A stretch of DNA of 64,000 nt from Selaginella tamariscina (lineage: Eukaryota > Streptophyta > Lycopodiopsida > Selaginellales > Selaginellaceae): the NCBI GenBank assembly GCA_003024785.1, contig PUQB01000607.1, positions 85,819 to 149,818 of the forward strand, in the 5' to 3' direction. Shown one piece after another: positions 1 through 64,000 of the stretch; the first letter of the stretch is position 1, and every line of letters begins with the position of its first letter. Position numbers and translations under genes: made by a program. Under the pieces are notes generated by a model. The model saw only the letters and a list, made by a program, of their open reading frames with translations. It searched no databases and was not told the origin of the DNA.

Positions 1-216
1 GCATACATGTGTCCAGCACGTGTGTGTAAGAGAGAATAGTCACATGTATGTGTGTCAAGAACACACACACACATTGACATACCATATGGGAGCCTTTGAA
101 CCGCATTTAAATCGATTTCCTCACTTTCAAGGTACCTTTAAACATAAAGAATATTAATGTATGTGCTTATAACCTCGTTTAATCTCTAATTAAATGAGGT
201 TAAGAAAATGTCTATA

Positions 217-3200
217 CCTCTTAAGACGGGCTAAAGCAGTGACCGCTTGGGAACCAGCCATAATGATTGAAGGAAATGCACGGAGAGGGTCCTGAAGAAT
301 TCTAAATGTAGCAATTGCGGTAAACACTCGTCCCGCTGTCAGTTCCTGAAAAAAAACAATACATATGTGTGTGTGCGGGCGTGTGCATGTGGGTGTGTGT
401 GTGTGCACACACATTCTATAATACCTTTCCAATAAGAACGCACATTCCGAAGGTAGCAACAGAGACAGCAAGAGGTGAAAGCCACAGAAAGAATATGCTG
501 GTGGCACCTATATACATGAGCTTCTTCAGATATGCCTGCTCATGCTCGCGAGCCTTCTCAACCTTCTTTAAGAACCATTCTTGCCACGCCTAATATACAC
601 ACATTACATATGGTGGTGCGTGCGTGTATATATATTATCTTACTTGCATCTTGATGATTTTCATGTTGGTTATAGCCTCATTTGTAGCCTTGATCCTCAC
701 ATCCTTACATGACATAATATCCTTCCAATATCGTTTCTGTCTCGAAGATATCAGCAGGCAAAACCCCATCAAAATCGTCATGCTCCCCAAACCTGTATCA
801 GTATGTAAATGATCATATACATACACACATACGTACATGTACACACATATGTATATAACACACGCACTTACCTGCAACAGTTGAAACTCCAATAATCTTG
901 AAAAGAATAACTAAAGCAATTATAATCTGTATAGGCATAATCCAAACATTGTGAAAATTAACCACAAAGTTCGCTATTTCTTCAACGTCCACGGACATGT
1001 AGTTTACAATCTGCCCGGTTCCATGCGTTCTTCGAGCCGAGTTCGATACCCGTAAACTCTTCCGAAACACCGCGGTAATTAGTGTAGACTTCACTGATAG
1101 AGATAACTTCCATGTAAAGAAATTCCTCTGCCTAAATAAAAACAGTATGTTTCTGTATATACGCAACACACGCACACACGCACACACGCACACGCACACC
1201 TTTCAGTGATTTCTTCAACGAGCTTCGCAAAGAGGAGTATGGACACAAGCTGCACACCTTCATACCAAATTCCATGTGGTTTTGCTGCAAAGTTTATAAA
1301 CTCTTCGATCATTAACGGACCGACGTACATTACGGCGAGCTTAACAACGTTAAGAAAGCCTGTGAAAATCACCTGTGATCACATAACAACTCACCTTAAT
1401 CTTATGTACGTGTATGTGTACATGTGTACACACACACACACACACCTGGGACAAGCGTGACTTAACCAAGGCCAACGCCACAGAGTTGTTGTTTTGTGCA
1501 TTAAAATTGCCTTCGAACATATTATATAAATATTCAGCTCGATCTTCAGGCATAAGTTGTGGGATATCCTCTATTTGTATCGTTCTTTTACTCCCCCTCT
1601 CAAGTAGCTTATCCTGAGTTTAGCTTAAATAATTTAATTGTAACTTAATATTACATAAGTTAAATAATTGTGAGGTTTAAATTTAACTAGAAGTTAATCG
1701 AGTTACAGATTTAATAACGTACCATCCATAAGAATAATGCTTTACTGAAAATGCCTGCCTTAGCATATTCCGTCACTGGTACGTCGTCACCGTCGCTTAA
1801 CAGCGGCTTGGTTAAGCCGTTAACTACTGTTAAAAATATATACATAAATACAAAACATACATACACGAACAAATACGTATATACATATAAAACAGATATG
1901 TCTTACACGTACACACACACACACACATATACACGTGCCTTCTTCTTCGATGTAAAGAATGTTCGTATGTCCACCAGGAGAAGCTATAGACATGCTAATG
2001 TGAAAACAAAAGCTGCAACCGAGATGAGGAAGTCGTGTATCGAACTCGGGACGTGCATGGTGAAGGAGACTACATAGAGGAGAATATCCACTGAAGATGC
2101 TATACATGTAGTTGTCCACCATACGTTAATTATACGCAAGTGAAAGTCCAGAGCATACCTTGATTAATAAGTTAAATATCACTTAGTTTAATTTATCATA
2201 AATATATTTTTTATATACTCAAGTTTACCTTTCCTCAAAGGCTAACACCACAAAACAAGCTGTACTTGATAAAGCTTGAGAAAATGAAAGTATCGTCCTG
2301 AACAATGTCATAATAAATTAATCTCTCCGTGTGTGTGTGTGTGGTGTGTGTGTGTGTGTGTGAACGTGAACGCATACCCGATTTGATGATGCTCTGAGAA
2401 AAAACTCCAAATAGTAAATACTGTGTGACACAGCCCAAACAATAAGGTGGCAAACTGAATAAATGCGAAACCCTTTGGCTTGAAAACCTTCTTCCTTCTC
2501 CCAGCATTACTAAATGCTCAATATATATCAGTGTGTCTGTGTGTGTGAAAGAATATCTAGACACACACACATACACACACACACACAAACACCTACACAC
2601 CTGAGACGTGACCAATGCTGGAAGAGAGAAACAAGTATCCCAATAAAAAATATGAAATGTATCCACGATAGTATGACGTGCCTTGGACACGTCGTATAGT
2701 TAGAAACTTAATCCACTGTAAACCTCCTTTTGGCCATAAACAGGTATCTTCCGAGCATAATATATGGCAAAGTGTAAAAAACTGAAACACAGAAAACATA
2801 TTAATCGCATGCTGCATGTGTGTAATGGTGCGTGTGCGTGTGCGTGTGCGTGTTATACACACATGTATTTAATTTACTGTTATCTAAACTACATACAATG
2901 ACGAAAAACTTCAATATGTTATCCACGTTGGTACAAATCACTATATCTTCATATTTAATGCACACACACACACACACATGTCATGTAAGTTAGAGAAAAT
3001 ACCTAATGAATGCGACAACATGGTGTCCGAGGAATATCTGGCTGCACTAAAAAATTAAATTAGATATTAATAATGATTTGTATACATTTAGTTATTAATT
3101 TATATAATTATATTGTGTGAAACAATTTAATTATACCTAACAAATGTACCTGAGAATAATAAAGGCTGTATATATGGGAAGACAATCTTAGCCTGCAGAA

Positions 3201-3560
3201 ACGAACTATGATGAACTCACGTGTGTGGGGGCGTGTGCGTGTGTGTGTACGCACACACATATTGAAAACACAATTAAACAAATTATATGTAAAAAGAAAC
3301 CGCTAAAACAGAATGTGCATTTGCAAAAAGAATTAAAAAGAAAAAGAAAAAGAAAATATATATGAAATTGATTAAAACCAAACCTTAATTATGCAGTTAA
3401 TCGATGGAATTCACAGCAGCTTATGACGAACGAAAAAAAGACCAAAAGAAACAACAATCCCTCGTTTTGTAAATTGAGAAGAGAGAAGAATATACCTTTA
3501 GTGAAGGAATATACTCTGCCACAATAACGACGTGTGAACACTGACAAGGCAATTTTCCAA
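217..3560 (-). CDS. ABCC-type (MRP) ABC transporter, 5' part only
   Basis: This is the N-terminal half of a full-size ABC transporter of subfamily C, which exports glutathione and other conjugates, usually across the vacuolar membrane. Translated minus-strand exons at about 217-345, 425-589, 644-792, 872-1131, 1200-1372, 1446-1613, 1723-1826, 1935-2158 and 2231-2304 have consistent GT-AG borders. They read in order into the linker (KAGIFSKALFLW) and first transmembrane domain (GTGQIVNYMSVDVEEIANF; FRILQDPLRAFPSIIMAG; VTALARLKRY). Further exons near 2374-2510 and 2590-2860 and short pieces to about 3560 look like the extra N-terminal membrane domain. Both nucleotide-binding domains would lie left of position 1. 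The 1935-2158 exon has an in-frame TAG at 1984-1986, so the gene may be damaged or that exon border is wrong. Introns carry TG/CA tracts. The start codon was not resolved. Confidence 0.72.
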
Positions 3561-4138
3561 ATGGAGAAAAGCGATTTAATGTGGTAGTTTAGTTATAATT
3601 TAATTAATAATTAAACTTTTGAAATTAAACTATATGTGGAAGGCATGTGAAACTTACAGAGCAATGATAGTGGAACATTCCATTATAAAATATTTTAAAC
3701 TTTTAAATTTATAAATAAAATATATTAATTTTCTAAATATGAATGTATAAATGTCAGCCAAAAAAAACTCTATGTTACTTTTAATATTATTATTGTTTGA
3801 TGTTTACAGCACGCACGCCTGTTTAGTTTTTTATTTATTTTAATCAAGAACGTCGTAATCACTTTGTGTGTGTTTTTAGGTGTGTGTGTTGTGTTTGTGT
3901 GTTTAGGTGTGTAACACATTGTGTGTTTGAAGAGTGGTGTGTGGATCTCTCTCTCTCTCACACACACAAACATTTTTTATTAAGCTACTAATTAAGCTTC
4001 TCAAAGTGTATGAACACAGGTACACATGCAGAAAACAACAGAAAATATAAACTAAATAAATTATAAAAAGGACTAATAATAAAAAAAATTATTTTCTATT
4101 ATGATCAAGTTAAAAAAATCGTATTTGAATAATAGTAT

Positions 4139-5728
4139 TTAATAAAATGTAGTGAGGAATGCTTTTAACCCTTTAAACCCATTAACCCTCTTTCAATAGA
4201 CTCCTTGAGTAATGAAGCTCTCTCTCTCATTTCCCGCCCTTTATCCCCTTCAATCAAATCCCTTATCCCCGTCTCCACGTCCCCCTTTCCCACGAATCCC
4301 AACTTCCCCTTTGGGTATCAGCCTCATCCCGATTCCCAGGTCATCACACACCACCTTTGCATTCAGGTTCTGATCAGCAAAAGACGGATACGTAAGCATT
4401 GGTACGCCGGCGGTGATGGCTTCTAGACAAGAATTCCACCCGCAGTGCGTGAGGAACCCCCCACAGACTTGTGCTCTAAAACCTCCACCTGAGGAGCCCA
4501 AGAAATGACAAGTCCCTCTCCTTTGTCCTCCCACGAATCCCTCAAGAAACCCCCTGGAATCCCACGGATAAGACCCTCACGCACAACCCACAAGAAGTAC
4601 TCCCGCTCGCTTCTATCCCATCTGCGATGCTCCTGATCGCCTCAAATGTGAACTCACACAGGCTTCCAAAAGATACATAGATTACCGAAGAATTCTCCCT
4701 GCAGTGGAGCCAGTTATGCAGTCGCGGTTTTGAACCCACAGGCCGACCGCAGAAGTTGCTCTTCTTTAAAAGGGGACCGATCAGGATTGTGTGCGGGATT
4801 ATCTCACGGACTGCACTCAGCGTGGCTCCCTCGAGTTGTTCGCACGAGTTGACAAGTGCAAGTTTGGATTGCTTGAAGAAGTCGAGCACAATGTAAGCTA
4901 AGGAGAAGCTAGGGTCCCTTGGATCTTCCTTGTGTACCGAGAGTGGTAGATCTGTTACTTGTACGTCTGTGAGACCAGGTATGTCCTCCACCACGCACTC
5001 GTTAAATTTGCCACCTGGTATATAATTATAACAAGATTTAGGGTTAGGGATTCGACTGCAGCTAGAGACAAATACAGATCGACCTTCTATTTTATAATTT
5101 ATGCTATGTGAGTGTGTGATGCTGCATATCTACTGGCACCTTTCGTTTGAATTATATATTTACTGGGCACCTTTGTTTTATGAGATATACCTTTGAGTGG
5201 AATGTAGCCTTTGTCGAAGAGGAGGCGGAGATTGAGATAAACTAAAAGAAAAGCAGCAGATGAGGACCAGAGTCCTACAAATGGTACTCCCAGTTCCGCA
5301 CACAATGGCGGAATCCACAGGCAAGTGCTGTCTGCAATTATACAAGACGCCCTGGGGATATCCTCATTCTCTTGTTGCAGCAAGTTCTTCAATGGATCTA
5401 TCATCTTCATATTCCACTCCAACGCAGTGTAGACAGCATCTAAATTACCACGCCAGTTGCCATTTCCATCAATCCATTCGCCACTCTTGTTGCGAGGTAC
5501 GCCTTCGTCTGGTAAACCCACAATACGGAGCTCCGAGGAGGTTTTAAGGTTGTCAAGGTACCACTTGTTTTGTGATTCAAGAAGGACCTCCTTGTGAGAA
5601 TCGAATGTAACAAAGGAGACTATCATGTTATCCATCGTGCTCAATATTTTGTGAATCAAATGTAACATTGGAGCAATATGGCCTTGAAGTGGGAAAGGAA
5701 GCGCAACTATATGGACCCTGTTTTTCAT
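4139..5728 (-). pseudogene. Family-1 UDP-glycosyltransferase, copy 1, frameshifted
   Basis: This is the duplicate of the UGT at 8565-10168. Exon 1 (5728-5191) is open and starts MKNRVHIVALPFPLQGHIAP. It ends at the same donor as copy 2 (CTCAAAG, then GTATAT), and exon 2 starts at 5014. Exon 2 has small deletions relative to copy 2: two bases near 4750, one near 4707, one near 4603, and others in C-runs near 4457, 4510 and 4550. The sugar-donor PSPG box is therefore split over several frames. The C-terminal end is also out of frame, with two bases missing near 4310. As read, it cannot make a full-length enzyme. Because most of the differences are in homopolymers, sequencing error in this copy is an alternative to true decay. 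Confidence 0.8.
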
Positions 5729-6505
5729 ATCTTTTTTAAGTTTTAGAGATAACTATGTATTGAAATTATATAGCAGTTTTAAAGAAATATGTTATGTATA
5801 CAAACAAAATTCTATGATTGGATTGAACGATGCTCGCTCGGGTTATCCAGTGCCATGTGTCTGCATAGGAGCTGCTTAAAAGGAATCGTCTTATTAGATA
5901 TGTTAAAATATATTTAATGCAGCATCTAATATATTATTTAGCATTAAAAATTAATTTATGGATTTGAACTTTATTAAATAACAAATGTGTAGTTAATTTA
6001 AAATTCATTTAAATAAAGAGCAAAACCACATTCTTATCCATGTAAGGATTAGTTTGGATCGGACAATTTTGATAATAATTAATTTGCCTTTCAAAAATTA
6101 ATCCTGAATTTTTTTATAGATAAATAAGTTTTTTCATGAAACAAAAAATTATCTTAATAATGCGACTCTTAAAAAAATATTCTCATAATCCTTAATAGTT
6201 AATCAAAACTTGTATCTCTAAAGACATTCACACACACACACACACACACCACGCACAGACATACACATACAACACGCACGTTATGCATTGTATTTTCACA
6301 CACAAAAGTTTATAAAATATGTGATTATTATATTATAAATAACAAGACAAAAGTGTATATATATATATAAATAATTTTATTTATAACAGACATATTTGCG
6401 TTTTAATATGCAATTGATTCGTTTAAAAAATTACACCAAACTTAGTATATCTTTACTATCCGTACATATGTACGGACATACTAGGGTTCCTCGGAGAATG
6501 TAGGA

Positions 6506-6532
6506 ATGCGCAGAACAGCATCACAGGTACTT

Positions 6533-6590
<58 letters not shown>

Positions 6591-7085
6591 ACGCACAGGT
6601 ACCTCGGGAGCTTCTTAAGTTTCTGGATACATCCTCTGCATTTTCTTATTCATCGGTCGAGGAAGATTTGTGCAGATTTCAGCAGCATCTTACCCCCACA
6701 ACAGTCGGCATTGTTCTCAATAATCTTCGCAATTCTGAGCTTGCCAAGTTCTTTTTCGATTGGGCCTCCAATCAGCCTGGTAATTATGGTTGTGATGTAT
6801 ACATATATATATGTATGCTTATATATAGGCAGACATGTTTAGATACAGCTGGTTTTGGTAAATATATAGTACTCAAATGCAGGTGTTTGAATATGTACAC
6901 TTATATAGAGCATATACCCGCAACTATACACATACAAGCACATCATACAAAGAAATATTCATACACGAATATGTATATGTAATATTATAGTACACAAATA
7001 CCTGTATATCTACCTATGTACGAGAGAGAGAGAGATGTCTATACATGCAATGGGATTTATAGCATATATACCTACACACACAACA
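6506..7085 (+). pseudogene. PPR gene 5' fragment (duplication copy 1)
   Basis: This fragment holds only the first two exons of a PPR gene. Exon 1 is ATG at 6506 plus a few codons and ends at CACAG/GTAC. A short intron made of (CT)n(CA)n follows. Exon 2 begins about 6599 (VPRELLKFLDTSSAF) and runs to the donor after ASNQPG near 6780. The downstream intron then enters CA repeats, where the tandem duplication ends, so all PPR repeat exons are missing. It still has the exon-2 splice donor that the longer copy (11695-15442) has lost. Confidence 0.75.
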
Positions 7086-7099
7086 CACACACACACACA

Positions 7100-7318
7100 T
7101 AGAGGAGAATATTCACTGAAGATGCTATACATGTAGTTCTCCACTATACGTTAATTATACGCAAGTGAAAGTCCAGAGCATACCTTGATTAATAATTTAA
7201 ATATCACTTAGTTTAATTTATCATAAATATATTTCTTATATACTTAAGTTTACCTTTCCTCAACAAAACAAGCTGTACTTGATAAAGCTTGAGAAAATGA
7301 AAGTATCGTCCACTCTCT

Positions 7319-7356
<38 letters not shown>

Positions 7357-7850
7357 GAACGTGAATGCATACCCGATTTCTGTCCAAATAGGAATACTGT
7401 GTGACACAGCCCAAACAATAAGGTGGCAAACTGAATAAATTGAAACCCTTTGGCTTGAAAACCTTCTCTTCTCCCAGCATTACTAAATGCTCAATATATA
7501 TTAGTGTGTGTGTGTGTGTGAAAGAATATCTAGACACACACACACACACCTACACCCTGAGATGTGACCAATGCTGGAAGAGAGAAACAAGTATCCCAAT
7601 AAAAAATATGAAATGTAACCATGATAATATGACGTGCCTTGGACATGGTCGTATAGTTAGAAACTTAATCCACTGTAAACCTCCTTTTGCCATAAACAGG
7701 TATCTTCCGAGCATAATATATGGCAAAGTGTAAAAACTGAACATAGAAAACATATTAATCGCATGCTGCATGTGTGTAATGGTGCGTGTGCGTGTGCGTG
7801 TGTGTGTTATACACACATGTATTTAATTTACTGTGCTTAAAAAGTATTCA
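7100..7850 (-). pseudogene. ABCC transporter fragment (duplication copy 2)
   Basis: This is a copy of the ABCC N-terminal exons corresponding to 2074-2880. The exon ending in FEER, the membrane exon with FSLPPYCLGCVTQY and the exon with GGLQWIKFLTIR are recognisable on the minus strand. It is cut on its 3' side by the duplication junction and on its 5' side by a deletion that removed the first exons and presumably the promoter. It encodes no complete transmembrane or nucleotide-binding domain, and no function is expected. Confidence 0.75.
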
Positions 7851-8564
7851 AGTTATATCTAAACTACATACAAAGATGAAAAACCTCAATATATTATCCA
7901 CGTGGAAGAAATAAAATAAATAACGTTTACAAATCACAATAAAATAAATAACGTTTACAAATGTGGTAGTTTAGTTAAAATTTAATTAATAATTAAACTT
8001 TTGAAATCAAACTATACGTGGAAGGCATGTGAAACTTACAGAGCAATGATATCCATTATAAAATATTCTAAACTTTTAAATTTATAAATATAATATATTA
8101 ATTTTCTAAATATGAATGTATAAATGTCAGCCAAAAAAAACTCTATGTTACTTTTAATATTATTATTGTTTGATGTTTACAGCACGCACGCCTGTTTGTT
8201 TTTTATTTATTTTAATCAAGAACGTCGTAATCACTTTGGTGTGTGTGTGTGTTTAAGTGTGTAAACACATTGTGTGTTTGAAGAGTGGTGTGTGGATCTC
8301 TCTCTCTCACACACACATTTTAGTGTATATAATAGATATGTAAATATATAGGTAAATAAATAATCAAGTATGTTGGTGGTACTCTTGAAATTAATTAATA
8401 AGCTACTAATTAAGTAAAAAATATCTTTCAAGGAAAGTTACATACAGATTGCGGGTGAAACAACAGAAATTATAAACTAAATAATTTATAAAAAGGACTA
8501 TAATAATAAAGAAATTTATTTTATTATGATCAAGTTAAGAAAAATCATATTTGAATAATAATAT

Positions 8565-10168
8565 TTAATAAAATATAGTGAGGAATGCTTTTAACTCTTT
8601 AAACCCATGACACCCTGTTTCAACAGACTCCTTGAGTAATAAAGCTCTCTCTCTCATTTCCCGCCCTTTATCCCCTTCAATCAAATCCCTTATCCCCGTC
8701 TCCACGTCCCCCTTTCCCACGAATCACCCAACTTCCCCTTTGGGTATCAGCCTCATCCCGATTCCCAGGTCATCACACACCACCTTTGCATTCAGGTTCT
8801 GATCACCAGAAGACGGATACGTAAGCATTGGTACGCCGGCGGTGATGGCTTCTAGACAAGAATTCCACCCGCAGTGCGTGAGGAACCCCACCACAGACTT
8901 GTGCTCTAAAACCTCCACCTGAGGAGCCCAAGAAATGACAAGTCCCCTCTCCTTTGTCCTCCCCACGAATCCCTCAAAGAAATCCCTTGGAATCCCACGG
9001 ATAAGACCCTCACGCACAACCCACAAGAAGTACTTCCCACTCGCTTCTATCCCATCTGCGATGCTCCTGATCGCCTCAAATGTGAACTCACACAGGCTTC
9101 CAAAAGATACATAGATTACTGAAGAATTCTCCCTGCAGTGGAGCCAGTCTATGCAGTCGCGGTTTTGAACCCACAGGCCGACCGCAGAAGAGTTGCTCTT
9201 CTTTAAAAGGGGACCGATCAGGATTGTGTGCGGGATTATCTCACGGACTGCACTCAGCGTGGCTCCCTCGAGTTGTTCGCACGAGTTGACAAGTGCAAGT
9301 TTGGATTGCTTGAAGAAGTCGAGCACAATGTAAGATAAGGAGAAGCCAGGGTCCCTTGGATTTTCCTTGTGTACCGAGAGTGGTAGATCTGTTACTTGTA
9401 CGTCTGTGAGACCAGGTATGTCCTCCACCACGCACTCGTTAAATTTGCCACCTGGTATATAATTATAAACAAGATTTAGGGTTAGGGATTCGACTGCAGC
9501 TAGAGACAAATACAGATCGACCTTCTATTTTATAATTTATGCTATGTGAGTGTGTGATGCTGCATATCTACTAGGCATCTTTCGTTTTGAATTATATATC
9601 TACTGGGCACCTTTGTTTTATGAGATATACCTTTGAGTGGAATGTAGCCTTTGTCGAAGAGGAGGCGGAGATTAAGATAAACTACAAGAAAAGCAGCAGA
9701 TGAGGACCAGAGCCCCATAAATGGTACTCCCAGTTCCGCACATAATGGTGGAATCCACAGGCAAAGGCTGTCTGCAATTATACAAGACGCCCTGGGGATA
9801 TCCTCATTCTCTTGTTGCAGCAAGTTCTTCAATGGATCTATCATCTTCATATTCCACTCGAGTGCAGTGTAGACAGCATCTGAATTACCACGCCAGTTGC
9901 CATTTTCATCGATCCATTCGCCACTCTTGTTGCGAGGTACGCCCTCGTCTGGTAAACCCACAATACGGAGCTCCGAGGAGGTTTTAAAGTTGTCAAGGTA
10001 CCACTTGTTTTGTGATTCAAGGAGGACCTCCTTGTGAGAATCGAATGTAACAAAGGAGACTATCATGTTATCCATCATGCACAATATTTTGTGAATCAAA
10101 TGTAACATTGGAGCAATATGGCCTTGAAGTGGGAAAGGAAGCGCAACTATATGGACCCTGTTTTTCAT
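8565..10168 (-). CDS. Family-1 UDP-glycosyltransferase, copy 2, with in-frame TGA
   Basis: This enzyme would transfer sugar from a UDP-sugar to a small molecule in the cytosol (GT1 family). Exon 1 is 10168-9631 and begins MKNRVHIVALPFPLQGHIAP with the usual N-terminal His. The intron is 9630-9452 (GTATAT...CCAG). Exon 2 runs 9451-8565 to TAA. The joined frame is 475 codons, a normal UGT length. The PSPG box is complete: WAPQ, HCGWNS, then [10 protein letters not shown] and a final DQ. One TGA at 8724-8726 (codon 422) interrupts the frame, yet the frame continues with typical C-terminal sequence ([20 protein letters not shown]) to the stop at 8565-8567. Without readthrough the product lacks its last 53 residues. 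Copy 1 has a two-base loss at the same spot. This is a single substitution away from intact and is probably a recent nonsense change. Confidence 0.82.
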
Positions 10169-10436
10169 ATCTTTTTAAGTTCTAGAGATAACTATGTATT
10201 GAAATTATATAGCAGTTTTAAGGAAATATGTTATGTATATAAACAAAATTATTGAACAATGCTCGCTCGGGTTATCCAGTGCCATGTGTCTGCATGCTGC
10301 TTATTAGGTATGTTAAAATATATTTAATGCTGCATCTGATTTATTAGACAGCAGTAAAATTTAATTTATGAATTCGATTTTATTAAATAACAAATGTTTT
10401 ATGTCTGTAATTAATTTAAAATGCATTTAAATTAAA

Positions 10437-10640
10437 GACCACGACTCCATTTAAGTATTGTGGTTTGGATGGGGCAGCTTTGATAATAATTAATTTGCCT
10501 TTCAGTGAGGTAATCCTGGAATTTTTTTTATTAAAAGACCACGACCGCATACTTATCTTTATAAGGATTGGTTTGGATAGGACAACTTTGTAATGATTAA
10601 TTTGCATTTCAGTGAGGTAATCCTGGAATTTTTCATAGAT
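10437..10640. repeat. Tandem duplication of about 100 bp
   Basis: Two adjacent copies share GACCACGAC at the start and CAGTGAGGTAATCCTGGAAT near the end. The equivalent place in duplication copy 1 (about 6017-6120) has a single copy, so this arose after the segmental duplication. Non-coding. Confidence 0.6.
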
Positions 10641-10908
10641 AAATAATTTTTTTTTTAATAATGCGACTCTCATAAAAAATTCTCAAGATAATCATAATCC
10701 TTAATGGTCAACCAAAACTTGTATCTCTATATAGACATTCACACACACGCACACGCACAGACATACACATACAACACACACGTTATGGGATCGACACATT
10801 GTATTTTCAAACACTAGTTAAAATATATTATTAAATTATATATATTATATAATAAATAATTTTATTTATGACAGACATATTTACTTTTTAATATGCAATT
10901 GATTCGTA

Positions 10909-11618
10909 CACCCACCAAGAATTAAATTAGGAATATCACATTAATAATTAAATCTAATTTATTAATTTAATTACATTTCATTTCCACTAATTTAATTTAA
11001 TTGAAATAATTAGGGCATGAGAATAGAATTAATTTAATTAGTTAATTACATTTCAAATATTAATAAATTAAGTTCACCCACCAACTCCAAATGCTAAATA
11101 TTAAATAAATTAATTTTAAATATGCAATCCATTAATTTCATCAGGCTGAGGTTGAACTTTGTTGTCATCATCTTCTTATTCAGTTGTAACTGGGCCTTGA
11201 GGTTCAGGAATATCACTTTAAGCCTTGAGTTTCCTCCTCCTTTTTCAAATGTACTAGTAAGAAAATCTCTTCGTTCCAATTAGGCTACCGGTTGTGCTTT
11301 TCTACTGAAAAAATATGTGTATAATGCAGTCCATACAACCTCATGCTCATGGATCCATAGCTGTCACACCCAAAACCCTAATTAAATTAATGATACTGAC
11401 TGAGTTCAATTAAAAAATTAAGGATTGAACTAATTTAATTAAATTCATTCAATTAAAAAATTGTAATGAACTTAATTGAAAAGAATATTTAATAGGAATG
11501 ATTTTTAATTAAATTAAGATAATTAAATTAAGCTGATTAAATTGGAACTTAATTAGGCTGATTAAAATGTCAATTAAAAAATTAATTGAAATTAGGCTAA
11601 TTTAATTGTTGGTGGGCG
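10909..11618. mobile_element. MITE-like insertion with terminal inverted repeats
   Basis: This is an AT-rich insertion of about 0.7 kb in the second duplication copy. The first copy has only about 60 bp between the same flanking sequences. The ends are inverted repeats: the left reads CACCCACCAAGAATTAAATT and the right, reverse-complemented, reads CGCCCACCAACAATTAAATT. The interior is rich in TTAATTAA and has no convincing gene; a 61-codon frame at 11094-11279 is unrecognised. No clean target-site duplication is visible. Confidence 0.55.
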
Positions 11619-11694
11619 TCTTCCTTAAATCTTAGGATATACATACTAAGACATACTCTGTTTTTCTTACTAGGGTTCCTCGGAGAATGTAGGC

Positions 11695-11728
11695 ATGCGC
11701 AGGGCAGCACAGCCGATGTCACAGGTAC

Positions 11729-11767
<39 letters not shown>

Positions 11768-12205
11768 ACGCACGCACGCACGCACGCACACGCACAGGTA
11801 CCTCGGGAGCTTCTTAAGTTTCTGGATACATCCTCTGCATCTTCTTATTCATCGCTCGAGGAAGATTTGCGCAGATTTCAGCAGCAGCTTACCCCACAAC
11901 AGTCGGCATTGTTCTTAATAATCTTCGCAATTCTGAGCTTGCCAAGTTCTTTTTCGATTGGGCCTCCAATCTTATGGTTGTGATGTATACATATATATAT
12001 GTATGCTTATATATAGACAGACATGTTTAGATACAGCTGGTTTTGGTAAATATATAGTACTCAAATGCAGGTGTTTGAATATGTACACATATATAGAGCA
12101 TATACCCGCAACTATACACATACAAGCACATCATACAAAGAAATATTCATACACGAATATGTATATGTAATATTATAGTACACAAATACCTGCATATCTA
12201 CTTAT

Positions 12206-12257
<52 letters not shown>

Positions 12258-15111
12258 TCCAATAGGATTTATAGCATATTTATACCTACACACACACACA
12301 AAACACATTATGTGTTTAGGTTTCTCGCATAATGTGTACACATGCAATGTGCTTCTGGCCTCTCTTATTCGGTCACAAAAGATACACGAAGCCCATGGAT
12401 TATTTACATCCGGTTCGCTGTTCTCCTCATGCTCTCCCGATGAGATAACATACAACACTGTCATCAATGGACTCTGCAAATATGGGGACATGGAAGATGC
12501 ATTTCATCTTGTTGAAGAAATGAAACATAAGCATATTCATGTCAGCCCACGAACACACACTTACATCCTCCAGGTGTGTGCGTGTGTGTGCGTGCGTGCG
12601 CGTGTGTAGACATTGTATGTATTCATATCTGTGGTGTGTACCTCTCGATGGACATGAGTTTATGCATGAGTGTTGCATATACAAATGCAAAGATATATGT
12701 CTATAATAATACACACACACACAATCATAGACATTCACACACATTTTATATAATGTGTACATTGTATAGTTGGGACTGATATATGTACATTTAAGTTATA
12801 TACTTACAGGGACTCTGCAGAACTGGGAAGCTGACAGAAGCCCTGAAATACTTTGGCGAGTTTTTTGATCCACGCTCGGCTAATGTCATCACATACAACG
12901 TCCTCATTGATGGTATATAGATATATGGTGTGGTGTGTGTGTGTGCGTGTGCGTGTGTGTTAGTCTTACTAGGACACGCACACGCACACGCAGCTTATTT
13001 ATGTACGTTTTTGTTTGTTGATGGTACATACATGTATGTGCGTACATAGAGCAAGTACACATTACATGAGTACAAGTACAGACATGTTCTGTTTGCATCT
13101 TTATGCTTGTTTATACACGGGTATATACATGCACTTTATGCGTACGTCTTGTGTGTGAGTGCTTATCTATGTTACAGGGCTATGCAAAGCGGGGAACGTT
13201 GAGAGTGCACTGCAGTTACTTGAGAAGATGCTAAATAATAACTATACTCCAGACATAGTCACATATAACGCACTCATTGATGGTCTGTGTAAGGAGAGGA
13301 AGGCTACTAAGGCACGTGGTCTTCTACAGGAGGCCATTGGGAGAGGTTTTGAACCCAATGTTGTTACATATAGCTGTCTTATTGATGGCTTTTGCAAACA
13401 GAACATGGTAGACGAAAGTTATAAGGTATGTATGCATATATGTGTGTGTACATATACACAGATATGCCATGTTTGTACGTGTGTGTGTGCTATAGTGTTG
13501 AATTGTACGTTATATATGTAGTTGTTTGAAGAGATGGTTAAAAGGGGGATTACACCTAATGATATTACACACAACTGTCTTATCTCTGGACTTTGTCGTG
13601 CTGGAAGATTTGAAACCGCTCGTAGTCATCTCGCAAGGGTAAATTATATATTTTAGTACTCAAATAAACACACATATATAATGTATGAGTAGTACTTAAT
13701 ATGCTAAAGCATTTCTGTGTGCGTGTGTTGGCGCTAATTGATTATCAACTTTACACCTTGCTCAAATTTAATACGGTGGCATAAAAGAAATCGTATCGTA
13801 CATCATTACTATGACGTTATATAGGCATAAAATCATTATAAAATCTCTCTAATATGTTTATATAATTATGTACCCTTAAGTATTAATCCTTGTTTATAGT
13901 AGATGATTGAGAGCGGTTGCTGTGATTTTTTACATACAACATTTTTATAAACGGCCTATGCAAAGCAGGGAAGTTATGTGATGCTACTAGCGTATTACAA
14001 ACCATGGCTGCAAGAAATGTAAGCTTTATTAAATCATTTATTCATTAATGATAATTACATTGTTTTGAATTTGTAAATTTTTCGATATTATTAGGTTTCT
14101 CCAGATGTTTTCACCTACAACTCAGTCTTGGACGGACTGTGTAAGGCTTCAAAGGTTTGTAAATACATACATCCATATACGCACATAAGCCATACGATCT
14201 GCATTATATAAACTATACGTTTCTACATTATGATACATATATGTATGTATAAACATATATACACACATACAGATATATACACATGTATAACATATTTGTG
14301 ACAGGTTGATGAAGCTCTAGAGCTTCTTGGGAACATGTTGGTTTCTCCAGATGTAATAAGCTACAACACAGTTATGGACGGCCTTGTAAGAAAGAGTAGA
14401 GTTTCTGAGGGAGTAAATCTGCTCCACAAGATGATTGAGAACCAAGTCGATCCAACGGCTGTGAGCTACAATATTATCATAGGCGGACTCTGCATGAATA
14501 ATGAAGCCGTTAGAGGGTTAGAACTGTTTAACAATATGGCTTGCCGCCCCGACTTCACTAGTTACAGGTATTGTGCGTGAGTGATATGTACATACATATA
14601 CAGAGACAAAGAATAAACACACACACACACACATTTATCCGGAGGTGCTTATACAGATATGTGTTGTTCAGGATGTTGATTTGTGGACTATATGGAGCTG
14701 GAAATGAGTCAGAGGGGGAGGAGCTTAATAACAAATGAACAATGAGGATCGTTTAAAGAGAGATATCCAATCTTACAACTTGTTAATCGATGGTCTTTGT
14801 AAAGTGGGTCATGTCGATATCTGCAACAAGGTATTAACATATGAACAATAATTAAGTATATCTGGCATCATACATAGTTTAGTTTGTAATATGTATCTAG
14901 TTAAGTGGTGCGTATGTGTGTAATATAGTTTTCCGTGTTTAAGGTAATAGTGGAGATGTTGAGAAGGGGATTATTCCAAACGTGAAGAGCTACAGTATCA
15001 TTGTTGGAGGGCTTTGTAGAGTTGGGAGATGCTCGGAAGCTCTTTGAACTGGTGGTTACAATGGTTGAAAGGGGTTGCATTCCAGGTCTCCCTCCCTCTC
15101 TCTCTCTATGT

Positions 15112-15142
<31 letters not shown>

Positions 15143-15159
15143 TGTACTATACACACACA

Positions 15160-15192
<33 letters not shown>

Positions 15193-15442
15193 TTTCAGGT
15201 TTGAAACTGTATGATGAGATTATCGGTGTGCTATGCAAGCGTGGGGAATGTGAGAAGGCTTACATACTTGTGAAGCAGATGTTGGCCAACAAAGGGCTCC
15301 TAGTCAGAGTTGTTGCTTCCATCTTGTTCGAGCCTTTTACGATGCTGGTAAAGAATCAGACGCTCGTGGCGCATTCCAAGAGTTTGTTTCAAGGAAGCTC
15401 GTCTGGGATGATCGTTCTTACGACTGGTCTTTTCTATCTTAA
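11695..15442 (+). pseudogene. P-class PPR protein gene, intron-rich, several frameshifts
   Basis: This is a pentatricopeptide-repeat RNA-binding protein of the kind that acts in plastids or mitochondria. Exon 1 starts at ATG 11695. Repeat-bearing exons follow at about 12318-12575, 12811-12913, 13178-13425, 13521-13637, 13904-14018, 14094-14155, 14304-14568, 14672-14830, 14944-15086 and 15199-15442. Typical helices are seen (ITYNTVINGLCKYGDMEDAF; VTYNALIDGLCKERKATKAR; VVTYSCLIDGFCKQNMVDES). The frame ends in WDDRSYDWSFLS with TAA at 15440-15442, a normal PPR C-terminus. Several introns fall at the same point of the repeat, just before GLC. Problems are: the exon-2 donor is removed by a 10-base deletion near 11970, and there are frameshifts near 13932 (T-run), 14738, 14969 (G-run) and 15025. 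As read it is not translatable in full, though homopolymer sequencing errors could explain several shifts. Confidence 0.75.
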
Positions 15443-15715
15443 ATGTAAGACTCTCTCTCTCTCTCTCTCAAGCATATACTTCTTAAATGTAAGACTCTCC
15501 TCTCTCTCTCTCCAACACACACACACATGCATATACTTAAATGTAAGACTCTCTGTCTCTCTCCCCTCTCTCTCACATACATATACTTCTTAAATGCAAG
15601 ACTCTCCTCTCTCTCTCTTCTCTCTCTCTCTCTTTATGTATGTATACACACACCCATGCATATACTTCTTAAATGTAAGACTCTTCTCTCCATATACTTG
15701 GTATGTAAAGAGAGC
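15430..15715. repeat. CT-rich minisatellite overlapping the PPR stop codon
   Basis: Five to six tandem copies of a unit containing CTTAAATGTAAGACTCTC are separated by CT and CA tracts of variable length. The first copy includes the PPR stop codon region (CTATCTTAAATGTAAG), so the repeat appears to have expanded from the gene's own 3' end. Confidence 0.7.
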
Positions 15716-16333
15716 TACAGATGGGTACTGATAAAGAGTCAGTTGCTGGTTGCAGTTTCCAATGGAAGCTTGTACACACTCGTTAACTGTGAGTTTGTAT
15801 TTTGCATACATGAGAGATTTCTTTGTAGAATGTATGTATACGCTATATATGTATGTCTATATGTAAGTGCTTGAATATGATATGTCTTTGTTTGTTTACG
15901 CATGCAACATGATAGTCCGACACGCTATTTGCCGGGAATAGACAATTAAGCTGATAAGCATCATTGCAGCCATGTTAATATGTTAAGGTTGATATGTTAT
16001 CTTTAATTTAAAACTTATTTAAGAAATTTTTAAAAAAAATAAAAATTTCTTTAATTTTTAATTTTCAAAATAAACAACATAAAATATCTGCATGCAGAAG
16101 AAGTATATTTTTTTAGTGCAGTTTTTAAATTAAATAGTTGAAATTTTATTAAAAAATCCTTTTACTGTAAAAATTCAAATATCTTATATATAGAATACTT
16201 AATATATGTTAAGGATACAATTTTAGTTGGATGGGTTAATTTTTGTTGGGCATATATGCGTATGTGTATATGTATTGTATATTGTTGGGCATATATGCGT
16301 ATGTGTTGAAGTTAACTAATGCTCTTATATATA

Positions 16334-16364
<31 letters not shown>

Positions 16365-17159
16365 TCATATTCATATTCATGAATACAAGAGTTACCCTTA
16401 ATTTCTTCTCTATTTTTTCCTACGTCTGCTTACAAGATATTTTCATAGCTTTTGACAGGATTGTTTTGTTTTATAATTATTCATTTAATTTGATTATAAT
16501 TTTGTATTATATTAATACGTTTAAAAATATGTCAAAGACCTCTATGATGATGTAAGTGTAAGACTTGTGTCGGTTCAACTTGTTAAAGTTATTTAATTAA
16601 TAACATATCTATTTATTAGTAATTTATTTATTAAATTTAATTGCATTTTATTAATAAGTGTACTTATCGATATTAATTTATTATTTTCAACTTAATTATT
16701 GATATTGATTTATAATTCATTTATGGCGTGTATATTTGTTTGGTTTTAACTCTATAACTGTTTATTGATTGATTAAAGTTTGAAAGAATATTTATTTTTA
16801 TATATAAAAAAAGGAAAACCGTAAAGTATAATATTATCGCATATTAAAGAGGACACTTTCAAGCTGAATAAAAAATATATAAATTAATCACTTAATAGAA
16901 ATTTTAACCATGATTATGTTTTGACTGTCTACATTTACACATTGTATGGGATAGGCATCTGAAGTTTCTACATATGATATTATATTTATATTCAAAAATA
17001 ATTAATTTATTTATTAAAAGAAAACCAGTATGTTAAGATCTTGAGTTTCACATTAATCTCTAAACTTAATATGTATTTTAAAAGTAGCGTTATCCGGTTT
17101 TTTAAAAGTTAATGTTAAAATCAAAGAACACTCTATATATTTGAGCTAACAAGAATGTA
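15716..17159. other. AT-rich intergenic region
   Basis: No gene was recognised. It holds an (AT)n tract at about 16326-16365 followed by three ATTCAT units, and two copies of a 20-25 bp unit GGGCATATATGCGTATGTGT near 16248 and 16285. Confidence 0.6.
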
Positions 17160-17986
17160 TTAACAAACCATCAATTTATTAATAGGCTCCACAAGCTCCA
17201 CATTGAAAACTTCAGAAAAGGCCTCTATCAAGCACGCGTGAATATAATCCAGCATATTCTCTGATGAATATCCTTGAGTATCTTATGAATACTTCCCACT
17301 GCCTTGTCATTGATACCACATGGAATAATATTGTTAAACGGGACAGGTCTGTGGTTACATTAAGAGCTAAACCATGGAAGGTTATCCACTTAGTCACTCT
17401 CACACCTATTGCTGCAACTTTCTCATTACCTACATAAATAAATTATTTATGCTAATAGGAACACACACACACACACACACATAGAGAGAGAGATACTGAG
17501 TATATTAAAGGAAAATACCGATCCAGACTCCAGTGAAACCTTCGACACGAGATGCTTTGAGGGAGTATGCCATCCAAAGAGCACGTATCACAACCTCTTC
17601 AAGAGCTCTCAAGTACCAATGAAGATCCATTTGATAGTGTCTCAAATTTAGTATTGGATACATGACTAGCTGCAATCCAGACATTTTAGCTTCGTGTGTG
17701 TGTGTGTGACTCAATATACGTGTGTATGTGTGTATATTTGTGTAGCTCCTTTTGGATACATACATACATACACACACTATATGACATATGTTATACAGAC
17801 ACACGTGCACACACCTGTCCTGGTCCATGATAGGTAACTTCTCCACCTCTCTCAGTTACATGAAGTTCGTATGGCGGATTGTCTTTATCAAAACAAAGAA
17901 ACTCTGAGGTGCTTCCGGTTCCCATTGTGTACACAGAGGGATGTTGAAGAATAATAAGTGTGTCAGGTCCTGTAATAGTAAGCTTA

Positions 17987-18030
<44 letters not shown>

Positions 18031-18340
18031 GTTCTTGATAGCTGTATGTACTTTGCATATGAAGCACACACACGAGATATTACTTACCTTCATAATGATT
18101 GTTTTCAGAGACGGCCCTGGAGTAATCTGCAACAATTGCCTTTTGCCATTTCCATGCTTCTGTGTAAGGGACTAGCCGGTTATACAAATCATAAAACTCG
18201 CACCTATATGTAACAATAATCAATATATTTGTAAAGTGTGTGTGTGTCTTATATGTGTGTGTGTGCGTGCGCGCACAAAATATAACAAGTGAAAAATAAC
18301 CTTCTTTTGAAATCCTTTGCCTTTTGGTTAACATTTAATT
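17160..18340 (-). CDS. LIP2: Octanoyltransferase (LipB family), plant LIP2-like
   Basis: LipB-type octanoyl-ACP:protein octanoyltransferase moves octanoate onto lipoyl domains, the first step of lipoate synthesis in mitochondria or plastids. Minus-strand exons with GT-AG borders lie at 18203-18088 ([18 protein letters not shown]), 17969-17815 ([31 protein letters not shown]), 17669-17519 ([33 protein letters not shown]) and 17429-17160 ([20 protein letters not shown]; then LNVTTD). The conserved RGG..YHGPGQ block, the catalytic Lys in EKVAAIG and the catalytic Cys in IIPCGI are all present. The Cys is reached only after a one-base deletion in a C-run near 17338, and a second one-base loss near 17275 is needed to reach the usual end ([13 protein letters not shown]). 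An upstream exon near 18300-18340 and the targeting peptide are uncertain. It is either a recent pseudogene or a real gene with assembly errors. Confidence 0.8.
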
Positions 18341-18559
18341 GGCAAAGCTCCGTATCTAACATGGTCTCTGAAACATAACATAATCATATCATATAACACA
18401 CGCACACGCACGCACACACACACACACACACACATAATCATGTATGGAAAAATTAAGATTATACTTCGTTTTTTGGATTTGCAATACAAACTGGAAGACG
18501 AAAATTTCCCAATAATGCTACTCTCCATCGTCACAACATCGTAAATCACAACAGCAGTG

Positions 18560-19200
18560 CAAAAACCCTAAAAAACAGATCCTAGATATGAAATTAAATT
18601 TGTTATTATAATAATTTAATTTATTATAATTTTAATAAGTTTTTATTATCATTAGTACCTATTAAGTAGAAAATTTAAGAAAGGATGCAAATATAGTACA
18701 GATAAAGATAATGATAAATAAATAAAAAAAGTTCAATAATTAAACTATTCTGAAAAACATAAGTATTTTTGTTAAAGTGAACGTGCTGAACCATGCGATC
18801 TCTCTCTCTCTATATGTGTGTGTAATAAGAGTTTAAGAGCTCAAAAAATTTAATCGATAAAGTAATTACTATTGTAAGATCCATGTGTCCATTTGCAATG
18901 CTATGTACTATTATTAGATCAAAATGGCATGTTAACCATTTAGTTGATTTCAATTTAAACCATAAATTAATGTTTGGGCTATACACATTTCTATATTTTG
19001 AGTTCTCATATTGGTGAAAGTGAGGGGCACATTTAATTATCCATATAGAGCATTTGGATTTGTGTTATTTTTTTATGTAAATCTTCTTTATCTTTTTAAA
19101 TTTAACTTTTTCATTGTTAAATATGTTTTATTCTTGTAAATTTATATTCTTTTCTTTTTATCTATAGTTGCACACAACAGGCAAATCCTTTATATGTAAA
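18560..19200. other. Intergenic, AT-rich
   Basis: No gene was recognised. It may hold the LIP2 promoter (minus-strand gene upstream end near 18340-18550). There is a short CT/TG tract near 18800. Confidence 0.4.
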
Positions 19201-21240
19201 GCAATTACTCATGTAATTGCTAGAGCAACTGAACAATCACACTCAGTTGATGACGGCATTCACATTATATAATGCTATTCCTTATGCTTCTACTGCAAAT
19301 TCTCGAGTCCGACCGGATTTCTTCCGTGAAAGTCCTAGAGATGATGTGTACCATTGGTTTGATCACTTCACAGTGGTCGCCACATATCATTCATAAAATG
19401 ATACTCAGTATTTGCGTGAGTTCCCTACTTGTCTTCAAGGGATGGCGTTACAGTAGTATAATGGTTTGGATGTAGCAACTCGTGGGGATTGAAGTATTCT
19501 TCCAATAGTCTTCAAATGCACATTTGGACATGTTGAAGATTGTGACGATGCTTTCCAGTAATTGTATTGTATTCATTAGGAGTCATTTGAGTCGGTGATG
19601 TAGTTTAGTGTTCACTTTTGGAGCTTTTTACTTCGGGTAAAGCCTAACATGTCGAAGCGCATCAAGTTAGGTATGTTGTGGTTAGCACTTCATCAAAACC
19701 TTGTGGGGCTTGTGCATGCACTGGCTCTAATGACCCTTAACAATGCTCTAGCACAATGATATGAGACATTGCATCTCCCACTTGCAACTTTGCATGCTCT
19801 AGTTCCACTTTATGTTGAGGATGGTCCTGCTCCGATGAGGTTAATGTTATTGTTGCCCATGTACTAGGACAAGGTTGGGGCCATAGATGTGCACATGGAC
19901 ATGCAGTCTATTGTTGGGCATGATGAGGTTGGACACACATATCGTTGTTGTCAATGTTTTCTCAATTGGTGTCTTTCATTTCCAGGGTGGAAGCCTTGGT
20001 GTCCACAACATTCGATTGGCATCGTTGTAGTGGAAGATTTTGATGCGGTGGATCTTCTGTGAAACGAAGAATTACATAGAGTAAAGGAGGGTCCTCATGT
20101 GAATAAGTTGGTGACCCTCCATCTTTCTTTTGAGAGTATCATCAAGGGGTTCATTCGACACGAATTCATCCAGTTTTTACTTTTCAAGCTCAATTTGATA
20201 ACATGATACATTCTGTTTTTCTTTTAGTGTTGGTTGATATACTTTATAGCAACGGACACACTCACACTTGTTCACGAGATGAGACTCACATAACTATTCA
20301 TGTGGATAATCGTGAACTTGAGTTTTAATCTTTATAAGTGATGCCGAGTTAAGTTTTTGATTTTATTTTTAGCATGGATTGGTTAACTTGCAATTATGTC
20401 AAGTGTGACTTTGAAAAGTTTTGCCCCTTGTTTGATTCTCCCTCATCTTTTTCCATTTCTTTAATTCTTATTGCACTTCATCCGTTTACTTCTACTTCTG
20501 CTTTAAGCACTTTTGTCTCACCCTTACTTCATGTTGTCTTTCCTTCATACTCTTCCATTTCCTCTTTGGTTCCCTCAGATGATTATCATGATGCAGTCAT
20601 TGATCAGCTTAAGAAGGAGTATGCTGATCTCTTTGACTTCAACTTGTTGTCTAGGTTCAAGATTACAACATGTCACCCTATTCTAACTTGGGATGCTAAG
20701 TATTCTGGTACTTGTTCGGTGTCGGTCACTGAAGAAGCTCAAGATCTTGTTAGCAAATATTAAGAAGATATTAAAGAAGGGTGTTATCTAGAAGTTTTTG
20801 AAGTCCTTAAGCATGCAAACCTCATTCAACATCATGTCTTGTCTGGTTTAAGGATTGTGAGTGTCAGAGTTTTTATCTAGTGCCACAAATGCGGCTTGCC
20901 AAGTGCCAACCATGGAATCCCCTCTGGAACCCCATAGAATCTGGTACAGTAACCCGTATTAAGAACCCAACCCTTAGGAACTTAAGCCCCTAGCTAACCA
21001 AGTCCACGAACGAGACTCACCTTATGAATCAGGACACACAAACTAGTCGAGCTATAGGTATCGTTCCTAAATTGGCATGGTTAAGGCGGTCGGAGTAAGG
21101 CCTCAACCACTAGTTCTGCGGAATGTGAACTTGGGCAATGCTTTTTGAATGTGCGAGTAGGTTTTCGTGCCAAGGAATTTGACTAACTCCTTAGAAGTAA
21201 CGTACCCCTGTCACAAAGGCATGATCCTGCCCATATAGAA
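19200..21240 (+). mobile_element. Decayed Ty3/gypsy-type retrotransposon fragment
   Basis: Broken plus-strand frames resemble a plant gypsy gag region (a stretch around YHWFDHFTVVATY, then LREFPTCLQGM). At about 20370-20760 there is a protease-to-reverse-transcriptase linker (MDWLTCNYVKCDF; LKKEYADLFDFNLLSRFK). Many stops and frameshifts interrupt it. No reverse transcriptase YxDD or integrase block is visible. The stretch 20860-21240 has a more even base composition and could be an LTR remnant or part of another element; I found no terminal repeat pair. Confidence 0.6.
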
Positions 21241-21740
21241 AATAAGACATTCAAAATATTATATTTTTTTATGATTTAAATAATGACATTATGAATATGT
21301 TTTAGAAAATTTATTAACATAATAATGAAGGTATTAATTTAATAAATAAATAAATTATTAATTATATTTTGATGTAGTATTTGAGTGTAAATGTGAATTT
21401 AGAAATAATATAAAATTAATTATTTCTTAATTTTATATTTATTTTTAAATTTATATTTTTATATGTTTAACACTTAAATACTATATTAAATATAATTAAT
21501 TAACTTATTTATATATTAAGTTAATACTTTATTATTGTTTTAGTAACTTTTTTAAAGCATATCCGTAGTGTCATTGTTTAAATTGTAAAGGAATACGATG
21601 TTTTGAACGTTTTATTTCTTATTCACATTTAAGTCTTTACCACATACATTGACTATTTAACACTGGACTGTACATTTTACTAGTTTATTCAACTCTTCAT
21701 TCACACTATGCAAATAACTTCTACATAGAGAGAGAATAAG
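21241..21740. other. Intergenic, very AT-rich
   Basis: No gene was recognised. Interrupted TTAATTAA-type palindromes dominate. Confidence 0.5.
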
Positions 21741-21744
21741 GCGT

Positions 21745-21986
21745 TCATGGTTCAAACATGGTTTTTGAAGAGCTACTAAGGTTTTTCACTAGTTTGTTCA
21801 TGTAAGGTTCGTCTAGAGCTTTATCAAGAGTAGTTGCCAACCCAGCCCGCTCTGTTCTTAGGTGTACTCTGTCGGTGCCTTTCTGAGGAGGAGTGCTATG
21901 GGTTTCTCTATTCTGATGCTGCCTTGTAACCTTAAAAGCCTCACGTTTCTCAGCATTATCCACATCTTGTCGATTCGTGCTCTCAA
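21745..21986 (-). CDS. Hypothetical 3'-terminal exon
   Basis: An open minus-strand stretch follows a good acceptor (pyrimidine-rich sequence then CCAG at about 21987) and ends in a stop at 21745. The product is hydrophilic (NRQDVDNAEKREAFKVTRQ; then LDEPYMNKLVKNL), and I do not recognise it. Upstream exons on this strand would overlap the SET-domain gene region, which is a reason for doubt. It could be a chance open frame. Confidence 0.25.
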
Positions 21987-22180
21987 CCTGGAGTGTTAAA
22001 AAGTTACAATATAAATCTATATAGTTGAATATATGCCTACCCACTCGCATTTATATGTATATCTATGCATTTATGTACAAAAATACATCTAAGCTGTGTA
22101 GTGATGATACTCAATATATGCGTAAAACAATAGTATATTTTTGTATAGGATTCTCATTTGTGATTTATGTATGACAGGAG

Positions 22181-23800
22181 CTTGAGGAGGCAAGGCATCC
22201 GCTGCGCTTCACAAGCACAGGAAAACAATCCAGATGGACGAATTGACGGTTTCACAAACTGTGTCGTCGCTTGACGGCCTCCAGCGAATGCACCTGTCCG
22301 GTATGCAAGGTGGGATTTCTCTCCAGGTCTAATATATTATAGATAAATCTCTGTATATCTCTCAACATCTTTAAGTCAATATTCCCATGTATATACAATG
22401 TATGTATGCTCATACATAACAATTTACATAACTTGTTTGACAGGATATTAATCTGTATCAACATGTATACACGTAAGTATACGTATATATTGTTGTGTTC
22501 ATGTACATATATACACTTAACGGAAGTTTTCAGGATACAAACTTCTACGATTGATAAGAGTGCGTCTCATGTGTTGAATTCGGCTGGAGTCAGGCTCTGG
22601 TACACTGCAGCAAGTGATTGTACACCTGAGGACATGGGCATGCTGTTTCCACGAGGGATTACTATCAAACTGCCTTTGCAGGAAAGTGAGGCTTGCATCC
22701 TTGTGGACAACCCAGCGAACGTCTCAGTAGTGAGCAGCTTTGAGAAGAAGGAGCAACTTCTGAAGATGGACTGAACGAGTACATGCAGAAGTGCGACTTT
22801 AATACATGAAACCTTTGAGTTGCTATCTTTTGCGTGTCTCCTAACTTACCGAACCTGGCTATCGACAGTCAGAGGACTCTCAAGCAGATATATGCGTTGT
22901 GGGGGAAGCTTTACGGTGATAAGAAGGGAACTTTAGTCCACATAATAGTATATTTATAACATAAAGTTGTAATATGCGTATAGTTATACTAAGTATAGTC
23001 TGTACATAGATAGTATAGGCCAATATTGTTGCTGCATAACATGAAATATAACCTGTCTAGCCAAACTTTCAAAATTGAAAAATAATACTGTGAGCATTAT
23101 TTTAATCGGTTATTATTCTTTCCAGAATGTAATTTGTTTATACGTAGTGAAAATATGTCATTTAACTACGGGTTTAGAGTTTATAGCTGTGTAGTACATC
23201 GACGGCTATGCTTGTATAACTAATATAAATATGGTGTCGTTTTCATTAACCGGGGGGGGCTGTTTCCTTTCAGGACGTAGGAAAGGATATGCTCTTGACC
23301 GGTACTCTACGTGACGTCGATGAGGAACTGGTAGTGGAGCCACAGAAGATTATCTCCGTTATACATTACGACTTCAAGATGGAATTTCTGGGTGGGCTTT
23401 GGACAGTCCCTGGATTCATCAACCACTCTTGTCGTCCAAACTTGACTATGATTAAAATAGGAGGAGCTAAGATCATTACAGCTAATGTGGACGTCGAAGC
23501 AGGAGCAGAGCTCTCATACTTTCACTTCCCTGGGTACGAGTTCCTTCCTGCTGAAGAGGTATGTATCTCTCTCTCTCGCGCGCGCGCATACACATGTAGA
23601 TATACATATTCCACTGCTCTCTTTCTTATGTAGTTCTTACACATTTAATAGTGACGACATTTAATTAGATATACATATTCCACTTCTCTCTTCTTAATAA
23701 TTCTTACACATTTGTACTGTCGGATAGTAATTCTATATATGGACTAATTACTTATGGTCTAGGTTTTTGTACACAGGTGAATTGCCTTGGCTGTGGATAA
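22181..23800 (+). CDS. SET-domain (SMYD/TPR-SET-like) methyltransferase, fragmentary model
   Basis: The clearest exon, about 23275-23560, encodes a SET-domain core. The signature GFINHSCRPN follows GGLW, and then come a beta-strand region (AKIITANVDVEAGAELSYFH) and the expected FPGYEFLPAEE helix start. A short exon near 23777 (VNCLGCG) would give the cysteines of a post-SET motif. Upstream exons are likely at about 22181-22327 and 22535-22775 (LWYTAASDCTPEDMGMLF; then FPRGITIKLP), with another stretch near 22830-22935 (IDSQRTLKQIYALWGKLYG). Plant TPR-SET proteins related to SMYD have NHSCxPN in the same context. The frames of the 5' exons do not join cleanly, so start and exon borders are unsure and the gene may be degraded. 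It probably methylates lysine on histone or other protein substrates. Confidence 0.55.
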
Positions 23801-24890
23801 GGCTCGCAAGCACACATAAAAGAAATATGTACATATGCGATGCTTTGTTTTGATACATAGATACGTCTAATGAAAGAAAGATGCTAAATTCAGATTTTGT
23901 TCCTTAGAATCCAAACACAATCGTGTGCATGGGTGAGTGTGTGTGTGTGAGTGCTTGCGTGCCATATTCAGATCCATTATCAGCACCCAGCAGTTATATA
24001 TACATACGTATAAATGATGAATTTATTTATGGAAAAATTATCAAATCCAGATTGTTTTAAAAATGACCAAATTGGCCTTGAGTCAAATCAGCTTAATACA
24101 ACACACACATGCCTGTGTTATATTTATAGATAAAGCCTTATGTATATTATTAAATTGCTTAATGATAAATTTAACTCAAATACAATTTAGGACAATCTAG
24201 GAATTATATAAAACTAAAGAGTCAGTTTTATACTTCCCTTTATTTATAATCAACTTAACCTTATATAAATAACCTTAATGTAACCTTTAATGTAAGTGTG
24301 TATTAAAGTTATGAGTTCAAACCGTTTGAAATGCATGTATATAATGTAGAATCTCAATATAAATTAAGTAAGGGTACTATCTTACTAAATCTAGAATTTC
24401 CCGGTAATTATGAAAGTAGCAGGGAAGACTAATTTTACTCTTAAATTCCTTATATTTACTTATTATAATATAAACTTGCTTAGTTTACCTGCAAAACACT
24501 TATTAACACGGGGAACCAGTTCAAGGTGGCCTATATATAGGAGCGACTGCCCCGGAACCTTCCGATATATCGAGGTCATCCGGACGTAGACCATCCGGCA
24601 GCTGCCAATAAAAAAACATTTAATAAACTAAGTGAGGGTTTATGCTTGAAATGCAAGGCCAGAATATTCTCATTTTCATTAGCATATATATTGTTTCTGC
24701 TTGGGACAATTCCAAGACAACAAGAAATGGGCTTTTAAATATTAGAAGAAATCTTGACCTTGTAGAAAATTACATTGGACCGAACAGATATCTCCTCCTC
24801 AAATGGATAGTGTAGCAATTGGTAAACAATTCGATAGGCTTGTTTGCAAGGTAGCAATTTTTTGTAGGCCAAAGAGCTAAACTCTACAAG
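23801..24890. other. Intergenic region
   Basis: No convincing gene. A GC-richer stretch at 24510-24610 (around GACTGCCCCGGAACCTTCC) may be the tail of the SET gene or a fragment of something unrecognised. Confidence 0.4.
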
Positions 24891-25850
24891 GCATTGAACG
24901 TCTCCCTCGAGACGTAATGTGTAGGATCCTTGAATGTCTTCCTGTGAGGACCATTTATAGAAATAAGCTCGTTTCAAAGCATTGGAAGAAATCAATAGAA
25001 GAGCACAATTGGTGGGAAAGACAAGGTCCTTGGTTGATCATCCAGTCCAACTGGAGCTCTTCGTGTCCTGTGTTTGAGTTCCGGGGAAATTCCCTTACTG
25101 GCACCAATGGGATAAGCCTGGTGCACGCTTCATCAACATCTTCCCATGGTATTGCTCTTGTTTACTTTGAGTCGTCAGATGAAATGTGGGATCAACCCAG
25201 GACAGGCCAGGACAAGTTTGGGATGCAAACCAGACCTGAACATGTAGATGCCGCTTCGGGTACGTTCCAGTTGCATATTACCTTCCTATGGGATATATAT
25301 ATATACGACAGTGGGGAGGGGGGGGGGAATTTATTAAGACGATAAAGAGTTCATGCATAAGGGTTTTAAGGGGTGTTTGTCAGCTGCTAATGCTAACAAG
25401 GGATTGGTGTTTCCTCCTTGACCCGCTTTTGTGAAGCAGTATCAGAGTGATGACATGTTGCTAAGGGCAAGTACACTTCGGCTCCGGTATGGGCACGATC
25501 TCAATGGTACCCTTGTAATGGAGTTGCTCACTTAATGACCGTGGTCAACAACAAAGAAGATTGTTATTGCGTTTTGATTGAGAAGCATGATTCCAAGTTG
25601 GAGGTGGTTGTGCATCAGCTTGTTGTGAAGAGAACTGATACATGGGAATGGAACAAGTAACACTACATGAGGCGTGGAAGTTCACATTTTTCCCTTTTGT
25701 CATTTGCTGTGTTGAAGAAAGGATTATGGTATGCAGGTCGCCAACGCACCCAAGAAGCCTCCTCTACACCCAGTGATCTTCCACTTTAAAACACGTACAT
25801 GGACGAGCTTCAATGATTTCTACGAGTGCTTTTTCTTGTGAAACCTAGCC
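24890..25850 (+). pseudogene. F-box protein remnant
   Basis: From about 24893 the plus strand reads an F-box, the SCF ubiquitin-ligase adaptor motif: IERLPRDVMCRILECLPV, then RLVSKHWK-type sequence (RNKLVSKHWKKSIEEHNWW). An F-box-associated beta region follows (FRGNSLTGTNGIS; then GIALVYFESSD). The frame is lost around a G-run at 25316-25327. Downstream pieces such as HDSKLEVVVHQLVVKRTDTW (about 25585-25645) fit the C-terminal half but are separated by stops. No start codon is clear, because an in-frame stop lies about 15 codons before the F-box. Confidence 0.6.
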
Positions 25851-25869
25851 TTTTCAAGCCTAGCTTGGG

Positions 25870-27975
25870 GGGGAAATCCACTTCTTGACATCCTAAACTC
25901 TATTTATTTATTGATCGTAGGAAAGCTTAACTCAATCTCGTGGCTTTAACATTTAAAATTTAATATAATTATGTTACATTTACATAATTTTATTTTAAAT
26001 TGTGGAAACTCATAATAATTTAATTTTGTATGTATATGACTATTGTATATACAATTCAATTGCAATGGAGCTATTTTAGGTCTAGATTTATGTAATCCAT
26101 TTTATTATTTATAAAGTTATCAATGTTATTATAAATCAATTTTAAATTATTAATTAATTGGTGAATCATTCGTTACAAGTATCGATGTGTTTGAATGATA
26201 AAAATATGTTATGAGCATGTACATACATTAATTATATAATAAAAATATAATGTGATTAATCATAAGTTAGGTACATTAAAGAAGTGAATCAGACAAAATC
26301 ATTCATAACATAGGCTTAGCACCTCGGTTTGAACCATGTGCATTTAAATTATCTGCTACATCCCCTTTACCTAGATTTGGGTTGGGCCATAAGAAATCTT
26401 ACATGAAGTTGAAACTGGGACACTTTAACAATTATTAAGTTATGTAGCTTATATGTTCATAACTGCAAACTTCATTTGCATTTATAAATACTTTATATCC
26501 ATAGGAACCATAAACACTTAAGAGTCGTTGGTTTGCAAGTTTCACACTCAAAATCTAAGTAGTTCATTGGTTTGCAGTCTCACACTCAAAATCTAAGTAA
26601 TTCAAACATAAATAGCACTTGGATCTAAAATTTTAATTGACCAATCACAGAGTATGTATATATCTTTGTTACACTTGTTTGCGCTCGATAACAAGCATTG
26701 AATGCCAACTAAATTATAAAGTCATATTAAATCATATTAAGAACAATTAAGAAAAAATTAAAACCTAAATTTAAAATTGAAGTTAATTAATCTTGTACAA
26801 GGGAATTATAGGTGAATGATCAATTTGAGAGCATTAATATCTTAAAGCAGCGTGTCAAGATTTTTGTATTGCCGACCACATATTAAATTTCATGTGGTGA
26901 AATGAAGTCATGAGAGGTATATCATGGTTTTCAAGAATAAAAATTGTAAGTGGTGAGTGCATGGGTCTTTGATAGTTCATGGTCCATCTTGCAAACACCT
27001 AGTGATATGGGCAATAGTAGTGCAACTACTAAACGGGTGAGTTATCAAAATATGACAAAGTTACATGCCTACAAAATTGTGGAAGACACTAGGCTAAATA
27101 CAAGAGTATAGGTTTCATACAAGGGTGGCTTGGAAATTAAAGGAAATTGCAATTAAAGCAATCCATTGTGACGATGAATTAGCATATGCAAAGCTTCAGC
27201 TTATTATGAAGCTTTAATCATGAGCAATCCAAGTTTTATAGCATTTTTATAAATTGTTTATGACCTTTGATGCTTGCTTACAAGGAATATTGTACTGTCA
27301 AAATTTCTTACATTTGATGGTATGCACCTCAGTAGAAAATATAAAAGAGGTACATCTCATCTTCGAGGTAATGTACTTTTAATGTTAGCAAATTCATGCA
27401 TGGTAGGTCTTATCAGATTACACATTTTGAGGTTTAAAAGTTGAGGCATGTTTCCAACCTCCTTTTCCACATTAAGCTAAGAGTAACATTGACAGCTAAG
27501 TAAGGCACATTTGTGTCCTTGTCCAATTGTTGTGGAATCTTGATTGACAAGTTATTTTACTAAGTTCTTAAGGGTTATATAGGGGTTCTAGAGGTGGCAT
27601 CTGTGAACCACGTTTGTGGCACTAGGTGTAACTCATGAATCTAAAGGCTATGGCGAGTAACTTACATCTTGGAAATATAACACATAAAATGTGACACTAG
27701 ACTAGATAGCAATGGTCAACATTCGAGCATGCCTTTAGGGTTGTGTTATAAACTTAACGTCAAGGGTTTGGATACTCTAGAAAGTAGGTGTGCTTATGCT
27801 CAATTAGGGTGTTAAGCCTTAAGCATTGGTTTAAGGAAGGTTAAATTTTTGTAACTAGGTGTGCTATTGGCATAGTTAACTAGGGGTATTCTCATTGGGA
27901 TCTAGGGTTAAACAATAAATTGTTTTGTGAGGCACTCACGAGGTTGTTTATTCAGGGTTATCCAAACCTAGTATG
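25870..27975. other. AT-rich intergenic region left of the large element
   Basis: No gene was recognised. A short tandem duplication of about 42 bp lies at 26529-26610 (unit begins TTGGTTTGCA and contains CTCAAAATCTAAGTA). The rest is unique-looking AT-rich DNA. Confidence 0.5.
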
Positions 27976-27999
27976 CAAGTTGTAACTAAAATGGGCATG
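27976..27999 (+). repeat. Left terminal inverted repeat of the large element
   Basis: Reads CAAGTTGTAACTAAAA followed by TGGGCATG. It matches the reverse complement of 42904-42927 except at positions 3 and 16. Confidence 0.72.
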
Positions 28000-28479
28000 G
28001 CTATAGTCCCATTTCCTAATAATTAGCAATTTTAGCTATTTAATTAGCATTTTCTAATATTAAAGGAATATTCTTTAGAATATATGTTTGAAAAGAGAAT
28101 ATTCTTTAGAATATTCTATTTTGTATTCTACCCTTTAATAAATTATAGCATTCATTGAACAAAAATTAATAACATTATAAAAGTAGAATGTATTAAATTA
28201 TATAATATATTGCCTAATATAACAATTAAGGAAGAGCATAAGAGGTACATTATATAAATATTGATGTTGTTATTAAAATATTAATATTTAAATATAACAT
28301 TATTAATTAAAAATTTGTAGTAGTAATAATATATATATAAAATCCTATAATAATATAGTCAATCTTCCATATCATTTTTTAAATTTATATAGTTAAGTAT
28401 ACAATTTGGTACTATTATTAAAGAGTTTATAATAATTATGAATATTAAATATATGATATTTTATAATTTTGTAATTGCT

Positions 28480-31400
28480 TTAAGCTTCAGAAAACATACA
28501 TTCCCTTGCAGTTTTGTTAATCGTGACTTTATCAACGCTTCTTGACATCCACCCATATCGAATGGATTTAACATTTATAAAACATGCTGGGTCTTTTTGA
28601 TTGGGAGACCATGTTTTCTCTAGGCATCCATTATATCTTTCGCTCTCCTTCTCGTGTCGCCTTTTTTGTGGTTTGAACCATGCAACCTTAACAATACTAT
28701 TTTTTGTGATTACTTCAGGTGTGTCGATAATTTGACCCATCCAAATAGGCTGATTATATGACGCATCTGGAGTAATGAGAACCATCATTAGTTTTTGAAG
28801 ATCCTTGCAGCAATCAAAGTATGCTTTAGGTTTTTGGTTCCTTTGTCCAACAAAGTGTGGGGTTTGCACTTCCACATCACTACTGGCTTCTATGTCGTCT
28901 GCTCAGTGATGTCATTTCAATCTCCTCTCGCCACCTTGTTTTAGGCCAAAAGGGTGTTGCAATTCTGTACTTGTGACAGTAGGCCCTTCCAACTCTCGAA
29001 CAACAGTCTCCCAATAGTTGACCACATGCTTATATAGTTCTGAGTAACCAGTTGCCTTATCAGAATTCTTTGGCATCGATTTTTGAACCCATGCCACATA
29101 TTTTTTGATGCCATCAATAATAACCTCTTGTTCCTTGAGCTGGGCACTCAATGGAATAGGGTCTGGTTGTCCTTCTGGGAGAAGTGGCTTTCCATCCTCT
29201 CCACTTTTGAAGAGCATTAAGCCCTCTTTCGGTAACCACTCCTGCTCTGATGGCCGTAACTTGTACTGCATAATAGGTATACCATCTCGTATGGAGAAAA
29301 AGAATTGTAGCGGCACAAGGTGACCAACTAAAGAATCACTCCCTTCTTTTATATACTCCTTGAGAAATTTTTTGAAGTCTGGCACCTCAGTCACAAGCAA
29401 AGCACAACTTTTTTTGGAGATGCAATTTTCAAAAAGATTCATCATATGCGGTAAGGTAAGTGCACTTGTCCTTTTTGTAGAGTTGGAGACCTTGCTGAAG
29501 AACGCATCAATATCTTCATGAGTGTGACCAACCATAAGGAAACTGAGCGTGATTGTTTCAAACACACCTTTGGCAACAAGCATTGACAAGTATGCTAGCA
29601 CATATCTAGAAAATAAAAGTAAGTATGAGCTTGAGAAACCCTTAAGTAAAATGATTTACCTATTTTTGTTCTCGCCTGCACAATTATCCATCTGTAAAAG
29701 CAAATGACGAGGAAGCTTATTTGATGTTGAGGACACATGTACACTATTTGAGCTAGATCCCTCCACTGAACCTGAACTCTCAACAGGGCCATCTGTTTTT
29801 TGTGCAGGTTGCTGACAATGCCTCTCATATTCCCAAGTAGCCTCAAGTGCAGATGTGTTCATGAGAGCATTATGTAAAGGTTGAAGGTGTTGTTTCTTCA
29901 CTTTGAGATCACTGATAGGACTTGTCTGTGAGTGGGCTTCAAGGTTTCTGAAACACATGGCTAACGACCCAATAGTGAAATTGGAGTCGCTAGACCAATG
30001 TGGAAGTGAAAAGTGTCCATATGACTCACAACCGTGTCCATGTGTTAGCACACCTGTCAATGAAATCGGAAGTTTCATGACATTTCCAAGGCACTTTGGT
30101 GTTGCAAAGAGCTTTGGAATGCTGGTCTTTGAATGATCCATCTTGTCATGGATCAAGCACAGGTACTCTGATGGGCGTGACACAGAAAGCATGCGGTGTG
30201 CATAGTACTGAGACCGGCAAGTTTGTTGTGCAATCATGTGGGCCTCCATCTTCCTTTGAATGGTAGTGATCTCCACCAAGGTTTTTGCACAAGCCTCTGC
30301 AGCCTTCAATGATGTACAAGTGTCACACTTAGAAAAGCTAGAGTGTTTTGCAATCTCCACATCCTTAAAATGAGTATTCCATATGTTGTTGAAGGTACCA
30401 GTGCAGATTGCTTGGAGCCCCATCAAACTGAGGCACTTGTTCACATGTTCACACAGTTTCAATTGAGTGTAGATTGAAGGTAAAACCTTGAGATTTTCCC
30501 TGACCCCTGCATTTGTGGTTCGGCATTTGTGAGGCATCCTGTCTGCATTTGCTTCCACAAAAGCCTTGAGTATCTCTATGGCTGCCATGATGTGAGAGCG
30601 GGTTTTGACCAAGCCAGTGTTCCCATGAACTGAGGTTCGCGCTCCATCTAGCCACTCATCCCTCCGACGGTAGAACGTGGTCTTTGGGATCCCGTATATA
30701 CTGTACCAAGCTTTGAAGCAGATGGCCACCTTATTAAATACCATGGATGTACTCTGATAACCTGTGTCCGAGGCCATTCCATCAATACACCCAGTTAGTG
30801 CAGCATATACAAACTCATGCCTTTGCTTTTGGGTGAGCATACGAAAGACATGTCTACATTGGGTAATTTCATTCCGGTCTGCCATCTGACAACACTTCTT
30901 CTTGCAACAGTCAATCGTGGAAATGCTCGTAACACTTTCGGAAGATGTAGGATCCATCTTTACCCTCTTGCTGAAACTTGCAGGGGAAGATCTACAACCC
31001 ATGAATCGCCTTTTTCTTACAATAGGACCAATGCAAGGAACCTCTTCAAATATGAGTTGTTCTTCCGGGTTGTTATTATTGAAATCCAACCCAGAATATG
31101 TTGAACCATCTTGCCGTCTTAATTCAGATGTTCGCCACCTCACGAGGGATCCAGGATACAATGTGCCATTAGGTGAAACCTCTGTCACAACTACACCCAC
31201 GAAGTCGGACCCTAGTTTCTCTTCTGACACTGCTTCCATTGGATTTATAGCTGTGATGATGCCTCTTCCGACTTCAATCTCACGAAGAAAGAGAATCACC
31301 TCATCCATTACAGCAGGCAAGCCATCATCTGGTAAACTCGTGCTACTATTTGTTTGTGACTCTGCATATTCTGTGTCAGCCTTGACTTCATCCAAATTCC

Positions 31401-31607
31401 ACAATACAGGAGAACCCTCCTCAAATTCCATTCCCAGAACCTCAACATCTTGTAAATGGTGTTCACCCATACGTACACACAAGATCCTTGGGCAATATTG
31501 TGACATGATGCATTATTATCTCGAACTTCCACAGTTCCAGTGCCAACTATCTCGTTGTTCCGAAGAAGACATACTTTATCTCCAGTATTAAACATATTGT
31601 CCTGCAC
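28480..31607 (-). CDS. DUF7869-type DDE transposase-like protein
   Basis: Exon 1 runs from about 31607 to 29660, a 54-nt intron spans 29659-29606, and exon 2 starts at 29605. The N-terminus has a small basic beta-rich region (GDKVCLLRNNEIVGTGTVEV) joined across a frameshift near 31510 to the main frame. Mid-protein lies a helical block (KTTFYRRRDEWLDG) and a Cys-containing segment (FSKCDTCTSLKAAE). The putative catalytic core shows acidic residues in IHDKMDHSKTSIPK (about residues 454-457 of the long frame), in QMDNCAGENKNRY at the exon junction (about 607), and in VGHTHEDIDAFFS of exon 2. This spacing and motif set is that of DUF7869 proteins, which look like RNase-H-fold DDE transposases. 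After GGERRLK two in-frame TGAs (28912-28914, 28903-28905) precede a further 130 codons in the same frame. The gene diverges from the palindrome array, which begins 143 bp upstream. Confidence 0.72.
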
Positions 31608-31749
31608 ATAAATAATTGTATTATTTATGATATCTGTTTATGCAATATTTCTAAGAAATCTGAATTACGGTTACTTAATAATATGCATATGCAATAATAC
31701 ATAATTATGTTTAGAGATAATATCTCATGTTTGATTAATACAACTGATG

Positions 31750-32606
31750 GGCGGGATTAATCCCGCCCACGAATCCCTCCGACGAGGAACGGTCGGCGGG
31801 ATTAATCCCGCCGCCGACTCAACCCCTTCGGAGAGAGTCGGCGGGATTAATCCCGCCTTGGACTCCCTCCGACAAGGAAGAGCCGGCGGGATTAATCCCG
31901 CCGCCTCTTCTCCTCGGGGGAGTCCGGCGGGATTAATCCCGCCGACTCTCTCCGACGAGGAAGGTCCGGCGGGATTAATCCCGCCGCCGACTCAACCCCT
32001 TCGGAGAGAGTCGGCGGGATTAATCCCGCCTTGGACTCCCTCCGACAAGGAAGAGCCGGCGGGATTAATCCCGCCGCCTCTCCTCCTCGGGGAGTCCGGC
32101 GGGATTAATCCCGCCGACTCATCCTCGCCGGAGAGAGTCGGCGGGATTAATCCCGCCGGACTCCCCCCGAGGAGGAAGAGGCGGCGGGATTAATCCCGCC
32201 GGCTCTTCCTTGTCGGAGGGAGTCCAAGGCGGGATTAATCCCGCCCACAATTCTTACGACGGGGAATGGGTGGCGGGATTAAACCCGCACATAACTCTCT
32301 CCAAAACTATGATTTCAAAGAGATCTCGGGATAAATCCTGTCCCCAAATCTTTAAAACAGGGAAGTGGTGGCGAGATTAATCCCGCCACCCCTTCCCTGC
32401 CTCCTAAAATGGTTGGCGGGATTAATCCCGCCGACAACTCTTTCTAATAAATTCTGGTAACTCTTCATCAGTTGAGAAGGTTATCGACGGGATTAATCCC
32501 GCCACTCTTTTTCAGTGGCGGAGAAGCATTGCCCGGGAGATGGTGGCGGGATTAATCCCGCCACCTCTTCGAAGAGGCAAAAAGAAATGGCCGGATTAAT
32601 CCCGCC
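31750..32606. repeat. Palindrome array 1 (GGCGGGATTAATCCCGCC)
   Basis: About 19 copies of the 18-bp perfect palindrome lie here. The first twelve are essentially exact, starting at 31750, 31795, 31840, 31885, 31926, 31968, 32013, 32058, 32098, 32140, 32183 and 32228, a 40-45 bp period. The later ones are degenerate. The 22-27 bp spacers are not random: several recur, and several occur in both orientations. It lies immediately upstream of the transposase-like gene. The open frame across it is a by-product of the repeat period, not a gene. Confidence 0.95.
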
Positions 32607-33180
32607 GCCCGGTTAACCTAGAATATTAAGTTAAAAGGATATTTAAACGGATAAATCCCTAACGGAATATATTATAATCCTAATGCATTCCTAAACCCCT
32701 AAATTGTAATTTTAAGAGAGAATGTAAGAGAGTGAATCTTTATAAGTATTTTTAAATTTGTTTATAATACTTACTTGTAAACAGCACTGAAGGCGCCGTG
32801 CTTTCCTATAAAGAATAGCACCCAATTTAATCTCGCCCTGAGATGATCACTATGAAGAAAAAAGAAGATCTAAAGAGTGAAAAATACAGAAATGAAGAAA
32901 CCCTTGCCGGAGAAAGAACCAGATCTGAATTTGAGTGGGAAATTAAATGCATTTTCAAATTTACATGTCAGACCGACAATACATATGTCAGAAATTCAAA
33001 TTTTTTAAAAAGAACAGAAAATAAAATTTAAGATGAGTTGACACAAATATCCGACACTCTGACATATATACTCTCCAGTTCCAATGAGTATTTTAAAATT
33101 GCATTTAATGTTATTCAAGTGATTCAAGCTGTTTAATATTACGAAATTTTAGACTATATTCTACATTCTTAGTATTCAAG
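32607..33180. other. Element interior, non-coding
   Basis: AT-rich with no recognised gene. A 62-codon open frame at 32843-33031 has no family resemblance that I can see. Confidence 0.4.
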
Positions 33181-33189
33181 TATATATTA

Positions 33190-33960
33190 TATATATATAT
33201 ATAATATATACTTATACAATAAATAAATTGATATATTATTATGTATCATTTAAAATATATTCATAGTCTGTTTATTATTATTATTTTCTTAATTACTCGA
33301 GTATTTAGTTTTCATTTCCTAGTATCAATGGGATATTCTTTAATATTTTATTAATATTTGAAGAATATTCTAATATTAAACCTGATTATCATAATTAAAT
33401 TAGTCTTGTTCTTAATTATTGCAGTAATTATTCTACATTTGTATATATTAATGGGATTTTCTCAATTAATTTGTTATTATTTCAAGAATATTCATGTGTT
33501 AAACCTTATTATCAATATTAAATTAATACACACTATGAACATATTTTAAATTATACATAATAATACATCATTTTATCTAATATATAGTCATATATAGTTT
33601 TAATAATATATATATTAATATCATTTCCTTAATTACTTGAGTAATTAATCTTCTTTATATTAATGGGATATTCTTTATTATTTTCTTATTATTCCAAGAA
33701 TATTCCAATATTAAACATGATTATGATAATTAATTTAGTTAATTATTTGAGTACTTAATTTACATTTGTATATATTAATGGGATTTTCTCAATTAATTTC
33801 TTATTATTTCAAGAATATTTCAATGTTAAACCTTTTTATCAATATTAAATTAATATATATTATTAAAACTATATATGGCTATATATTAGATAAAATCATA
33901 TATTATTATGTATAATTTAAAATATGTTCCTAGTGTGTTTATTAATATTTTCTTAATTAT
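33190..33960. repeat. AT-rich tandem repeat, about 335-bp period
   Basis: Two large units (beginning near 33330 and 33667) share AATGGGATATTCTTTA and TGTATATATTAATGGGATTT. Each contains two related sub-units ending in AAGAATATTC-type palindromes. Satellite-like and non-coding. GAATATTC palindromes of the same kind occur near both ends of the element. Confidence 0.65.
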
Positions 33961-34200
33961 TCGATGTTTGTTTTGCACACATATATAAACACAATCATAA
34001 ATTTACACACGCATTACAAGAACTTACAAAAACACATATGCACACACATGCACAACCCTAAACCAAACTGAAGAAATAGGTTGCTTCTTTATTGAAAACA
34101 TCATGTTCAACGCATGTATGATATATGTACTCAATCTGTGTGACTGTATGTAACACATTGAATTTACATGTGTAATATTTATATTAAGCTTGTTGGGAGC

Positions 34201-34231
34201 AAACCCTAAACCCTAAACCCTAAACCCTAAT
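34201..34231. repeat. Interstitial telomeric repeat
   Basis: About four tandem copies of CCCTAAA, the plant telomere heptamer. Related TTTAGGG-like fragments occur at 34690 and 34752 (TTTAGGGTTTA). Confidence 0.85.
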
Positions 34232-34429
34232 ATGTAACACAATGAATTTACTCATGTAATATGTATGTATGTCTGTGTGTATACACGTGTGCATGTATAT
34301 ATGTGTACTCTGTATGTATATATGTGTACTTTCTGTCTCTCTCATACATACACACCATGCATGATCCATGTTAATATGTACTGTCTCTCTTCTCTCAAAC
34401 ATATACACCATGCATGATCTATAATATGT

Positions 34430-35117
34430 ACTCGGTCTCTCTAATATTATGTACTAATATGTGTGTGTCTGTGTGTATACACGTGTGTATGTATATATGT
34501 GTATTAATATATGCAATGTGTATGTATGTATTGATACACATGAAACTTTAACACTCTCATGGACACACATGTTAAATCCCTGCATGATTTATATTTTTGA
34601 GGTGTATGTGATACACCCACGCACACGCACGCGCTAATAATATAATGAAAGAATATTCGTTTAGGGCGAATCTATATTTTATTCTTTTTAGGGTTTAAGT
34701 ATATTCTCAGAAGGAATATTCTATTAGGGTTAATATATATTTAATTCCTTTAGGGTTTAGGTATATTCTTAGGGTTTCAAGAGGCGGCGGCTGTGAAATC
34801 GGCGGCGGCGGCTGTGCACACAGGTGAGATCTGTGTGTGTGTGTGTGTATGTATGTATATATGTATAGGAGTGTGCGTATAAATTTATTTATTAGTTTTA
34901 TCTCTCGCACACACACGCACACTCCTGTGTATGTATATGTGTGTGGTGGGTGTGTGTTTGTTTATCTGTATGATTTTATTTGTTTCGCTCACACACGCAT
35001 ACACACGATATACATATACACATATATATATATACCTATATACATATATACATACATATATTATGTGTACCAGTATCTGTAAATTTTTTTTTATTGATCT
35101 ATCTCTCCCACACACAC

Positions 35118-35169
<52 letters not shown>

Positions 35170-35895
35170 ATATAATATATATAATCAATGCATATTAACA
35201 AATAGTATACAACACTAGTTTATAATATGCTTATATATTCATATGGGTTATATATCTATATACACACATATATATGTGTGTGTGTTTATCTGTATAATTT
35301 TATTTATTTATTAGTTTTATCTCTCGCACACACACGCACACTCCTGTGTATGTATATGTGTGTGTGTGTGTGTTTGTTTATCTGTATGATTTTATTTGTT
35401 CGCTCACACACGCATACACACAATATACATATACACATATATATATACCTATATACATATATACATACATACAACACTAGTTTATATATGCTTATATATT
35501 CACAGACTCTCTCTCTTTCTCTATAGATTATATATCTATATACACACATATATATGTGTGTGTTTATCTGTATAATTTTATTTATTTATTAGTTTTATCT
35601 TTCGCACACACACGCACACTCCTGTGTATATATATGTGTGTGTGTGTTTGTTTATCTGTATGATTTTATTTTGTTTCGCTCACACGCATACACACGATAT
35701 ACATATACACACATATATATACCTATGTACACACATATATTAGGTGTACCAGTACTGTATAATTTTATTTATTTATCTATCTCTTGCACACACACGTACA
35801 CTCCTATACATACATACATACATACATATATATATATATATTATATATATATACCACACATATATATATGTGTGTGTTTTTATCTCGCTAAGCCC
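34430..35895. repeat. Microsatellite-rich tandem block
   Basis: Three to four repeats of a 280-430 bp unit (near 34883, 35308, 35590 and 35770) contain CTCGCACACACACGCACACT, then CCTGTGTATG, long (TG)n tracts and (TA)n/(CATA)n runs. CA and TG tracts face each other, so single strands could fold into long hairpins. No gene; the open frames here are repeat artefacts. Confidence 0.75.
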
Positions 35896-35902
35896 CTCGA
35901 GC

Positions 35903-37770
35903 GGCGGGATTAATCCCGCCGCTAATAGGTTTATAGCTTTGGCGGCGGGATTAATCCGCCGCTATATGGTTGGGGCCATGGCGGCGAGATTAATCCCGCC
36001 GCCGAGCCCCTCACGCAGGTTATGGGCACGGGATTAATCCCGTCGCTCTACGACAAACCGAAGAGCGGCGGGATTCATCCCGCCGCCCATAACCTGTGTG
36101 AGGGCCTCGGCGGCGGGATTAATCCCGCCGCTCACCCATGCCCTGCGTGGAATGCGGCGGGATTTATCTCGCCGGCAATGGCCTGTGTGAAGGTTCTAAT
36201 GGGCGGGATTAATCCCGCCGGATTCGCGCAGGGCATTTACAGGGATGGGCGGCGGGATTAATCCCGCCGCCGAGGCCCTCACGCAGGCCATAGCGGCGGG
36301 ATTAATCCCGCCGCTCTTCGGTTGTCGTAGAGCGGCGGGATTAATCCCGCCGCCCAGGGAATTCACGCAGGACATGAACGGCGGGATTAATCCGGCCCCA
36401 CGCTCATGCCCTTCGCGAGGCGGCGGGATTAATCCCGCCGCTCAGGCACTTCCGCAGGATATAAGTGGCGATTAATCCCGCCCCCACCCATCCCTGTTCA
36501 AAAATGCCGCAGCCAATATATATGTGTGAGCGCATGATTTACGAGAGGGCGGCGGGATTAGCCTCCGAACCTTCATTACCCGGTGGCGAGATTAATCTCC
36601 GAATCTTCATTACCCCATTGGTATGTTGAATCAATCCCAACTAACTCTGTCTGAGATGGAGAAGGTTTACAAAATACCAATGGAGGGAACTGAGAAGGGT
36701 GGTGGGATTAATTTCACCATCCCTTACATGGGGGCGGATTAATCCCCCGCGTACGCATGCCCTGCGCGAATCGGGCGGATTTATCCCGCCGCCATTGGCC
36801 TGCCTGAAGGGCCTAGGCGGCGGGATTAATCCCGCAAGATTTCGCACAGGGCATTGGCGTTCGGCGGGATTAATCCCGCCTCCTAGGCCCTTCCTCGGGC
36901 CTTAGCGGCGGGATTAATCCGCCGGACGCCAATTCCTTGCTCGGAATCGGGCGGATTAATCCCGCCGCCATTGGCCTGTCTGAAGTGCCTAGGCGGCGGG
37001 ATTAATCCCGCCCGATTCCGCAAGGGAATTGGCGTCCGGCGGGATTAATCCCGCCGCATAGGACCGAGTGAAGGCCCTGGGCGGCGGATTAATCCGCCGA
37101 GTCTTCAATGCCTGTTGGAGGAATGAATCCCGCCACCCTTCCTTTGTTTTCTCCATTGGTGAGTCGGACCAATCCCAAACGTTTCTGTCTGAGACGTAGA
37201 AGGTTTTCAACATACCAATGGAGAGAATTGGAAGAGTGGAAATTCATTTAACCATCACTTACATGGTGGGCGAGATTAATCCCGCCTCCTTTCTGGAGTC
37301 ACTGAAGGGGTGTGAGAAATAAATCGCGCAGGGAATTGGCGTCCGGCGGGATTAATCCCGCCGCATAGGGATGAGTGAAGGCCCTGGGCGGCGGGATTAA
37401 TCCCGCCGAGTCTTCAATGCCTGTTGGAGAAATGAATCTCCCACCCTTCCTTTTTCCTCCATTGGTGAGTTGGACCAATCCCAAACGTTTCTGTCTAAGA
37501 CGTAGAAGGTTTACAACATACCAATGGAGGGGACTGGGAAGGGTGGCGAGATTCATTTAACCATCCCTTACATGGTGGGCGAGATTAATCCCGCCTCCTT
37601 TCTGGAGTCACTGAAGGGGTGAGAAATAAATCCTGCCCAGTTCTCTCTGAGACCGAGAAGGGTGGCAAGATTAATTCCGCACTCCCGTTCAAGGCCTCCA
37701 GAAAGGTGGCGAGATTAATCCCGCCCACTCTTTCAGGAGGCATTGAAGGGGTGGCGAGATTAATTTTCCA
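35903..37770. repeat. Palindrome array 2 (GGCGGGATTAATCCCGCC family)
   Basis: Roughly 35-40 exact or degenerate copies of the same 18-bp palindrome as array 1 lie here, mostly spaced 38-47 bp. Variants include GGCGAGATTAATCCCGCC and GGCGGGATTTATCTCGCC. Spacers differ from array 1 but again occur as inverted pairs: GCTCTACGACAAACCGAAGAGC near 36043 and its near reverse complement near 36313. A larger unit of about 320 bp (containing CCATTGGTGAGT and ACCAATGGAG) is repeated at about 37060-37300 and 37380-37625, with a related block at 36600-36720. The array ends about 330 bp upstream of the ParB-like gene. Confidence 0.93.
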
Positions 37771-38103
37771 TGTGAATATATATGTGTATTAGTATATATA
37801 AGTTGCATATCTCATTTTATTTACTTTTATCATCTTATCATAATATTTCGAGTAAAAGCTAGGAATCTATGTAAAACTGTCCAGAGCTCACATTTGTGGT
37901 GGTTCTAAAACGAAATGTTATCTTTCTTTTGCACTAACACAAATGTGAGCTTCGGACAGTTAATTACGTCTACTTCTCTCTGTGTATTATTTTTGTATAT
38001 TCGGGTTTATACAAGTGTGTGTGCGTTTTTATATAATTTATATTTATAGTGTATTATTTTGCAGAAGGACGATTTGATCAAACAAGGAGATCGAGTCATT
38101 AGT

Positions 38104-41100
38104 ATGGAGTCGTCGTCAAATTCTGGGTAAGAATTAAAATAAAATCTGTTATACTCGGATACTTGAACTAATCATTTTTGTATTCAGATGTGGAATTGAG
38201 TGACATTAAAGACAAGAGCAGGAGAAGAGATGGGCAGGGGGATTCTGGAATCAACTTGGCCATATTTTAAGATAAATGGGAAGCGCATTGGAGCAACCAT
38301 GGTTGCTGTCAAATTAACCTCTGTCACATCTCATGGACAAGCAAAACAATGGAAAGTAGATTCGCTAGTCAAGCACCCGAAAGCAGGCTGCGAACCCAGA
38401 TTGGACGATGCTCGACAGATATGCCTTGTTCCATCCAATGTCACGTTCTCGGATCCAGAGGTCGTCAGTTACAACATTAACTCGGGTGGTTTTGTCGACT
38501 TGTGGATAATGACGTTCACGTGTTCACTAATGATGTTGACCTTGGAGTTCTTCTTCAACTCAACGAAAGCCCATCTATGGAGGGGATCCATCTGGATGTC
38601 TACTTCGAAGATCTTCAGACTCATCGAGTAGGTGTATTGTCAGGAGATATTGCTTCACAATACAGAAAATCAGCAAGTGGAGCAATCTTCCCTCTTGACA
38701 TTGAAGAAGAACACAGCGACATCATAAGGGATTGAGAAGGTGGCTCGGTCTCAGGTTCTCTACAGATCACGTTCAATTTGCTTAGGAAGCTTCGGGAGCT
38801 GGAGAGTGTGCCGAGAACACTAGAACAGCTGCAGTCGGGGATCACACATGTTGATTCGGATCGCAAAAGAAAATCATCAATCGTTTTGTCAGCTGCACCT
38901 GTGGCATCTCATGCTGCAATAAGTCACAAGGAAATGATGTTGGATGATAAGATTTATCCTTGTAGGGTTAAATATTGCAGCGTCAACCCAAACTTCAATT
39001 ACAGGCCACTCAACCAGGAACGTGTAGCTGAGCTCATGGAGAAGATGAAGGACGACAATTCTTATACCGTTCCACATAATGCTGTTTTGTGTCCATACTA
39101 TGAAAGAAGGAAGTGCTGACAAAGTCTGGATCACAACACCAGAACAACTCATGAAGATTCAGACGGAGAATAAAAGATCTATCAAGTACTACATCATTAG
39201 TGGCCAGCACACAATAACGGCAGCCCAACGACTTCTCGATGAACACAACAAAGGAACGATGGCAACAAAACTTTCCGAGCATACCCGTGAGAAGCTGACA
39301 AAAAGATCGGCGTTTTTAGCTAAGCCGAATCTCACAATCGAGCAGTACCATAAGTTATCGGCGGAATGGGACGCTGCCGACACCAACCACTACAACAGCA
39401 AAATATGGGAGAAGTTTAAACACACGCGAGCCGTGTGGGAATCTCTTCAGCGACCACAAAGAGCTACCGCAGGGAATACACAATCTGCGGAATACCGGGT
39501 AAGCAAATTGTTTGGGCGGGATTTATCTCGCCGGTATATTAATCTGTCTTTTTCCTCAGAGAGTTGAAGAAATTGCAGCAGTTGATTTTGCCCAGGTGGG
39601 CGGGAAGGAAACATTTCTGATGATGTTGATTTCTTGCCCCGAAGATAGGATCTTTGCCAAATGGTTGGGGATTATGGAATCCTTTTCAAAAGGAACACTG
39701 AAGAAGAAGCAGACAAGTGAAGGGGAGCCCTCAGAAAAGTCTGCAAAGAAACCCAGTAAGACGCCGAAGGCTAAGTCTGTTCAATCTACAAAGGATGTAG
39801 ACAACGATTTCAAGCTCACATGGTTGAAGCCTTTAAATGGAACAACGATGGAGGAGATGGAAGTCTTGGCTGATTTGGTGATCGATGGCAAACTACAAAT
39901 TAATAACAGCAGCCCAACCTCTCCTTTTCATCTCAAGGCAATGGAGTTGAAGACGGTCAGGCATTTCAAGGAGTGGTTGGGAATACACTGCCACAAACTG
40001 GGTTGGACCTCGACTTCAACATATGAAGAGGTTAGCAAATATTTGCATGTGACGAACGATGATATGCTTGTCGAATGGGTGAACCAATCGGAAGATCTAG
40101 GCAAGAATCTATTGCACGCCAACGCCAAAAAGGAGAACATTGGGATGACGCCTTCTCTTATGGCAGTCCTTCAGCAGCGGAGAACCGAATTGAACCTTAT
40201 AAAGGAGGATGCTACGAATCACGACAAGCCCTACAGATGTTTGTTGTTAGATTCGGAGACTTTATGGGGTAACATCACTGCTTGTAGGAAACCGTTTCAA
40301 TTGTTCGTGATGGATCGGCGGGTGTCAAAAAATCTTTCGACAGATAGGGCACTAGAGGATCTGGTGGAGAAACTTAGCCGTGCAAGCATATACATAGAAG
40401 GTATTTATTATTGAATTCATGCTTGCGCTCTTCACTGATACCTACTTTTTCAGGTATTTATTTCTTGATTCTTGCTCATGTCACCGATACTTTTGCCTTC
40501 GCCTTCGCCAAGAAGAATAGACATCGTTGGACAGGATTTTATATGAACGATGCTAATCCCAAGTGCATTGATACTGTTGTTCACTTGGTTGTTAGGAATG
40601 CGCCAAACAATTTCAAGCTTCCAAATGACTGGCCAGGCATCTGTTTGCACTCCAACGGCCCTGAACCTCCATCCGATACACCGATAGGTATGAGTGACGT
40701 ATTCGGCAATGTACGTTATCCAAACATTACAAGTCAAGCGGCACGGAGCATCGTCAACTTGATCAGGGGTCCTCACAGTGATGCGTGGGTTTTTGACTAC
40801 TGCACTAGGGGGTCCGTCTTGAAGGAGTGTTACCTTCGGCATACATGTGTGTTTGCCGTTGAGAAGGATAAGACCATGGTTGAGGACCTGAACAAGTGGA
40901 TAGATTGGGTCTCAACTGAGTACCCCAACGATTCCATAAAGGCGTATTTGAGAAAGTTCCCTCCAGATAAGTGCGATAGCTCTGAAGGTGAATCTGGTTC
41001 AATCTCGGAGTCTGAGAACGAACATCAATCAGATATTAGACCGGAAGTTATCTCGAGGAGTACAGAACATTCGCACACTCCAGGACCCATGGAAACATCA

Positions 41101-41199
41101 ATAGAAGATGCAGAAGATCTTGAACCATCTCACAAGCGGCTTAGACCTTCTTCGCCTCATTCAGAAGGTAATAGCGAAGAAGAATTGATAATGAATTGA
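38104..41199 (+). CDS. ParB-like domain + methyltransferase-like protein of the element
   Basis: A possible start is ATG 38104 (MESSSNSG) before a first intron. The N-terminal part has no recognised fold (STWPYFKINGKRIG; LDVYFEDLQTHRVGVLSGDI). About 38930-39250 looks like a ParB/sulfiredoxin-fold domain: a strand then NPNFNYRPLNQERVAELMEK, ending in IISGQHTITAAQRL, comparable to the GxxR/HRxxAA box of ParB. A basic linker follows (KKPSKTPKAK). The C-terminal part (40454-41199) has DAWVFDYCTRGS and a CVFAVEKD segment, like the SAM-binding motif of beta-class DNA methyltransferases, but no DPPY catalytic motif is visible. An acidic tail closes the protein. Introns are 39499-39559 and 40401-40453. 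Breaks: frameshifts near 38240, 38500 and 39100, and an in-frame TGA at 38733-38735. ParB plus methyltransferase is an architecture known from phages and bacteria; both domain calls are by eye. Confidence 0.55.
39515..39532. repeat. Palindrome copy inside an intron
   Basis: GGCGGGATTTATCTCGCC matches the array palindrome at 16 of 18 positions and lies within the 61-nt intron 39499-39559 of the ParB-like gene. The same variant occurs in array 2 near 36155. Confidence 0.85.
40401..40453 (+). other. Short intron resembling the exon that follows it
   Basis: This 53-nt GT-AG intron starts GTATTTATTATTGAATTCAT. The next exon starts GTATTTATTTCTTGATTCTT and continues with a similar TCACNGATAC stretch. 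The intron looks like a diverged tandem copy of the exon start and is conserved in the second element copy (about 51294-51346). Confidence 0.6.
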
Positions 41200-41471
41200 T
41201 AGAGTGATGAATAGTTGTAAATGAGTGTAACATAAGGCATTTTTGTATATTTCTTTTATATTTGTACAGAAAATAAATTCTCAAGGATTAATGAAGCTTT
41301 TAGTTCAAACATGGGTCACACATTAACAAGGTAAATAATATACCTTGATAATTTTAAGGTCAGCTAATTATCATTTTGCAGATGTAATGAAATAATTGAG
41401 AACATGGATTTTCAGCATTGCCATGAGGTAAGAGAGGGGTTTGGCGACAATTTCTTGTGCCACATGTCAGA

Positions 41472-42642
41472 ATGACAGAGTTCATGCAGGAAATGGATAA
41501 TAATGCAGCTCAAAACATCGTTACCATGGGGGCCACTTCAGTTTTTGCATCATCATTTTTATTGGCTTCAGTTCCGAAATCAATTTCTTCAGCGCATGCA
41601 ATATCTGAATCTTGTAAGGATGATGTACAATTAAATGATGAAGGGATAGGCAACGAAATAGTGGCAACGGATAAATGTGAAAGGGAGCAAACAAGTGATT
41701 TGCAAAGTATTCAAGAGGCAACGCTATCTCATGTTACTCATGGCCATATTGTGTTGTTGGATGTCAATGGTGTTCTGCTTCATCGACAAAGGCCCGAGGA
41801 TAGAAAAACAGAAATCAAACAAGGAGATTTCATTCCTTGTCATGGTAAATTTCGATATGATATTATTTTTCGTCCAGGGTTGGATCGTCTCTTTCAAAAG
41901 CTTAAGGAGATGGGTGCGCTTGTGGGGATTTGGTCATGCATGCAGATTCATAACTTAACACCGCTGTTGAGTTTACTTAAGAAACATTGTAGTGTTGCAG
42001 AAGAGGTGATTCGTAAAGATTGGATTTTTGACCAGCGAATGTGTCATAAACCTCTCGAATTTCACAATATAAGAAAGGAAAGCAAGCCATACTTCTTCAA
42101 GAATGAAAGAATAATTGGGACTCATGGGGAGATCAGTCGCTTAAGGATAAAAGAATGCACATATCTTAGTAGTAGACGACTCTCCTCAGAAGGCTATGCT
42201 CAACCAAAACATTGCTTGTATTCATCCAATCACTTTCGATCCATATTCTGATACCGATATCATGGATGAGCTAGTGAACTACTTGGATACGTGCCTCAGA
42301 AAGAAGAATCTCGAAAATTTTTGTGAGCAGTATCCACCGTATCATACATTTCCTGAAGCTTTTCTTTCTCGTGATATTGAATTTTATAAAATGAAGGATA
42401 GCAACCGGGCGCTTTATAATATTATTCTTAAGGAACGTCAGTTTTTAGATGAGCCTTTATGCAGACCTTCTCTTATCACATCTTATGTATTAACAAGGAT
42501 GGCAACTCCCAATTGCATTCGTGAGAGTGTTAAGTGGCAACAACATCAAGATATTGACCAAAATGATTTGATTAATCCGGAGAGTGATGATTTAGACAAA
42601 ATGAAAAGATTTCTTTGTATGATAGAAAGAAAGTATTTATAA
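41472..42642 (+). CDS. FCP1/NLI-type HAD phosphatase-like protein, element cargo
   Basis: A likely start is ATG 41472 (MTEFMQEMDNN), just after a possible 5' UTR intron. The HAD domain begins GHIVLLDVNGVLLHR; the DxNG form replaces the usual DxD, a variant I associate with plant FCP1-like proteins. It continues with FRPGLDRLFQKLKEMGALVG and WSCMQIHNLTPLL (motif II region), and an ILVVDDSP-type motif (third acidic motif). That last motif is reached only after a two-base deletion near 42147, because the second copy at 49,6xx reads RIMKNAHILVVDDSPQKA in one frame. The frame then runs to TAA at 42640-42642. Family members dephosphorylate proteins such as the RNA polymerase II tail; the substrate here is unknown. 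It lies between the ParB-like gene and the right terminal repeat. Confidence 0.68.
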
Positions 42643-42903
42643 AAAATTAACATGTTGATAAGAAAATGATTTCATTTGTAATTATGTTTGATAGTATTTC
42701 TTCATTATTGTAAACTATTTTTAGAATAATATGAATATTCTAAGATATTTTAGGAATATTCCTTACTAAGTAAGGTTATTGAAGGATTAATTAATTAATT
42801 AATTAATATTTAAGGCTTAATTACATATTAATTAAATGATTAATTAATAATTAAAACTTAAGTATTAATTAGTAATTTATTTTATATTCCCATTTTCACG
42901 TAT

Positions 42904-42927
42904 CATGCCCACTTTAGTTACAACGTG
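42904..42927 (-). repeat. Right terminal inverted repeat of the large element
   Basis: The reverse complement reads CACGTTGTAACTAAAG then TGGGCATG. It pairs with 27976-27999, and an almost identical end sits at 48969-48992 on the truncated second copy. Confidence 0.75.
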
Positions 42928-45900
42928 AATATCGATATATAATATATATTGATATAGATTAATGAGTACAATATATTATAAAAACATACAAATAAATTAT
43001 ATAATATATAATTTATAATAGAAAGATAATCTCTTTCTAAGCTGAAATTACAACTAAAATTATGATCCATGTTATAAAGTGTGTGGCATATTGAAACATT
43101 GGAAGGGGTCTTTGACCCAATAGCAGATAATGATTAAGTTTGACATATTATATATAATCAAAAGATAAATTAGAGATGTGATAAGAGATAATTATAACAC
43201 ACACACACAATGCAATTTAATTTAAATTTATACTTTTATTCTTTCATAGACATGTAGAAACATTTTTGAGTATATTAAATGTATAAGATTTTCTTAAATT
43301 TTGAAAAGAACGCAGTTAATGTTATTTCATTTACAAGAAAATTTCTATTTTTTCTATTAATTAGAATGTTATTTCATTATTTTTTTCTTAAGATATCAAG
43401 GTATAAATCCGTATAAACTGACAAGCCAGAGTTTCTCGACATCGATTTAAAAAGACTTGCAAAGCTACATTTGCTACATTATATTCAAAGGCCCGCCACT
43501 GCCTATGAAGTACACAATCTTATTTTAGATCCATTAACACTATTTAAGAAATTGGCATTAACTACATCCACATTCATAAAATGTAATATATAATGTAGAG
43601 TAATCAATCTTTATCTTTGAATTATTTTCTTTAATGAAAACGAATAACTTAAAGTGTTTATCACTAGTTAACCATGTTATATTAATTAAAAACACACATA
43701 CAACAAACACAACACACACACGTTTTTAATTTATAACAATAAGAGACCATTGTAGACCTGCTAATTAATAGCAAAGAATAATATATGAAGTGCATGTGTT
43801 TATGAAACAATTCACTTACTAAAAAATGAGGATAGAATCTCTAAGACCACGTGGAGGTGACGAGAACATGGACTTGTTGTGAATTGTGGGAAAGATTGCT
43901 CCCCTCTGTATGTAGAATTTTTGCAAATGGAGGAGCAAACATGAGAAACCCCAATGGTGGTGTTATCAACATTGGGTGTAGGGGTTTCAAAGATCACATG
44001 CGGATGAGGGCAACGAGGATGACCAAGGAGATGAAAAGGTCCACTAGGACACAGATGAGAAATGTATAGAAGATACCCAAGTTGGGTCACCCAACACATA
44101 AGACATCCCCACCTCATCAAGAAAATGCAAAAGGTAGCAATGGAAAAGAAAATACATCCCCACCTTATGAAGAAAAAGCATAAGGCAGCAACATAAAAGA
44201 AAAGATGATCTATAGTTATGCTAATATGTAAATTTAATTTTGGGTACCATCCAATTGCGAACACATCTGGTAGTTCTCCACTGTGAGAGCCATGACCAAT
44301 AAAATGCTCAAGGAGAAGATTCAAAACATCTCTTTCAAATCATGCCCACAAACAAGTGTGCAAAAATTAGCGAGCACGTAGCAGTTAGAAACACTTGTGG
44401 AGAATGCATAGGCAAAGGATACCAACACTGCCAGACCCCAAGGAATACGAGACTACACGACAAACCAAGTCATTGAATCTTGCCGAAATAATTAGCAACC
44501 GGTAATTGACAACTGGACAATTTGGTCAAGAAAGAACTCCAAATAAAGCCTATGGTCTTCACAAAAAACCTGCTTAATAGTCCACAACTACTTATCTTCT
44601 TCAACCTTAATAGCATATTAATTCATCTTGTCAAGTGGATTTGAATGGCTTGCACAATCACACACACCATGGATCTTCATGTTGTCCATGAACAAGTGAC
44701 CCATCTATGTGCATAGAGAGATGAACTACCTCTTCAAAACTTGGGGTATTTGGACTTTAGTAAAAAAAAAACATAATGCAAAATAAATGGTTTTGGTGAT
44801 CTGGCAATGTTATCCCTCTTTCGAGAAAGGTAGACTTTGAAAAAAAAACTTATTTTTAAAGTCCAAAAGCCTTTTTTGGTCCTTATAAATAAAAACCCTG
44901 ATAAACATGCCTCAATTCCAAAATCATTTGTTATATACAACTCTTTCAAGTTTTGATAATGGAAAGAACAACATAACGATTGATAAATTAACCGTTGAAT
45001 ATGAAAAATGGCCTCCTACAACCACACAACCAGACCACTTGAGATCCAATTCATCAAATCCATCATTACAACTCAAACTGGTCAGTGATACAAGCCTCAA
45101 CCTAACCATTTGAGACCCAATTCATTCAATCAATCATTAGAATTCAAATTGGTCAATTATATAAACCTCAAATTGTCAGCGATACAAGCTTGGGTGAGCA
45201 GCTTAAAAAACATAACAAAGACAAGAAATTACTTGTGCGATGTAAGAAAACTTTAAATAGATGATTTATTCAATAAAAAAAAGAAAAAATCATCATTGCA
45301 TATTGGCTAGACCTTTATAAAAGAAAAAACCCTAATCATGCAAGATTCAACCTAATTAAAAATAAAAAGTTTATTCAAATTCCAATCTTAAATATAAATA
45401 GCTAGCATATTCGGGCAATTCGCAATAATTGTATATATTCATATAGAATTAAAAATAAATTAAAATAAATATATTTTATTTAAATCATACTAATTATATC
45501 AAAATTAAAATCGAAATATTGAATATGTGGTTATTCTTAAAAATTGTCATGTGAACAATTTAGGATATTCTTAAGAGTTGTTTACATGAGTGTAATAACT
45601 GTAAATAAATACATGAGCGTCTTCTGGAAAATATATTTAGGCTACTTTTAAAAGTTTTCGTGTAAAAAATTAAGGATATTTTCAAAATCAAGTAAACATT
45701 TAGGATATTCTAAAATGTTGTTTATGTAGGATATTTTTTATAATTTGTCATGTAAATAGTTGTACCACTATTAAACCACCCTAAAAGAAAAATGGAGATA
45801 AAATGGTAAAATGGGAATAATTAATAATTCACTAATTATTAAGAAAATTTACAAATTAGATATAATTAATGAAATCAAAATAGATTATAATATTCCTATA

Positions 45901-48900
45901 ATAAAGATTAATTAATTATTAATAATTGCTTAGAATTATTAATTATTAAGAATTTAGGATTTAATTCCCAATCTTTTTTAGGGAGCACTTATTACCATTA
46001 TCACGCATTAGAACTAGATTTTGACAACTCATCCATTTGCTAACTATTTTATTCTATAATTTAATATTGAATGGATATGTCAGTAATTTCTTTGATGAAA
46101 TGAATATTAGTATGAAAATGATCATGCATTAGGATTTGTATGTGCTATTGAATAAGATATAGTTAATGCATGATATTTAATGAATTGAATATTAGATTTA
46201 CTATTTTTAAACATTAGCAGTTCTATATGTAGTGAATGAGGTAGTGTGAATCTTCACATATACGAAAGGTTATATAAGAAGTTATTAAAATAAAAAAATT
46301 TATTCTATTTAAACATCAATCACTCGTCAAGATTTCTATATGTAGTAAATGAGATTTGGTTAGGTGAATCTTCACATATACAAAAGTTATATAAGAAAGT
46401 ATTAAAATATAAAATCATGTTTCATTTAAGCACCAATCACTCTAATAATTATTTATTTATTATGTTCTTCATTTTGAATTCGCATAGTCATTTTATTTAT
46501 TTAATTGATAATTTTAGAGTTTAGAGTTTTTTTTTTTATCTTAGTTCTCGTAAGTTTTGAATTTTTCACTCTAATTCATACGATATACAAAGGTTTCAGT
46601 ATTTTAGCTTTTTAGAATTTGATTTACTTGGTTTGGTATTATAATCAAGTTCCATTTTAAATGGTTTGTCTTTTCATTATCTTTTAATAATTTATGTTAT
46701 TTTTAATCTTATTTTAATATCTATTTTGATGCAAAGATTCTTTTGAGGAGCTATTGGTACTCCTACTATATGATAAAGCTTGATTCCAACAAAGCATCTT
46801 CAACTTGGTGCATCACAAAAGAAATCAACATTTTGACATGTATCACTATTTCATTTTATGTTGAAATATGAAATGCAAAGAAATAAGCTTATGGTTATAT
46901 ATATATATATATATTGACTAAAGCAAGCTTCACATAAACTAAATTTTTCTAATACCAAATAGCCCTCCAATCGAATATATGTATTATACATTGAGGGGAG
47001 TATTGGAGCAGGTACATAGCACCATAACAATATATATAACATGTAGATATTAGTTATTAAGCATTATAGCCCATACATAGGACTTACTCATGAGGATTTT
47101 AACTTTATTTGTATCGTAAAAAAGCATATTGTGGCATGTATGATATATTATAAAACAATTTTATTTTATATTATAATTAATATATATATCTTATTTATTT
47201 ATAAAATAATAAACATAAAATTTAATTTTTATTTCAAATATTTTTTAAAGAAGATTCATAAATTAAATAATATTTAAATTTAATAGTTAATATATATAAT
47301 TTAACTAGCTATTTATATATGCATATTCACTTTATTGGAATAGATTTAAAGTTTTATGTGCATGTATATTCAATAAATTGATTTTAATTTATTTATGTGA
47401 AATACACATATATGTTTACATACAAGTGTAGATTGTATAAAAAGATGTAGCTTTCCATATTCCTCAAATAAATATTCTAAAACTAATATCCTTTTAAAAT
47501 TAATATAAAAATTAGGAAGGGATTCTCAATAGTGATTCCCTTAATTAATAAAAACTTCTTACACCAAAATTATTAATTTTGTTGTACTAGTACTAGTAAG
47601 CCTATATATATAGAGAGAGAAAGAGAAGAACAATCTCATCAACAATACTATTAATACCTAAGTTGGAATAGCAAAGTTTAATTTATTTAAATTTCATATT
47701 AATAATCATTATTTTAATCGTACTATAGTATACTTTGTGTATTCTAAATAAAATTATAACAGTATTACAAATCTAAGTGAGACTTTTATAGAATTTTGTA
47801 AGGCATTGAGAATATGTAGTTTTGTTTGCCCATTTAATATAGATTTGGCAATTTATATTTTATTTATTAATGTCAATAAAGTAAATAAAATACTTTCAAC
47901 AAAGAAAAAAAAAACAGCAACAAATACCTTGGCGTGAAAGTGCTCAAATAGATAAAGTTTTGGTAGTGCATAGTGTTGTCCAACATCATTCCAAATGTAG
48001 TTCATGATCATAAATTTTATATTGAGAAAGGTATGGGCTATAAGACTAGACTAACACATCATCCTAGAACAAAAAATGACTCTATGTGCAGCTCAAAAGA
48101 AACATTTGACAACAATAAATGTTATTCTACTCAACAATTAATTTCAACCGGATGTCTAATTTGGGTGATTGATCCACACTTATTAAGATCTAGCTATTTA
48201 AACTCTTTGTGTAACATCCTAGCATATCTATTCATTGTATTATAGCTGGTATTATAGCTGGTAGTGTTGCTAGATCTCTATCATTTGCCATATTTAAAAG
48301 AGGTAGTTTTCTATTTACCAGATCCAATTGCCCAAGGGATATATAAAACAATTCGTCCGTTTGTCCCTAATTCAATGAATTAACAAAATGTATCTCAAAT
48401 AGATAACAGTTTCTTTCACGTGAGTATATCCAATTGCTATATATCTATGTTGCATCCCTGGGATTGTGTAGTTCATTGTGTGGCAAGAGATAGGCATCTA
48501 CAAGAAGAAGCAATTGTGTGTTGTGTAAGGAGCCAATGAAGAAGATGTCCACAATAGTGTTTTGCCGGATGGTCACCTTTGGCTCTCTACCCATTGAACT
48601 TGTGTGCTTTTGTTTGTAAGGATTGGTTGAGATTGAGAATATCACCTTCAATTATTTTTTGGATTATCCCTTCCTCCCAAATCCCTTTAACTATTTTTTT
48701 GGATAACTCTTCCTCATATGTTGATTGCATAGCGCATTATATCTAGACATGGGATTACCATTTGTTTATGTAAGTTTGTGGATATGCATATGTTGCTTCT
48801 TGTATCTATCGATAGTTTACTCCATGGCTGTACATTTGAGGAGGCTTTTACACAAACGCATATATATATTAAAGAAGATGTATATATGTGTGTGAGAGAG

Positions 48901-48968
48901 AATATTATTATCATACCATGCAATAATACTCATTGTAAATTTAGATTTGTGATGTAATAGTTATAATG
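42928..48968. other. Six-kb AT-rich spacer between two element ends
   Basis: No gene recognised with confidence. Open stretches at 43812-44324 (minus), 44907-45113 and 47973-48245 (plus) show no family motifs. Two related 60-70 bp stretches near 46215 and 46330 share CTATATGTAGT and TCTTCACATATAC. The spacer separates inverted copies of the element's right end. Confidence 0.5.
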
Positions 48969-49293
48969 CACGTTGTAACTAAACTGGGCATGATACGTGA
49001 AAATAGGAATATAAAATAAATTACTAATTAATACTTAAGTTTTAATTATTAATTAATCATTTAATTAATATGTAATTAAACCTTAAATATTAATTAATTA
49101 ATTAATTAATCCTTCAATAACCTTACTTAGTAAGGAATATTCCTAAACTATCTTAGAATATTCATATTATTCTAAAAATAGTTTACAATAATGAAGAAAT
49201 ACTATCAAACATAATTACAAATGAAATCATTTCCTTATCAACATGTTAATTTATTTATAAATACTTTCTTCCTAACTATACAGAGAAATCTCC

Positions 49294-50265
49294 TCATTTG
49301 TCTAAATCATCACTTTCCGGATTAATCAAATCATTTTGATCAATATCTTGATGTTGTTGCCACCACTTAACACTCTCAGAAAGAAAAGCTTCAGGAAATG
49401 CATGATGCTCACAAAAATTTTCGAAATTCTTCTTTTTGAGGCACGTATCCAAGTAGTTCACTAGCTCATCCATGATATCGGTATCAGAATATGGATCGAA
49501 AGTGATTGGATGAATACAAGCAATGTTTTGGTTGAGCATAGCCTTCTGAGGAGAGTCGTCTACTACTAAGATATGTGCATTCTTCATTATCCTTAAGCGA
49601 CTGATCTCCCCATGAGTCCCAATTATTCTTTCATTCTTGAAGAAGTATGGCTTTCCTTCCTTTCTTATATTGTGAAATTCGAGAGGTTTATAACACATTC
49701 GCTGGTTAAAAATCCAATCTTTACGAATCATCTCTTTTGCAACACTACAATGTTTCTTAAGCAAATTCAACAGCGGTGTTAAGTTATGAATCTGCATGCA
49801 TGACCAAATCCCCACAAGCGCACCCATCTCCTTAAGCTTTTGAAAGAGACGATCCAACCCTAGACGAAAAATAATATCATATCAAAATTTACCATGACAA
49901 GGAATGAAATCTCCTTGTTTGATTTCTTTTTTCCTATCCTCGGGCCTTTGTCGATGAAGCAGAACACCATTGACATCCAACAACACAATATGGCCATGAG
50001 TAACATGAGATAGCGTTGCCTCTTGAATACTTTGCAAATCACTTGTTTGCTCCCTTTCACATTTATCCGTTACCACTATCTCGTTGCCTATCTCTTCATC
50101 ATTTAATTGTACATCATCCTTACAAGATTCAGATATTGCATGCGCTGAAGAAATTGATTTCGGAACTGAAGCCAATAAAAATGATGATGAAAAAACTGAA
50201 GTGGCCCCCATGGTAATGATGTTTTGAGCTGCATTATTATCCATTTCCTGCATGAACTCTGTCAT
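49294..50265 (-). pseudogene. HAD phosphatase-like gene, second copy
   Basis: Start MTEFMQEMDNN at 50265. It matches 41472-42642. TGA at 49882-49884 replaces the CGA found at the same codon in the first copy. The third motif (ILVVDDSPQKA) is in frame here, unlike in the first copy. About 160 bp equivalent to roughly 42368-42525 are deleted, with short CGTGA matches at the deletion edges in the first copy. It ends early at the equivalent of SDDLDK. Confidence 0.8.
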
Positions 50266-50539
50266 TCTGACATGTGGCACAAGAAATTGTCGCCAAACCC
50301 CTCTCTTACCTCATGTCAATGCTAAAAATCCATGTTCTCAATTGTTTCATTACATCTGCAAAATGATAATTAGCTGACCTTAAAATTATCAAGGTATTTT
50401 ATTTACCTTGTTAATGTGTGACCCATGTTTGAACTAAAAGCTTCATTAATCCTTGAAAAATTATTTTCTGTACAAATATAAACGAAATATACAAAAATGC
50501 CTTATGTTACACTCATTTACAACTATTCGTCACTCTAAC

Positions 50540-51578
50540 AATTCATTAACAATTCTTCTTCGCTATTACCTTCTGAGTGAGGCGAAGAAGGTCTAAGCCG
50601 CTTGTGAGATGGTTCAAGATCTTCTGCATCTTTTATTGATGTTTCCATAGGTAATGGAGTGTGCAAATGTTCTGTACTCCTCGAGATAACTTCCGGTCTA
50701 ATATCTGATTAAAGTTCGTCCTCAGACTCCGACATTGAACCAGATTCGTCTTCAGAGCTATCACACTTATCTGGAGGGAACTTTCTCAAATACTCCTTAA
50801 TGGATTCGTTGGGGTAGTCAGTTGACAACCTATCTATTCACTTGTTCAGGTCCTCAACCATAGTCTTATCCTTTTCAACGGCAAATACACATGTATGCCG
50901 AAGGTAACACTCCTTCAAGACGGACCCCCTAGTGCAGTAGTCAAAAACCCACGCATCACTGTGAGGACCCCTGATCAAGTTGACGATGCTCCGTGCCACT
51001 TGACTTGTGATGTTTGGATAACGTACATTGCTGAATACGTCACTCTCACCTATCGGTGTATCGGATGGAGGTTCAGGGCTGTTGGAGTGCAAACAGATGC
51101 CTGGCCAGTCATTTGGAAGTTTGAAACTGTTTGGCGCATTCCTAACAACCAAGTGAACAACCGAATCAATGCACTTCGGATCAGCATCATTCATATAAAA
51201 TCTTGTCCAACGATGTTTATTCCCTTAGCAAAGGAGAAGGCAAAGGTATCGGTGACATGAGCAAGAATCAAGAAATAAATACCTGAAAATGTAGATATCA
51301 GTCAAGAGTGCAAGTATGAATTCAATAATAAATACCTTCTTTGTACATGCTTGCATGGCTAAGTTTCTCCACCAAATCCTCTAGTGTCCTGTCTGTCGAA
51401 GGATTTTTTGACACCTGCCGATGCATCACGAACAATTGAAACGGTTTCCTACAAGCAGTGATGGTACCCCATAAAGTCTCCGAATCCAACAACAAACATC
51501 TGTAGGGCTTGTCGTGATTCTTAACATCCTTAAGGTTCAACTCGGTTCTCCGCTGCTGAAGGACTGCCATAAGAGAAG
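50540..51578 (-). pseudogene. ParB/methyltransferase-like gene, C-terminal part of second copy
   Basis: Matches 40152-41199. The methyltransferase-like motif (DAWVFDYCTRGS, CVFAVEKD) is retained. TGA at 50838-50840 replaces a Trp codon (LNKW in the first copy), and the acidic tail has further stops. The intron equivalent to 40401-40453 is present. The ParB-like domain is absent because the copy is truncated. Confidence 0.8.
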
Positions 51579-51592
51579 GTGCCCACAAAGAA

Positions 51593-52850
51593 TGTGCCTC
51601 AATATGAATTTGAAGGCTTAGCTATCACACAGAGCTACAGTGATTGTGTGGAGGAGTTACAGCTGGAGATTGGCAAAACCCAGCTGATGGAGGTGCACGA
51701 AGATTGTGCCTCAATACAAGATTGAGGGTCAGCTATCACGTAGAGCTACAATGCTTGTGTGGAGGAGTTACAATTAAAGGTTGGCAAAACCCAGTTGGTG
51801 GAGACTTTCTTTCTTGCGGAGCTAGTGTGTGTGGATCCTTAAATCTATTGGAGCATTAAGCACATGAAGCTTGAGTATAGTGAAGTGAAAGACACTTGGT
51901 TTGGAACAAAGCTTGAGTATCTAAACAAGTTCTTTTACTGTCACCTTGAGCAAAGCTGTTGTGCGAGGAGTTTGTTGACATCTTCCTTCCCGAGCTACCT
52001 CATGGCTTATCACATGCAAGAGCTGTGGAGCATGAGATTATGTTAGAATAGGGTACGAAAGCCATTTACCATAAGTCATTCTGACTGAGCCATGCTAAGG
52101 AGTAAGAGGTTAAGAGACAAGTGATGAAGTTATTGAAATATGGCTTCATACAACTGAGCAAGTCTCCATTTGGGGCACCAGTATTGCTTATCAAGAAGAA
52201 AGATGGCACCATGAGAATTCGACAATCCTTTGCCTCATCTTATCAGTTGAGACTGGCGGTTTGGTAAAGTGGTTGAACAAAACATTTAAAGCCATGCTCA
52301 TCAAGTATGTTAACCTTATGGATTGGGATATATGGCTTCTCTATCTCCAATTTGCTTATGTTTTAACCCCTCACAAGTCAACATGGATTTCCCCATTCAA
52401 AGCTCTATATAGTTGTGAACTTGTGTTACCACCAGCGGTTGACATCACTCCTCAAGAGGCACAGTATATGGATGGGCGTATGTGGTTGGAGCATTTGAAC
52501 CAAGTCCTTCCTCCATTGTATGCCCAAGGTGGAGAGTAGTTAGCCCAGGTGCAAGAGTATTACCGTTAGATTTATAATCAACGACATCGAATACCACCTC
52601 ATATCATAAAGTTTTCGAGGTTAGGGGATCAAATGCATGCAACAAAGCTTTAGCTGTGATGGGTTGGGCCATGGATTGTCAAAGAACAGTTGGGGACACA
52701 AGTGTATCGCTTGAAGCATCATGATGGTGTTCGAGAGTTGCATCATGTTGCACATGTAGCGGATACTCATCCAAGGAGGAGAACAACCTTGATAGGTATA
52801 TGTCAAGTCTTGAAAGGGGATGATGTAAGGTTCCATGATATATAAGTAGT
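51593..52850 (+). mobile_element. Ty3/gypsy retrotransposon remnant (RT and integrase pieces)
   Basis: At 51593-51810 a unit of about 110 bp (TCAGCTATCAC, then GTGTGGAGGAGTTACA, then GGCAAAACCCAG) is tandemly repeated twice. Further right, about 52140-52220 reads a reverse-transcriptase start (LSKSPFGAPVLLIKKKDGT). About 52261-52540 reads the end of an integrase (WDIWLLYLQFAYVLTPHKST; then SPFKALYSCELVLPP). A C-terminal piece follows (YRLKHHDGVRELHHVAHVA). The RT-to-integrase interval is mostly missing. Degenerate, with no intact protein. Confidence 0.7.
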
Positions 52851-52861
52851 ATATACGTCAT

Positions 52862-54060
52862 ATGGACTCCGCCATGTGTGTGCTAGGATTTACTTGGCAC
52901 CTGGCATGTGCCAAGATTTATGTGGCACCAGGTGCAGTAACCCTGGCACGGACACTTAATATAAATACCTTGACTTAAAATGAATCATATTTGGTATTTA
53001 CATCTCTCTTAATCTCAGTACATATTATTTAATAATTAATTAAAAACATGGTTTAAATATGGTCTTATCAAAGTAATATATATTATCATTTTAATATGCT
53101 AAAAAATGTGGTTTTATTAGCACACACATATACGATCCAATATAATATTTTAAAAAGATTTTATTAATAATAAATAAACATTAAATGTTTAAAAGAAAAA
53201 TTTATGGTGTTTAATTCACAACAAAATTAGTGTGAATCTATAATGCCCTTAAGTTTAATTTCAAGTTGTTTCCATTAAAATAGGTTAATCTTTTAATAAG
53301 ATTTATAAAAAAATATTTGCATATTTTAAAAGATTAGGAAATTTTCTTATGATTACATGTGTATATGTTATATATTATATTAAGTAGGAAAAAAAATTAA
53401 AGATACTAGATAATTTCATATTTAAATTCAAGTAGAATTAAAATGTAATTGTAAGTTTATTAATTTTTTTTTAATTCTTAAAATTAATAATAAGAAATAT
53501 TTTTAATTTGCTGTGTAGAAATGTTTTAAATTTGCTTAGTATAATATTATTTTATTTAAATTATAGTAATTCTTCAATCATAAGAAGATGCCAGTGTGCA
53601 TTGAAATATTTTTAATTTGGAATATGTCCTCTAAAGTACCATCCACTTAACATCTCTTAAAAATATTACTAATCTTGACCATAGTATCTTAACTTTTCAA
53701 TACAAATGAGGCATTGAATAGCTTAACTTTTCAATACAAATGTATGCACTTTTATAATAAAAATAATTAATACTTTGTGAATTAAATCAAGTTCAAGTTT
53801 CTATGAATATTTGAAATTGTGTTTAAATATTTCAAATACTCTATGCAATGCTGTTTTATAGATGCAGTCTAAACAACCCATGAACTCCTGTTGTGTATGC
53901 TTGTGTTTAATGTTTCTATATACACATACACCATGAACAGAAATATAAAATACAATATTGAGCAAACTGTAGATACATAAAATAAAAAAGAAAAAAAGGT
54001 AAGTAAACATATCTACAAATGGATAACAGGCTCTAAATGCTTATCTAATTTCCAACCCGG
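52862..54060. other. Intergenic, AT-rich
   Basis: No gene was recognised. It begins with a short repeat of TGGCACCTGGCATGTGCC-like sequence near 52890-52940 and is otherwise AT-rich. Confidence 0.5.
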
Positions 54061-54067
54061 AGGTAAA

Positions 54068-55473
54068 TTAGATTTGTGACTCAAGATGGAGATGCCACAC
54101 CATTATTTTTGAACACCCACTTGGTAATCCCTCCATTTGGTTCTCATCCTCCACCAATTGCTCTATAAACGTCGTCTCCTGCAATACACATACATGTGTG
54201 TGTGTGCGTGCATGTGTGTGAAAGAGAGAGAGAGAGAGAAGTTTGTTATATATATATATATATATATGCAAATGAACACATACTCATCCAATGTGAAACC
54301 TAGTTAAATAAACTCTTTCCGCTATGTATATAGTGTGATGAATGTATTACAATACTTTATATATACTCTTGTGTGTGTGTGTGTGGGGGGGGGGGGGGTC
54401 TATATGTATGTTTGTATGTATGTATCTAACAACTGAAAGTATTTGTTGACATATACGTACACATTGATATATGCACGTGAGGGTCTAAATTTGTGTAACA
54501 AATACACATATATCAATTATACATACATACACGTATATACCTGGAAGCCTTCTTTAACGGTATCAAGCTGACGGATAGGATCTCTCGTGGGTCTTTTCCA
54601 ACGCCTGGGATCCCACAGAATAGTACTATTGAAAGCAAATCCGGACATATCCACATGGAACCTCCTCAGCCGTTTACTCTTCTCGTTGGTGTGCCATCCG
54701 ATCACCTTGTCCTTCACACACTGGGCCTAATACATTTTACTAGATTTAATTAATATGAACTTATATTAAATGTATCTAAGTACGTGGTGTATATGTTGTG
54801 TATGTGAACTATATAAAGAGTGTTTGTACTGACTATGTATATATTATTTATGTACTCAATAATTTTATTACCTTTTATTGTTTTTGACTTGCTATGTGCG
54901 AGCATTGCAACTGGCCATGTACCAAATCTCCTGTAATTTAGTTCATATCATATAACAATATATATATATAATACGTGCACATACGTACATACGTATATTA
55001 TACAGTTATAAGAAATTAGTAACATAATTAAGAGTATAGGAAAAATAAAGTACATATATACATTTATTCATGTAACACTAAAATGATACATTACATATAC
55101 TTTACATACACTTTACATACATGACATTTAAAACATGATATAAATACTATAGCGAGAGTATACATGTATATGTACACACTTGCATATTGTAGTAAATAAC
55201 AATTTCAATGTACGAATATACTCTATAACACACTCTAAATCTAGTGTATTATACATGTATACGATATTAAATCTGCAGGTATATGAATATAGTATAATAT
55301 TTATATATTATGTTAAAACATAATTTTATGGTAAATTATTAGTTATTTACTTGATTTGCCTGAGTTGATCAAAGAGCTCTAACGAGTAATATTATCATCA
55401 TCAGCAAAGTATACAATGCCATCCAACTGATGCTGTTCTATGTGTTTAAGTGCTACATTCCTTTGCTGAGTTC
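54068..55473 (-). CDS. GT43 glycosyltransferase (IRX14-like), 3' part
   Basis: A GT43 enzyme of the xylan synthase complex, a Golgi type II membrane protein that helps build the xylan backbone. Minus-strand exons with good borders lie at 55473-55351 ([20 protein letters not shown] then DDDN, the metal-binding DxD), 54930-54872 ([16 protein letters not shown]), 54726-54541 ([44 protein letters not shown]) and 54178-54068 ([17 protein letters not shown], with the catalytic-type Glu region, to TAA). Frameshifts are needed near 55380 (ITR to ELFDQLRQI) and near 54715 (GPVCEG to VIGWHTNEK). Exons for the N-terminus and membrane anchor were not found upstream; a possible exon lies at 56333-56385. 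It is either a 5'-truncated copy or a gene whose first exons I cannot see. Confidence 0.75.
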
Positions 55474-55479
55474 CTGCAG

Positions 55480-57530
55480 TTCAATCCACATTATGTGTGT
55501 GTGTGTGTGTGATACTTAGCATCGAATATTCTATTGATAATATCTTACGATATATAACATATTGATTCACTAATCTGTTGATAGATGTGTGTCCATCTGT
55601 GTGATATTTATGTATATGTATGTAGATGTGTATATGCAATCTATCATGTGTAAACATATATACACATAAGTTAATTAAGTTTAATACAAAATGCCTGGGT
55701 TATGAGAAAATGCAAAAATATAATATATGATAATAATAATATGTGTGTGCTAAATATACGTGTGTATACGTGTGTCAAATACATGTGCATATACAGCAAC
55801 ATGTACGGCATTCCAAATTGACAAACGTATTTTTCTTTTGTACGTGCCCACTTGTTATTACATGTGTTCGTTGAGTTGTCTTGCTGATGTGTTATGTAAG
55901 TTTTAAAAAGTTATTATTTATATCATAAATTATTTTTTTTAAGTATTTAAATTATGAATACTTATAGAATTAATAAATACTTATAAATTCTTATTAAATA
56001 TAATATACAAATTCAATATATAAATACCTATTAGAATTAAATGCACGCGTATATACATTCCTATATATAGTTTACTATAAGCAATATTACCCATGCAGCT
56101 GAGAAACAGTATATACAGGAGACATGTTTAGAATTTCACAATGCTTATAATTAAAAATCTTAATTAAATCTTAATTAATAATTAATTCAACCAAAGTTTT
56201 CGCTAAGTTATACGTAAAATAATATTGTATTATATATATTAATATAGATGTACTATAAGATTAATCATTACGAAGTATCAATACCATCATATAATGTATG
56301 TAACGTCTGTAATAAATATAAGTTCACCTGCGAGATATTCTTAACGCGAATAAAGAGGTTCTTCAACAAACGGCTTACAAGTGTAATAACTATGATGGAT
56401 TAACTATAATAAGTTTAATAGTCAATAATGAAGCTAAACATGGGAGATATTACATGTATTAATACATACATACACACATACACATTCATATATATACTAC
56501 AAAATAAAAAAGAGTTGTATATTGAAAGCTTTGTATTTTAATTAATAGCGCAACAGTTAGAGAGACACTGGGAATCTGGGATGGTAATATGTAATATAAA
56601 GTCAATACATGTCCAAGCGTAGTGTGTATGGGTTAGTTAATCAACAATGAAACAGCCAAGCAATATAGGAAGTTCATAGTTAGCTTGTTATTATGTATGC
56701 ACATGTATTTGGTTCATTGATTAAATGTAATATATTTGGAAACTACATACTCTATATAAATATATCAAAGACATTATATATTACATACATATGTGTGTGT
56801 TCTTTTGTATTGCCTACATGGATGGAAGGCTTGATATAGTAGGACCCCTAGTCTGAAAGTCGAATAAATGTTTATTTCAATCTATTGTATGCACATATGT
56901 ATAACATTGTGCATATATTATTTTACATGGTAACATAGAGGCCGAAATTCACTCTCAATTTCGCTTCCTGGAAATCCTTAGAGAGAACCCTAAAAAGAGT
57001 GCCCTATAAAAGATTAAGAGATATAGCTGCATTCAATCGAAACGTTCCCGGGAAATTCAAATGTTTAAATTGACGGCTGCCAGCGCCTGGTTATTAATAG
57101 CCGTCAGATATATCAATTCGGAAAATACACAATGAACGTCAAAGAAATCTTTATACATTTTGATAACCTTGCATCTGTGTGAGAGGGCGGTATGTTTTGT
57201 AATTAATAAATGTAGGAGAAAACTACACACACACGCGCGCACAGAGCAACTTCTAGATCAAATTCAACGAGGTGTGTGCATAAACACATCTTCTGTGCCT
57301 ACGATGTTTTTATCCTTCAAAGGACTATACACATATACTGAATTCAGCTAGACTACATCTTTTACACTACTGTTGCATATGCGTGTATGCTGAGAAGATC
57401 GTAACTTGTGTGTTTGTCGCTTACACTGTAAGTTGGGTATTTGTGCATACACACACGTGTGTGCGTCAAGACATGTTTGTATGCATCTTCTATACTCTCA
57501 TTAAACCTTAAACATACATATACATTGTAA
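55480..57530. other. Region upstream of the GT43 exons
   Basis: AT-rich with TG/CA tracts (55495-55511 and others). A minus-strand open stretch at 57057-57242 and a possible short exon at 56333-56385 (between acceptor-like and donor-like sites) are not recognised. No ATG-bearing GT43 first exon is evident. Confidence 0.4.
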
Positions 57531-57534
57531 TTAC

Positions 57535-57819
57535 CTTGGGTTTGGGGCGAGGAACTGCATACTCGATCACCATGACTGTACCATTGAGCGCCTCAGAAGG
57601 CCGCCTATTCCAAGCATCTCTAGCCGCCGTAGCCTCCTCAATTCTTCCATACGAGACAATTACCCTCGTTCCGCTCGAGTCCGCCTCGCAAACATTCAAT
57701 ACCTGTCCGAATCGATCAAATGCTTGCCGGCCAGATTCCAATCCAAAACCTCTGCATTTCGCAACGTAGAGATGCCGTGTAGCACCTTCGTTCGCCCTCG
57801 GCCTCGCAAAACCCTGCAT
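57535..57819 (-). CDS. ALKBH8-type RRM exon, head-to-head with the AlkB exons
   Basis: An RNA-recognition motif of the kind that forms the N-terminus of ALKBH8. From a Met codon at 57819 it reads through HLYVAKCRGFGLESGRQAF, then VLNVCEADSSGTRVIVSYGR and LNGTVMVIEYAVPRPKPK. It ends at a splice donor (AAG/GTAATT, 57534). RNP-2 (LYVAKC) and RNP-1-like (TRVIVSY) strands are present. No downstream exon is obvious on this strand. It points away from the AlkB/methyltransferase exons that start about 70 bp to the right on the plus strand. In known ALKBH8 proteins the RRM precedes AlkB in the same polypeptide, so this looks like an inverted first exon or a split gene. Confidence 0.65.
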
Positions 57820-57889
57820 TCTCAAGAACCCTAATGAAGGCCCTAAAAAATCCCCTGTTTGACAAGATTTGGTAGTTGGTAGAGCATTT

Positions 57890-59776
57890 CCACGTCTTCG
57901 CTTTTGCAAAGGAGCTGGGAATTCCAGGCCTACAGTTGCTTACCGATTTCATTTCGCGAGATGAAGAAGTGGTAATTTTTTCTAATACATATGCAGCTCG
58001 TATATATATGAAACTTATGAATATTCATATTTTCAGAAACTGATACAAGAGGTAGATGCACGGCCTTGGCAAGTGCTTGCAAAGCGTTGAGTTCAGCATT
58101 ATGGATATGAATTTCTATACAAGGTTCACTTAATTCTCCTTAGACACTCGTTGCTTATGTAAAAAAACGCAGGTTAGAAATGTCGATACGAGCAAGGCAT
58201 TGGGGGAGCTCCCAGATTTCGTCCAGCCTCTTCTCCGCAAATTCTCAGTGCTACAAGAACTTCTTCACAACCCAGAGCATACGTTCCCATTTGACCAACT
58301 TACGGTATGTGATATGTATGTGTGTATTTGTGTACACGATCTGATACACACACACACACACCATACATGTATCGATATGTATCACAGTATGTGTGAATAC
58401 CATCGTGTATGTAATGGATGTATTCATTTTAGGTGAATGAGTATCCACGTGGTGTGGGTTTGTCTCCGCATATAGACACACATTCGGCTTTTGAAGGGTC
58501 AATAATCTCTCTTTCTTTGGGTGGATCATGTGTTATGGAATTCAGAAAATACAACAGAGATCTAGGCTTGCAAGAGCGACGGGCATTATTTCTTCCCCAA
58601 AGGTCCCTTGTCATTCTATCGCAAGAGTCTAGATACGCTTGGCATCACTATATACCCCACCATAAGGTTGTATGTATTTATGTATGTATGTATGTGATCA
58701 GTTTTTTATCTACACACACAATAAACGTTTAAGATTATGGATAGCTACATAAGAATTGTATAAACACGTACTTGTATGCACGCATTTTCGTGCGTGCGTG
58801 CACACATGCACACTTTACATCATTTAATTCCCTTACGTTTGTGGCACTTCAGATGGATTTTGTCGATGGCCGGGAGCTTCAAAGAGCAACAAGACGGGTC
58901 TCTTACACATTTCGAAAGGTACTATTCATATTGTTATGGTTATAATCTTTTATTATTTTGCACAATCATAATTAGTTCTAAAGTAGCTTACATTGTCCGT
59001 GTCACACACACACATATATACACAACACACTATCTCAGTATTAGGATGTTGAGGTAAATAACATGTAAAGTGGTAAAGTGGGTACAGACGCATATATATG
59101 TGGGTGCAAAACTTATCTATTATTACTATTATGCAGGTGCGAAAGCATTTCGTGAATACTGCGATTCTCAACTTTCTGCAAATGATAGTGACGACTCAGA
59201 ACTCTGGGAAGCGAATGAGGAACACTTTGAAACAACCCTAAACGGTCAGGAGTACTTCGAAATAACACACAACTGCGGGGAGGAACGGTGTGAAATAGTC
59301 CCAGACACTCAAGAACACTCAGAACACTTCGAAGCAAATAAGGAAACTGTTCAGAAGCACTCTGGAGACTACGAGGAACGGTCTGAAGAAACCTTAAGCA
59401 AGGAGGACGCTCTCCCAACGCCAGAAACCGAAAAGACTTATGTGCACAAAGTATATGATGCCACAGCACACACTTCAGTGCAACGAGATTTGCAAAATGG
59501 CCTAAGGTTGCAGAGTTCCTCGTCTCGCTTCCACCAGGTGAGTGTTCATTTATGTGTACTTACGTACTTACACGGATACATATGTTATATACATCTTATT
59601 CGTAGTATATTTATGTGTACTTACGTGCTTACGCAGATACATATGTTATATACATGTTATTCGTATCTATGTAAAACGTACATAAGTATGTCTGTGTGGC
59701 TGTAGGCTGTATCACAAGTTAATACCACTTCATATTGTGTGTGCGCGCGCACGCGCACGCACGTGCTATGAACGTC

Positions 59777-59814
<38 letters not shown>

Positions 59815-61397
59815 ATTTGCAGGCTCACTTGTGCTAGATGCTGGCTGCGGAAACGGGAAGTACTTGGGACTTAACAAGGTATTCGTCAGTATGCGTACAA
59901 ACACACACAACACACAAACACGCATACGGTATATAACACCAACAAAGCTAATATTATGTTGTATAGTTAAATCAACTTTTAACTATGATTATCATAATCA
60001 TTCATATTTTTTTGATATTTTTTAAGGAGTGTTTCTTCATCGGATGTGATATAAGTGCTTCATTGGTTTCAATATGTGCTCGACGAGAACATGAAGTCCT
60101 TGTTGGAGATGCTGTGAATATACCAGTTCGTTCTGGATACTTTGATGCCGGGATTTCTATAGCGGTTTTGCATCACCTCAGTACAGAGAACCGGCGACGT
60201 AGAGCGGGGTGTGTGTATGTGTGCATGTAGGTATGTCTCTGTGTTTGCACGCTAGGTAGGCATTTTGTTTCTTTGCATCTCTCTCTGTACTGTATACTCA
60301 CTGGTGTGTATCTGCGAAGTATAAATAACGCATGCACAAATATAATTAGGATATATATTGCAGAAACAACTGAAGACAAGAGAATTAAAACACATTTGTA
60401 CACTACCCTACACACACATGATGTTATTATTACTAAATTAAGAATAGCACTTATGTGTATTTATGGATATACGTGTATCTAAGGTGTTTATTTATTGGGC
60501 AGTTATCAAATTACAAATGATAAATAGATATACTTTTTCATACATTTAAATTATGCTTAATTGTACTGAATTATGTGCAGTAATAGAGCTGCTAAGAGTG
60601 GTTAAAAAAGGCGGTAAAGTTTTGGTTACGGTATGGGCTGCTGAACAGGAAGATAAGAATTTGGTTAAAAGATGGACTCCTTTAGATGACAAATGTATTG
60701 ACGAGTGGGTCGGAGATGGTATATACCAAAAGACTTCTTCAAAATCCCAGGTAATAAAAGTGCACTCTCTCCCTCTCCCTCTCTCTCTCACATTCCTTAT
60801 CCTACACAAGTGTGTGTGTATATATATATAATTTTTCAGCTTAATTTAGAATTTTCATTACTTATATATTATTATACTGTGAAATGTAACTATATTACTA
60901 ACATTATTTGATTGAGGAAACTGAAGAGCAGCAGGAATTTTTGTACCATGGCATTTGCCATGTCATCGTGCAGAAATTGCGGGCTCAGCCAAAGCAGTTG
61001 CAAGTGGTAATATATATATATATATATATATAAGTTTTTACTTATATCATTTATAGTTTATTGAATATATAATAATATATATATCATATTATGCTTAACT
61101 TTTTTGTATGTCTCTCTTTCACACACACACGATAAGATAATGTGCCTTTGCTTACAGGGTTTGCGAGGAAGGATGATAAGAAGAATGCTGTGGTATACAA
61201 TCGATATTACCATGTATTTGTCAAAGGGGAACTTGAAAGGTCAATTTCCTATTTGTAATTATTCTTTGACCCAGTTTACGGTTTTTAACTTTTTCTATAT
61301 TTGTTTATTCAGGTTGGTTTCGGGGATTGAAGGATCAGCTGTGGTTGATCTATTTTTTGACAAGTCAAATTGGTGTGTTATTTTGCAAAAACTGTAA
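57890..61397 (+). CDS. ALKBH8: ALKBH8-type AlkB dioxygenase + TRM9 tRNA methyltransferase
   Basis: Makes and hydroxylates the mcm5U-type wobble modification of tRNA. Exons: about 57890-57971 (AKELGIPGLQLLTDFI), 58037-58123, 58173-58304, 58433-58666, 58853-58918, 59137-59537, 59823-59878, 60027-60208, 60581-60750, 60917-61006, 61158-61239 and 61313-61397. The Fe(II)/2-oxoglutarate core shows PHIDTHSAFEG (HxD), SRYAWHHYIP (distal His) and RRVSYTFRKVR. The SAM domain shows VLDAGCGNGKYLG, FFIGCDIS and VLHHLS, and ends NRYYHVFVKGELER then FFDKSNWCVILQKL. Breaks: TGA at 58088-58090 where the family has Arg (KRRVQHYGYEF); frameshifts near 59145, 59470, 60208 and 60935. The acidic, highly variable stretch in exon 59137 (HFE, HSE repeats) is an unusual linker. 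The 5' end and RRM are displaced (see 57535-57819). It is either decaying or misassembled at single bases. Confidence 0.78.
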
Positions 61398-61859
61398 TGG
61401 TAAGTTAATAAATTTTACTGAAGTTTGAGTAGAATGCATGTAATGTATATGTACTAGACAGACACCCATGGTTGAACTGTGCTTATTGATATGTTATGTT
61501 TCTCTATCTTACACATGATTTATAATAATGCTCAAATACGTGTTAAGGCTCTGTTACATAAAATATTGTTTTAGTGTTGTGCCTGATTGAGAGAGAGAGA
61601 GAGAGAGAGTTGACGCTCTATATACATAAAAGATAGTTAAATAGATTTTACCAAATGTTTTATTATTATGTACTGTGTAGATGTTACATACATACATGTG
61701 TGTGCAGTGGTATGTAACACACATACACACATACACACACATGACAAAGCCAGTTCTAAATTAGTTGAGTTTATTGTTCCATGGGACCCTCTAAAGTAAT
61801 GATATCTAATTTGTCTTATATACCATGTTATATATTGTATAAATATAATATACGTATAC
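61398..61859. other. 3' flank of the ALKBH8 gene
   Basis: No gene was recognised. It contains a (GA)n tract at 61590-61608 and a CA tract at 61717-61742. Confidence 0.5.
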
Positions 61860-64000
61860 AAGAATGCGGCTAGAACGCCTGGAGATGATGTGTGCCCTAT
61901 GTGGGGGCCAGCACCCTTTATATCGGTGCTCCTGGATATTGTTGATCAAGCCAATGCTGGAAGCGCAGCATCCAGCACAGCAAGGGTGGCAAGCGGATAT
62001 ACCCCTGCTGGCTTGGCACCAACCCCCACGCCGTAGGCCAACCAAGTAACGGTGGTAGTGCCAGGTTAGGACGGCAGGGAGAGTATGACACTGCAATGGA
62101 AGGGATGAGGTGCCCCCACTCTCGTAGAACTAGAGGAAAGGGGAGGCAATTGGTAGTTCGGCAAGCCTCCTCCCATTGCCTTAACTCTGAGGGTTTTGCT
62201 GCTCTTTCCTTCTTGTGAGCCCAAAGGGCGGGGGAGCCCAACCATAGCCAAGGAACGGGGGGGGCACAAGAACATAGAAATGCCTCGCAATCATCAAAGA
62301 GGAGGCCAAGACATCAATGAGACAAGGTGCACCATTCCCATCGGCCGCGTGATATGAGGCTTGGCCGCATGAACCAGCCACAACCCGGCCAGGGCATGAC
62401 AACAGCCATGGGACAATGTGCCCGTGGACAATGTGCCCACCATCTCGGTTCAAGTAGCGGGCCACACAATTAGCAACATAATCATAGATGGAGGATTAGC
62501 AATAAATATCATGTCAATGAAACTCCATCAAGAGTTAGGGTTGTCAACCTCTGAGCCAGCCCCTTTCCATGTACTCATGCAAACTAGGCCGAGGCAAAGC
62601 TAAGGGCACCTAATGGCACCTAAGAACATAGAGTCGAGATTAGGTTGTCAAGTTTTGGATAAATGTCATTGTTCTTGACATGCGCACTGAGGGATTCGAC
62701 TTGCTAGTCACCTTGGCTCAGGGCGCGAAGGTGCAACACAACTGGAACCACAAGTAGGTAGTATTTCTACACTAGGAGGGGCTAGATTTCTATATTGGCA
62801 AAACAAGTCCGGGCCCCCATAGGAGTTTCGAGTGCTAGGACACCAAGGGCCATGCGGGCACAAGGGGCTGGCCGGCAATGGAGTGGCAAGCATCCACGTC
62901 CGTCCACAAGGTTCACCCGCCTACAACAAGAGGGCCCCCACCAAGGAAGGCACTGCACGGGCAGCAGAGGACCACAAGGGAACGCCTGAAGCACAAGGTG
63001 ATACAAACATGGTACGAGAGCACATGGACCAAAACACCAACCACCCTGCAAGTCTAGAGGAGCAACTGGGACTACCACAGCTAGACAGGAAGCAAGGTCG
63101 ACACAAGTAGCAAACCGAACTGCCATCGATGGCCCCATTCCAACCCATGCTTTGGCCACCACAACTGATCAGAGACCAGTGTCGGAAGCCAGGGAGGGAA
63201 ACCCTCAACGGATATCCCTCACCAAAGTCCTAGGTATGGTGTGCATGGTTGGTGGGGGAGACCTCGAGGGGGAGGACGTAACCAAGAGGGCCTTGCAGTT
63301 AGGACAATCACCAACAAATAACCATTAGGAGTCACCTCGAGCCAGACATCCATGCAAACAGAGCACAGAACGAAGTAGCTACCACAATAGGGAAACCCCA
63401 AGGAAGCACGTAGGGGGAGTGGTGCAACCTTCAACCACACGTGTGGCCAGCTCACAGGGTCACGTGGTGTGACCACATGTGAGGCACATATTCCAAGGCA
63501 ATGATGGTTGGCGGTGTCATCATTGCAAATCAAGGCATATGGATAGTTGTGCTAGTCACATAATGACGATTGCCATGTCGGATGTGCATGGGGAAAGGAG
63601 ATGTACTGTGCAACGCTCTCGATTAATGACGACATAGGCCAATGGTAGATTCGCATGTCCTATGGAGGCCAGAAAGGACGACGAGCTTATTGAAGCTAGG
63701 TACTTAGATTCAAGGAGGCTGATTGAGTGCCCCGACGTTGGAAGGTGAGGAGATAGAGCTGCGCCTACTTGAGTTCTTTGACCTTATGTGGAGAAGTGGG
63801 AGAACCCAAGATTCGCCGAGAGAGTCAGGACAGTTTATCAAGTTTGCACATGTGGTAGCCGACTAGACCGAGCAAGTAGGAATCAGTTTGGCTTAGGGGG
63901 TAGCACAACCTTCCACATAGGGTTCAACCAAGTTGGCAGCAATATTTTGACTATTGGGATTGCCTCACAGTAGAAGAACTTATCGGCGGCTAAGCCACAG
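61860..64000 (+). mobile_element. Ty3/gypsy gag-protease remnant, GC-richer than its surroundings
   Basis: Base composition changes sharply at about 61860. The first 60 codons hold a zinc-knuckle-like CALCGGQHPLYRC (C-x2-C-x3-H-x4-C), as in some plant gypsy Gag proteins. About 62418-62600 reads an aspartic protease: VAGHTISNIIIDGGLAINIM, with DGG in place of the usual D(S/T)G. The following kilobase has many stops, and the open frames on both strands look like shadows of a decayed polyprotein. The element runs off the right edge, and no LTR was found. Confidence 0.6.

Follow-up and report, generated by a model that had tools for sequence, protein, structure and literature searches.

A high-copy terminal-inverted-repeat DNA transposon of about 15 kb, most likely a large Sola member, with palindrome arrays and a proposed regulator

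Do two short inverted ends that enclose divergent genes bound a mobile element, and if so, of what kind, and what might the genes beside its transposase do? The window, the whole 64,000-nucleotide stretch of DNA that we analysed (C957:85819-149818 of a 300.7-Mb assembly), holds one copy of a terminal-inverted-repeat (TIR) DNA transposon of about 15 kb, spanning 27973-42930 (14,958 bp, with no strand assigned). The copy belongs to a high-copy family with defined ends, exact 4-bp target-site duplications (TSDs), one empty site and an intron-bearing transposase-like gene. Our preferred reading, to which we give a probability of roughly 0.7, is an autonomous cut-and-paste TIR transposon from the genome of a photosynthetic eukaryote, most probably a large Sola member, with a proposed regulator.

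In the initial annotation the 24-bp inverted ends were CAAGTTGTAACTAAAATGGGCATG, starting at 27976, and CACGTTGTAACTAAAGTGGGCATG, in inverted orientation and ending at 42927; we reproduced their 22/24 identity. The ends themselves were right, but the true boundary, given by the TIR pair and by the TSDs that flank other copies at this position, lies 3 bp further out on each side (ATG...CAT), so that the full 27-bp terminus reads ATGCA[A/C]GTTGTAACTAAA[A/G]TGGGCATG. The left TIR, ATGCAAGTTGTAACTAAAATGGGCATG, occupies 27973-27999 on the plus strand. ATG precedes CAAG in 19 of the 20 left ends fetched from the genome (ATA in the other); the rest of the left TIR matches in these loci by selection, because the query began at 27976, whereas the three bases before the core lay outside the query and are free of that selection. 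The right TIR (42904-42930, minus strand) has GTGAAT as its outermost bases, where 22 of 24 paired copies have GTGCAT. The window's own two ends are identical at 24 of 27 positions, and the usual family ends at 25. The window holds three occurrences of the 21-bp core (at 27979, 48972 and, inverted, 42904), against a mean of 0.00 in 100 shuffles.

Exact 4-bp TSDs stand outside ATGCA...TGCAT at 12 of 24 paired ends, compared with 3 of 552 mismatched pairings, and 20,000 shuffles gave five at most. The 24 pairs were all 19 convergent left/right neighbours less than 20 kb apart among the 100 listed ends, together with the window copy, L018, L023, L027 and C167; the row for C80a, which forms the outer right end of a nested pair, had been removed before counting. 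At C1a the match extends to 5 bases and the left tip is altered, and C167 would fit a TSD by eye if one extra base is allowed. The nested copy C80 has landed in the right-hand part of another copy, duplicating TTAT, and the undisturbed target, an empty site, is found in the window at 42670-42695. The exact matches outside ATGCA rule out a model in which CA[A/C]G is the terminus and the ATG before it a target preference; together with the empty site they also rule out a TGCA-target model. The 20 matches seen when one terminal base is counted are an artefact of the palindromic TGCA within the TIR itself. Where TSDs are missing, copies may have recombined with one another, or near-identical repeats may have been joined wrongly in the assembly.

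A genome search with the inner 24 bp of the terminus gave 2,367 occurrences (1,212 + 1,155; control 0), so the ends are not unique to the window, and the proposal that they bound an element was borne out by a family with the same ends, the TSDs and the empty site. The 2,367 exact ends correspond to about 1,180 pairs. Exact sites of the palindrome described below number 27,128 genome-wide (control 0) which, divided by the 26 of the window copy or the 23 of L027, give 1,040-1,180 full-copy equivalents. We therefore estimate roughly 1,000-1,200 copies, which at up to 15 kb per copy would be around 5-6% of the assembly. The left 125 bp matched 40 places over its full length at 100%, plus one partially (40 of 701 candidates scored), and the right 500 bp matched 40 places at 99-100% (40 of 1,421 scored). 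Twenty left-end loci, which carry the core by selection, were fetched for comparison and favour young copies, because they were picked for perfect end matches. Most are collinear with the window element as far as fetched, at 97-99.7% identity over the first ~4 kb and mostly 87-99% (in a few as low as 80%) in later and array blocks, while L018 and L023 have internal deletions and keep both ends. Nineteen copies, the window's and those at 18 of the 20 loci, have a median pairwise identity of 99.7% (minimum 98.7%) over their left 3.65 kb, gaps excluded. Neighbouring convergent pairs measure 13.7-15.1 kb in 16 of 19 cases. The copies are also rich in indels (in 19 copies, 159 substitutions and as many indel events, 116 of these single-base and 96 of them in three loci), which would suit simple repeats or misassembly alone with no element at all; however, the 2,367 ends, the TSDs and the empty site speak against this, the TSDs refute it, and we regard its probability as negligible. 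As a separate observation, the genome is that of a photosynthetic organism: it gave 26 matches to the chlorophyll a/b-binding family, and the best solved relatives of one frame are LHC proteins.

Which superfamily does the element belong to? CACTA (En/Spm) elements have a CACTA-like terminus and a 3-bp TSD, Mutator/VANDAL elements duplicate about 9 bp, and piggyBac and Sola3 target TTAA. The first are ruled out by termini of ATGCA and a TSD of 4 bp, and for the second, none of the 24 pairs match over 6, 7 or 8 bases. The duplications include GTAT, AAGA, ACAT and TCTA, with no fixed TTAA, which excludes piggyBac and Sola3 and likewise Kolobok, whose target is TTAA (PMC9587614). Sola elements, in the parts of the description that we draw on, are of DDD type with a 4-bp TSD, TIRs of 11-1124 bp, very variable termini and some members above 15 kb (PMC10741241, citing Bao et al. 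2009), and occur in the moss Physcomitrella and are uncommon in flowering plants (PMC10741241). The present element fits Sola because its 4-bp TSDs (12 of 24 pairs, the window copy having none), the DDD residues of its predicted transposase and its size agree, the 27-bp TIR and 14,958-bp length lying within the described ranges; its accessory genes and palindrome arrays go unmentioned in those parts of the description (PMC10741241). Most likely it is a large Sola member, a placement made by described features rather than by transposase homology. An unnamed superfamily with 4-bp TSDs, of which the element would be the plant branch of a DUF7869 lineage common to animals, is a less probable reading that still carries appreciable weight: the literature searched makes no mention of DUF7869, and the 25 of 84 DUF7869 homologues that name an organism comprise 10 bryophyte and 15 animal rows (corals, molluscs, a sponge, echinoderms and a ribbon worm), yet, of what is ascribed to Sola in the parts of the description cited (DDD type, TSD, variable termini, size and moss occurrence), the features compared here fit (PMC10741241).

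The transposase gene of this probable Sola member lies at 28480-31595 on the minus strand, supported by reading frames, homologues, a predicted model of the homologue P0003 and Pfam PF25273 (DUF7869), which scores above cut-off in each of two exons separated by a 54-bp GT-AG intron (29659-29606). Its acidic motifs are HDKMD (within 30136-30156), QMDN (29683-29694) and GHTHEDID (29506-29529); a text search of the literature for GHTHED returned no relevant title. DUF7869 had been suggested to be DDE-like, and the predicted model of P0003 agrees with this in resembling Mos1 and retroviral integrases, so that the protein, on modelled structure, resembles a DDD transposase. A likely function and a mobile-element anatomy can thereby be assigned to DUF7869, which occurs in plants and animals and had no known function. 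Among copies, the gene carries 48 replacement and 2 stop changes against 31 silent ones, where the expected ratio is 2.6. No useful match to the transposase, the large accessory protein or the NIF-like protein came from sequence searches of the PDB, and viral contigs matched neither the transposase alignment nor the large accessory protein. Three contigs in prokaryote genomes contain DUF7869; in them tblastn detected no accessory gene (E 0.45 at best), the palindrome is absent and no site comes nearer to the TIR than 7/21 mismatches, and we take them for eukaryotic contamination. A barrel shared by the element's two large proteins is suggestive at most (hhalign P 0.014, probability 3%).

Between the divergent genes, as initially described, lies a centre of palindrome arrays. 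The 18-bp palindrome GGCGGGATTAATCCCGCC has 46 matches in the window with up to 3 mismatches, against an average of 0.00 over 100 shuffles, and all of them lie inside the element. A left array of 18 units, mostly about 45 bp apart, lies upstream of the transposase gene (31750-32606), a right array of 27 units lies upstream of the accessory genes (35903-37725), neither being stranded, and one unstranded unit with 2 mismatches (39515-39532) falls in one of the introns inferred for the large accessory gene. Spacing is 39-49 bp in 34 of 44 intervals, and information content is 1.76 bits per position inside the palindrome against 0.21 outside, the former partly by construction because units were chosen with at most 3 mismatches. 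The first 100 genomic sites listed are all from contig C1, and for 95 of them a listed end or DUF7869 match is no more than 10 kb away. The window arrays retain 82 of 90 palindrome CpGs, none of the others reading TG or CA, and the observed/expected CpG ratio stands at 1.10 and 1.01 in the two arrays, compared with 0.40 for the transposase gene and 0.64 elsewhere in the window. Over the 20 fetched loci and the window, 949 of 1,048 palindrome CpGs are kept, with 31 changed to TG/CA and 68 to other bases, a count that is not conclusive because the units are paralogues. Across the left 3.65 kb, the rate of C to T change is 7.4 per 1,000 at CpG and 2.4 elsewhere, with no such CpG difference for G to A (8 and 3 changes).

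The large accessory gene (38200-41199, plus strand) was delineated by eye from open frames and GT-AG junctions, with inferred introns at 39499-39559 and 40401-40453. It contains a ParB-like box, IISGQHTITAAQRLL, at 39193-39237. The ParB-like label given initially thus holds as a motif visible by eye, but no homologue or profile stands behind it: the protein had no homologue at E <= 1e-3 among 5.8 billion proteins; ParB/Srx profile searches gave no Pfam or NCBIfam match and a single PHROG of unknown function (E 0.02); DUF1015 scored below cut-off (E 0.0088); and tblastn against phages, with the large protein split in two, and against plasmids, with its ParB-like piece, returned nothing or chance matches. 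The methyltransferase-like label found no support in any search made; profiles gave no match, and the predicted model of the piece has a pLDDT of 36.

How might these parts work together? The transposase would cut at the ATGCA termini and insert with a 4-bp stagger, and its Tudor- and BAH-like domains would read chromatin. With less assurance, we propose that the large accessory protein may regulate the element by binding DNA sequence-specifically, loading on both arrays and on the unit in its own intron. En/Spm likewise combines a transposase, a DNA-binding accessory protein (TnpA) and subterminal motif repeats; the present element has a putative DNA-binding accessory protein and a repeated motif, but its termini are not CACTA, its TSD is 4 bp rather than 3, and its arrays are internal. 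A ParB-like box and palindromic sites, by eye, also recall bacterial ParB/parS, although the box here is without profile or structural support. VANC anti-silencing proteins bind motif arrays of Arabidopsis VANDAL transposons and remove methylation, and VANC21 motifs in VANDAL21 occupy noncoding parts and introns, according to the sections consulted (PMC5735166). By analogy, loading of the accessory protein might keep the element expressed: both systems have short-motif arrays in noncoding parts and introns, and one family with an accessory gene, as far as those sections describe them, but they differ in TSD length, and the motif here is an 18-bp palindrome known from sequence alone. The palindrome arrays may thus help the element stay switched on, and offer, beside VANDAL, a second testable case in which a transposon has evolved binding-site arrays of its own and, possibly, an anti-silencing protein as well. 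The stronger version, in which a ParB-fold protein on CpG-bearing palindromes keeps some 1,000-1,200 copies unsilenced, ParB/parS- or VANC-like, alongside a transposase reading histone marks through Tudor-like domains, we hold to be doubtful. Somewhat better placed, if still short of even odds, is that the transposase or a host factor binds the palindromes, or that they are structural DNA, and that the large accessory gene does something else; unit number varies between copies (many of these loci being partial), the ParB-like motif was seen by eye only and binding by the accessory protein is putative, while the unit in that gene's own inferred intron, placed as VANC21 motifs are in VANDAL21 introns in the sections cited, points the other way.

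The second accessory gene, NIF/HAD-phosphatase-like, lies at 41427-42642 on the plus strand. The phosphatase-like label is upheld by Pfam PF03031 (NIF; 33.6 bits in the window frame and 47.7 in the joined frame, cut-off 21.8), but where the catalytic motif of NIF/HAD phosphatases is DxDx, motif I here (within 41748-41780) reads DVNG, so the protein, a NIF/HAD relative by profile, is possibly inactive. It may be an accessory protein with no assigned target, perhaps not catalytic. It had no match at E <= 0.01 among 5.8 billion proteins. Could the right-hand genes be passively captured pieces of host genes, Pack-type cargo? The DVNG motif and the presence of ordinary host NIF genes, scoring up to 167 bits, would fit, but the NIF-like protein shows no significant similarity to the 8 best host NIF loci (tblastn best E 1.4). 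Moreover, 20 rows among the NIF matches listed in the genome have a 340-codon frame at 45.8-45.9 bits (hand count), and we take these for element copies because of their score and of similar rows beside listed ends (C1, C2, C25). Capture is thus unlikely. A review on gene capture in plants makes no mention of Sola, ParB, phosphatase or methyltransferase. Of the original picture of a cargo-carrying transposon, the element, its transposase and the phosphatase-like profile stand, the ParB-like part does so by eye only, and the methyltransferase-like part found no support in the searches made.

The window copy itself has an altered right tip and lacks a TSD, and all three of its genes are frame-damaged: the transposase between 31560 and 31449 and near 28910, the large accessory gene near 38480, 38730 and 39113, and the NIF-like gene by a frameshift near 42150. 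Because indels and substitutions are equally numerous in the 19 copies, part of the damage may stem from errors in the assembly. The large accessory gene is damaged, at differing positions, in both copies read through (window and L027). The second right end noted at the outset is real and has the same terminus. It belongs to a truncated second copy, the right-hand part alone (48966-51579, minus strand), in which 51579-48966 aligns with 40151-42329 and 42518-42930 at 95% identity, the similarity stopping, in a second alignment, at 42927/48969.

The half-site of the 18-bp palindrome that makes up the element's two arrays (window positions 31750-37725), GGCGGGA, may be reminiscent of the E2F sites of plants and animals. 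In the modelled structure of P0003, a homologue of the element's DUF7869 transposase, the predicted C-terminal barrel (residues 935-1049) compares as similar to BAH domains and to MazF. The AT-rich region that separates the two arrays holds an inverted repeat (33528-33938), with 86-nt arms that are 95% complementary and lie 239 nt apart.

DUF7869 matches were also found on three contigs assigned to cyanobacterial and Bacteroidetes MAGs (L050, L051 and L052), which probably represent eukaryotic contamination of those MAGs. Within the Selaginella assembly, indel events in the left 3.65 kb of the element are numerous in the copies L009 (47), L010 (21) and L028 (28), which suggests that parts of the assembly hold uncorrected long-read errors.

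To the left of the element, self-alignment of the window revealed duplicates of about 5 kb in tandem (2072-12223; pieces 75-93% identical). Frames in them resemble UDP-glycosyltransferases (8724-9524; 76 bits against Pfam UDPGT), and a PPR frame (12097-12609) accompanies them. On the right, positions 62001-64000 differ from most of the flank in composition, with an AT skew of 0.21 and 52% GC.
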